Source of the DNA: a virus
DNA: 35,434 bases
IMG/VR virus record: IMGVR_UViG_3300006875_000065
Coordinates: 1-35,434 of that record
Direction: 5' to 3' (one strand)
Below, one piece after another: positions 1 through 35,434 of the stretch. Position 1 is the stretch's first letter. Each line of letters opens with the position of its first letter. Both the position numbers and the translations under genes were made by a program. Under the pieces are notes generated by a model. It was not told where the DNA came from and did no database searches. It was given only the letters and a program-made list of their open reading frames with translations.

Positions 1-1172
1 GGGTAAAGGGAGTTAAGATCGAACGACACAACCCACTTACTTAGACCGGTCTTCGGCTCCTTGACGTGGCCACCGACCAGAGTACCGTTGTTGGACTTGC
101 CGAATGGGTTGACAACCATGTTGCGATCCATCAGATAGTTGTGGGTAATGATATCCCACTGCTTCACCGATGCAAGGCAATCATTGTAGTTGATCTTGGC
201 ATCGTATGCCATCGCATAGACCAACTCGATCAGCTTCAGCTTGTCCTCAAGCTTCTCTACAAGTTCCACGTCATGGATGTTATATTCCATATACTTTTGA
301 AAGTTATTCAGGCGAAGATCATCCAGGTTGTCGTACTCGGAATAGTCAAGCTTTTGTTCACCAAGTTCTACCAAGGCAATGTGGTCAAGCTTGTACGACT
401 CACGAGTGACGTACGTGAACTTCTTGTAGAGTTGCATGTAGTCGAGAATCGTGATACCTACCGGTGTGTATGCTAGTTGCTCACGCCCACGGACAGGTAC
501 TCGGTATTCTTTGAGAATCCCCCAAGGCGAAATCCTGAGAGCAGCGTCTTCGCCGAGTATTCTTTTGATACGATTGATGATGTACGGGATGTCGAAGAAC
601 TCGATGTTCCAGCCGGTGACAACGTCAGGGCTGAATTCTGGTCCTTGCCAAACTCCCAGAAACGATTCGAGGAGAGCGGCTTCATCCTTACATTTAAAGT
701 ATGTGACATTGGGTTTATGCTCCTTGTATTCGCCGCAACCAAAGGAAATCTTCTTACCATTGCGGCCGATGGTAATAGCTGTAATCTCACTGTTAGCCGT
801 CTCGATATCCGGGAAACCATTCTCAATACTGGTTTCGATGTCGATAGAGCACACAGAAATTTGGGCCGGATCATATTGGATCGTCCCCTTGTAATTATCA
901 TATATGTACATGTACGTGAAGTCGCTGAGACCATAGATCTTCATGCCACTTACATTGTCGTACTGGTTGAGGAACTCGCGCGCCTCGTACATAGAGTCAA
1001 AGTCGACTCGGCCGACGTACTCACCCTTGAGGTTGGTGTACTCGGTGGATTTATTAGAAGGAATAAATAGGTACGGCTTATACTTCGTGGAAAACTGGTA
1101 CGGCTTGCCGTCCTTGATTCCACGAACCAGGATATTACCCTTATGCCGTGTTACATTCGTGTAGAAATTCAT
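1..1172 (-). CDS. 43: T4 gp43-type family B DNA polymerase, N-terminal part (runs off the left edge)
   Basis: Replicative DNA polymerase with 3'-5' proofreading. About 390 residues are visible. Seen: the exonuclease I motif DIETS (near residue 110), exo II GWNIEFFDIPYI, exo III YNIHDVELVEKL, and at the window edge the polymerase motif A beginning SFDLNSLY. The C-terminal polymerase domain lies outside the window. The start ATG at 1172 follows AAGGAG on the minus strand. It has its own early-type promoter at 1197-1226. In T4 this gene directly follows regA; here regA ends at 20080, so an accessory block of about 19 kb separates them. The divergent endolysin starts 71 bp away. The family assignment is secure; only the truncated extent is unknown. 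Confidence 0.95.
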   Translation of the reverse strand, partial: MNFYTNVTRHKGNILVRGIKDGKPYQFSTKYKPYLFIPSNKSTEYTNLKGEYVGRVDFDSMYEAREFLNQYDNVSGMKIYGLSDFTYMYIYDNYKGTIQYDPAQISVCSIDIETSIENGFPDIETANSEITAITIGRNGKKISFGCGEYKEHKPNVTYFKCKDEAALLESFLGVWQGPEFSPDVVTGWNIEFFDIPYIINRIKRILGEDAALRISPWGILKEYRVPVRGREQLAYTPVGITILDYMQLYKKFTYVTRESYKLDHIALVELGEQKLDYSEYDNLDDLRLNNFQKYMEYNIHDVELVEKLEDKLKLIELVYAMAYDAKINYNDCLASVKQWDIITHNYLMDRNMVVNPFGKSNNGTLVGGHVKEPKTGLSKWVVSFDLNSLY

Positions 1173-1196
1173 GATGACTCCTTGTGGCCAATATTA

Positions 1197-1226
1197 AGTA
1201 TAACACGGGTTCGATAATATGTACAC
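1197..1226 (-). promoter_or_regulatory. Early-type promoter for gene 43
   Basis: Minus strand: -35 GTGTACA (1220-1226), 17-bp spacer, -10 TATACT (1197-1202). It is one of 18 sites in the window with the same layout. It also lies in the 5' leader region of the divergent endolysin gene. Confidence 0.8.
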
Positions 1227-1242
1227 ATAAAAGGACAAAAAA

Positions 1243-2424
1243 ATGCAATTGACTGAACATTTTAAACTGGAAGAAATGACTGTTTCTCCAACTGCTAAAA
1301 AACTTGGATTGAGTAATACTCCAACTCCTGAACACATTGAGAACATGAGATACTGCTGCGAGAAGATCCTTGAGCCTGTCCGTGCAAAGTTCGGCCCTGT
1401 TACAATCAACTCATCGTATCGTGCACCGCTTGTCAATAAGGCAGTCGGCGGTTCGAAGACGTCGCAGCACGTCAACGGTCAGGCAATTGACTTCGAAGTC
1501 AAGGGTGTTGACAACAAGACGGTTGCTGACTGGGTTGCTGACAATCTTGAGTTTGACCAAGTCATCCTCGAGTTCTACTCTGCAGGTGACAAGAACTCTG
1601 GTTGGGTACACGCCTCAATCAAGAAAGAAGGCGGCAACCGCAAACAGCGTATGATTGCTACGAAGTCGAAGGCAGGCGGTACCGTCTATAAACAGGTAGC
1701 TGACTTTGATCCGTCAACGACTCGCGAAGCAGGAGCTCCTCAAGTAGCAAGTCCAGCAGTTCCGCAGCACTCGGTTGTGGGTCAAAAGGTAGCTCCAGCT
1801 GCACAGGGTCTTGGTGCATTAGCGGCTCTTCAGGCTAAGTGTGGCATTGCTGCCGATGGTAAGTGGGGTCCTGGTACTTATAAGGCAGCAAGAGACTTCT
1901 TCAAGCTAACCAATAACCAGGCTGCTCACTTCTTCGGACAGTGTGCGCACGAGTCTGGTGGCTTCAAGGTATTCCAAGAGAACCTGAACTACTCGGATAA
2001 GGGTCTGAACGGAATCTTTAAGAAGTACTTCCCAACAATCGCATCGACTGCTGGATATGCTCGTAAGCCAGAGAAGATTGCCAACAAGGTTTATGCAAAC
2101 CGTATGGGCAATGGTGCAGAGTCGTCAGGTGACGGCTGGAAGTTCCGTGGGCGTGGTCCTATTCAGCTGACAGGCAAGTCGAACTATACCACATTTGCAG
2201 CAGACATTGGTCGTCCAGATGTTCTGACAAATCCTGACTTAGTTACAACTGAGCTTGCATTCGAATCGGCTCTATGGTTCTTCCGTAAGAACAACCTGTT
2301 CGCAATCGCAGACAAGGGTGTTAGCGATGCCGTTATCACTCAGATCACAAAGCGAGTGAATGGTGGAACACACGGTCTTGATGACCGTCTCAAGAAAACA
2401 AAGCAATACTTTGCTTGGGGATAA
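1243..2424 (+). CDS. Two-domain endolysin: M15-type peptidase plus GH19 muramidase/chitinase-like domain
   Basis: Cell-wall lysin of 393 aa. The N-terminal half (about residues 1-130) is a peptidase M15-like fold with zinc-ligand motifs SQHVNGQAIDF and GWVHASI, expected to cut peptidoglycan cross-peptides. After a Pro/Ala/Val-rich linker (about 165-190), the C-terminal part (about 195-393) matches GH19: GQCAHESGGF with the catalytic Glu, and FRGRGPIQLTGKSNY. The short ADGKWGPGT segment before it resembles a peptidoglycan-binding repeat remnant. The start ATG follows AAAGGA. This is the only plus-strand gene in the window and ends in a strong hairpin terminator. There is no signal peptide, so a holin would be needed. 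I see no TATAAATA upstream, so its promoter is unclear. Domain calls are firm; exact bond specificity is inferred. Confidence 0.9.
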   Translation: MQLTEHFKLEEMTVSPTAKKLGLSNTPTPEHIENMRYCCEKILEPVRAKFGPVTINSSYRAPLVNKAVGGSKTSQHVNGQAIDFEVKGVDNKTVADWVADNLEFDQVILEFYSAGDKNSGWVHASIKKEGGNRKQRMIATKSKAGGTVYKQVADFDPSTTREAGAPQVASPAVPQHSVVGQKVAPAAQGLGALAALQAKCGIAADGKWGPGTYKAARDFFKLTNNQAAHFFGQCAHESGGFKVFQENLNYSDKGLNGIFKKYFPTIASTAGYARKPEKIANKVYANRMGNGAESSGDGWKFRGRGPIQLTGKSNYTTFAADIGRPDVLTNPDLVTTELAFESALWFFRKNNLFAIADKGVSDAVITQITKRVNGGTHGLDDRLKKTKQYFAWG

Positions 2425-2429
2425 TAGAT

Positions 2430-2457
2430 TGATGGGGGCGAAAGCCCCCATCTTTTT
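2430..2457 (+). terminator. Rho-independent terminator after the endolysin
   Basis: A 9-bp stem (GATGGGGGC / GCCCCCATC) with a GAAA tetraloop is followed by TTTTT. It touches the stop codon of the convergent heat-shock gene and is strong only in the plus direction. Confidence 0.9.
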
Positions 2458-2977
2458 ACTTGGTTTTACCTTCTGTCAAGAATTCGGCAGCCTGCGACGG
2501 ATATTCATCGTCGTTAATTTCTACCTTCTTCGGCTTCTTGTGCTCAGGGATAATTGCCTCTAGAGCAATCTTTAGAATACCGTTCAGAAGAGTTGCACCA
2601 CGAATCTCTACATTGTCTGCGAGACTAAACGTGCGTGTGAACGGACGGCTAGCAAGTCCTTGATACAGGAATTGCGGGAAGACCCATGCTCCAGCCGAAT
2701 CCTCTTCAACTGCATCGAACTGAGCAGCTGCATTACCCTTAATTGTAAGTTTATCATCAGCAATCTCAATCTCGAGGTCTTGCTTGGCAAAGCCAGCAAC
2801 AGCAAGTTCAATAATGTACTTGTTCTCGTCGATCTTTTTGATATTGTATGGAGGGTATTTGGCAACAACCGCTGCAGCCTGATCTTGTGCTGCAAATAGT
2901 TTTTCTGCTACCTTATCAAATCCGACAAAGAACTGGTCGAAATCTTTGAAAGCGCGTGCGCTGTGAAAAGTTTTCAT
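2456..2977 (-). CDS. Small heat-shock protein (Hsp20/IbpA family)
   Basis: ATP-independent holdase chaperone of 173 aa. The alpha-crystallin domain spans roughly residues 40-140: YPPYNIKKIDENKYIIELAVAGF is an IbpA-type start of the domain, followed by LEIEIADDKLTIKG. The C-terminal IIPEHKKPKKVEI resembles the IbpA tail. The start at 2977 is chosen because AGGAG lies 8 nt upstream; a longer reading to 3016 has no ribosome site. A perfect late promoter TATAAATA lies at 3035-3042, so expression should be late, with virion assembly. Hsp20 genes are known in several T4-like phages. A client role in head or tail assembly is inference. Confidence 0.93.
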   Translation of the reverse strand: MKTFHSARAFKDFDQFFVGFDKVAEKLFAAQDQAAAVVAKYPPYNIKKIDENKYIIELAVAGFAKQDLEIEIADDKLTIKGNAAAQFDAVEEDSAGAWVFPQFLYQGLASRPFTRTFSLADNVEIRGATLLNGILKIALEAIIPEHKKPKKVEINDDEYPSQAAEFLTEGKTK

Positions 2978-3034
2978 GTATTTTCTCCTATTAAGCGAGT
3001 TTGTGTTGTGTGTCACCCATTAGGCGTGACGTGG

Positions 3035-3042
3035 TATTTATA
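3035..3042 (-). promoter_or_regulatory. T4-type late promoter (TATAAATA) for the heat-shock gene
   Basis: An exact TATAAATA followed by CC lies about 58 nt upstream of the heat-shock start codon. A short hairpin (GTCAC / GTGAC) lies in the predicted leader. gp55 encoded at 34806-35387 should recognise this element. Confidence 0.85.
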
Positions 3043-3046
3043 CAGT

Positions 3047-3454
3047 TTACTTAGCTTTCTTAATACGTTCGCGTAAACGAGACGAACTGTAACTGTGTCG
3101 ACGACTACAGTAGTGGATAGGGATGTCAAGTTCACAACCGGTAAAGTCAGGCTGATTAATATAATCCATGCCAAGGAAACGAACATCCCAGCTATAACCA
3201 GACAATAGGTTCAGTAGATCTGCTTCCGTATCGTACGGAATTATATGATCGACATACTGGCAAGCATTAACCTGAATAAACCTCTCGGACAATGCCTGAA
3301 TAGGTTTGTTCTTCTCAGGCCTATCAATAGTAGGATCTGACTGAAGAGCCACGACTAAACGATCGCAATTCTCTTTGGCCTCAGCCAGCATTAAAATATG
3401 ACCCGCATGAAACAGGTCAAAGCAACTTGCTACGATACCTACACGTTCAGACAT
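3047..3454 (-). CDS. Cytidylyltransferase-like nucleotidyltransferase (TagD type)
   Basis: 135 aa, close to the usual length of TagD-like glycerol-3-phosphate cytidylyltransferases (about 130). The nucleotide-binding signature is present near the N terminus as SCFDLFHAGHILML (HxGH motif). A Ser-rich C-terminal YSSSRLRERI fits the second nucleotide-binding motif. It would transfer a CMP or AMP group to a small phosphorylated or acidic substrate; which substrate cannot be read from sequence. It is the last gene of an early unit running from 4232 down and overlaps the preceding small membrane gene by 16 nt. FAD synthetase-like or other adenylyltransferase activity is an alternative. Confidence 0.8.
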   Translation of the reverse strand: MSERVGIVASCFDLFHAGHILMLAEAKENCDRLVVALQSDPTIDRPEKNKPIQALSERFIQVNACQYVDHIIPYDTEADLLNLLSGYSWDVRFLGMDYINQPDFTGCELDIPIHYCSRRHSYSSSRLRERIKKAK

Positions 3455-3564
3455 TCAAGAATCACTCCGACAATAGTAAAGATGGCCAACAACGCCAGAA
3501 GGCTTAAACAGCCAGTCGCTGTCAAGCCTTCCAACATATTACGTTGACGAGGATGATTAGTCAT
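3439..3564 (-). CDS. Small single-pass membrane protein, 41 aa
   Basis: Unrecognised short gene. The N terminus is basic (MTNHPRQRN), then a continuous hydrophobic helix (about residues 19-37, LSLLALLAIFTIVGVIL) reaches nearly to the C terminus. Its start codon overlaps the stop region of the 70-aa gene upstream and its end overlaps the cytidylyltransferase-like start, so it fills an otherwise empty 100-bp gap in a tight early operon. Function unknown. Confidence 0.6.
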   Translation of the reverse strand: MTNHPRQRNMLEGLTATGCLSLLALLAIFTIVGVILECLNV

Positions 3565-3769
3565 AATCAACACCTTCATCCTGCTTGCGACCCATGTAGT
3601 GGTCGTCGCTTACACAATGAAACTGTGCCTGCAGACTGGTATTGACGATGGTCTTTGTCACCTGCCCAGCAAACTCTACGCACTGCTCTTTGCTCGCAGT
3701 CTCATAGACATCCTTTGCAAAGTACTCGCCATCGGCGGTGAACAGGTATACGATTAGCCAAAATGACAT
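3557..3769 (-). CDS. Hypothetical small protein, 70 aa
   Basis: Not recognised. It starts with a short hydrophobic stretch (SFWLIVYLF) and continues with a polar region containing two Cys residues and an acidic tail (EGVDYD). The stretch YLFTADGEYFAKDVYETASKEQC reads like a beta-rich folded small domain, not a signal peptide. The start codon overlaps the previous gene's stop by one base (TAATG), which fits translational coupling. Confidence 0.6.
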   Translation of the reverse strand: MSFWLIVYLFTADGEYFAKDVYETASKEQCVEFAGQVTKTIVNTSLQAQFHCVSDDHYMGRKQDEGVDYD

Positions 3770-3999
3770 TACTTTACCTTTACGAGGTTTGCAGGAGCAA
3801 CACAGTAGAAACCTGCATCGGTATCGACCTTAATCAGACCGTTATCATAGCAAGCCTTCGTAGTTGCTTCAACCAGTGCTTTCTCAGCATTCTCGGCTTT
3901 GATAGCCATAAACAAACAGAACAGAAGCCCAAAAATAGCAACAGTCATAAACCCAGTAAAGCTGAATACGGCTTCAAAAATATCTTTAACAATCTTCAT
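3769..3999 (-). CDS. Small membrane protein, 76 aa
   Basis: Unrecognised. One clear transmembrane helix lies at about residues 16-33 (GFMTVAIFGLLFCLFMAI), followed by a C-terminal domain with two Cys (ACYDNG, FYCVAP). If the N terminus is inside, this domain would be outside the membrane and could carry a disulfide. It overlaps the upstream gene by 4 nt and belongs to the early unit 4232-3047. Confidence 0.65.
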   Translation of the reverse strand: MKIVKDIFEAVFSFTGFMTVAIFGLLFCLFMAIKAENAEKALVEATTKACYDNGLIKVDTDAGFYCVAPANLVKVK

Positions 4000-4232
4000 T
4001 TCAATACTCCAAAAAGTAGAACCAACACGATGAAACCGTTGACGGTAACAAGTGCCTTATCTTTCATAACAATAGCAGCGTATCCCCAGATACCTGCCCC
4101 GACAATTGACAGAATAAGATCTGCCGTATGTAGATCAAATGCTCGACATGTAGCTGCGATAATTACGCAAATCGTACCGAACCATTTCACAATCTCGAAT
4201 GTGTTAAACACTTTAGTTTCTTTCATCATCAT
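3996..4232 (-). CDS. Small polytopic membrane protein, 78 aa
   Basis: Three or so hydrophobic segments (IVKWFGTICVIIAA, LILSIVGAGIWGYAAIVM, GFIVLVLLFGVL). Function not recognised. There are three in-frame ATGs at 4232, 4229 and 4226. The -10 box ends at 4239, so the transcript would start at or next to the first ATG, making this a possible leaderless message. The first codons (ATGATGAAAGAAACTAA) are the same as those of the zincin gene at 4753, so a start further in (GTG at Val8) is an alternative. Confidence 0.7.
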   Translation of the reverse strand: MMMKETKVFNTFEIVKWFGTICVIIAATCRAFDLHTADLILSIVGAGIWGYAAIVMKDKALVTVNGFIVLVLLFGVLK

Positions 4233-4238
4233 ATAACC

Positions 4239-4268
4239 AGTATACCATATATCTGATAATATGTACAC
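4239..4268 (-). promoter_or_regulatory. Early-type promoter for the 4232-3047 operon
   Basis: -35 GTGTACA (4262-4268), 17-bp spacer, -10 TATACT (4239-4244). Almost identical to the gene 43 promoter, including TATTATC just after the -35 box. Confidence 0.85.
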
Positions 4269-4270
4269 AG

Positions 4271-4753
4271 TTATTTTGTATGATTGCAAAATTTGTGAAA
4301 GAGACCGACTTCACGGCCGTAGGCTTCAATCTCCCAAGGAGCATCGAAGTATGCGTCTTCTTTGCCCTTAGGCTTCCAGATCTCACCCATCCACCTGCTG
4401 TAGATTTGAAGACCGCCGCGAGCAGCAACGGCAATGCCAGACTGAAGTTCGTTCTTGGCATGTTGCTTGACGTGGACCATCTCATGGCCGAGAATCTTAA
4501 TCATCTCATTGATGTCTTGATTCTTGAGTCCAATTGTAAACCAGCGAGGATTGCGTGTACCATCCTCGTCAACACACTCACCATCCACGCGCATGTTGTT
4601 ACGAACCTCGAGGTCGATTACGAGGTTGCGGACCATGCGAGGATCCATCAACTGATTTGCAAAGAACTCTGCAGCTTCCTTGAGGATAGCCTTTTCTTTG
4701 CGCTTACCGATCATACCTGTAATAGTGATTTGCATATTAGTTTCTTTCATCAT
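4271..4753 (-). CDS. Predicted zinc metallopeptidase (zincin), HExxH
   Basis: 160 aa. The motif GHEMVHVKQHAKNEL (about residues 88-102) carries HExxH, whose Glu and two His are the classical zincin catalytic set. A Glu in WEIEAYGRE, about 40 residues on, is a candidate third zinc ligand, as in SprT/gluzincin-like proteins. There is no signal peptide, so it should act in the cytoplasm. Phage SprT-like proteases are known, but the substrate is not predictable. Start choices are ATG 4753, 4750 or 4735; none has a good ribosome site. It is a single-gene early unit with its own promoter at 4763-4792. Confidence 0.75.
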   Translation of the reverse strand: MMKETNMQITITGMIGKRKEKAILKEAAEFFANQLMDPRMVRNLVIDLEVRNNMRVDGECVDEDGTRNPRWFTIGLKNQDINEMIKILGHEMVHVKQHAKNELQSGIAVAARGGLQIYSRWMGEIWKPKGKEDAYFDAPWEIEAYGREVGLFHKFCNHTK

Positions 4754-4762
4754 TATAGGTTT

Positions 4763-4792
4763 ACCCTATCATGTTTTAGAAATAATGTACAT
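4763..4792 (-). promoter_or_regulatory. Early-type promoter for the zincin gene
   Basis: -35 ATGTACA (4786-4792), 17-bp spacer, -10 TAGGGT (4763-4768). The predicted leader is only a few bases long. Confidence 0.7.
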
Positions 4793-4794
4793 AA

Positions 4795-6846
4795 CTATTT
4801 TGAGGTTGCGCGATAAACTCCATCCCAGTTTGCAGGTGCCTTCTTCATTTCGGTCATGCGATCAAGCATCATCTCATAGTATGCACTCAATGCACCGCCC
4901 CATACAGGAGCCATCTCATAAGCCATTGTCAGAGCACGATCCCAACGACCGGCACGATAATGTTCTAGGAATATGTTGTGTGCTCTCTCAGCAGCCGGTG
5001 CAAAATCCTCAACAATCGTAAAGATACGAGCCGGTTCTGTCTTGCCCTTCACGGCGATCAGGTCAAGCTCAATTACTTGGTATACATCCCTAACCGATTC
5101 GGCTGTCTGTGGCCCGACGACAAGTTTGACTCCATAAGGCTTGGATTGACCTTCGAGACGAGCAGCCAGATTAACCCCGTCGCCCAGACAAGTATAATCG
5201 AAGCGCTGATCGCTACCCATATTGCCAACCACCACAGTGGCAGTGTTAATACCAAGACCCATACCGAAAGCTGGAATGCCTTCTTTTTCAACTTCTGCAT
5301 TAAATGTCTCCAAGTCTTTTAACATATCAAGCGCTGTACGTACAGCATTCTTTGCGTGGTCTGGATCGTCAAGTGGAGCGTTCCAAAATGCCATCTGAGC
5401 ATCACCAATATACTTATCAAGCGTACCATTGTTGTCGATGATACGCTTTGTCATTGCAGTCATGTAACGGTTCATGATCTTTGTCAGACCTTGTACGTCC
5501 TCGCCATAGTGCTCTGAGATCGTAGTGAATCCACGAACGTCGGTGAACATGATTGACAATTCTCTTGACTCACCACCAAGTGCCAGGAGTTCTGGGTTCT
5601 TCTGCAACTTCTCGACCATGGCAGGTGACAGATAAGTACCGAACTGCTTCTTGATCTGTTGCTTTTGTAGGAACTCAGAGATGAACTTGACCGTATAGAT
5701 GTGCATGTAGATCAGAAGAGCTGCAAGCACGTTATATGTTACATCAAGCATTATACTATATTTGGTAAATAAGTACACCGGGAAATAAAGGTACGCGGCA
5801 AACAAGACGGCGATATATATAATTGAGAATCTAAAACGTGAGAACACGATCATTGCAAGAGTGAGAAATAAGAATGTCCCAAGATCAACCAACGGTGTCC
5901 AGTTTGGAATCGAAACCGAATCCCCAGCAATTAGCGTCTCCAGAAGACTGGCTTGTACCTGATGGGGATAGCGCGGACCTTGTGGGGTCGCTACAGGGTT
6001 GGCAACTCCAGCAGCAGTTACTCCAAGCACAACCATCTTACCCGTTAGATCCGGAAGAGATTGAGCACCGACTTCATATGTTGGAAAAGTGTAGTTCGGG
6101 TTTATGAAAACTCGGCCATATTCATCAGTTTTAATTGTTTCAAAAGAAGGAATACGTAATGCTTCAACCCCAGTCTGATTTATCTTCGCTTGATACGATG
6201 GATCTCCAGCAGCTACACGTAGCAGCTCTAGAGCAAATGCGGGGTAGTATTCGCCAGATGATTGTGCTAGAAGAGGAACTCGCCTCACGACCCCGTCTGA
6301 CTCAGGTAGGGACGATGTTATCCCAACACCGGCAGCGGCTTCTTGAAGAAGTGAGATATTACTTAGAACGCATGGATATTGAGGAAGAAACTCGGTTACT
6401 TCTCCATCGCCGATTACGGCAACGCCTGTCTTCCGAATTGTCGCACTTGCCCGTGAACAAGAGTCGCTTACAGTCTGACTAAGAACGACCGGATACTTAG
6501 TTAAAGCATCTGCAAGAACCCTATCAGTCCCCAGGCGATCAGGCTCAGGCATAAGTACAGTGCTGCCAACAAGGCCAGCCCCTCTACCGTATATCTCGCC
6601 AATGATTTTAGCATGGACTTCCCTCGGGAAAGGCCACTGACCATATTTTTCAACTGCTTTCTCCCCAATATTAACTACGACTATTTGTTCTGATTGCTTT
6701 TGTTCACCAATCATAAGATAATCATAATACTTTAGTCTGGTAGACTCAACCAAAAACGGGTCTTGAACCTTGATAGCCAGTAGGATACCAAAGGTTAGTA
6801 GAGCTAACCACGGCGACAGAGCCGATTTAATCACCTTGTTTAACAT
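4795..6846 (-). CDS. CHASE2-domain transmembrane class III adenylate cyclase
   Basis: 683 aa. An N-terminal membrane anchor (about 12-28) precedes a CHASE2 extracytoplasmic sensor domain (about 35-315: LKYYDYLMIG, WPFPREVHAKII, GRVFINPN). Three transmembrane helices follow (about 318-385), then a cytoplasmic class III cyclase domain (about 425-610). Metal-binding Asp436 (MFTDVRGFT) and Asp482 (YIGDAQMAF) are present, as are Lys478 and Thr552 (the base-selecting pair typical of ATP), and Asn559 and Arg563 in GVNLAARLE. The catalytic set looks intact, so cAMP synthesis is predicted. It is the last gene of the curli-like cassette and starts 20 nt inside the FecR gene. FecR/CHASE2-cyclase pairs occur in bacterial chromosomes; a phage copy is unexpected. 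The ligand is unknown. Confidence 0.92.
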   Translation of the reverse strand: MLNKVIKSALSPWLALLTFGILLAIKVQDPFLVESTRLKYYDYLMIGEQKQSEQIVVVNIGEKAVEKYGQWPFPREVHAKIIGEIYGRGAGLVGSTVLMPEPDRLGTDRVLADALTKYPVVLSQTVSDSCSRASATIRKTGVAVIGDGEVTEFLPQYPCVLSNISLLQEAAAGVGITSSLPESDGVVRRVPLLAQSSGEYYPAFALELLRVAAGDPSYQAKINQTGVEALRIPSFETIKTDEYGRVFINPNYTFPTYEVGAQSLPDLTGKMVVLGVTAAGVANPVATPQGPRYPHQVQASLLETLIAGDSVSIPNWTPLVDLGTFLFLTLAMIVFSRFRFSIIYIAVLFAAYLYFPVYLFTKYSIMLDVTYNVLAALLIYMHIYTVKFISEFLQKQQIKKQFGTYLSPAMVEKLQKNPELLALGGESRELSIMFTDVRGFTTISEHYGEDVQGLTKIMNRYMTAMTKRIIDNNGTLDKYIGDAQMAFWNAPLDDPDHAKNAVRTALDMLKDLETFNAEVEKEGIPAFGMGLGINTATVVVGNMGSDQRFDYTCLGDGVNLAARLEGQSKPYGVKLVVGPQTAESVRDVYQVIELDLIAVKGKTEPARIFTIVEDFAPAAERAHNIFLEHYRAGRWDRALTMAYEMAPVWGGALSAYYEMMLDRMTEMKKAPANWDGVYRATSK

Positions 6847-7918
6847 TGATAATTGTACCTCCTGCCGGGTCGTTTATTTCTACTAGGAATGACTTTCCGT
6901 TGCTATCTATATATAATGTTTTGTTCTCGTCTTTTTTAAATCTTACGTCAACCGTAGTACTCAACGTTCTTACAAGACGAATGCTATCACCTGAAAGAAT
7001 CGTCGTGATCTGAGTTGTATTGTCAAGACCATATGTTGTACCACATAGTTTAGTTCCCTCCCTAGTAACACAATCACCTCCTGCTAGATTATCATCGAGG
7101 AAGTCTTCACCAAGAAAGTTGGCATCTATTGTATTAATATCGAGGTCTGAGCTGGCCAGACTATCTTCTTTAAGATCATCTTTTGCCAGGAAGTCTACAT
7201 CCAGTTCAGATAGATCTAGAATGTTTGATCTGGTTTCACCGGTATCTTCTCCGGTATCGACCTCTTCGGCCGGTGACACAATCAACATATTATCAATCTG
7301 ATCGAGTGTCAGATTCAGAATGACCGGTCGAGTTGGTCTGCTATCAGCCGTAGATACGATTGTTGCCTGGAAAGCTTTTGTGAGAATTACGAACCCAGCG
7401 CCATTTGATACCGTGATCTCGCCTACAGATCCATCTGGTTCTGGTAATAGGATGACAAGGCTTTTACCGAAGTCATCTACAGTTGCTGCAAAGTCTGTAC
7501 CACGAACGGCGATTGTTGCTGATGGTGTGCGAAGGTTGATGTTGCCCTTGTTCATCTTACCAGACTGGCCGGTAGCGAAACGCGCAGTACCTGAGGCAAA
7601 CTTAAGAGCCATTCTTGAAGTGGATGGCTTGCCACTGTAGACAAAGTCGTCAATCACCAGCTTAGAATGTTCAGTGACCTTAACGGTAGAGTCATCAACA
7701 AACTTGATCTCGACTCTACCGTTTCCAGTCTGGATTCTATCTAACTTGGCAATGGGTAACTGAGGTCGTGTAGGAACCTTTACGGTTTTCTTCACGACCT
7801 CACTTGTACCACGTGCCTGAGTTACGTTGCCAATATTAGCATGGGCCGCCGGCGTTACACTGGTTAATAACCATAGTGCTGCCAGTGCTTGTGCTATTAA
7901 TCTTGATTGTGTCAACAT
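6827..7918 (-). CDS. Secreted FecR-domain protein
   Basis: 363 aa. The signal peptide is about residues 1-27 (hydrophobic core ALAALWLLTSV, cleavage after AHA). A FecR-type beta domain covers about 40-155 (IQTGNGRVEIKFVDDST, then NLRTPSATIAVRGTDFA, a FecR-domain hallmark). The rest has an Asp/Leu-rich stretch (about 225-280, repeats of the LDVDFLAKDDL kind) and a C-terminal beta-rich part. It should be periplasmic or outer-surface. No sigma/anti-sigma partner is seen, so this is the sensor-type FecR found beside CHASE2 cyclases rather than an iron regulator. Its first 83 nt overlap the curlin-like gene in another frame. A weak AGAAGAG lies ahead of the ATG. No in-frame Met follows until after the domain begins, so the start is likely right. 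Confidence 0.88.
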   Translation of the reverse strand: MLTQSRLIAQALAALWLLTSVTPAAHANIGNVTQARGTSEVVKKTVKVPTRPQLPIAKLDRIQTGNGRVEIKFVDDSTVKVTEHSKLVIDDFVYSGKPSTSRMALKFASGTARFATGQSGKMNKGNINLRTPSATIAVRGTDFAATVDDFGKSLVILLPEPDGSVGEITVSNGAGFVILTKAFQATIVSTADSRPTRPVILNLTLDQIDNMLIVSPAEEVDTGEDTGETRSNILDLSELDVDFLAKDDLKEDSLASSDLDINTIDANFLGEDFLDDNLAGGDCVTREGTKLCGTTYGLDNTTQITTILSGDSIRLVRTLSTTVDVRFKKDENKTLYIDSNGKSFLVEINDPAGGTIINVKQGD

Positions 7919-8534
7919 TCGTCGTACTCTTCTGGTTTACAGTCACGTTGTTTGTGCTGCCCGTAAGCGCCATTTCAACGTTCTTGCCAGCAGTTCCGTT
8001 CTGTGTCATCGCAATTGTGTTACCATCGCCTGTAACAGTTACATCATTCACAACGTCATCGGCATTGATGGTCGATGTGTATGTGTTGGTGTCACCGGTG
8101 AACGCAATGTTCTGAGTGGCACCAGTTGCCGATGCTGCTGTACCCTGATTAAATGTCAGGTTGTTTGAGTCGCCTGTTACAGCCAGAGTCTTGGTTGAAC
8201 CAGAAACGCTTGCTGCGTCACCCATATCGTATGTGACTGTGTTGTTATCACCGGTCACGGTTGAATCGATGTTCACGTTATCGGCCTGCGTAATAGAACC
8301 TTGGATAAGGTTACCGTTACCTTCTTGTGTCGACGTGATTGTCTGGTTGTTACCTTCGATCACAACACGGTTTTGCTCAGAACCGATACGGTTGTTTTGA
8401 CCCTTTTGAGTAATAGTAATCGTACTACCATTACCAACCTGGTCGATAAAAATCGAGTTAGTCGTCGACTGAGCATAAGCTAACGAACTCGTCATCAGAG
8501 ACATAATGAAAAGCGCAAATGCCTTTTTCATCAT
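7836..8534 (-). CDS. Secreted curlin-like beta-repeat protein
   Basis: 232 aa. Signal peptide about 1-22 (MMKKAFALFIMSLMTSSLAYA). The mature part is built of short Asn/Gly/Thr/Gln repeats such as GNGSTITITQKGQNN, GNNQTITSTQEGNGN and GDGNTIAMTQNGTAG. These follow the curlin pattern of N-x-hydrophobic-x-Q-x-G-x-x-N spaced about 20-23 residues apart. It ends in NQCNAGGPC with two Cys. This is the likely substrate of the CsgG/CsgF pore encoded just upstream, either an amyloid-like fibre or a beta-helical adhesin. Repeats are more degenerate than in CsgA. ATG and the csgG stop overlap by 4 nt. Confidence 0.8.
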   Translation of the reverse strand: MMKKAFALFIMSLMTSSLAYAQSTTNSIFIDQVGNGSTITITQKGQNNRIGSEQNRVVIEGNNQTITSTQEGNGNLIQGSITQADNVNIDSTVTGDNNTVTYDMGDAASVSGSTKTLAVTGDSNNLTFNQGTAASATGATQNIAFTGDTNTYTSTINADDVVNDVTVTGDGNTIAMTQNGTAGKNVEMALTGSTNNVTVNQKSTTNVDTIKINSTSTGSTMVINQCNAGGPC

Positions 8535-9319
8535 CCTTCTTCCTTGTAGTTAAAGTATCCCTTAGAGACACCTTGTTTAATTAATTGTAATACCGCTTCC
8601 TCGATAGCCATTTTGACTGCCATAGTATTAGCTTCGTTCTCAGTCATTCCGGCCTCTGCTTCGATAAGCTTCGTGCCTACATCAACAAATTTGAAAACTG
8701 AAAGATCTCTACCAACCGAGAGAACTGTTTTCGAAACTTGTACATTAAGAATTACCTCACCGGTGTTTGTATTCACACCACGCAATGAAACAACTACCTG
8801 ATCTTTGCGGTACATAGTAGTACCACCGATGCCAAGATACCGTGCTCCTGCACCACCAGATTCTAAATTCGAATCATAACCAATGATACCACCCTGGATA
8901 ATTAAACCAGCGAAGAGCATCGGCTCAAGTTTGTTGGCACCTTCTCCAATATATTCTTCACGCGTCTGTCGAACAATCTGACGTTCCTTTGCAAGATCGT
9001 CAACACGATTACGTTCAACAACTCTGAACCATGCTCCACCACCAGCCTCAGTCAGTGCAGATATCAGAAGCGCTGTACCACCTTGAGTTACAGCAGTCGA
9101 GATACTAGCAATACCATCCTTGTCTCTTCTTTGACCAGTCAGATCCGGAAAGTCATATACAGCCACAACTGCCTGTCGTTCTGGCGGTGAAAGACTCTGC
9201 AGTTCTTTTACCTGTAGCTGTACGAGTTCTGGTTTATCCTGAAGCTGAAGCGCTCCAGGTCCCATAGACATACATCCACCCAGCAAAAATGGTAATAGAA
9301 AGATTCCCCACTTTACCAT
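8531..9319 (-). CDS. csgG: CsgG-type outer-membrane curli secretion channel lipoprotein
   Basis: 262 aa, close to E. coli CsgG (277). A lipoprotein signal has lipobox LLGGC with Cys16. Family motifs: AVVAVYDFPDLTGQ near the start, GAWFRVVERNRVDDLAKERQIVRQTRE, and GGTTMYRKDQVVVSLRGVNTNTGEVI covering the transmembrane hairpin region. CsgG forms a nonameric outer-membrane pore that exports curli subunits from the periplasm. The gene overlaps csgF by 7 nt. Curli secretion also uses CsgE in bacteria; I see no CsgE here. High confidence for the family; whether the pore exports the neighbouring curlin-like protein is inference. Confidence 0.95.
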   Translation of the reverse strand: MVKWGIFLLPFLLGGCMSMGPGALQLQDKPELVQLQVKELQSLSPPERQAVVAVYDFPDLTGQRRDKDGIASISTAVTQGGTALLISALTEAGGGAWFRVVERNRVDDLAKERQIVRQTREEYIGEGANKLEPMLFAGLIIQGGIIGYDSNLESGGAGARYLGIGGTTMYRKDQVVVSLRGVNTNTGEVILNVQVSKTVLSVGRDLSVFKFVDVGTKLIEAEAGMTENEANTMAVKMAIEEAVLQLIKQGVSKGYFNYKEEG

Positions 9320-9750
9320 TTGAATCCACTCGTTGGAATGATAATCTCGGTCGTGTTACCTGCATCATCTGTAATTGAAAGAGTGATCTCTGTACTAGTC
9401 TTCTTATACTTAATAGAGTTGCCTTCAAGACTGAACTCACCTTCTTCGCCACCCATCTCACCAAACAGATTGTTTGTCAGCTGTTGAGCAAGTTGTGAAT
9501 AGATACGAGACTGCAGGTTGTTCATGAACCTGTTAAGGATAGAGTTCTTTTCCTCTAAAGCTTGTGCTTTTAACTCAGCTTCAATCTTATCAGTAATGGC
9601 TTTTTTTCTTGTAGCTTCTTGGTTTTCAATTGTAAGCCATTGAGCTCCAGCGTTCTGTCCGCTGAATGAAGGATTCTTGAATTGGAATACTATCTCACTT
9701 GCTTGGGCTGGACTGCTTAGCAGGAGTAGTAGGAGCAGGCTCTTTCTCAT
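9313..9750 (-). CDS. csgF: CsgF-type curli assembly factor
   Basis: 145 aa with signal peptide about 1-17 (MRKSLLLLLLLSSPAQA). The mature N terminus EIVFQFKNPSFSGQNAGA matches the CsgF segment that plugs into the CsgG pore (FQFxNPSF). The middle is a Gln/Asn-rich helical region (LNRFMNNLQSRIYSQLAQQLTN), and the C-terminal beta region LSITDDAGNTTEIIIP is also CsgF-like. In bacteria CsgF forms a second constriction of the channel and links the nucleator to the surface. The gene sits directly before csgG in the operon and overlaps the upstream 50-aa gene by 56 nt. Confidence 0.93.
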   Translation of the reverse strand: MRKSLLLLLLLSSPAQASEIVFQFKNPSFSGQNAGAQWLTIENQEATRKKAITDKIEAELKAQALEEKNSILNRFMNNLQSRIYSQLAQQLTNNLFGEMGGEEGEFSLEGNSIKYKKTSTEITLSITDDAGNTTEIIIPTSGFKW

Positions 9751-9847
9751 CAGGCTTATCTTTCTTCAATTTCAATTCCTTGTCAGAAGAAATACTAAGG
9801 TCAAGCGAGAATACTTTGAGGATCTCAATCTTTAGGTTTATATTCAC
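9695..9847 (-). CDS. Small charged protein of the curli cassette, 50 aa
   Basis: Not recognised. The chosen GTG start at 9847 has GGAGG 7 nt upstream, much better than any start further out. The N-terminal half is amphipathic (NINLKIEILKVFSLDLSI). The C-terminal half is Lys/Glu/Pro-rich and ends in a Thr/Ser/Lys tail. No signal peptide. It is wedged between a small membrane gene and csgF with overlaps on both sides (23 and 56 nt), so it is probably translated with them. Role unknown. Confidence 0.55.
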   Translation of the reverse strand: MNINLKIEILKVFSLDLSISSDKELKLKKDKPDEKEPAPTTPAKQSSPSK

Positions 9848-10088
9848 TGTGATCCTCCTTGATCTGCAATACAACATTCACCTTCTGATTTAATCGAATG
9901 AGATCGTTATCGAGCATACGAATACGATCAATCAGTGCAATTAAAATCACATTGGTTTCACCAATGATTGGCATTAATTTATCTGTAACGAATTTATAAA
10001 TGAACCATACGAAATATCCCATGCCAACAGCGGCGACAATAGGGAATCCATACTGCTTCACAAGTTCTGCAATTAGTTGCGGATCCAT
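9825..10088 (-). CDS. Small membrane protein A of the curli cassette, 87 aa
   Basis: An N-terminal transmembrane segment (about 13-35, YGFPIVAAVGMGYFVWFIYKF) is followed by an amphipathic, partly coiled-coil region (MLDNDLIRLNQKVNVVL) and a charged tail. The layout resembles small BhlA/holin-like proteins and matches its neighbour (10088-10375): both have FPI, a glycine-containing membrane helix, and a D-x-R-x-x-x-x-x-x-D-x-I-R element. The two are probably paralogues. The start at 10088 has GGAGAG 4-6 nt upstream. A holin, a pore partner or a membrane scaffold are all possible. Confidence 0.7.
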   Translation of the reverse strand: MDPQLIAELVKQYGFPIVAAVGMGYFVWFIYKFVTDKLMPIIGETNVILIALIDRIRMLDNDLIRLNQKVNVVLQIKEDHSEYKPKD

Positions 10089-10375
10089 CAATCTCTCCGA
10101 GCGTCGTTCTTCCCGTCTGCTCGTGCGATTCTATCTAGATCTGGTTTCAGGCCTAAAGCGGAACTAACAACTGCATCAACGCGAATAATATCATGGTTCA
10201 TGGTTTTCACACGGTTGTCTAACCCCATAATAATACCCTGCATTCCCTTGATCGCCTTTACAACGCTCTCGAGAATATAGTTGATAACAAAATACACAAA
10301 AACCCCACCGAGCAAAGCTGCTGCGATGGGGAATCCGACATCACCAATAAGTTTAAATATAACATCGTAACCCAT
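10088..10375 (-). CDS. Small membrane protein B of the curli cassette, 95 aa
   Basis: First gene of the curli-like cassette. A transmembrane helix (about 13-36, VGFPIAAALLGGVFVYFVINYI) is followed by a helical region (MGLDNRVKTMNHDIIRVDAVV) and a basic/acidic tail. It is paralogous in layout to the next gene, with which it overlaps through TGATG. There is no Shine-Dalgarno before its ATG; instead the start codon lies in an 8-bp hairpin that also holds a CATAAATA late-promoter-like box (10376 region). A holin-like role is possible but unproven. Confidence 0.7.
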   Translation of the reverse strand: MGYDVIFKLIGDVGFPIAAALLGGVFVYFVINYILESVVKAIKGMQGIIMGLDNRVKTMNHDIIRVDAVVSSALGLKPDLDRIARADGKNDARRD

Positions 10376-10395
10376 GCAGTTATTTATGCATGGGG
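10372..10395 (-). promoter_or_regulatory. Hairpin holding a late-promoter-like box and the start codon of the curli cassette
   Basis: Minus strand: CCCATGCA - TAAATAAC - TGCATGGG, a perfect 8-bp stem with an 8-nt loop. The box CATAAATA (one mismatch to TATAAATA) spans arm and loop, and the cassette's first ATG lies in the 3' arm. T4 genes e, soc and I-TevI use this design: early read-through RNA is folded shut, while late RNA starting inside the hairpin is open. Here the late transcript would be nearly leaderless. Confidence 0.5.
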
Positions 10396-10407
10396 TGCTC
10401 TTACCGA

Positions 10408-10743
10408 TCAGTCACGCTGATAGTTTTCGAGTTGAGTGAAGCCAAACGATGCACAACGGTAAAGCTGACCGTTATGTTCGAGGATGTCGCCAACTGACAT
10501 CGAAAAGCAAGGACCGAGTTTCTCGATCTTCGACTCATCTTCCCAAAGGTTCATCAGAGCAAAAGCTTCTTCCATGTCATTGGTATCAACATTGGCAACG
10601 TGAGTGTAGTACTGGAAGTTCTCAGCTTTGAAAGAACCTTCGAAGCTACGATCAAAATAAGCCTTGATACGGTCGCTAGTTTCACCACTGTGGATTACAT
10701 TGATTTCTGCATCGGTAAGCTGGATTTGATAAACCTTAATCAT
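10408..10743 (-). CDS. Hypothetical protein, 111 aa, YodL-like C-terminal segment
   Basis: An acidic soluble protein. The C-terminal SMSVGDILEHNGQLYRCASFGF resembles the YodL-type motif (SxSDxx...YxCDSxGF) found in many phage and plasmid proteins of unknown role. The first part (VYQIQLTDAEINVI, then NVDTNDMEEAFALMN) looks like a small alpha/beta domain. It has its own early promoter (10776-10805) with AAAGGATG ahead of the start, and stands alone before the curli cassette. Function unknown. Confidence 0.65.
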   Translation of the reverse strand: MIKVYQIQLTDAEINVIHSGETSDRIKAYFDRSFEGSFKAENFQYYTHVANVDTNDMEEAFALMNLWEDESKIEKLGPCFSMSVGDILEHNGQLYRCASFGFTQLENYQRD

Positions 10744-10775
10744 TTGAAAACATCCTTTGTTGCTTTGTTAATACC

Positions 10776-10805
10776 ATCCTACAGCAGTTTTCATATATTG
10801 TACAT
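10776..10805 (-). promoter_or_regulatory. Early-type promoter for the 10743-10408 gene
   Basis: -35 ATGTACA (10799-10805), 17-bp spacer, -10 TAGGAT (10776-10781). The -35 box abuts the terminator hairpin immediately upstream. Confidence 0.75.
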
Positions 10806-10845
10806 AAAAAAATGCGGCCAGAATCAATCCAACCGCATTTTTTTT
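10806..10845. terminator. Bidirectional hairpin terminator, copy 1 of a repeated element
   Basis: Stem AAAAAAATGCGG / CCGCATTTTTTT with a 15-nt loop ending CAATCCAA. It has A/T tracts on both sides, so it can stop transcription in both directions. It lies between the 42-aa gene and the next promoter. A near-copy with the same loop sits at 19641-19675. Confidence 0.8.
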
Positions 10846-10848
10846 AAA

Positions 10849-10977
10849 TTAATCGTCGATGTATTTCGACAAGGTATCAGCGACTTTACGCCAATAGTTC
10901 TTGAACTCAGGATTTTGGGCTGCCTTCATCGCCTTCTTGGCGTTGGTAACCCGCTGAACGGCCGTAGTATTGGTCAT
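10849..10977 (-). CDS. Small basic protein, 42 aa
   Basis: Unrecognised, mostly helical, Lys/Ala-rich (NAKKAMKAAQNPEFKNYW), ending in acidic YIDD. GGAGAG lies 8 nt ahead of its ATG. The first 71 nt overlap the end of the 66-aa gene in another frame. It is followed directly by the terminator at 10806-10845, so it is the end of the prx transcript. Confidence 0.55.
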   Translation of the reverse strand: MTNTTAVQRVTNAKKAMKAAQNPEFKNYWRKVADTLSKYIDD

Positions 10978-11107
10978 GAATATTCTCTCCTACAAAATCA
11001 TCAAACGTCATATCATTAAGCTGCTTGAATACACGGTATCCAAGAAACGAAAGGATTCCTATAACAGCGACACCGGCTGCTCCGGCAATTAGTTGCTTTT
11101 TAGCCAT
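10907..11107 (-). CDS. Small membrane protein, 66 aa
   Basis: An N-terminal basic start (MAKKQ) is followed by one transmembrane helix (about 6-27, LIAGAAGVAVIGILSFLGYRVF) and a hydrophilic tail (FDDFVGENIHDQYYG and an acidic/Ser end). Function unknown. It overlaps the end of the peroxiredoxin gene by 19 nt and the 42-aa gene by 71 nt. Confidence 0.6.
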   Translation of the reverse strand: MAKKQLIAGAAGVAVIGILSFLGYRVFKQLNDMTFDDFVGENIHDQYYGRSAGYQRQEGDEGSPKS

Positions 11108-11676
11108 GCCAATATATTCTCTGGTGATGTTTCGCCGTAAGGATCTTCTGCGGTGTTATCCTCGAAGCCAGGTTCGATGAACCACTTCTCGATCTTACCG
11201 TTGTTGACGATACAAGCATACCGCCACGAACGTTCACCGAAACCAAGATTGTTTTTGTAGACGCTCATCTGCATGTCACGAGTAAAAGTACCCGAACCAT
11301 CAGGAATCATCTTGACCTTCTTGATCTTCTGTTGTTTAGCCCAACAGTTCATCACGAATGCATCGTTGACCGACACACAAACGATGTCATCGATGCCTAG
11401 ATTCTTGAACGCCTTGTAGTTTTCTTCAAAGCCAGGAAGTTGATACGTTGAACATGTGGGTGTGAATGCACCAGGAAGTGAGAAGAGTACTACACGCTTT
11501 TTAGCAAAGTAGTCGAACGTTGTCTTGTCTTCCCAACGATACGGATTTGGTCCTTCGATTGAATCATCGCGGACGCGGGTTTTGAATACGACATTAGGCA
11601 CAACCTCTGGCAGTTCGTTGAACTCGCCGTCTTTAAACTTGTGCCAATAACGTTTAACTGCAATTGTTTCTGCCAT
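11089..11676 (-). CDS. Peroxiredoxin (Prx5-like, AhpC/TSA superfamily)
   Basis: 195 aa. The thiol peroxidase active site LPGAFTPTCSTYQLPGF carries the conserved P-x-x-x-T-x-x-C and the peroxidatic Cys. The later W-R-Y segment (ERSWRYACIVNNGKIEKWFIEPG) fits the Prx5/thioredoxin fold; CWAKQQ holds a second Cys. It reduces H2O2 or alkyl peroxides with thioredoxin or glutathione. The N terminus (about 1-30) is an extra segment before the usual Prx5 domain. It lies downstream of the tRNA cluster and a 460-bp non-coding stretch, and should be read from the early promoter at 12249-12278. Protection of infected cells from oxidative stress is inference. Confidence 0.92.
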   Translation of the reverse strand: MAETIAVKRYWHKFKDGEFNELPEVVPNVVFKTRVRDDSIEGPNPYRWEDKTTFDYFAKKRVVLFSLPGAFTPTCSTYQLPGFEENYKAFKNLGIDDIVCVSVNDAFVMNCWAKQQKIKKVKMIPDGSGTFTRDMQMSVYKNNLGFGERSWRYACIVNNGKIEKWFIEPGFEDNTAEDPYGETSPENILAWLKSN

Positions 11677-11690
11677 AATATCTCCATGAA

Positions 11691-12155
11691 TAAAAGCGAA
11701 GTGGGAGGATTCAGGTATACCTCCAAGGTCCAGTCAATTACTATCTGTAATCTCGACCAACGATCCCTTTGCCGGTTGAGCGGGAGACCAATCCCAGGAT
11801 CTGCCTTATCCCCACTGACAAGGGGAACATTCGGCCACACTTCTTACAAGGTCCGTCGACCCTGATATCTAATTGCCTTGTGGGATCCGCCCCCACGTAC
11901 CAGCCCTCAATGGCCGGATCTTCGTCTAATGCACTGCGTCCGTGTCCCAGATCAAAGGCAAACTCTAAATGGTCGGCAGTTTAACATCGTGCCGAGGATA
12001 TGTGGACTTACAGAGACCGGCTTTACCCGTAAAGATATCTCGCCACAATTATAAAGGCTACTGAGGTGTTGACTCGCTACAGTCAGTAATTTCGCTCTTT
12101 ACGTTCCTATCTTCCCCCATATCGCTTGGTCACCACAGGAACTTCCTTCATAAAC
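11691..12155 (-). other. Non-coding, structure-rich stretch between tRNA-Asn and peroxiredoxin
   Basis: 465 bp with no ATG-initiated gene I can support. The longest minus frame (11741-11980, 80 codons, CKKC inside) lacks a usable start. Small hairpins are frequent on the transcribed strand: GTTCCT/AGGAAC, CTTTA-CGGG-TAAAG, GGCA/TGCC, GTGGG/CCCAC, GGTC-GACG-GACC, CCCC/GGGG and GGAGG/CCTCC. It is transcribed between the promoter at 12249-12278 and prx. It could be a structured RNA, decayed tRNA or gene remnants, or an atypical leader. No tRNA, tmRNA tag or RNase P core is recognisable. Confidence 0.4.
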
Positions 12156-12230
12156 TGGCTCCTCAAGATGGATTCGAACCACCGACCAGGCGATTAACAG
12201 TCGCCGGCTCTACCGCTGAGCTATTGAGGA
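12156..12230 (-). tRNA. tRNA-Asn(GTT)
   Basis: Full cloverleaf, anticodon loop CTGTTAA on stem GGCGA/TCGCC, T-loop TTCGAAT, acceptor TCCTCAA/TTGAGGA, G73, CCA encoded. First tRNA after the promoter at 12249-12278. Confidence 0.95.
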
Positions 12231-12248
12231 ATAAACTCTTATTTTCTT

Positions 12249-12278
12249 AATCTACACTATATATCAATTAATGTACAC
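12249..12278 (-). promoter_or_regulatory. Early-type promoter for tRNA-Asn and prx
   Basis: -35 GTGTACA (12272-12278), 17-bp spacer, -10 TAGATT (12249-12254). It lies inside the tRNA cluster, giving tRNA-Asn, the 460-bp stretch and prx their own start. Confidence 0.8.
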
Positions 12279-12286
12279 AGTTAATT

Positions 12287-12364
12287 TGGTGCCCTCGGCA
12301 GGATTCGAGCCTGCAACCTCTCGCTTCGTAGGCGAGTGCTCTCGTCCAGTTGAGCTACGAGGGC
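12287..12364 (-). tRNA. tRNA-Arg(ACG)
   Basis: Anticodon loop CTACGAA on stem CTCGC/GCGAG, T-loop TTCGA type (CTCGAAT), acceptor GCCCTCG/CGAGGGC, A73, CCA encoded. ACG needs wobble A-to-I editing by TadA to read CGC. Confidence 0.93.
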
Positions 12365-12369
12365 ATATA

Positions 12370-12445
12370 TGGTACCCGGTGACGGGCTCGAACCGCCGAC
12401 ATTCTCGGTGTAAACGAGATGCTCTACCAACTGAGCTAACCGGGC
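12370..12445 (-). tRNA. tRNA-Val(TAC)
   Basis: Anticodon loop TTTACAC on stem TCTCG/CGAGA, acceptor GCCCGGT/ACCGGGT with one G-T pair, canonical D-arm, CCA encoded. Confidence 0.93.
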
Positions 12446-12451
12446 ATTAAC

Positions 12452-12536
12452 TGGTACGGATGAAGGGACTCGAACCCCCACGACCGAAGTCACTGGTACC
12501 TAAAACCAGGGCGTCTACCAATTCCGCCACATCCGC
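12452..12536 (-). tRNA. tRNA-Leu(TAG)
   Basis: Class II tRNA with long variable arm. Anticodon loop TTTAGGT on stem CTGGT/ACCAG, T-loop TTCGAGT, CCA encoded, position 1:72 is G-T. Confidence 0.93.
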
Positions 12537-12537
12537 A

Positions 12538-12613
12538 TGGTGCCTTTGGAGAGATTCGAACTCCCGACACGTGGTTCTTCAAACCACTGCTCTACCAACT
12601 GAGCTACAAAGGC
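12538..12613 (-). tRNA. tRNA-Phe(GAA)
   Basis: Anticodon loop TTGAAGA on stem GTGGT/ACCAC, acceptor GCCTTTG/CAAAGGC, T-loop TTCGAAT, CCA encoded. Confidence 0.95.
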
Positions 12614-12817
12614 AATATGAATGACCACCTGCAGTGTGCCTTGATTGCTTACTTCCGGACGTTGCAATCTTCCCAGATAAAAACAATGTTGCAACAATGT
12701 CTTTATCACTTCACGGGTTCAGCCGAGGTGGTCTAGTGGCCTATATTTTTTGTAGCGAGCCCCCAATACGGTGAACCTTTGGTTATCCTTCGGGCAATGC
12801 CTTAGGCGCTGTTATAC
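12614..12817 (-). other. 204-bp tRNA spacer with a 32-bp near-palindrome
   Basis: No gene or tRNA seen. It contains an inverted repeat with 16-nt arms and no loop at 12677-12708 (centre GTTG|CAAC, 14 of 16 positions pairing). The plus strand has a D-arm-like GGTCTAGTGGCC without the rest of a tRNA. Confidence 0.4.
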
Positions 12818-12893
12818 TGGTGGAGAATAACGGGATCGAACCGTTGACCTCCTGCGTGCAAAGCAGGCGCTCTCCCAGCTGAGCTAATCCCCC
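12818..12893 (-). tRNA. tRNA-Ala(TGC)
   Basis: Anticodon loop TTTGCAC on stem CCTGC/GCAGG, T-loop TTCGATC, acceptor GGGGGAT/ATTCTCC with two G-T pairs, CCA encoded. Confidence 0.95.
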
Positions 12894-12899
12894 AATATC

Positions 12900-12974
12900 T
12901 GGTGCCGCAGGATGGAATCGAACCACCGACAAGTGGCTTATGAGACCACCGCTCTACCTCTGAGCTACCGCGAC
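12900..12974 (-). tRNA. tRNA with CAT anticodon (Met elongator or Ile2)
   Basis: Anticodon loop CTCATAA on stem GTGGT/GCCAC. G1-C72 pairs and the three G-C pairs of initiators are absent from the anticodon stem, so it is not tRNA-fMet. A CAT tRNA modified to lysidine (Ile AUA) cannot be excluded. CCA encoded. Confidence 0.88.
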
Positions 12975-12980
12975 ATATTC

Positions 12981-13054
12981 TGGTGCGGACTAAGGGAATC
13001 AAACCCTTGACCCCTGGGTGGAAGCCAGGTACGTTATCTCTACGCCAAGCCCGC
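12981..13054 (-). tRNA. tRNA-Gly(TCC)
   Basis: Anticodon loop CTTCCAC on stem CCTGG/CCAGG, T-loop TTTGATT, CCA encoded. The D-loop is A/G-rich (GTAGAGATAAC). Confidence 0.93.
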
Positions 13055-13061
13055 TTTATTC

Positions 13062-13137
<76 letters not shown>

Positions 13138-13138
13138 G

Positions 13139-13212
13139 TCGGGAATGTAGGACTCGAACCTACGACCTCCTGCTCCCAAAGCAGGCGCGCTACCAGACTG
13201 TGCTAATCCCCG
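13139..13212 (-). tRNA. tRNA-Pro(TGG), no encoded CCA
   Basis: Anticodon loop TTTGGGA on stem CCTGC/GCAGG, acceptor CGGGGAT/ATTCCCG, A73, then CGC instead of CCA. It lies one base from tRNA-Thr. It would need the host CCA-adding enzyme. Confidence 0.92.
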
Positions 13213-13236
13213 TTATTGGCCTACTATATATACAAG

Positions 13237-13389
13237 TTATAGTCGACTATCAACTAATTTCCACATAATTTGTTCAATAATATTAGCTTCTTCATCCATA
13301 TCTGCCTCAAACAAGGCGTTCTGCAGAGATCCGACATCACCGTTAACCAGTTCATCAAAATACGGTGCATCTTCTAAAAGCATGTTCAT
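13237..13389 (-). CDS. Small acidic protein, 50 aa
   Basis: Unrecognised. Acidic, helical sequence (YFDELVNGDVGSLQNALFEADMDEEANIIEQIMWKLVDS) encoded between tRNA-Pro and tRNA-Gln. The start ATG at 13389 has AAAGGA 9 nt upstream. A longer reading runs into tRNA-Gln and is rejected. Such small acidic ORFs in phage tRNA clusters are often host-interacting, but nothing here shows a role. Confidence 0.6.
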   Translation of the reverse strand: MNMLLEDAPYFDELVNGDVGSLQNALFEADMDEEANIIEQIMWKLVDSRL

Positions 13390-13406
13390 AATATATTCCT
13401 TTATAA

Positions 13407-13482
13407 TGGATGCCCTTCCAGGGCTCGAACCTGGACTCTTCTGAATCAAAATCAGACGTGTTGCCAATTACACCAAAGGGCA
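13407..13482 (-). tRNA. tRNA-Gln(TTG)
   Basis: Anticodon loop TTTTGAT on stem TCTGA/TCAGA, T-loop TTCGAGC, acceptor TGCCCTT/AAGGGCA, T73 (unusual for Gln), CCA encoded. Confidence 0.92.
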
Positions 13483-13483
13483 A

Positions 13484-13568
13484 TGGTGGGTCAGTGAGGT
13501 ATCGATCCTCCCCCGCAAACGGACGAAATTTACAGTCTCGCTGCCAGAGCCACTGGCTTTACCGACCC
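13484..13568 (-). tRNA. tRNA-Tyr(GTA)
   Basis: Class II with long variable arm, as in bacterial tRNA-Tyr. Anticodon loop CTGTAAA on stem CGAGA/TTTCG, acceptor GGGTCGG/CTGACCC, CCA encoded. Confidence 0.92.
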
Positions 13569-13696
13569 TTATTCTATACACCCTATCGGTTAACCCCATT
13601 CTAGATCGCGGTAAGGAATCCGATATTCGCCAGCGTTCCCCGTCTGTTAGTCTGGCATAGGTCTCTCCGGCGGTGTCTAGAATGCCGGATAAATTC
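13569..13696 (-). other. 128-bp tRNA spacer closed by an 8-bp stem
   Basis: ATTCTAGA (13598-13605) and TCTAGAAT (13676-13683) can pair and enclose 70 nt with an internal GCCAG/CTGGC stem. The minus frame is open for about 40 codons but lacks a start. No tRNA features. Possibly a structured RNA or a decayed gene. Confidence 0.35.
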
Positions 13697-13772
13697 TGGT
13701 GGACCCCATGGGGCTCGAACCCATGACCTACAGGTTAAAAGCCCGTTGCTCTACCTACTGAGCTAGAGGTCC
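13697..13772 (-). tRNA. tRNA-Lys(TTT)
   Basis: Anticodon loop CTTTTAA on stem ACGGG/CCTGT, acceptor GGACCTC/GGGGTCC, T-loop TTCGAGC, CCA encoded. Confidence 0.94.
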
Positions 13773-13778
13773 GTTAAA

Positions 13779-14072
13779 TTATGGATGCTTCCAAACAACG
13801 TTGCGTTGTTCTTTTACAAGACGCTTTGTTTTTTCGTCATCCTTATAAAACTTAATCCAAGAGTCATATTTTTTCATCGCTTCCTCTTTAGCTAACTCCA
13901 GTGTTGGAAATGTATTGGAACTGCTAAAACTTCCGCCATAGTATCGTACAACATTCCAATTATCCATGAACGGGAAGAAACGATAACAACAAATTGCATA
14001 CTCTGCAATAAATCCGGCCTTCTCGTTACCACGAACACGCACTTTCACGCCATAAGGAATTTTCTCAAACAT
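13779..14072 (-). CDS. Hypothetical protein, 97 aa
   Basis: Unrecognised aromatic-rich protein (ICCYRFFPFMDNWNVVRYYGGSF) with a helical Lys/Glu tail (LELAKEEAMKKYDSWIKFYKDDEKTKRL). The ATG at 14072 is preferred because TGGAGT lies about 9 nt before it; an ATG at 14087 has no ribosome site. The gene lies between tRNA-Lys(TTT) and tRNA-Lys(CTT). Function unknown. Confidence 0.65.
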   Translation of the reverse strand: MFEKIPYGVKVRVRGNEKAGFIAEYAICCYRFFPFMDNWNVVRYYGGSFSSSNTFPTLELAKEEAMKKYDSWIKFYKDDEKTKRLVKEQRNVVWKHP

Positions 14073-14097
14073 TCTCAAATACTCCATAATTAAAAAC

Positions 14098-14173
14098 TGG
14101 TAGACGATGTAGGATTCGAACCTACGACCTAAGGATTAAGAGTCCCGCGCTCTACCGACTGAGCTAATCGTCC
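14098..14173 (-). tRNA. tRNA-Lys(CTT)
   Basis: Anticodon loop CTCTTAA; the stem CGGGA/TCCTT has a mismatch at its outer pair. T-loop TTCGAAT, acceptor GGACGAT/ATCGTCT, CCA encoded. Second Lys isoacceptor of the cluster. Confidence 0.9.
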
Positions 14174-14181
14174 ATTAAACT

Positions 14182-14385
14182 TTAACCAATGTATACCCGA
14201 TACTCGGTACCGGTATCTACAGGCGCGCCAACCGTTTGACGCACGAAGTAGTAATAATCGATGAATTGATCGCCGTCGCGAGTATACACACCATGGGCAG
14301 TCCGTGCTTCTTCTTCAGAAGCGTACACACCCAACAAGATCGAACCTTCGTGAGCGAACTCACCCATCAAAACAAAAACTTCCAT
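14182..14385 (-). CDS. Hypothetical protein, 67 aa, related in pattern to the 16548-16766 product
   Basis: Starts MEVFVLMGEF, continues LLGVYASEEEARTA and ends in a Tyr-rich stretch. The pattern (VYVL-x, GVY-x-x-x-EEA) is shared with the 72-aa protein at 16548-16766, so both likely belong to one small family of unknown function. The start at 14385 is chosen for GGAGA 7 nt upstream. Promoter and leader are also near-copies of those at 16939. Confidence 0.65.
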   Translation of the reverse strand: MEVFVLMGEFAHEGSILLGVYASEEEARTAHGVYTRDGDQFIDYYYFVRQTVGAPVDTGTEYRVYIG

Positions 14386-14409
14386 GACAATCTCCATTAG
14401 TTATTATTC

Positions 14410-14439
14410 ACTCTACGACATATTACATAATTTGTACAT
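14410..14439 (-). promoter_or_regulatory. Early-type promoter for the 14385 gene and downstream tRNAs
   Basis: -35 ATGTACA (14433-14439), 17-bp spacer, -10 TAGAGT (14410-14415). The -10 flank AATATGTCGTAGAGTGAAT recurs at the 16964 promoter. Upstream lies AAAAAATGCGC, the left arm of the repeated terminator without a right arm. Confidence 0.8.
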
Positions 14440-14467
14440 CAAAAAATGCGCGGAATGAAAAATAATT

Positions 14468-14545
14468 TGGTAGGGGTAGTGGGGTTAGAACCCACACTGT
14501 ACGGATTTTAAGTCCGTTGACTCTAACCAATTGGCCCATACCCCC
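14468..14545 (-). tRNA. tRNA with TAA anticodon (Leu), short variable loop
   Basis: Anticodon loop CTTAAAA on stem ACGGA/TCCGT, T-arm GTGGG-TTCTAAC-CCCAC, A73, CCA encoded, G1-T72. The variable region is only about 5 nt, whereas bacterial tRNA-Leu normally has a long arm (as the Leu(TAG) copy here has). The D-stem is weak. Identity by anticodon only. Confidence 0.75.
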
Positions 14546-14546
14546 A

Positions 14547-14622
14547 TGGGGTGATCGACGGGTATCGAGCCCGTAACTCCGGTACCACAAACCGGCGTGT
14601 ATCCATTAACACCTCGACCACC
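14547..14622 (-). tRNA. tRNA-His(GTG)
   Basis: Anticodon loop TTGTGGT on stem CCGGT/ACCGG, acceptor GTGGTCG/CGATCAC, with the His-specific extra G(-1) facing C73. CCA encoded. Confidence 0.93.
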
Positions 14623-14739
14623 ATAAACTCGTGTCAGACCCCGCCGATTGCACGACACCTCACGACACCCGCCTACGCAGGTACCGTCTGACATTGCCCT
14701 AGTATTACCCTCAACCTGGCGGAACGTCAGGGAGTCGAA
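14623..14739 (-). other. 117-bp tRNA spacer closed by an 8-bp stem
   Basis: TGTCAGAC (14632-14639) and GTCTGACA (14686-14693) form a perfect stem enclosing an ACCTGC-GTAG-GCGGGT hairpin and two copies of GGTGTCGTG. No gene. Candidate structured RNA. Confidence 0.4.
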
Positions 14740-14829
14740 TGGCGGTGAGTGAGGGATTCGAACCCTCGTACCGTTTTCACGATAAACACCTTAGCAGGGT
14801 GCTGATTTTAACCACTCATCCAACTCACC
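14740..14829 (-). tRNA. tRNA-Ser(GCT)
   Basis: Class II with long variable arm, anticodon loop CTGCTAA on stem GCACC/GGTGT, T-loop TTCGAAT, acceptor GGTGAGT/ACTCACC, G73, CCA encoded. Its 5' 39 nt also encode the last 12 codons and the stop of the homing endonuclease; the stop TAA is read in the anticodon loop. Confidence 0.94.
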
Positions 14830-15405
14830 AATTTCTTTCCGTCGTAATATTTTTAATTTTTCCGGAAACTGATCCCATTTAGCTTTATCTAAATCGGTTT
14901 CATAACCTTTTACTTCTATATAACAATTCCATTCTTTAACAAAGAAATCCGGAAGATATGTAGAAGATTTTCCATCTGGTTTAATATAACCAAATCTTTT
15001 AGTATTTCTTGTCCATGTTAAGCCGCTGGCATCAGCGTATCGACAAAATATTAATTCCCATGAACCATCGACTTTAATTTCACCGGCAATAGGTGAAGAA
15101 TATGAATATTTTTTACACCTGCCAGCAACACATTCCCATCCGTTCGCATAGCGTTCGTTAATTTTATCTGAAAGTTTTTTCTTAGATTCTTCAGTATGTT
15201 TTTTACCTAAGAAAGTACTAGGCTTTCCTTTTGTACCAACATCATAATGAAGTTTTTTACCTTTATTCCACGGTTGTGGATTTTTAGCCTTAAATTTTTT
15301 AAATGGTGATTCGTGTTTGTCCGGATTTTCTTTACACATTCTCTGATGATTGCGCAAAGAATTTTCATTTTTGCATTCTTTATTACAAAATTGGCAAGAT
15401 AGCAT
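14791..15405 (-). CDS. Homing endonuclease with zinc finger, NUMOD3 and PD-(D/E)xK-like nuclease domain
   Basis: 204 aa. An N-terminal C2H2-like finger (CQFCNKECKNENSLRNHQ) is followed by a NUMOD3-type DNA-binding repeat (NKGKKLHYDVGTKGKP, then GKKHTEESKKKLS). The C-terminal nuclease domain has WELIFCRYAD and YLPDFFVKEWNCYIEVKG, giving the D...ExK catalytic pattern of PD-(D/E)xK/Vsr-like homing enzymes. The coding sequence is far more A/T-rich than its surroundings, a sign of recent arrival. The ATG follows GAGGAG. A late promoter lies at 15425-15432. The C terminus is encoded by the 5' half of tRNA-Ser(GCT), so the gene is fused onto an intact tRNA. Confidence 0.85.
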   Translation of the reverse strand: MLSCQFCNKECKNENSLRNHQRMCKENPDKHESPFKKFKAKNPQPWNKGKKLHYDVGTKGKPSTFLGKKHTEESKKKLSDKINERYANGWECVAGRCKKYSYSSPIAGEIKVDGSWELIFCRYADASGLTWTRNTKRFGYIKPDGKSSTYLPDFFVKEWNCYIEVKGYETDLDKAKWDQFPEKLKILRRKEIGELDEWLKSAPC

Positions 15406-15424
15406 CTTACATTCTCCTCGCTAC

Positions 15425-15432
15425 TATTTATA
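15425..15432 (-). promoter_or_regulatory. Late promoter (TATAAATA) for the homing endonuclease
   Basis: An exact TATAAATA about 20 nt upstream of the start, inside an imperfect hairpin (ACTATT/AATAGT). T4 homing endonuclease genes commonly carry late promoters of this kind. Confidence 0.75.
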
Positions 15433-15475
15433 ATAATAGTGCGTTGCATTACCGTCCTGCCCACGTTCCTAAATA

Positions 15476-15550
15476 TGGTAGCCCCGAGCGGTTTCGATCC
15501 GCCTTCTCGTCAGTGAAAGTGACGTGTCCTAGCCAGTAGACGACGGGGCC
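15476..15550 (-). tRNA. tRNA-Glu(TTC)
   Basis: Anticodon loop CTTTCAC on stem CGTCA/TGACG, acceptor GGCCCCG/CGGGGCT with G1-T72, A73, CCA encoded. Confidence 0.92.
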
Positions 15551-15551
15551 A

Positions 15552-15637
15552 TGGAGGAGGGTGATGGCATCGAACCATTTACCTTTCGGTAACTACAGTT
15601 TTCAAGACTGTGTGAGGAGCCAACCTCAGCACCCTCC
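15552..15637 (-). tRNA. tRNA-Ser(TGA)
   Basis: Class II with long variable arm. Anticodon loop CTTGAAA on stem ACAGT/ACTGT, acceptor GGAGGGT/ACCCTCC, T73 (Ser usually has G73), CCA encoded. Confidence 0.92.
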
Positions 15638-15640
15638 GTT

Positions 15641-15716
15641 TGGTGCGAGTGACAGGGATTGAACCTGTGACCTAACGATTATCGGTCGTTTGCTCTACCA
15701 GCTGAGCTACACTCGC
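15641..15716 (-). tRNA. tRNA-Ile(GAT)
   Basis: Anticodon loop CCGATAA on stem AACGA/TCGTT, acceptor GCGAGTG/CACTCGC, T-loop TTCAATC, CCA encoded. Confidence 0.95.
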
Positions 15717-15750
15717 ACATAAGAGTTTCTAACGATGTCAAAGAACATTC

Positions 15751-15825
15751 TGGCGAAGGTGCTCGGAATCGAACCGAGTTCTCAAGGTTTTGGAGACCTG
15801 CGGATTACCAGTTTCCCTCACCGAC
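15751..15825 (-). tRNA. tRNA-Trp(CCA) with a mismatched acceptor stem
   Basis: Anticodon loop CTCCAAA on stem AGGT/ACCT, T-arm CTCGG-TTCGATT-CCGAG, G73, CCA encoded. The acceptor GTCGGTG against CACCTTC leaves pairs 2:71 (T-T) and 3:70 (C-T) unpaired. Confidence 0.8.
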
Positions 15826-15831
15826 ACAGAA

Positions 15832-15907
15832 TGGCGAACTTGATGGGTTTCGATCCCACTACCTCCGCAGTGACAGTGCGGTGCTCTCCCGATTGAGCTA
15901 CAAGTCC
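15832..15907 (-). tRNA. tRNA-Asp(GTC)
   Basis: Anticodon loop CTGTCAC on stem CCGCA/TGCGG, acceptor GGACTTG/CAAGTTC, G73, CCA encoded. First tRNA of the cluster transcript. Confidence 0.95.
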
Positions 15908-15917
15908 AATGAACTCT

Positions 15918-15925
15918 TATTTATA
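15918..15925 (-). promoter_or_regulatory. Late promoter (TATAAATA) for the tRNA cluster
   Basis: An exact TATAAATA just before tRNA-Asp, immediately downstream of the early -10 box. The cluster can therefore be transcribed both early and late. Confidence 0.75.
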
Positions 15926-15926
15926 C

Positions 15927-15956
15927 ATGGTACACTAATTTTTAATTAATGTACAT
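15927..15956 (-). promoter_or_regulatory. Early-type promoter for the tRNA cluster
   Basis: -35 ATGTACA (15950-15956), 17-bp spacer, weak -10 TACCAT (15927-15932). Confidence 0.65.
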
Positions 15957-15958
15957 AA

Positions 15959-16555
15959 TTATTTTACGTTCACGATGCCTGGGCCTTCATATCCTGCATA
16001 CTCCCAACGCTGTTGGATTCTTTGTTCAACCTCGTCGAAGTGAAGAGGTGTAAAGTCAGTTTGCTCTACACATACACACAGATAGCGAGGATCGATCGTC
16101 TGATCCGGATAATATCCTGTCATGATCTGATTAGCATGCAGATGGCCATGTACGTTGACACGGAACCGTTCTGTTACACAGTCCGGATGCAGAGGAATAT
16201 GGCTCAGGATGAACTTATCCACAAATACACGAACACCATGAATCTGTTGGAAACCAACTTCACGATACTCATCGTCCTTGAAGATATCGTGGTTGCCACG
16301 GATAAGGATCTTGCGACCGTTCATCCGCTTCACCAACTCGAGATACTTCTTGTTGATGACAACGTCACCGAGGAAGTAGACAGTATCCTGCTCCTTGACC
16401 TTTGCGTTGTGACGCTCAATCATAGTCTCGTTCATTTCCTCAGTAGAGGTGAACGGACGGAGAGGACTACCATCAGCCAACTTGAACTTTTCCCATGAGT
16501 TCGTATGACCAAGGTGATGGTCAGAGATCACGAACCTGTTTACGAACCTAGTCAC
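15959..16555 (-). CDS. Calcineurin-like metallophosphoesterase
   Basis: 198 aa. Two-metal phosphoesterase motifs in order: VISDHHLGH (D-x-H near residue 11), FLGDVV (GD), LIRGNHD (GNHD), LSHIPLH (H) and VNVHGHLH (GHxH). The start is a GTG at 16555 with GGAG 8 nt upstream, overlapping the stop of the previous gene; the reading frame extends further but has no better start. Similar small phosphoesterases occur in many phages. The substrate (nucleotide, RNA end or protein phosphate) is not predictable. It is the third gene of an early unit starting at 16939. Confidence 0.88.
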   Translation of the reverse strand: MTRFVNRFVISDHHLGHTNSWEKFKLADGSPLRPFTSTEEMNETMIERHNAKVKEQDTVYFLGDVVINKKYLELVKRMNGRKILIRGNHDIFKDDEYREVGFQQIHGVRVFVDKFILSHIPLHPDCVTERFRVNVHGHLHANQIMTGYYPDQTIDPRYLCVCVEQTDFTPLHFDEVEQRIQQRWEYAGYEGPGIVNVK

Positions 16556-16766
16556 TATAAAACTCCGTTTCTTCAATACGAAAGCTAGGAACCCAGTTAC
16601 CGTCAATGTTATCGCCTGTCTCACGCATGGCGTCAACCCAGTCCTGGGCCTTTTCGGTTTCCCAATCGCCAACGATCTCGGCTGCTTCAAATGTCGGATA
16701 AACACCGACCACAACATGCTCACCGTTATAATCAGTTTCGTCGCGGATCAGTACATAGACTTTCAT
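16548..16766 (-). CDS. Hypothetical protein, 72 aa (small family shared with 14182-14385)
   Basis: MKVYVLIRDETDYNG at the start, then VVVGVYPTFEAAEIVGDW: a compact alpha/beta protein seen in many phages without known role. It ends in RIEETEFYSD. ATGA overlap with the 57-aa gene upstream, and an overlap with the phosphoesterase start, indicate coupled translation. Confidence 0.7.
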   Translation of the reverse strand: MKVYVLIRDETDYNGEHVVVGVYPTFEAAEIVGDWETEKAQDWVDAMRETGDNIDGNWVPSFRIEETEFYSD

Positions 16767-16939
16767 CAGTTCACAACCTTTACTTTATTCCTAAGGGCAA
16801 GAATGCTGCGCGCATTGCAACCATTGTTACGGATAATTGCCTCAGCTTCTTCACGAGTTGGTGCATCTACAAGCACGGTGTCCCTGTCGGTTTGACTGTA
16901 CTCGATATGAACAATCCAATATGCCTTTACGTCAGTCAT
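16766..16939 (-). CDS. Hypothetical protein, 57 aa
   Basis: Unrecognised alpha/beta mini-protein (AYWIVHIEYSQTDRDTVLVDA, then PTREEAEAIIRNNG), with the pattern of a small one-domain fold similar to its neighbour. GGAGA lies 8 nt before the ATG. First gene after the promoter at 16964-16993; its stop overlaps the next start (ATGA). Confidence 0.7.
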   Translation of the reverse strand: MTDVKAYWIVHIEYSQTDRDTVLVDAPTREEAEAIIRNNGCNARSILALRNKVKVVN

Positions 16940-16963
16940 AATAATCTCCGTTCGTTATTATTC

Positions 16964-16993
16964 ACTCTACGACATATTGCGTTATTTGTACAC
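16964..16993 (-). promoter_or_regulatory. Early-type promoter for the 16939-15959 operon
   Basis: -35 GTGTACA (16987-16993), 17-bp spacer, -10 TAGAGT (16964-16969). The 25 bases around the -10 are nearly the same as at 14410, suggesting duplication of promoter plus first gene. Confidence 0.8.
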
Positions 16994-17000
16994 AGTTATT

Positions 17001-17438
17001 TTAGTATCTAACAACATGATCTGCTGCATGAGTGGCTGCGAATGAGTCAGGCTTTACCTTGGCATCGATGCCCAGAGAACCCTTGACCCACCCGAGTGCT
17101 TCCTTAACTGCCACAGATGACTTATGATTCGGATTAGGATTGATATCCAAGTGAACTTCCATGTGGCGATCACCCAGAATGTCGACAATTTCCGTTGCTG
17201 CAGCTACAGCGTAGTTAACCTCAGTCAGCAGACGTTGCTTTAGATTGCCATAGTCTGGCAAATCATGTGACTCGTGGAACAATCTACATCCATGCTTAGA
17301 GTCCATGTGGACAATGATTACGGTTGAGTACTTTGCATACCATTGATTGTTCTTACGATAACGTATCGAGTCGCAACCGATATACACCGATGACTGTGGA
17401 CTTGATGTAGCAATTAGCTCTTTGGCTTCTTCAATCAT
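17001..17438 (-). CDS. DUF458/YkuK-like RNase H-fold protein
   Basis: 145 aa. SVYIGCDSIRYRKNNQWYAKYSTVI is typical of the DUF458 (YkuK) family, with an Asp in the first beta strand. Later acidic residues (HLDINPNPNHKSS, then KVKPDSFAATHAAD) could complete an RNase H-like metal site. The family's biochemical role is not established. It starts 4 nt after purT stops, so the two are co-transcribed. No strong ribosome site, consistent with coupling. Confidence 0.78.
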   Translation of the reverse strand: MIEEAKELIATSSPQSSVYIGCDSIRYRKNNQWYAKYSTVIIVHMDSKHGCRLFHESHDLPDYGNLKQRLLTEVNYAVAAATEIVDILGDRHMEVHLDINPNPNHKSSVAVKEALGWVKGSLGIDAKVKPDSFAATHAADHVVRY

Positions 17439-17441
17439 AGC

Positions 17442-18596
17442 TTAAACTACTTTTATTTTTCCGGCCGCTTCACGGGCTTCTTCTATACTATGAGCCAATA
17501 CAACACCCATACGCCGATTTTTACGACAGACCGGTTTACCAAAGATACGTACTTCAACACCTGGTGTCTCTAGAGCATCTTCTATGCCTTCATAAAGCGG
17601 GTTTGTATAGGTATCGTTTTCAGCAAGAATAACAGCTGAAGCACCGAAACCATTAGCGATCTTAATATCTGGAATAGGCAGACCTAATATAGCTCTAAGG
17701 TGAAGATCAAACTCAGAGATGTTCTGGCTGATCATTGTAACCATACCTGTATCATGCGGACGTGGCGAAAGCTCTGAGAAGTAAACTGTATCACCCTTAA
17801 CAAAGAATTCTACCCCAAACAAACCAGCACCACCAAGATCGTCAGTAATTACTCTTGCCATAGCCTGAGCTACGCCATATGTTGCAATGTTCTTGAATGG
17901 TTCAGGTTGCCATGAATATTGATAATCACCGTTCTCTTGAACGTGACCAATAGGTTGACAGAAGAGAGTAGGGCCATCTTTCTGCTTAACAGTCAGAAGA
18001 GTAATCTCATAATCGAAGTCAATAAACTCTTCAATGATTACACGCTTGCGGAGACCCCGCATGTTTTCACATGCATAGTTCCATGAATGGTAAGCTAGAA
18101 TGCCAATGTCAATATCAAGACTCGGATCAATAATAGACTGCCCCTTACCCGATGATGACATGACAGGTTTAACTACGCACTTGCAGTTAAACTGCTCTGC
18201 AATCTCAAGAAGCTCTTCTTTAGACTCAGCATAAGCAAACTTAGCTACCTTAAGACCAAGCACATGAGCACGATCTCGAATAGCATCACGATTCATAGTT
18301 AGATTAACTGCGCGTGCAGATGGAACGACCTGAATACCTGCATCCTCTACACCATAAAGAACCTCAGTGGCAATTGCTTCGATTTCAGGAACAATAATAT
18401 CCGGGGAATGAATGTCAATCATGGTTTCGAGTTTGCGTGCATCAAGCATATCGAACACTTCATACGCATCTGCTACCTGCATTGCAGGCGCATCATGGTA
18501 AGAGTCGCAGGCAATAACATAGTGACCCATACGCTTAGCAGAAATTACAAACTCTTTGCCCAGTTCACCTGAACCGAGTAACATAATCATCTTCAT
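17442..18596 (-). CDS. purT: Formate-dependent phosphoribosylglycinamide formyltransferase (GAR transformylase 2)
   Basis: 384 aa, near bacterial PurT (392). An N-terminal Rossmann-like part [16 protein letters not shown] is followed by [20 protein letters not shown], then the ATP-grasp core ([57 protein letters not shown]). It makes formyl-GAR from GAR, formate and ATP, the third step of purine synthesis, without folate. The start at 18596 follows AAAGGA; a longer frame runs into tRNA-Cys. It is transcribed after tRNA-Arg and tRNA-Cys. A phage copy likely boosts purine supply; the motifs look intact. Confidence 0.95.
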
Positions 18597-18613
18597 TGTT
18601 GTTTCCTTTAATA

Positions 18614-18697
18614 TGGAGCCACGAGTGAGAATCGAACTCACTCTCTTACGAGGCCTGGGATTTGCAATCCCGCGCGTTACCGGTCCGCCATCGTGGC
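18614..18697 (-). tRNA. tRNA-Cys(GCA) with an extended variable arm
   Basis: Anticodon loop TTGCAAA on stem GGGA/TCCC, T-arm GTGAG-TTCGATT-CTCAC, acceptor GCCACGA/TCGTGGC, T73 (the main Cys identity base), CCA encoded. The variable region is about 14 nt and contains CTC-GTAA-GAG, a class II-like arm that tRNA-Cys normally lacks. Confidence 0.88.
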
Positions 18698-18698
18698 T

Positions 18699-18775
18699 TG
18701 GTGCGCCCGGTAGGACTCGAACCTACTGCCTCAAGATTAGAAGTCTCGCGCTCTATCCAGATGAGCTACGGGCGC
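18699..18775 (-). tRNA. tRNA-Arg(TCT)
   Basis: Anticodon loop CTTCTAA on stem CGAGA/TCTTG, acceptor GCGCCCG/CGGGCGC, T-loop TTCGAGT, CCA encoded. One base separates it from tRNA-Cys; both are read in the early unit starting at 19121. Confidence 0.94.
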
Positions 18776-18780
18776 ATTAA

Positions 18781-18957
18781 TTAGGAGATACGACCTAGTC
18801 GATGCAGAAGATTAGCAACCGAAGAAAGATCAGGATGAGGATCGCGGTCACTATATCCTTCGATTCGCTGGATATCGATGAGATAACTGTGCAAAGCACG
18901 CTTAATCACCGGAATATCTGCAGGAGCAAATGTGCCACCCTTTGTCTCTTTAATCAT
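18781..18957 (-). CDS. Hypothetical protein, 58 aa
   Basis: Unrecognised helical protein (DIPVIKRALHSYLIDIQRIEG, SSVANLLHRLGRIS). The start MIKETKGG at 18957 has GGAGT about 9 nt upstream and overlaps the previous stop (TAATG). It lies directly before tRNA-Arg. Confidence 0.65.
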   Translation of the reverse strand: MIKETKGGTFAPADIPVIKRALHSYLIDIQRIEGYSDRDPHPDLSSVANLLHRLGRIS

Positions 18958-19121
18958 TACTTCGACTCCATTAACCACGTATTGGCTGTATCCATCCAGT
19001 CAAGAACCTCCGGATCGAGACTCTCACCGTTACGATATGCGCTGTATACTTCGCAGAACTTTTGTTCTACAGCAAGCACACCATCATTCAATGTAGGCAG
19101 CGAAAACATCTCTATTTGCAT
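18957..19121 (-). CDS. Hypothetical acidic protein, 54 aa
   Basis: Unrecognised, helical (LNDGVLAVEQKFCEVYSAYRNG, LDPEVLDWMDTANTWL). GGAGA precedes the ATG by 9 nt. First gene behind the promoter at 19149-19178, whose transcript should also include tRNA-Arg, tRNA-Cys, purT and the DUF458 gene. Confidence 0.65.
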   Translation of the reverse strand: MQIEMFSLPTLNDGVLAVEQKFCEVYSAYRNGESLDPEVLDWMDTANTWLMESK

Positions 19122-19148
19122 ATCATAATCTCCTTTAGTATATATGCC

Positions 19149-19178
19149 AATATAACCTATTATGGGTTAATTGTACAC
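19149..19178 (-). promoter_or_regulatory. Early-type promoter for the 19121-17001 unit
   Basis: -35 GTGTACA (19172-19178), 17-bp spacer, -10 TATATT (19149-19154). Confidence 0.8.
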
Positions 19179-19185
19179 AACTATT

Positions 19186-19578
19186 TTACTCCGATAACCA
19201 CTTGGCGATTGAACCATACTTAAGGTTGAGTCTGTGCTCGAGGATCTCAAGACCATAGTGGTCGAACTCTTCCTTACTGATACCTTCACCAAAAGCCATA
19301 TGTTCAATTGCACGCTCACGTGTACAACCGTTCATTACCTTTTGCATGTCATCTACACAGCAAACAAATTCATAAAAGTTGTTCTGCTGTTCGATAGCTT
19401 CTTGCTCGATCTGCTTGTCGAGCTTATCAGAAAGATATTTAAAGTCAGCATCGAAAGCTTCGACCGACTCAAACGTAGTACCACGAGGACGGAAACCATA
19501 CACGTCCTTGTACAGGTCTGAATAGATGTCACCATCACGGCTGTTAGTGGCAGTGTTGATATCACGAAGAGTAAGCAT
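19186..19578 (-). CDS. Hypothetical protein, 130 aa
   Basis: Unrecognised, acidic and helical. A Gln/Glu-rich stretch (LDKQIEQEAIEQQNNFYEFV) may form a coiled coil. The C-terminal part (CTRERAIEHMAFGEGISKEEFDHYGLEILEHRL) looks like a small helical domain. Single-gene early unit with its own promoter at 19612-19640. Confidence 0.65.
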   Translation of the reverse strand: MLTLRDINTATNSRDGDIYSDLYKDVYGFRPRGTTFESVEAFDADFKYLSDKLDKQIEQEAIEQQNNFYEFVCCVDDMQKVMNGCTRERAIEHMAFGEGISKEEFDHYGLEILEHRLNLKYGSIAKWLSE

Positions 19579-19611
19579 AATTAAAAATCCTCAATCACAT
19601 TTGATATAACC

Positions 19612-19640
19612 ATTATATACAGTTTGAGATTAATGTACAT
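19612..19640 (-). promoter_or_regulatory. Early-type promoter for the 19578 gene
   Basis: -35 ATGTACA (19634-19640), 16-bp spacer, -10 TATAAT (19612-19617). It abuts the repeated terminator. Confidence 0.8.
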
Positions 19641-19675
19641 AAAAAAATGCGCTCAGAGTCAATCCAAGCGCATTT
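19641..19675. terminator. Hairpin terminator, copy 2 of the repeated element
   Basis: Stem AAATGCGCT / AGCGCATTT; loop ends GTCAATCCAA. On the minus strand the stem is followed by seven T, ending the 19684-19956 transcript. Loop and flank match the copy at 10806-10845. Confidence 0.8.
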
Positions 19676-19683
19676 AATTTTGA

Positions 19684-19956
19684 TTAGAATCGGTAGAATT
19701 TTTTACGGAATGAGTACGCAATGGAATCGTCGAAGTCAGGATGACGAGACCAGAATTTCATTTTGCGTTCGGCGAGATCGAGTTCTTTTCGAGCCTGTTG
19801 CCGTTCGTTGAAGTCAGTTGAGGCTTTCGCGATATGTTCGAGGGCGATATAATTGTACGAATGTTTAGCCCATTGTGAGTTCGGATTAAGACGATGAATT
19901 AAAGACGGATTGAAATCCGAGTTTTTTGCCGATCCGGAGTCATAAAAAATAGCCAT
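19684..19956 (-). CDS. Hypothetical protein, 90 aa
   Basis: Unrecognised basic helical protein (NYIALEHIAKASTDFNERQQARKELDLAERKMKFW) with an Arg/Lys/aromatic C terminus (SFRKKFYRF). The charge pattern would suit nucleic-acid or host-protein binding, but no known motif is seen. Own promoter (19986-20015) and terminator make it a single-gene unit. Confidence 0.65.
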   Translation of the reverse strand: MAIFYDSGSAKNSDFNPSLIHRLNPNSQWAKHSYNYIALEHIAKASTDFNERQQARKELDLAERKMKFWSRHPDFDDSIAYSFRKKFYRF

Positions 19957-19985
19957 GATAGAGAACCTTTCCTAGTTGAAAGACC

Positions 19986-20015
19986 ACTCTACCATAGCTA
20001 TTGATATTTGTACAA
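19986..20015 (-). promoter_or_regulatory. Early-type promoter for the 19956 gene
   Basis: -35 TTGTACA (20009-20015), 17-bp spacer, -10 TAGAGT (19986-19991). Confidence 0.75.
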
Positions 20016-20079
20016 TCTTATTTTTTGCGACCGATATTAATCTAATGCATTTATTATCTTAAAAAGAATGGCGCAGCAT

Positions 20080-20484
20080 TTACTTAGTAGGTGCACGTCT
20101 TCCAATATTATATTTGGTCACGAGATTCCACTCATCCTTCTCCTTGAACGGAAGGATCTTGATCTGGCTTAGTGGAGTCAGTGGTTCGTTGGTCGAACCT
20201 TCCTCTGCCAGCTTAATCAGTTGCCAATCAACCAGGAGATTCGTGATTGCATTTCTACGGCCCTTGTCCTCATCAGAGAAGTTTGATGGCTTGCCGTCCA
20301 GAGCAAAGAGCTCCTTGAAGTGCACAATGTAATATTTGCCCTGCTTGTGCAGGATGTGGCACGATTGGTACAGTGTCTTGTCTTTGCGTGATGCGACACC
20401 AATACGTGTCAGCGTCTCACGGACCTTAAGGAAATCGTCTTCCTCACCCAGCTTTACTTCAATTAAACTATCGACTACGTTCAT
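20080..20484 (-). CDS. regA: RegA translational repressor
   Basis: 134 aa (T4 RegA is 122). Strong T4 RegA signature: FLKVRETLTRIGVASRKDKTLYQSCHILHKQGKYYIVHFKE, later EWNLVTKYNIG. RegA binds around start codons of early mRNAs and blocks ribosomes. The start at 20484 is chosen for GGAG 7 nt upstream. It overlaps gene 62 by 17 nt. In T4 the next gene is 43; here a non-coding gap and the accessory block follow. It probably autoregulates and represses genes 44 and 45, as in T4 (inferred). Confidence 0.96.
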   Translation of the reverse strand: MNVVDSLIEVKLGEEDDFLKVRETLTRIGVASRKDKTLYQSCHILHKQGKYYIVHFKELFALDGKPSNFSDEDKGRRNAITNLLVDWQLIKLAEEGSTNEPLTPLSQIKILPFKEKDEWNLVTKYNIGRRAPTK

Positions 20485-20872
20485 TTCTAACTCCACCCTT
20501 ATCAAGTTTATTTTTTATTGTTTTCATTTGATCCGGGGAAAGTAACTTAATTGCGGCTTTGGCCTTTTGACGGTTATAGCCGTAGTAAGACATTACCAGT
20601 TCTAAATCACTATCCTTATCTTTTTTCACCCATTTTGAATACCGCTTACTGGGTCGTACAATATTTATTAGAAACGAATATTGTAACTTGTTGTCCAGAC
20701 CATGATTGCAGTTCATCATGTTGGCCAGTTGAATGGTATCCTGGAAGTAGGATAGTGACTTGTTGGTAATGAATGCGTTGTAGCTTTTCTCTGCTAACTG
20801 GTCATTCTCGGTACCCTTCATAAGATTCTTCTTAGAAGAGTTAATAGAGTTTACAAAATCAAACGGTGTCAT
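20468..20872 (-). CDS. 62: Clamp loader small subunit (T4 gp62 type)
   Basis: 134 aa (T4 gp62 is 187; T4-like relatives vary). Start MTPFDFVNSINSSKKNLM resembles gp62, and NAFITNKSLSYFQDTIQLANMMN is the conserved part. It forms the 4:1 clamp loader with gp44 to load gp45 on DNA. Position between gene 44 and regA is the T4 order, interrupted only by a 64-aa zinc protein. Overlaps on both sides. Confidence 0.88.
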   Translation of the reverse strand: MTPFDFVNSINSSKKNLMKGTENDQLAEKSYNAFITNKSLSYFQDTIQLANMMNCNHGLDNKLQYSFLINIVRPSKRYSKWVKKDKDSDLELVMSYYGYNRQKAKAAIKLLSPDQMKTIKNKLDKGGVRNERSR

Positions 20873-21053
20873 CCTGTTTTCTGCCCTTCATAATAATTTC
20901 GGCAGACTTATCAAAGAAGTCTGCACATTTCTCACAGATCTCAAGAGAGACCACGCCATCATCGGTATTCAACCGCATTTCATGGAACGGCACACACTTG
21001 AGATACTTATCTTCACACACGGCACATGTTTTGTTCCAGTTGAACCAGGTCAT
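20859..21053 (-). CDS. Small zinc-binding protein, 64 aa
   Basis: Two Cys pairs, TCAVCEDKYLKC (CxxC) and EICEKCADF (CxxC), about 30 residues apart suggest a zinc ribbon. The rest has no clear relation. It is inserted between genes 44 and 62, overlapping both (4 and 14 nt), so it is made with the clamp loader. T4 has no such gene here. A role at the replication complex is possible but only by position. Confidence 0.7.
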   Translation of the reverse strand: MTWFNWNKTCAVCEDKYLKCVPFHEMRLNTDDGVVSLEICEKCADFFDKSAEIIMKGRKQDDTV

Positions 21054-21985
21054 AGGAACTCACAGTCCGCCATGATTTCGGTGAGACAGGCAGTCAGGTT
21101 GATTTCAGGATCAGCTGCAAATGCATTCTGATACTGGTACTTTGCAAGGTGGAGGACTAAAACCGGTATGGAGTCTGGCTTTATATAGTCCTCCGCCTTG
21201 TCAAAGAAGGCACGGAAGAACTCGGTCGTATCCATGTCAGACTCTGCAACCCATTTACGCATTGCACTAAAGTTACGATCCTTTAGATAGCTAATGAGTT
21301 TGGCAAGTGCAGTGTCTGAGAAGTTGGATAGAATACCCGAGTCAATGTTACCAGTAGCCGAATACTGCTGGAGTTCATTGAGAACACGACGCCAGTCGGG
21401 GAAGTGCTTGGTCAGGACCTGAGCAACAACCGCCTTCTCGAACGGCACGTTCTCCTTCTCGAGGATAACAACCACACGCTTCATGAATTGAGCTGCGAGG
21501 GTTGCCATCTCTGCCTTAGAGATCTTGAAGTTGATGACCGAACACCGTGACTGCAAAGGCTCGATGATACGATCCTTAAAGTTGCAGGTCAGGATGAAAC
21601 CACAGTTAGCCGAGAACTCTTCCATAAAATTACGAAGAGCCGGTTGGGTAGACTGTGCGTTAAGATAGTCAGCCTCATCGAGGATAACATACTTACGACC
21701 ACCGGATAGAGAGATGGAGGAGGCGAAACGAGCAATGTCGTTACGTAGTGTATCGATACCACCGTTCATAGAACCGTTGATAACGATATAGTCACATCCC
21801 AGTTCCTCACACATGGCCTTAGCTACTGTTGTCTTTCCGACGCCAGCAGAACCGGACAGGATGAGGTTAGGGATATTCTTCTGATCGACAAACTGTTGGA
21901 ATACAGTCTTCAGATGTGTGGGAAGGATAGTGTCCGCAATAGTCTTTGGACGGAAACGTTCGGTCCAGAGGAATTCTTCTAACAT
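21050..21985 (-). CDS. 44: Clamp loader ATPase subunit (T4 gp44 type)
   Basis: 311 aa (T4 gp44 is 319). AAA+ ATPase with Walker A GSAGVGKT (45-52), Walker B ILDEADYLN (DEAD 103-106), sensor 1 LTCN and the SRC arginine-finger motif (146-148). With gp62 it opens and loads the gp45 ring. GGAGATTATATT precedes the ATG. The 80-bp gap to gene 45 contains a GTCCGT/ACGGAC hairpin. Confidence 0.96.
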   Translation of the reverse strand: MLEEFLWTERFRPKTIADTILPTHLKTVFQQFVDQKNIPNLILSGSAGVGKTTVAKAMCEELGCDYIVINGSMNGGIDTLRNDIARFASSISLSGGRKYVILDEADYLNAQSTQPALRNFMEEFSANCGFILTCNFKDRIIEPLQSRCSVINFKISKAEMATLAAQFMKRVVVILEKENVPFEKAVVAQVLTKHFPDWRRVLNELQQYSATGNIDSGILSNFSDTALAKLISYLKDRNFSAMRKWVAESDMDTTEFFRAFFDKAEDYIKPDSIPVLVLHLAKYQYQNAFAADPEINLTACLTEIMADCEFL

Positions 21986-22068
21986 AATATAATCTCCATC
22001 ATAAAGTAAAGTGTCCGTCGCGAAGTCTTAGCATCCACGGACTCTGGCTTAGAGGACCAGCAAACCAT

Positions 22069-22728
22069 TTAACCGTCGTACTTGGAGTTAGATTCGACGG
22101 CAATCCAATATTCTACAGTTTCACCCTTGAAGTGGCTAAGACCCTTTGACGAGATGGATACGTCATACTTACCAGGAATCAACTTGATGTTATCCGAACG
22201 GAATACCATACGGAAGTTTGCATCGGTCTCACCGACCTCAACGCTGAACGAGTCATTGGTTGCACCCTTGGTGTCAACAGCCTGAAGCAGGATACGACCT
22301 TCGATGCCGGTCACTGCAATGTCAGGAAGTTGTGATACACTCAGTGCCTTCATGACACGGTTAAGAGCATCCTCGGTGAGAGTGAAACGAACTTCAGGAT
22401 TGGGCAGTTCGATTTCCTTATCAGGTGCAACCATGATAAGTGACGGATCGCTGAACGCATACTTAAACTTGTTACCACCCTCAGAGATCTCAACATACGA
22501 TTCCTTAAGAGTCAGTTCAGGCTCATTGAAGAGTGAGACAGTACCGAGGAAACGGCTGAGGTCGTAGATTGCAAACGTCGAATCGAATTCTTGATTGAGG
22601 AATGCACGTGCAAGAACAGACTTAGTAGGTGAGATCGTTCTTACTTGGTTGCCCTGTTTAATCATAATGTTCTGATTAATAGACGAGAAGTTCTTAAGGA
22701 TCTGAGTAGTATTCGTATTAAGCTTCAT
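22069..22728 (-). CDS. 45: DNA polymerase sliding clamp (T4 gp45 type)
   Basis: 219 aa (T4 gp45 is 228). N terminus MKLNTNTTQILKNFSSIN and FAIYDLSRFLGTVSLF match gp45. It is a trimeric ring, the processivity factor for gp43 and, in T4, a mobile activator of late transcription with gp55 and gp33. Its promoter is covered by a large inverted repeat (22751-22795), unique in the window. TGGAGATATATT lies ahead of the ATG. Confidence 0.95.
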   Translation of the reverse strand: MKLNTNTTQILKNFSSINQNIMIKQGNQVRTISPTKSVLARAFLNQEFDSTFAIYDLSRFLGTVSLFNEPELTLKESYVEISEGGNKFKYAFSDPSLIMVAPDKEIELPNPEVRFTLTEDALNRVMKALSVSQLPDIAVTGIEGRILLQAVDTKGATNDSFSVEVGETDANFRMVFRSDNIKLIPGKYDVSISSKGLSHFKGETVEYWIAVESNSKYDG

Positions 22729-22750
22729 AATATATCTCCATGTTATAATG

Positions 22751-22795
22751 ACTTATCCGTAGTCATTTACCAGTATAGCATGACTGCGGATAAGT
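22751..22795. repeat. 16-bp inverted repeat across the gene 45 promoter
   Basis: Arms 22751-22766 and 22780-22795 match at 15 of 16 positions (ACTTATCCG...CAT type), separated by 13 bp. The -10 box lies between the arms and the -35 box starts at the outer end of the right arm. It could be an operator for a dimeric repressor. Confidence 0.7.
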
Positions 22796-22801
22796 GTACA
22801 T
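22772..22801 (-). promoter_or_regulatory. Early-type promoter for the 45-44-62-regA operon
   Basis: -35 ATGTACA (22795-22801), 17-bp spacer, -10 TATACT (22772-22777). Strong match, overlapped by the inverted repeat. Confidence 0.85.
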
Positions 22802-22808
22802 CACTATT

Positions 22809-23669
22809 TTACTTTTTCTTCTTTAATTGACCGACATCAGCCGTGGCTGCTGCACCGATCTGAGCCAGGTCAACAAGGCTACCACCGAAGACATACATGC
22901 CGACGTGTTGTAGTTGCATCCATGGGCAGAACCATACCTTCATACCAGCATTACGTGTCCACTGACAGAACATGTAGTCTTCCGACAGGTAACGCTTCGT
23001 GTCTGGACAGATAGGCGTATCGAAGAAGGCCATGATCTCACGTGAACCATCAAAGTGTTCTGTGCGAACATGGTCAGGCTTGTACATCTGCTGAGGATAA
23101 GCTTCAGCAAACTTGTCGAAAGTGTTACGACGGATCATCATGAATCCGGTACCAGCTTCGAGAACTTCAACCGGTTCACCGAGTGGAATCTCACCACGAT
23201 CACCAGCAGGATTGAAGACATAGTCGCCTACATACTTCTCAAGCTGATTAGGATCTTCATCGGCGAAGCCCTTGTCAACTGCAAGCTTGATCTTTTCCCA
23301 GCTGATACACTTCTTTGGATAAGGACCTGCGATGATATCATAGTCATCATCTTCTGGATTCTGCGACTGTAGAGCAAGCAATGCAATCACGTCGTTGGCG
23401 TTGAAACCGATATCCGAGTCGATGAACATCAGGTGGGTGTCACCTGAACGCATGAACTCGTCAGCACAGTAGTTACGTGCACGAGTAATCAGCGACTCAT
23501 TGAAGAGGAAGTAGAATCGAACCTGAATACCGTAGTGGGTACATAGTGCCGAGAGATCGGCGATCGAGCGAGTGAACATGCCGGCACACTGTCCGCCATA
23601 CATAGGAGCCGCTACAAAGAGCTTGCGCTCACGCAACTTTTCAATTGGTACGTTAATTTCAATTCCCAT
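22809..23669 (-). CDS. GT-A fold glycosyltransferase
   Basis: 286 aa. N-terminal KLFVAAPMYGGQ and a beta-strand plus DxD motif in MFIDSDIGFNANDVIAL (about residues 80-95) fit a nucleotide-sugar-dependent GT-A enzyme. A second conserved region (LSEDYMFCQWTRNAGMKVW) places an ED pair typical of GT2-like catalysis. No signal peptide, so it acts in the cytoplasm. Its position between the modification genes and gene 45 suggests DNA hydroxymethyl-base glycosylation, but virion protein or lipid sugar transfer are alternatives. Confidence 0.75.
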   Translation of the reverse strand: MGIEINVPIEKLRERKLFVAAPMYGGQCAGMFTRSIADLSALCTHYGIQVRFYFLFNESLITRARNYCADEFMRSGDTHLMFIDSDIGFNANDVIALLALQSQNPEDDDYDIIAGPYPKKCISWEKIKLAVDKGFADEDPNQLEKYVGDYVFNPAGDRGEIPLGEPVEVLEAGTGFMMIRRNTFDKFAEAYPQQMYKPDHVRTEHFDGSREIMAFFDTPICPDTKRYLSEDYMFCQWTRNAGMKVWFCPWMQLQHVGMYVFGGSLVDLAQIGAAATADVGQLKKKK

Positions 23670-23671
23670 AA

Positions 23672-24109
23672 TTAATCCTTATTTTCTGTGTCATGGACGT
23701 GGAGTTGCATAATTGCATAGTGGATAACCTTCATCAGGTCTTTGCGCCATTCGGCTGGATCGCCTTTGCGACCGTAACGCTGTGTGTACTTCATCATATT
23801 CCCGATATTGAAACCGGTGCCGTGGCCTGCATCAATGATGAATTCTGTTGCTTGGAATTTATTTCGGGAATAATGCTGATCGTACGTAGCATCAATGTAA
23901 GACTGAATTTCTTTGAGTGATTCGCCTTCATTGTATTTATACTCGATTAAATGCTTTGCTTTAATTCCTGGAATAAAAGTTGCAATGGTTCCCATTTTAC
24001 CAGGAGGGCCTTCGGTTCCAGGTATACCAGTTGCATTCAAAGTAGATCCATGTCCTATTGTAAGTTTTCCTGCATCGCTCATTTCTTCTTCAATCCTTTT
24101 TGCGCTCAT
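23672..24109 (-). CDS. DUF3310-type protein with a collagen-like insert
   Basis: 145 aa. The C-terminal half (ATEFIIDAGHGTGFNIGNMMKYTQRYGRKG, then KDLMKVIHYAIMQL) is the DUF3310 pattern (GN-x-x-KY-x-x-R), a small helical domain common in phages near nucleotide genes. The N-terminal half holds a short run of Gly-X-Y triplets (GIPGTEGPPGKMG), like collagen-type linkers of virion proteins. It overlaps the next gene upstream by one base (TAATG). Function unknown. Confidence 0.75.
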   Translation of the reverse strand: MSAKRIEEEMSDAGKLTIGHGSTLNATGIPGTEGPPGKMGTIATFIPGIKAKHLIEYKYNEGESLKEIQSYIDATYDQHYSRNKFQATEFIIDAGHGTGFNIGNMMKYTQRYGRKGDPAEWRKDLMKVIHYAIMQLHVHDTENKD

Positions 24110-25140
24110 TATATAAAAAAGTCCTCTAGTGTTGATGGTTTAGTTTCAGACAAGCCGCTCCATTTACGACCTTGCCAGTGTGGATAGGAATCACGTGATA
24201 GATGGACAGACTTTGGTTTCTCCATGTGAGCAAAGTCAAGTTCACCCTTATCATTCATGAGGTAGTCAACCCATTCAATGAAGTTGACACTACCTTGTGC
24301 ACAAAGTTTCTTCATCTCATCCTTGAAGATCAGGCGAACAGTCTCACGATGTTCCCATGCACCGTAGAACGGTGTACCCTTATAGTAACCAGTCTTCGGC
24401 AATGCACGAGACTCATTCTCGATAGGTAGCAGTTCATAGGCATATACCTTGGCCAGATCTAGTTGAGATAGTTGCTCATAGTATCTTTTAGCAAGATCAC
24501 GAGTTGCCTCTTCAGGATTTGCCTGACGCATCAGATGGTGACGCACATCGATGTTGCCAAAGTAGAACTCAGCAATCTCATGATGCGGTTGAATGAACGT
24601 ACTCAGACCTTCCTTGAGTGCACCGTGTAGAGTCTTGAAAGGCACTGAGTTAACAAACCAACCTGGACGATACATGCAGATAGCATGGCTATCACCGGCA
24701 ACCACCTTTGTTGTTGCCGTCATCTGCCTAAGAGTCACAGCAGTATTCTCGATACGCTTCAGGTTTTCCCAGTCAACCTTTGCCCAGTCAGGATGGATAT
24801 CACCCTTCATACGTGGCTCGAGCATCTCAGAATATTTAGGATGATCGATCCACAACGATTTCACAATACCCTTAAATTGAGAGTAGCGAATCAGGTTGTC
24901 GATATTACCGTAGTTTTTCATTCCACCAAATAGGTTAAGAGATCCACCCCAGTCATTGCCGTGATAGACACAGATAGTATCGAATGAATTGATATCAGGA
25001 TGGATATCACCAGTACGGTCTAGATGTACAGTGTATCCGGCATCCTCTAACTGGTCTGCATATATTGCCGCCTGGGCTGCACGATGCGAATGGATGTTAG
25101 ACGATATGTGGGTGAATGGGGATGTGATTAGTATGCTCAT
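24109..25140 (-). CDS. SGNH/GDSL-like enzyme (putative)
   Basis: 343 aa. VVAGDSHAICMYRPG has the GDS-like nucleophile motif, EFYFGNIDVRHHLM a block III-like GN-x-D, and VHLSRDSYPHW a possible C-terminal D-x-x-H. Together they suggest a SGNH-type hydrolase or transferase, though the N-terminal 150 residues (starting MSILITSPFTHISSNIHSH) are unlike typical members. The ATG at 25140 is preferred; a GTG at 25149 lies inside the -10 box. The message may be leaderless. It is embedded with a PLP enzyme and the aGPT-like gene, which suggests a step in DNA base modification. The family call is tentative. Confidence 0.55.
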   Translation of the reverse strand: MSILITSPFTHISSNIHSHRAAQAAIYADQLEDAGYTVHLDRTGDIHPDINSFDTICVYHGNDWGGSLNLFGGMKNYGNIDNLIRYSQFKGIVKSLWIDHPKYSEMLEPRMKGDIHPDWAKVDWENLKRIENTAVTLRQMTATTKVVAGDSHAICMYRPGWFVNSVPFKTLHGALKEGLSTFIQPHHEIAEFYFGNIDVRHHLMRQANPEEATRDLAKRYYEQLSQLDLAKVYAYELLPIENESRALPKTGYYKGTPFYGAWEHRETVRLIFKDEMKKLCAQGSVNFIEWVDYLMNDKGELDFAHMEKPKSVHLSRDSYPHWQGRKWSGLSETKPSTLEDFFI

Positions 25141-25147
25141 ATTATTC

Positions 25148-25177
25148 ACTATACATCAAGTTGGGCAAAATGTACAC
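25148..25177 (-). promoter_or_regulatory. Early-type promoter for the 25140-22809 unit
   Basis: -35 GTGTACA (25171-25177), 17-bp spacer, -10 TATAGT (25148-25153). It lies in the last codons of the PLP gene and only 7 bp from the next ATG. Confidence 0.75.
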
Positions 25178-26051
25178 ATTTTTTTGGCCAATCGCGATAA
25201 CTATTTACGCGATCATAGATGGTAGGATCGTTGAGAACCGGTTCTGCGCCAACGTTCCAGAACAGGATATTGCGGCCGGTATTCTTTGGAATGTACTTCC
25301 ATACCTTACCATCATATGTATCTATGCATGGAAACGGTGGCAGATTCTCAGGCTTCTCACTCTGCTGGAATGCCATAGGGTCAGAGATAACATCAGCACG
25401 ACCGAGTTCACCAGCTTTCAGGTTACGTGATACAGCAACCGAGTGGAACTTGGCATTCGGCCATGCAATCTGCATTGCTCTCGAAAGAACGCCAGTCGAG
25501 ATGGCTACGTATACTTCATCTGGTGCTTCAATCTTTGATGCAGCCTTGACGATACCAGCAGTGACGAGTTCATGCTTTAGGCCAAGCGGAACGAAGAATG
25601 CATCGTCGTTCTGGTCTGCCCATTCCTTGGCGATCTTGTTCAGGTTCGGCATTGCAGCGATACGATGGAATGATGCCTCTGCACCCTGTTCGATACAACA
25701 TGCCTGGTGGTGTGAAATCCGTTGAGCAGAAGGCATGAACAACTTCACCTTCTTATTATGACGTTTAGCAACATCAAGGATGGATACACCTGCAAGACCC
25801 GTACGTGGCTGTACGTATACAATAGTCGACTGATTGATTCTTGAAATTAGACAGTCACCGCCGCGCACCTTAGTTCCTGTGATAAGATCGTCACGTACAC
25901 AACGCACACCATCATGCACAGTTACAACCGGATCTGGATAGGGATCGGTCCATGTGGCAGCAAGGTTTAGATAGTAGTCCTTGGCCTCTTCCCAAGAACG
26001 GTAACCTACATCCTGGTTATAACCATCGGTTATGTGTTTATCATGACTCAT
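25149..26051 (-). CDS. PLP-dependent fold-type II enzyme (beta-synthase/ACC-deaminase-like)
   Basis: 300 aa. VRCVRDDLITGTKVRGGD resembles the Lys-bearing motif of fold-type II enzymes (Lys61 as the Schiff-base residue). The central region (IVYVQPRTGLAGVSILDVAKRHNKK) and a Ser-Thr-Gly loop (AISTGVLSRAM, about 184-193) fit the cofactor-phosphate site. Such enzymes add or remove amino-acid side chains at C-beta. It overlaps the aGPT-like gene by 4 nt. Iyer and colleagues predicted PLP enzymes in phage base-modification clusters; a role in decorating a hydroxymethyl base is inferred from context. Confidence 0.7.
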   Translation of the reverse strand: MSHDKHITDGYNQDVGYRSWEEAKDYYLNLAATWTDPYPDPVVTVHDGVRCVRDDLITGTKVRGGDCLISRINQSTIVYVQPRTGLAGVSILDVAKRHNKKVKLFMPSAQRISHHQACCIEQGAEASFHRIAAMPNLNKIAKEWADQNDDAFFVPLGLKHELVTAGIVKAASKIEAPDEVYVAISTGVLSRAMQIAWPNAKFHSVAVSRNLKAGELGRADVISDPMAFQQSEKPENLPPFPCIDTYDGKVWKYIPKNTGRNILFWNVGAEPVLNDPTIYDRVNSYRDWPKKCVHFAQLDV

Positions 26052-27196
26052 AGCGCTTTCACCATTTCTTTGTATTGTTCCACAGATATACCGGCGGCTT
26101 TAATAACAGTATCATCGGACGGATGTGATGTCATCAAGTTAAATGTTTTTATTAGGCCCAGGTCCAACATCGCACGTTGACGTCCATACGGATGGTCTTT
26201 AATTTTACACGAGGACCAAACAGAGTCGAAGTCAAGATGGTTATAGTCTGCTCCTGGCTTGACATAGTTCTCAACCCATCTGATAAAGTCGCAGCACACA
26301 TCTTCTGCATTGTATGGATACGCACCAGTGTCGGCGTAGATCTTATCCATCACTTTATCAAGGAAGGCTTCCTTCTTCAACTTATCGGTGTTGACAGCCA
26401 AATATGATATGCATTCCACCGCATTCGTGCCATAGTAGAACATGCTATCCAGATTAACATATTGCGGGTACCAGTCAGCAATATCGGCAACAAATGCAGC
26501 ATACTGGAAACGGTAGACTCTAAGACCGTGCCTGGTATTCCATTCGAACAACCATTCACCAATCTCACGCATGTCCTTCTTGGCATTTGACTGCTCAAGC
26601 CATTCGGCTAACTCACGGCAAAGCTTCGGAGCATATTCTGAGAGATAGTAGTCGCCACCTCTTTGATAGTTTGTACCTGCCGGGATTTTTGGGAAGGAAG
26701 GAAACTGATAACCGACTGAGGTATAGAATGGATGTGGATAGTGGTTTAACTTACGAACCATCCATTCAATCGAGTCAGCTTCATAGAGATGAGGCAAGAT
26801 TGTGTTGTGATATCCGGATGGCTTCCTCGAATAGTTAATGCCAGAACCGGTTATGCGGTGAAGAAGAAATACGTACAGCCACTCTGGCAGACTGAAGTCG
26901 GCATGCTTGCCAGTCCAGTCACGGGCGATGTACCCACGCTCACGTGTGTGGAAGCCTTGTTTCATCTTATGGAAGTATGGATGTTCAGGAGTCCAACCAT
27001 AGAACACATCATTTACAATCTGAGAAAAGCCGGCGAACTTACGTTCGACGACATCATAGAGTTCGACGTTCTCCAACAGATCGTCGTTCATATTACTTTC
27101 AAGATAGGGAACTGTGCCTAGGTTACACTTTGCCTGTTGGTCCTTGGCCAGTTCAAAGTAACGAAGATATTCATCATAGTATTGTGTCAGTTCCAT
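26048..27196 (-). CDS. Alpha-glutamyl/putrescinyl thymine pyrophosphorylase-like protein (putative)
   Basis: 382 aa, all-helical. The segments LLHRITGSGINYSRKPSGYHNT and FQYAAFVADIADWYP, with the general layout of an N-terminal helical domain related to DNA glycosylases, recall the aGPT-Pplase family predicted in phage DNA hypermodification. I rely on pattern memory, not an alignment. Position is between a UDG-fold gene and the PLP gene, with overlaps both sides, so the three are translated together. It would act on hydroxymethylpyrimidine in DNA or nucleotides. Confidence 0.5.
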   Translation of the reverse strand: MELTQYYDEYLRYFELAKDQQAKCNLGTVPYLESNMNDDLLENVELYDVVERKFAGFSQIVNDVFYGWTPEHPYFHKMKQGFHTRERGYIARDWTGKHADFSLPEWLYVFLLHRITGSGINYSRKPSGYHNTILPHLYEADSIEWMVRKLNHYPHPFYTSVGYQFPSFPKIPAGTNYQRGGDYYLSEYAPKLCRELAEWLEQSNAKKDMREIGEWLFEWNTRHGLRVYRFQYAAFVADIADWYPQYVNLDSMFYYGTNAVECISYLAVNTDKLKKEAFLDKVMDKIYADTGAYPYNAEDVCCDFIRWVENYVKPGADYNHLDFDSVWSSCKIKDHPYGRQRAMLDLGLIKTFNLMTSHPSDDTVIKAAGISVEQYKEMVKAL

Positions 27197-27540
27197 AGAT
27201 ATTCCATTGCCAGATCTAGTTGTTGTCTCTCATACTCGGGACTATTTAGCCGTCTGTTCAGAGGAGATGGGTGAGGCATCATGTGATGTGGGATATCGGC
27301 CATAGCCGATGATACGAAACCACCGAGGCATATGATCTTGTCATAGCCTCGGCTGCATTCATTAATCCAATTATAATCTATATCCGACTTATTGTACACA
27401 CCTTCTTTGTGTATTACATTCGTGAATGAGAATGGTTTACAACCAAGTTCTTCCATCCAGCGATGAAGACGGATAAGTGTCGGATTCTTTTTCTTCTTGA
27501 AAGAAGGATTGATACCGACAACTAGTACCTTATTCCTCAT
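27187..27540 (-). CDS. Uracil-DNA-glycosylase-fold protein (putative)
   Basis: 117 aa, much shorter than true UDGs (about 200). Motifs: VLVVGINPSFKKKK at the N terminus (GxNPS-type), CLGGFVSSAMAD, and the C-terminal MPHPSPLNRRLN, close to the HPSPLS motif that inserts into the DNA minor groove. The ATG at 27540 is chosen because the longer reading lies inside the dCMP deaminase. It may bind or act on modified bases or nucleotides. An internal promoter lies in its coding region (27370-27399). Confidence 0.6.
   Translation of the reverse strand: MRNKVLVVGINPSFKKKKNPTLIRLHRWMEELGCKPFSFTNVIHKEGVYNKSDIDYNWINECSRGYDKIICLGGFVSSAMADIPHHMMPHPSPLNRRLNSPEYERQQLDLAMEYLWN
27370..27399 (-). promoter_or_regulatory. 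Internal early-type promoter for the aGPT-like and PLP genes
   Basis: -35 GTGTACA (27393-27399), 17-bp spacer, -10 TATAAT (27370-27375), inside the UDG-fold gene. One of the best matches in the window. Confidence 0.75.
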
Positions 27541-27973
27541 GACAAATAAAGGTAACACCAGCTTCCTGGAACATCTTCAGTGTTATAACCATTGAGTCTC
27601 TCCATGTCTTACTGATATCCTTAGGATACTGCATGATTACCTTCTTGATGCCGACCTGAATGATACCCTTTGCACACTCAGAACAGACAGGCAGACCCGT
27701 CACATACAAAGTTGCACCGTTCAGAGAAGCACCCGAATGACATGCATTATAGATTGCATTCATCTCACCATGTACGATGTACTTGTACTTCTCTTCACGG
27801 TTTTCATAACGGTCTTTAGTATCCTTGACATCACGAGGAAAGCCATTGTATCCCTGACTGAGGATCTGACCTTTGTCTCCTACCACCACGGCTCCGACCT
27901 TTGTGGATGGATCCTTTGACCAAGTAGCAACCGACTTGGCGATATCCATATAACGTTCAGACCATTTATTCAT
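27530..27973 (-). CDS. Deoxycytidylate (dCMP) deaminase
   Basis: 147 aa. The zinc site motifs are present: HGEMNAIYNA (HxE with proton-donor Glu) and LPVCSECAKGIIQ (PCxxC-like; here P-V-C-x-x-C). It turns dCMP into dUMP, feeding dTMP synthesis and, in T4, setting the dTMP/dCMP ratio. Start ATG overlaps the dCMP hydroxymethylase stop (TAATG). An extra segment (KDTKDRYENREEKYKY) before the site is typical of the phage family. Confidence 0.93.
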   Translation of the reverse strand: MNKWSERYMDIAKSVATWSKDPSTKVGAVVVGDKGQILSQGYNGFPRDVKDTKDRYENREEKYKYIVHGEMNAIYNACHSGASLNGATLYVTGLPVCSECAKGIIQVGIKKVIMQYPKDISKTWRDSMVITLKMFQEAGVTFICHEE

Positions 27974-28623
27974 TAGACTACCTTATCAAAGTGACGTTCA
28001 TAGACATGAAGGTTACCAACATTCCAGATGATCTTTGGTTCTACGTCAAGACCTAAATCTTTAGTCAGCATATCTGCAACATACTTTTGCCATGCATAGT
28101 CGTTACGATAGCCGAAGACAACGTCATTAGAACGCATCTGAACTACGGCAACCAGCTGACCATCACGAATCATGTACTGTACAGCATTGGTGCACATGAA
28201 GTCACTCATGCCGTTATGATTATAGTCAGACCACATAGTAGGACGAGTATAGATCATCACAGCACGACGACTGTTAGGATTGGCAGTCAATTCATCGAGG
28301 ACATTGAGATACTGCAATCCGTTGTCTTCACTATAGATTGCCCAACCATAGTTGGAGTTAATCTTACCTTCAGTCGAAGCAACCTGTTTCCAGATAGCAG
28401 GAGTAACACCAGGAATATCATCAACATACAGCGACATTGACTTGTACCAGTCAAGTTCGCGTTGAATGTAATCCTCATTTACATCGCCGAAGATTGATGG
28501 ATGATTGGCTTCGAATGTGGCACCAATCATCTCGATGGTCTTGACACCTGTCTTGTCGGTGACAAACCGACCATAATTCAGTTCTTCAATGAAGTGTTCA
28601 CGAATGTGTTCAACCTTAAGCAT
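27973..28623 (-). CDS. 42: Deoxycytidylate hydroxymethylase (T4 gp42 type)
   Basis: 216 aa (T4 gp42 is 246; the C-terminal tail is shorter). Very close to T4: FVTDKTGVKTIEMIGATF, YIQRELDWYKSMSL, INSNYGWAIYSEDN, SRRAVMIYTRP. Catalytic Cys144 is in DFMCTNAVQY. Asp175 in VFGYRNDYAWQ sits at the position (T4 Asp179) that selects dCMP over dUMP. It converts dCMP with methylene-tetrahydrofolate to 5-hydroxymethyl-dCMP. The phage DNA therefore probably contains hydroxymethylcytosine, perhaps further modified. Gene order and overlaps tie it to dCMP deaminase and the DUF1599 gene. Confidence 0.95.
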   Translation of the reverse strand: MLKVEHIREHFIEELNYGRFVTDKTGVKTIEMIGATFEANHPSIFGDVNEDYIQRELDWYKSMSLYVDDIPGVTPAIWKQVASTEGKINSNYGWAIYSEDNGLQYLNVLDELTANPNSRRAVMIYTRPTMWSDYNHNGMSDFMCTNAVQYMIRDGQLVAVVQMRSNDVVFGYRNDYAWQKYVADMLTKDLGLDVEPKIIWNVGNLHVYERHFDKVV

Positions 28624-28991
28624 TACTTAGTTGCCACGCTGGAGTTGCCACCAATCTTTGAGCCGTCGATAATTGGACGGTTGAGGAAGTCACGATTAGG
28701 ATCTTGGCCTTCCATCTTGCCACGGATGTACGAGACAGCAAAGCTGGCATAGTTGATAAGATCTTTGTAGGTGTCTTCGAGAGATTCGAAGTTGGCTGCA
28801 GAACCAGACTCGAGAAGAGACTGGGCACGAAGCATCTTGCCATGCATGGTGTCATGGATAGAGTCTACGCCACGGCGATAGTGCATTGCCTGCACTACAT
28901 TCGAGTTGGGGTTCTGATAGTCTTGCGACTTTCTAATCTGCAGGTCGATACATTCTTGCAGGACTTTTACTGATTCACGTTCATTGGTCAT
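28623..28991 (-). CDS. DUF1599 / nucleotide-modification-associated domain 1 protein
   Basis: 122 aa, helical. LQIRKSQDYQNPNSNV, VDSIHDTMHGKMLRAQSLLES and FESLEDTYKDLINYASFAVSYI match the DUF1599 (Nmad1) pattern, a family linked to modified-nucleotide gene clusters in phages. Overlaps on both sides (TAATG with the hydroxymethylase gene). Its reaction is unknown. Confidence 0.75.
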   Translation of the reverse strand: MTNERESVKVLQECIDLQIRKSQDYQNPNSNVVQAMHYRRGVDSIHDTMHGKMLRAQSLLESGSAANFESLEDTYKDLINYASFAVSYIRGKMEGQDPNRDFLNRPIIDGSKIGGNSSVATK

Positions 28992-29532
28992 ACTTGTTCA
29001 CCTTATAATATTTGCCTTCATATTGTGAGGGCATTAACGAATCTAACACATATTGAGAATTAAGTACATTGATAAGTTTGAATGTCACTACATCGTTTTC
29101 TTGCAACGGACGATCTTCAGGTCGAATCATTTGATAAAAACAGTAATGAGTCAGAAGACCTTTGTCAATGCCTTCTTGTACCCATGGATGGGTTACCATT
29201 TTCTGCTCAGAAACGTTATAATACAGGTTTTGATCGATGCATTTGAAGTCGACATATGCCGTGCTATTTAGCAACTCAATACGGCAGTCATAGACACATG
29301 CTCCACCTTTTGTAAGGTGTTCATCCAATGGACCAAGAACAATATTCTTTTTGATGAGCCATTCTTCGAGCATCAAGCAGTCAATGTCTTTGGTAAATTT
29401 AAAGTCATTTCTACCGCCTTGATTCAGGCGAGTTTTCATGTTATCACGGAGTTCAATAAACTCTCTGTCAATTACTAGACCCGGTTCGGTTACAGAAAAG
29501 ATGGATTTTAGTTCTTCTAATAGTTCAGTCAT
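28981..29532 (-). CDS. Hypothetical protein, 183 aa
   Basis: Unrecognised. ACVYDCRIELLNSTAYVDFKCIDQNLYY contains D...DFK spacing reminiscent of PD-(D/E)xK nucleases, but a complete active site is not clear. The N terminus is helical, and KDIDCLMLEEWLIKKNI resembles a nucleotidyltransferase-type helix. First gene behind the promoter at 29539-29568, so it heads the modification operon. Confidence 0.6.
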   Translation of the reverse strand: MTELLEELKSIFSVTEPGLVIDREFIELRDNMKTRLNQGGRNDFKFTKDIDCLMLEEWLIKKNIVLGPLDEHLTKGGACVYDCRIELLNSTAYVDFKCIDQNLYYNVSEQKMVTHPWVQEGIDKGLLTHYCFYQMIRPEDRPLQENDVVTFKLINVLNSQYVLDSLMPSQYEGKYYKVNKYDQ

Positions 29533-29538
29533 AATTTA

Positions 29539-29568
29539 AATCTACCACAGTTTTCATTATATGTACAC
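29539..29568 (-). promoter_or_regulatory. Early-type promoter for the 29532 gene and the modification operon
   Basis: -35 GTGTACA (29562-29568), 17-bp spacer, -10 TAGATT (29539-29544). Confidence 0.8.
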
Positions 29569-29570
29569 AG

Positions 29571-30233
29571 TTAATTGACATCCAATGCTGCCACTATAGC
29601 TTTTCGCCAGGCCAGAGGAAGGTTATTGAGTGCTTTTATATAACAGCGCAAAATCCCATTCACCAAAGTATCATGTGATTCTTCATATGTACGATTTACT
29701 GGTTCAGCAAGCTTTTCTTTTTTCCAATTAATTTGCAGCAAGTTGGCTGGATTAGCGTTTTCTACATATTTAGAGATTTGCTTAGCGCCACGTATCATGA
29801 CATTTGAAGAATCATTTTTGTCAACAGATAAAAACCAATAATCTTTACCTTCAATATCGGCTTTACGAGACTCGAGAAGATTATAAAACTTATTCCATCC
29901 CATAGCAAATGGAATCTCATCTAAAGTCATATCAGTCAAGGCATAAAGAAATCCGCCTTTTGAAGTAGCATTGTCAGAGCTGCCGATAGAAGTTTTGATA
30001 TTTACAGGATGAATTGTCACCAAGTTATAATCTGTAACAAGCATATCGGCATGACCGCGGGTTTCTCCAGATGAAATATATTTTCCAAAAACTGGATGTG
30101 CTTGCAGAAAGCGGATGATGGTGCCTTCGTCACTAAGAGAAGCTACTCGGCCTTCCCCTTCAACTTTCTCAGCAATTTTAATTTTTTCTACAGTGAGAGC
30201 TTCAACTATATCGGTTAAGATTTGTGCAATCAT
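29571..30233 (-). CDS. Putative restriction-endonuclease-fold protein, 220 aa
   Basis: HADMLVTDYNLVTIHPVNIKTS has a D-x(n)-N-x-K arrangement like the core of PD-(D/E)xK nucleases (with Asn in place of Glu), followed by a basic-aromatic region. The A/T-rich codon use differs from nearby genes such as dCMP hydroxymethylase, which suggests a separate origin. The ATG at 30233 follows AAGGTA. It has its own promoter with a 9-bp inverted repeat around the -10. Could be a phage-borne nuclease against unmodified DNA; low certainty. Confidence 0.5.
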   Translation of the reverse strand: MIAQILTDIVEALTVEKIKIAEKVEGEGRVASLSDEGTIIRFLQAHPVFGKYISSGETRGHADMLVTDYNLVTIHPVNIKTSIGSSDNATSKGGFLYALTDMTLDEIPFAMGWNKFYNLLESRKADIEGKDYWFLSVDKNDSSNVMIRGAKQISKYVENANPANLLQINWKKEKLAEPVNRTYEESHDTLVNGILRCYIKALNNLPLAWRKAIVAALDVN

Positions 30234-30246
30234 GATGTAAATACCT

Positions 30247-30282
30247 TTCAAGTGGATATAAGTCACCTTACACCCACTTGAA
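30247..30282. repeat. 9-bp inverted repeat spanning the 30233 promoter
   Basis: Perfect arms TTCAAGTGG (30247-30255) and CCACTTGAA (30274-30282), 18 bp apart. They flank the -10 box, one arm inside the spacer. Possible operator; also a potential leader hairpin. Confidence 0.6.
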
Positions 30283-30294
30283 TTAATTGTACAC
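30265..30294 (-). promoter_or_regulatory. Early-type promoter for the 30233 gene
   Basis: -35 GTGTACA (30288-30294), 17-bp spacer, -10 TAAGGT (30265-30270). Confidence 0.75.
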
Positions 30295-30296
30295 AG

Positions 30297-30704
30297 TTAT
30301 TTTAGTTTTGACAACAAACCATGATTTTTATCATGGGATGGTGCCTTCCATCCGGCCGGTTTGATAAGGTCCGGCAACCCAAGAGGATTTGGCCGTTCAG
30401 GCTTTACTCCGACTTCCTTGGCCAAATTAGCACGTAGAACACGGTTCCACGCTTCGTACGAATCAATGCCCATGGAGTCCAGTGTACCGATAGCAACGAC
30501 ACACAGATCGATTAGGCCATCTACAATCTCTTCGGCGTCATTGTTCTTAACTGCATTCTTGGTTTCGTCCAATTCTTCTGTCAGGAATGACATACGAAAT
30601 TGAAGGAACTGCTTAAGAGTCTGCTTATCAAACTCCTGTACCTTTTCATTTACACCATAATACCGATGCATACCGGCGATGTCACGTACCCAATCTTCAC
30701 TCAT
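30297..30704 (-). CDS. MazG-like nucleoside triphosphate pyrophosphohydrolase
   Basis: 135 aa, all-alpha NTP-PPase type. Motifs: FLTEELDETKNAVKNN (ExxE) and AEEIVDGLIDLCVVAIGTLD (E..D metal ligands). It hydrolyses (d)NTPs to NMP and PPi. In a phage that makes hydroxymethylcytosine it could remove dCTP, as T4 gp56 (dCTPase) does, or lower ppGpp. The C-terminal tail (ERPNPLGLPDLIKPAGWKAPSHDKN) matches MazG-like phage proteins. Single gene with its own promoter. Confidence 0.82.
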   Translation of the reverse strand: MSEDWVRDIAGMHRYYGVNEKVQEFDKQTLKQFLQFRMSFLTEELDETKNAVKNNDAEEIVDGLIDLCVVAIGTLDSMGIDSYEAWNRVLRANLAKEVGVKPERPNPLGLPDLIKPAGWKAPSHDKNHGLLSKLK

Positions 30705-30728
30705 AATATTCTCCTTGTTGATATTCTC

Positions 30729-30758
30729 AATCTATCACACGTGGCCATTAATGTACAC
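30729..30758 (-). promoter_or_regulatory. Early-type promoter for the MazG-like gene
   Basis: -35 GTGTACA (30752-30758), 17-bp spacer, -10 TAGATT (30729-30734), at the end of the deformylase gene. Confidence 0.8.
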
Positions 30759-31312
30759 TAGTTTTGCAACGCATGCATAAGATCTAGTGCCTCGTCACTG
30801 ATAGCCGGCAGGACACTCAGCGGGCGCTTCTTCAATTTCTTTACAAGCTTCTTGGCCTGCTCGAGATGGTAACGGTTGGCACGTGATGTATGTGCAATGC
30901 CGTCAAGATGGTCCAGTTCATGCAGGAACACACGAGCCGTCATACCAGTAAATGTCTTGGTAGTCGTCTGGCCATCCGGAGTCGTGAAACGAACCTTGAT
31001 GCTCTTCGGTCTCTTGATCTTTACGAAAAGATTAGGATACGAAAGGCAGCCTTCTTCCAGTGTCACAGTCTCCGATGATTCGTCAACTACACGAGGATTG
31101 AAGACACCAAGGATCTCTTCACCCCTCATTACGAATGCGCGTGTACGCACACCGATCTGGTTAGCAGATAGACCCATGCCTTCATTCTCACGCATGGTCT
31201 CTGCAAGAATAGTGTACAGTTCAACAGAATCCATAACCGGATTATTGAAGTCGAATGCCGGCATCTTCTCCTTGAGGATCGGATCGTCCTTGCCTAGGAT
31301 TTCTTTAATCAT
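30758..31312 (-). CDS. def: Peptide deformylase
   Basis: 184 aa. All three family motifs are present: GMGLSANQIG (GxGLAAxQ type, 46-55), EGCLSYP (with the metal-binding Cys) and FLHELDHLDG (HExxH type). It removes the formyl group from new proteins. Phage PDFs are known, mostly in marine phages, and usually lack the C-terminal helix; this one has an extra Lys-rich tail (LVKKLKKRP). It overlaps the small gene upstream by 4 nt and is probably transcribed with gene 46. Confidence 0.95.
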   Translation of the reverse strand: MIKEILGKDDPILKEKMPAFDFNNPVMDSVELYTILAETMRENEGMGLSANQIGVRTRAFVMRGEEILGVFNPRVVDESSETVTLEEGCLSYPNLFVKIKRPKSIKVRFTTPDGQTTTKTFTGMTARVFLHELDHLDGIAHTSRANRYHLEQAKKLVKKLKKRPLSVLPAISDEALDLMHALQN

Positions 31313-31521
31313 ACAGATGCCACTTGGATTTTGGTAATCACATCATCGGCTGTATCAAAATTATCAAGTGACAAACCAATTTCTTTTTTGTCACGAAGAA
31401 CAACATATGCAGCTGCAGAAAATTGCCCGTGCGCCGGAACTTTTGTCACCTTAATAATATGATCTACATTAACGTAGTGGTCAATTTTATCACGATCTCT
31501 TATCCAAATAAATCTTGTCAT
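31309..31521 (-). CDS. Hypothetical protein, 70 aa
   Basis: Unrecognised beta-rich small protein (FIWIRDRDKIDHYVNVDHIIKV, AAYVVLRDKKEIGLSLDNF), perhaps an Sm- or Hfq-like small barrel, but no motif is secure. Start overlaps the previous stop (ATGA). Part of the gene 46 transcript. Confidence 0.6.
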   Translation of the reverse strand: MTRFIWIRDRDKIDHYVNVDHIIKVTKVPAHGQFSAAAYVVLRDKKEIGLSLDNFDTADDVITKIQVASV

Positions 31522-31658
31522 TTCACAATCCTATCAAAGTTTAGTTTTGTCATTCTACTAATGGCTACATGATACTTTCGAAGAAGCGTCACTTCTTCTT
31601 TTGAGTACTCTTGATACCAGTACCACTTGTCATCTTTTTTCTGAACCCATTGGTTCAT
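31518..31658 (-). CDS. Hypothetical basic protein, 46 aa
   Basis: Unrecognised Trp/Tyr/Lys-rich peptide (NQWVQKKDDKWYWYQEYSKEEV, then TLLRKYHVAISRMTKLN). It fills the gap between gene 46 and the 70-aa gene with ATGA overlaps at both ends, which is strong support that it is translated. Confidence 0.6.
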   Translation of the reverse strand: MNQWVQKKDDKWYWYQEYSKEEVTLLRKYHVAISRMTKLNFDRIVK

Positions 31659-33370
31659 GCTGCAATCCTGCTAAAGTTGGCGTGCTTCTCAAACTTGATT
31701 ACGCTATGGAACTTGTCATAGAGCTGATCGCCCTTGTGGCTGATGATGAATGTGTTCGTATCGCCAGTCAGCCCTTCAAGGATTTTGAGGAACTCTTCCG
31801 TGCCGCCGACGTCAAGCGATGAGTCAAAGACTTCATCCATGATGAGAAGATTAGTAGAAGCACTATTGCGAAGCTTAGCAATAGCCCTCCAGGTAAACAT
31901 AAGAGCAAGATCAATACGCATTTTCTCGCCCTCGGAGAAAGATGCATAAGAGAACTCGTCTCTAAAGCGTGATTTAATCTTTTCATTAAAGTTTTCGTCC
32001 AGTTCGAACTGGACGAAGAAGTCCATAGCCGCGAGGTATTTATTAATCAGTTTGTTCATGATAGGAACATACTGCTTGATGATCCTGGTCTTGATACCAG
32101 AGTCCTTGAGTAATACACCAGCTACTTCAATCACTGACCGTTCATTGGCCAGTTCTTCCTTGTGTTTCTGCTGTGCAGCCAACTGATCGTTTAGGACGTG
32201 AAGATCATCCTTGCTCTCATTGATAACTGTGGTATTCTTCTTCAGACCATCAATCTCAGTCTGCAGAGTCTTGATGCTATTATCCCATGAGCGGATATCA
32301 GAGTTCAGTTCGGTGATCTTGGTGTTAATAGCCGTAATCTCTTTGTTGATCTCTGTGATCTCGTTGACACGATCATTGATAGCATTAATCTCTGCCTCGA
32401 TCTTTTGTAAAGCATCAGTAATTTCATTCTGCTTTGTTTCACGATCACCGATAGTTTCATTCTTGAAATCGTGGTCGATACCCTGACGGCAAGTCGGGCA
32501 ACTATCATTGTCATGATAGAAGGTGATTTCCTTCTTGAGACTGCGGATCTTGGTTTCAAGCTGACTCTCAAGTTCAATCAACTTTGTACGCTTTGAGATC
32601 ACCTTCTCACTGTCAACAATCAGATTAGCCTTGTCCATAAGCTTAATATTTGCTACGGTAATACTAGCTGCTGTTTCAGTTACACAATTAGACAGTTCCC
32701 GGATCAGATCCTGCTTTTGCTTAATCAGATGATCGTTGTTCGACTTCAAAGAATCAATATGCTTGTTTGTCAACTCGATCTTGTTCTCGATCAGGTTTAT
32801 CTGAAAGCCAACCTCATTGATAGCTGCCTTGTTTGTAGCAATCTTTTCCTTGAGTAGGTTGTTCATTGTGGTAAAGATCTGGATGTCCAGAAGATCCTCA
32901 ATGACCTCACGGCGAGCATGTGCAGGTAATTGCATGAACGGGAGATAATTGGCACTGCCCAAGATGACAATTTGGCCAAAACTCTTGAAACTTAATTTCA
33001 AAATACTCTTCTCAAGGTACTCTTGATAATCCCTGGCGGATGAATTTTGATTTATCATTTCACCATTTTGATAGATTTCGAAGATTTGAGGTTTAATGCC
33101 GCGTTTTACACGGAAATGCTTAGAACCTACCATAAACTCGCATTCTACGACTAAATTCTTCTGTGTCATAGAATTGAGCAGTTGTGGTTTGTTGATGTTA
33201 CGGAACGGCTTGCCGTAGAGAGCAAACGACAATGCGTCGAGGATCGTAGACTTGCCAGCCCCGTTTTCCCCGACGATCAATGTCGACTTACTACGATCAA
33301 GTGCCACCTCGGTAAACTGGTTACCGGTGGACAACATGTTCTGCCAACGAATTGTTTTAAATAGAATCAT
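31655..33370 (-). CDS. 46: Recombination nuclease ATPase subunit (T4 gp46, Rad50/SbcC type)
   Basis: 571 aa (T4 gp46 is 560). Walker A GENGAGKST (34-42), long coiled coil from about 170 to 430 with the zinc hook CPTC at 291-294, ABC signature SFSEGEKMRIDLA near residue 490, Walker B LLIMDEVFDSSLD, and the H-loop ISHKGD. With gp47 it resects DNA ends for recombination-dependent replication and degrades host DNA. A promoter inside gene 47 (33606-33635) may raise its expression. Confidence 0.96.
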   Translation of the reverse strand: MILFKTIRWQNMLSTGNQFTEVALDRSKSTLIVGENGAGKSTILDALSFALYGKPFRNINKPQLLNSMTQKNLVVECEFMVGSKHFRVKRGIKPQIFEIYQNGEMINQNSSARDYQEYLEKSILKLSFKSFGQIVILGSANYLPFMQLPAHARREVIEDLLDIQIFTTMNNLLKEKIATNKAAINEVGFQINLIENKIELTNKHIDSLKSNNDHLIKQKQDLIRELSNCVTETAASITVANIKLMDKANLIVDSEKVISKRTKLIELESQLETKIRSLKKEITFYHDNDSCPTCRQGIDHDFKNETIGDRETKQNEITDALQKIEAEINAINDRVNEITEINKEITAINTKITELNSDIRSWDNSIKTLQTEIDGLKKNTTVINESKDDLHVLNDQLAAQQKHKEELANERSVIEVAGVLLKDSGIKTRIIKQYVPIMNKLINKYLAAMDFFVQFELDENFNEKIKSRFRDEFSYASFSEGEKMRIDLALMFTWRAIAKLRNSASTNLLIMDEVFDSSLDVGGTEEFLKILEGLTGDTNTFIISHKGDQLYDKFHSVIKFEKHANFSRIAA

Positions 33371-33582
33371 TATTTGCCATCATCCCAGTGCGATTCAATC
33401 CAGCCAAGGTTCTCATGTTCTCGACCAATTTGATATGCAGCCTTGATCCATTCCAATATTCTCTTGGAATCACCTTGTGCAATATCATTTAATAGACGTT
33501 CTGATCTAAGGCCATATTCCTCATATTCGTGCAACCACTCATAGAGTTTACCAGGCCAGGTATATGAATCGTTTTCTGTCAT
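33370..33582 (-). CDS. Hypothetical acidic protein, 70 aa
   Basis: Unrecognised helical protein rich in Trp, Glu and Tyr (WPGKLYEWLHEYEEYGLRSE, ILEWIKAAYQIGREHENL). It lies between genes 47 and 46 with almost no gap (1-base overlap with gene 46). First gene after the internal promoter in gene 47. Confidence 0.65.
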   Translation of the reverse strand: MTENDSYTWPGKLYEWLHEYEEYGLRSERLLNDIAQGDSKRILEWIKAAYQIGREHENLGWIESHWDDGK

Positions 33583-33584
33583 AC

Positions 33585-34646
33585 CTACTCCACGCTTAAA
33601 GCTTCATTATACAGCGAACTTAAGAAATTGTACAACACTTTTTTATCCACTCGTGACTCTACCTGATCGACTACTTTGTTCAGGACGGTCAATGTATCCT
33701 CAGCTTCATTGACAATGTCACCATCATCCTCAAGCTGCAGGTTCAGGTTATCGTCTACGACCTGAAGATCCAGCACACCAGCCTTCTCGATCTTGTCGAC
33801 GAACATATCGAACCAGTAAGGATTCGTCTTGGTATGAACGATCAGTTTGACATACGAACCCTTGTAGTGGTCGAAGTCCATGTCCATGATCTCGTCAATA
33901 GTTTTATCCTGATCGTGATAATGTACCTTGTTGAACATAGTCAGCGGATTACGGATGAACTCTATTTCTCTGGTTTCTGTATCAAAGACGTGAAAGCCGC
34001 GTGGATCATTGTAGTCCGACCAAGACATTTCATAAGGAGCGCCCAGGTAATTAATGTTGCCACGAGTAGACTTGTGATGAAAATGGCCGGAACAAACAAG
34101 ATCAAACTTATCAAAGATCTTAGAATCGAACCCATGGTCATTTATTGCTCCTTTGTACATTTCGAAGCCGGCAAGCTCGAGATGCCCAAAAAGGATCTGC
34201 GCGTTAGTGTCTTTGATGAATTGCATCGACTCTTCGTAGTTGCCTGAGCAGATCCAGGGAATGACTGCGATGTCGGTGCCACCAAGACTAACAACACCAG
34301 GATCAGAATAATAGTGGATATCATAGGTTGAATGCTCAAAGAGCTCCCTCATAGAGTTGACCTCGTTCGTATTCTTGAACGAGGTGTCATGGTTCCCGAT
34401 GATTACATCGAGTCGGATGCCTGATACGTCACAATGCTCGACGAACTTACGTAGGTGGCGGGCGGTAACAAAGTTGATATATTTTCGGCGATCAACAATA
34501 TCGCCAAGATGGAAAATGTTAGTAATGCCGTGTTCAGAAAGATATGGGAAGAAGTGTTCATAATAAAACCTATTGAAGTACTCGGCGAACGCAGGACTAT
34601 CCCCACGTGCACCCCAGTGTGTATCAGTTATCAAAGCAATTTTCAT
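33585..34646 (-). CDS. 47: Recombination nuclease subunit (T4 gp47, Mre11/SbcD type)
   Basis: 353 aa (T4 gp47 is 339). Two-metal nuclease motifs in order: ITDTHWG (DxH, residues 7-9), HLGDIVDRR, IIGNHD, FGHLEL and SGHFHHKS. It is the Mre11-like nuclease partner of gp46. Start MKIALITDTHWG overlaps the 56-aa gene by one base (TAATG). Confidence 0.96.
   Translation of the reverse strand: MKIALITDTHWGARGDSPAFAEYFNRFYYEHFFPYLSEHGITNIFHLGDIVDRRKYINFVTARHLRKFVEHCDVSGIRLDVIIGNHDTSFKNTNEVNSMRELFEHSTYDIHYYSDPGVVSLGGTDIAVIPWICSGNYEESMQFIKDTNAQILFGHLELAGFEMYKGAINDHGFDSKIFDKFDLVCSGHFHHKSTRGNINYLGAPYEMSWSDYNDPRGFHVFDTETREIEFIRNPLTMFNKVHYHDQDKTIDEIMDMDFDHYKGSYVKLIVHTKTNPYWFDMFVDKIEKAGVLDLQVVDDNLNLQLEDDGDIVNEAEDTLTVLNKVVDQVESRVDKKVLYNFLSSLYNEALSVE
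33606..33635 (-). promoter_or_regulatory. Internal early-type promoter at the end of gene 47
   Basis: -35 TTGTACA (33629-33635), 17-bp spacer, -10 TATAAT (33606-33611), inside codons of gene 47. It would serve the 70-aa gene and gene 46. Confidence 0.7.
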
Positions 34647-34816
34647 TAACGGGTCCTCTTGAGTTCTGCCTTTTCGTACTCTTTTATGGATTGTTCGGCG
34701 TACTCTTTAATAGAACGCATCGTTTGGCTGTAGTTAAATCTGACAGTTGGTGATGCCTTGGCATCAAGCATGTTCTCTCTGTTCTGTTCCAGCAGGGGTG
34801 GAATATTAAGTCTCAT
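34646..34816 (-). CDS. Hypothetical protein, 56 aa
   Basis: Unrecognised basic helical protein (NIPPLLEQNRENMLDAK, then MRSIKEYAEQSIKEYEKAELKRTR). It starts 11 nt inside gene 55 and ends with a one-base overlap on gene 47, so it is translated in the same chain. The location between 55 and 47 matches the place where T4 keeps small genes. Confidence 0.65.
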   Translation of the reverse strand: MRLNIPPLLEQNRENMLDAKASPTVRFNYSQTMRSIKEYAEQSIKEYEKAELKRTR

Positions 34817-35387
34817 CTGTATCGTCCTCGATAAATTTCTCTATGCCTTTCTTGGCCTTCGGTGTAACCGGATTCTTAGCTTCGAACTTCTCTACAAGTT
34901 CACCAAGTTTCTCAGATACATTTATAAAGGCGGCAGAGTAATGGCTTTTGTCTTCTGGTGCCATGTCAACCAGTGTGTTCATAATCATGCTGTTCTCAAA
35001 GCTCTTGTGCTTGATGTACAGCTGCTTCTTTTCCTTTTGAATTCTACGAAGGAATGCATAGTAGATGATTTGTGTAAAGTATGCAAACGGGTTGGTAGAC
35101 TTATCCGGATTGAAGTTGTGGATATATGCCAGACAGTTCTCGATACCGTCTGAGATCATCTCGTCTTTATATGAGTAGCCGACAAAGTTGGGACGTGTCG
35201 CCAAGCGGGTGGCAATCATCATGATACATTCACCGACATATCTAGATACAACAGGACGTGGTTCACCGGCAGCAGTCGCTTCCTCACATAGACGACGATA
35301 GACTACCATCTCTGTGTAGAACTTCTTGTTGTCAATATAGTTAGTGGTTTTCTTTTTCTTAACCGGATTTGGCTGTGAATCTTTCAT
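34806..35387 (-). CDS. 55: Late-transcription sigma factor (T4 gp55 type)
   Basis: 193 aa (T4 gp55 is 185). Conserved gp55 segments: PNFVGYSYKDEMISDGIENCLAYIHNFNP and FAYFTQIIYYAFLRRIQKEKKQL, a diverged sigma region 2. It directs RNA polymerase to TATAAATA late promoters, several of which are in this window. The C terminus ends in acidic FIEDDTDET, without an obvious copy of the T4 clamp-binding tail (SLDFLYE). Start codon follows AAGGAAATATC. Confidence 0.95.
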   Translation of the reverse strand: MKDSQPNPVKKKKTTNYIDNKKFYTEMVVYRRLCEEATAAGEPRPVVSRYVGECIMMIATRLATRPNFVGYSYKDEMISDGIENCLAYIHNFNPDKSTNPFAYFTQIIYYAFLRRIQKEKKQLYIKHKSFENSMIMNTLVDMAPEDKSHYSAAFINVSEKLGELVEKFEAKNPVTPKAKKGIEKFIEDDTDET

Positions 35388-35400
35388 GATATTTCCTTAG

Positions 35401-35434
35401 TTAATCGTTGACCCGCCTACGAGTCTTTTTGAGA
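35401..35434 (-). CDS. Possible 3' end of the next upstream gene (partial)
   Basis: An open minus frame enters from the right edge and ends in LKKTRRRVND followed by TAA, 14 nt before the gene 55 ATG. Only about 10 codons are visible, so no identity can be given. Confidence 0.3.
   Translation of the reverse strand, partial: LKKTRRRVND

Follow-up and report, generated by a model that had tools for sequence, protein, structure and literature searches.

A type VIII secretion (curli) cassette with a FecR protein and a CHASE2 adenylate cyclase in a T4-like phage lineage

A curli operon was reported in pelagimyophages in 2020 (PMC7029224), and a phage curli operon has also been discussed as a lysis device (PMC9004378). 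The type VIII secretion system (T8SS) of pelagiphages was described to include CsgF, CsgG, curlin, FecR and adenylate cyclase together with "histidine kinases" encoded ahead of csgF, and the direction of transfer was given as alphaproteobacteria to phages (PMC9599517). In bacteria, FecR and CHASE2 signaling proteins are paired, and in Burkholderia the pair has been tied to biofilm control (PMC5192318). The cassette is carried by two cultured phages, HTVC008M of Pelagibacter and Melnitz of Methylophilales, both with the arrangement CsgF-CsgG-curlin-FecR-curlin-cyclase. The block studied here is a phage T8SS cassette of the pelagiphage kind in another T4-like lineage. What is new is a late-promoter motif ahead of the cassette, two phage-only membrane proteins and rare bacterial copies nested in the phage tree. 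The results narrow the function of the phage curli genes, a question dating from 2020.

The window, that is, the whole stretch of DNA analyzed, comprises all 35,434 bases of an IMG/VR virus record and carries eight genes as a minus-strand block from position 10375 to 4795 (Table 1). An earlier note on this DNA had listed these genes, and every frame exists on the minus strand at the position it gave; strong Pfam matches supported CsgF, CsgG, FecR and the CHASE2 cyclase, the other parts it had named (a curlin-repeat protein, a small membrane pair and a 50-aa protein) are likewise present, and its reading of a curli-type export route tied to a FecR/CHASE2-cyclase pair was correct. It was mistaken in holding that no described phage operon joins the two, since HTVC008M and Melnitz carry one that is described in PMC7029224, PMC9004378 and PMC9599517. 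The csgF, csgG and curlin-repeat genes adjoin in this order, with the FecR and adenylate cyclase genes downstream, and the one or two small genes ahead of csgF that are a hallmark of the phage T8SS cassette are present as memA and memB. The GTG of the 50-aa frame, at 9847, is preceded by aaggagg, and the N-terminus of the product is kept in relatives even where the gene has no contact with csgF, indicating that the frame is a real gene. The cassette genes are under purifying selection, with dN/dS values of 0.01 to 0.16 (pairs with finite dS).

Table 1. Features of the cassette in the window
Feature	Positions	Strand	Remarks
T4-late-promoter-like site CATAAATA	10381..10388	-	5 nt upstream of memA ATG, position -13 (sequence reading)
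memA, 95 aa	10088..10375	-	membrane segment at N-terminus; phage-only family phrog_18771
memB, 88 aa	9825..10091	-	memA paralogue
50-aa protein	9695..9847	-	GTG start; N-terminus xINLKIEILKVF conserved; tail rich in lysine
CsgF homologue, 145 aa	9313..9750	-	signal peptide; Pfam 1.7e-24
CsgG homologue, 262 aa	8531..9319	-	lipobox LLGGC; Pfam 7.5e-48
Curlin-type secreted protein, 232 aa	7836..8534	-	seven GxxN units; predicted beta-solenoid; Cys pair at C-terminus
FecR-domain exported protein, 363 aa	6827..7918	-	Pfam 5.5e-12; without anti-sigma part; curlin-like strand GTIINVKQ at end
CHASE2 adenylate cyclase, 683 aa	4795..6846	-	Pfam CHASE2 2.6e-36, cyclase 8.2e-18

The window also contains clamp-loader and SbcC/SbcD genes, with T4-like phages as nearest relatives. 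The gp46-type (SbcC) gene was closest to that of Stenotrophomonas phage DLP6 (54%), followed by that of Melnitz (50%), and on sequence the lineage of the window is T4-like and nearest to DLP6; DLP6 itself was absent from the CsgG and cyclase matches among phage records. Relatives were encoded on 67 other viral contigs in the same block, which, together with the T4-like clamp-loader and SbcC/SbcD genes, rules out a chimera of phage and host DNA, an objection that the earlier note had raised against its own reading. Query-covering relatives of CsgG in 50,697 phage records came from HTVC008M (2 records), Melnitz (4) and one short "Salmonella phage" record. The latter (OR851715) was rejected as a carrier, being an unverified record of 1.5 kb whose csgG matches the enterobacterial gene.

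The CsgG profile matched E. coli CsgG end to end (3.7e-97), and the lipobox cysteine, Cys16, was invariant. At the level of the fold, this match speaks against an absence of the pore regions, although the constriction is changed: in alignment with enterobacterial CsgG, Asn55 is replaced by Ser and Phe56 by Ile, and Tyr51 is not conserved. The mature start of CsgF, SEIVFQFKNPSFSG, resembles the peptide by which E. coli CsgF binds CsgG. The motif FQF(K/R)NPxF is kept, which argues against the proposal that phage CsgF may have lost CsgG binding (PMC9004378). As the earlier note had also remarked, no match to CsgE (PF10627) was found within the window, which is a possible genome fragment. Both this and the altered constriction residues would fit an always-open CsgG pore for uptake of nutrients or iron compounds in the service of phage production, as suggested in PMC7029224 and PMC9599517. 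However, CsgF and curlin, which are always present, would be needless for such a pore, and the FecR protein is without the anti-sigma part of iron regulators; we therefore consider uptake very unlikely as the function.

The curlin repeat scored 0.0016 in a whole-library Pfam scan, which is below the cut-off, and 23.6 bits in a single-genome search, which passes it. The GxxN units begin at residues 45, 72, 95, 121, 147, 169 and 192; with a spacing of 22 to 27 these repeats are imperfect, in keeping with the earlier observation that perfect repeats of the CsgA type are missing. The predicted structure is a parallel beta-solenoid (pLDDT 83.5), whose neighbors in a fold search were only common beta-helices (SufB/SufD at Z 18, and pectinases), none of them curlin specific. 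Close phage relatives share the C-terminal Cys pair, and a curlin of one bacterial locus (L072, see below) likewise ends QC...C. In culture of Melnitz, fibers or clumping were not seen (PMC9004378), which counts against a fiber. The model of late fiber export set out below is also weakened by the degenerate repeats, the generic beta-helix neighbors, the missing CsgE and the loss of Tyr51 and Asn55.

The FecR-domain protein opens with a signal peptide, and PF04773 was the sole domain found; a cytoplasmic anti-sigma part is missing, so that a role as an iron regulator is unsupported. Its N-domain has the fold of the periplasmic signaling domain of PupR (Z 15.6, rmsd 2.5, 135 residues), a domain for cell-surface anchoring (5ix9) was matched weakly (E 0.0025), and the curlin-like strand at the C-terminus is conserved. 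In the cyclase, the class III residues D436, D482, K478, T552, N559 and R563 are all present, covering the metal-binding, purine-binding and transition-state positions, and the Lys/Thr pair is that of adenylate cyclases. The catalytic Asn is replaced by Ser in the Melnitz cyclase, so that some members may have lost activity. A PADLOC match to the Pycsar cyclase PycC (1.3e-24) was limited to the shared catalytic core, and a Pycsar assignment was ruled out, since the protein is a CHASE2 membrane cyclase and no Pycsar effector was found among the seven proteins scanned.

Co-occurrence was counted over 84 distinct viral CsgG loci, the cyclase being scored only where more than 8 kb lay downstream. 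CsgF was found in 68/68, curlin in 77/77, FecR in 74/74 and the cyclase in 23/23 of the testable loci; inheritance of the cassette is thus all or nothing where contigs are long enough. The cyclase is kept in every testable locus, and in the window its class III residues are intact, as would be expected if the sensor were the main product, with the surface protein serving only to feed FecR-CHASE2 signaling and so to alter the cAMP level and physiology of the host. The genes for the pore and the curlin are kept equally strictly, however, and with the substitution in Melnitz also standing against it, we regard this explanation as unlikely. The contig designated L160 retains memA, memB and the 50-aa gene, with the first 50 to 60 codons of csgF joined in frame to the end of the cyclase gene, of which only the last codons are left, and the same junction recurs in a second contig from a different sample. 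Everything between these two remnants has been deleted here, and the cassette is therefore dispensable; this natural deletion shows the block to be optional for the phage.

The T4 late-type promoter motif [TC]ATAAATA was scored within 60 nt of gene starts. It was present ahead of memA in 41 of 104 distinct loci, compared with 1.9 in shuffles, and ahead of csgF in 14/77, and in this 60-nt scan it was never found ahead of csgG, fecR or memB. Across all loci, the motif began precisely 13 nt ahead of an ATG at 42 sites, compared with 0 to 5 for scrambled 8-mers. In the geometry of T4 late promoters, transcription from a motif at -13 would begin at or next to the ATG, and the resulting mRNAs would thus be leaderless. 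We predict late expression of the cassette from the motif ahead of memA. A scan for sigma-70 promoters gave matches not above those in shuffles, and an Rfam scan returned tRNAs only. The genes with the motif at -13 include that for the DNA end protector of HTVC008M. A motif in this position leaves no space for a Shine-Dalgarno sequence.

The pair memA/memB was found in 49 of the 71 CsgG-matching loci of a first set, the flanks of the remaining 22 being too short, and was missing from no locus with long flanks on both sides (49/49 testable). The search of phage records returned memA/memB in no record without the cassette; together with the 50-aa gene, the pair occurs without CsgG nearby on five metagenomic contigs (L152 to L155 and L160). 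In several loci (L030, L032, L033, L035, L037 and L038) memA, memB and the 50-aa gene follow the cyclase gene as a unit on the opposite strand, so that the linkage of this unit to the cassette is more than a shared operon. No kinase family match was found in the 21 members scanned, and the published "HK" label for the genes at this position is probably wrong, the identity of the genes being inferred from position. The so-called kinases of phage curli cassettes are probably small phage-only membrane proteins. Whereas the linkage is observed directly, it is probable that memA, memB and the 50-aa protein form a phage-specific unit in the inner membrane, acting together with the other parts of the cassette.

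A weak match of memA/memB to a holin family bears on the proposal, put forward for Melnitz in PMC9004378, that CsgG, together with CsgF, is a pinholin- or secretin-like pore that times lysis, the other genes being accessory. The late-promoter motif would also fit this role, which was among those first suggested for the window. However, the absence of memA/memB from phages without the cassette is unlike a general holin, and the generic holin label was ruled out. The phage has its own endolysin, with M15 peptidase and GH19 domains, encoded in the window; a cassette-deleted phage exists; and CsgG never occurs apart from curlin and FecR or, at testable loci, from the cyclase. A lysis-timing pore is thus weakened to the point of being quite improbable. 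Selection acts on the entire fiber-plus-sensor block, which makes pore-only ideas unlikely.

The explanation that we favor, by a modest degree of confidence, is late export of a curlin-type beta-solenoid protein through CsgG/CsgF, watched by FecR and the CHASE2 cyclase. The cassette would probably be switched on late by the gp55-type late promoter that the motif ahead of memA suggests. By homology, CsgG and CsgF are expected to form an outer-membrane pore, through which the curlin-type protein may pass to build a beta-solenoid fiber or patch on the infected cell. The exported FecR protein might then dock on this fiber, or report its export, to the periplasmic CHASE2 domain, and the cyclase, whose catalytic residues are present, would make cAMP inside the cell. 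The most likely benefit, and the weakest step, would be a late alteration of the infected-cell surface through adhesion or the blocking of other phages.

To look for cellular counterparts, 84,980 species genomes were searched, and the best 80 relatives were examined. Among these, three apparently non-phage loci had the order csgF-csgG-curlin-FecR-cyclase without memA/memB, all in Caulobacterales: L072 and L073 from Caulobacteraceae metagenome-assembled genomes (MAGs) and L074 from a 705-kb Hyphomonas contig. The flanks of L072 and L074 were ordinary bacterial. Bacterial curli operons thus do include FecR and cyclase genes, contrary to a statement in PMC9599517. Such operons are rare, a FecR orthologue being found in 2/398 genomes of the order (both seeds) and 1/385 of the class (also a seed). 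Other MAG loci (L075, L077 and L082) bear memA/memB and probably stem from phage contigs that were binned with bacteria; genes for a clamp loader and a lysozyme-like protein are present in L077.

In the CsgG tree, the three bacterial loci fell inside the 17-row clade of the window (100/99), which itself lay inside a phage clade that was separated (100/99) from the CsgG of other bacteria, and a tree forcing the phages into one clade without them was rejected (AU p 0.002). FecR agreed in this nesting (99/95); its AU test was borderline (p 0.049), and L074 sat on a very long branch. In the cyclase tree, in conflict with that of CsgG, the bacterial rows were basal to a clade that held most but not all of the phages, which suggests that the cyclase was exchanged between phages. 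For CsgG, the simplest reading of the tree would be transfer from phage to cell, the alternative being repeated capture from unsampled bacteria. The CsgG and FecR trees did not confirm the direction from alphaproteobacteria to phages, which unsampled bacterial lineages could restore. A tentative and rather doubtful extension is that the FecR-cyclase cassette may be a surface organelle that belongs to phages and passed from them to bacteria, instead of a bacterial operon that phages borrowed, with memA/memB/50-aa as its phage-only membrane module and late expression from leaderless mRNAs.

The cassette of the window shares CsgG, CsgF and curlin repeats with the curli system of E. coli, from which it differs in being without CsgE, in the added FecR, cyclase and memA/memB and in the constriction residues. 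HTVC008M, Melnitz and HTVC023P-type podophages have the same order of memA, memB, CsgF, CsgG, curlin, FecR and cyclase (PMC9599517), but in HTVC008M and Melnitz the FecR and cyclase genes are separated by a second curlin gene that the window is without, and the T4-like lineage differs, the CsgG of the window being only 43 to 47% identical to those of pelagiphages and Melnitz. The Caulobacterales loci agree with the window in gene order and domains, with CsgG up to 65% identical, and differ in being without memA/memB and, in L072 and L073, in having two curlin genes ahead of FecR; these rare operons offer a cellular version for study. In the Burkholderia operon of FecR and a CHASE2 histidine kinase (BiofilmReg, PMC5192318), an exported FecR-domain protein adjoins a CHASE2 protein, as it does here; the output there is a kinase and there are no curli genes, whereas the window combines a cyclase output with curli genes.

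At 42 sites spread over many viral loci, an ATG lies exactly 13 nt downstream of the T4-type late-promoter motif [TC]ATAAATA, counted from the motif start, and these sites also include ones at genes outside the cassette, such as that for a DNA end protector. Given this exact spacing, these genes, within and outside the cassette, are predicted to have leaderless late mRNAs.

In two contigs from different samples, L160 (4734-5120) and L260, the start of csgF was found joined in frame to the end of the cyclase gene, a fusion which is the scar left by deletion of the whole cassette. The 1.5-kb phage record OR851715 contains an enterobacterial csgG, which is likely host contamination within the phage database.

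In the Methylophilales phage Melnitz and in locus L047, the cyclase carries Ser in place of the catalytic Asn, suggesting that activity may have been lost in some cassette members. A stand-alone protein homologous to the last ~110 residues of the cyclase was observed in L179 (16058-16417), with counterparts in L180, L188, L190 and L193 (size range, 99 to 138 aa); in some phages its gene is located just upstream of csgF.

The cassette is flanked by Hsp20, heptose-phosphate adenyltransferase-like and peroxiredoxin genes, and the 23 tRNA genes of the window cover a nearly complete amino acid set.

Features of the window outside the cassette
Feature	Position	Strand	Remarks
Two-domain endolysin	1243-2424	+	M15 peptidase and GH19 chitinase-like domain
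Hsp20	2456-3016	-	
Heptose-phosphate adenyltransferase-like gene	3047-3454	-	
Peroxiredoxin	11089-11676	-	
tRNA genes (n = 23)	12156-18775	-	

Within the FecR protein (window 6827-7918), the N-domain (residues 27 to 97) exhibited weak homology to 5ix9, the domain that anchors an ice-binding adhesin at the cell surface.
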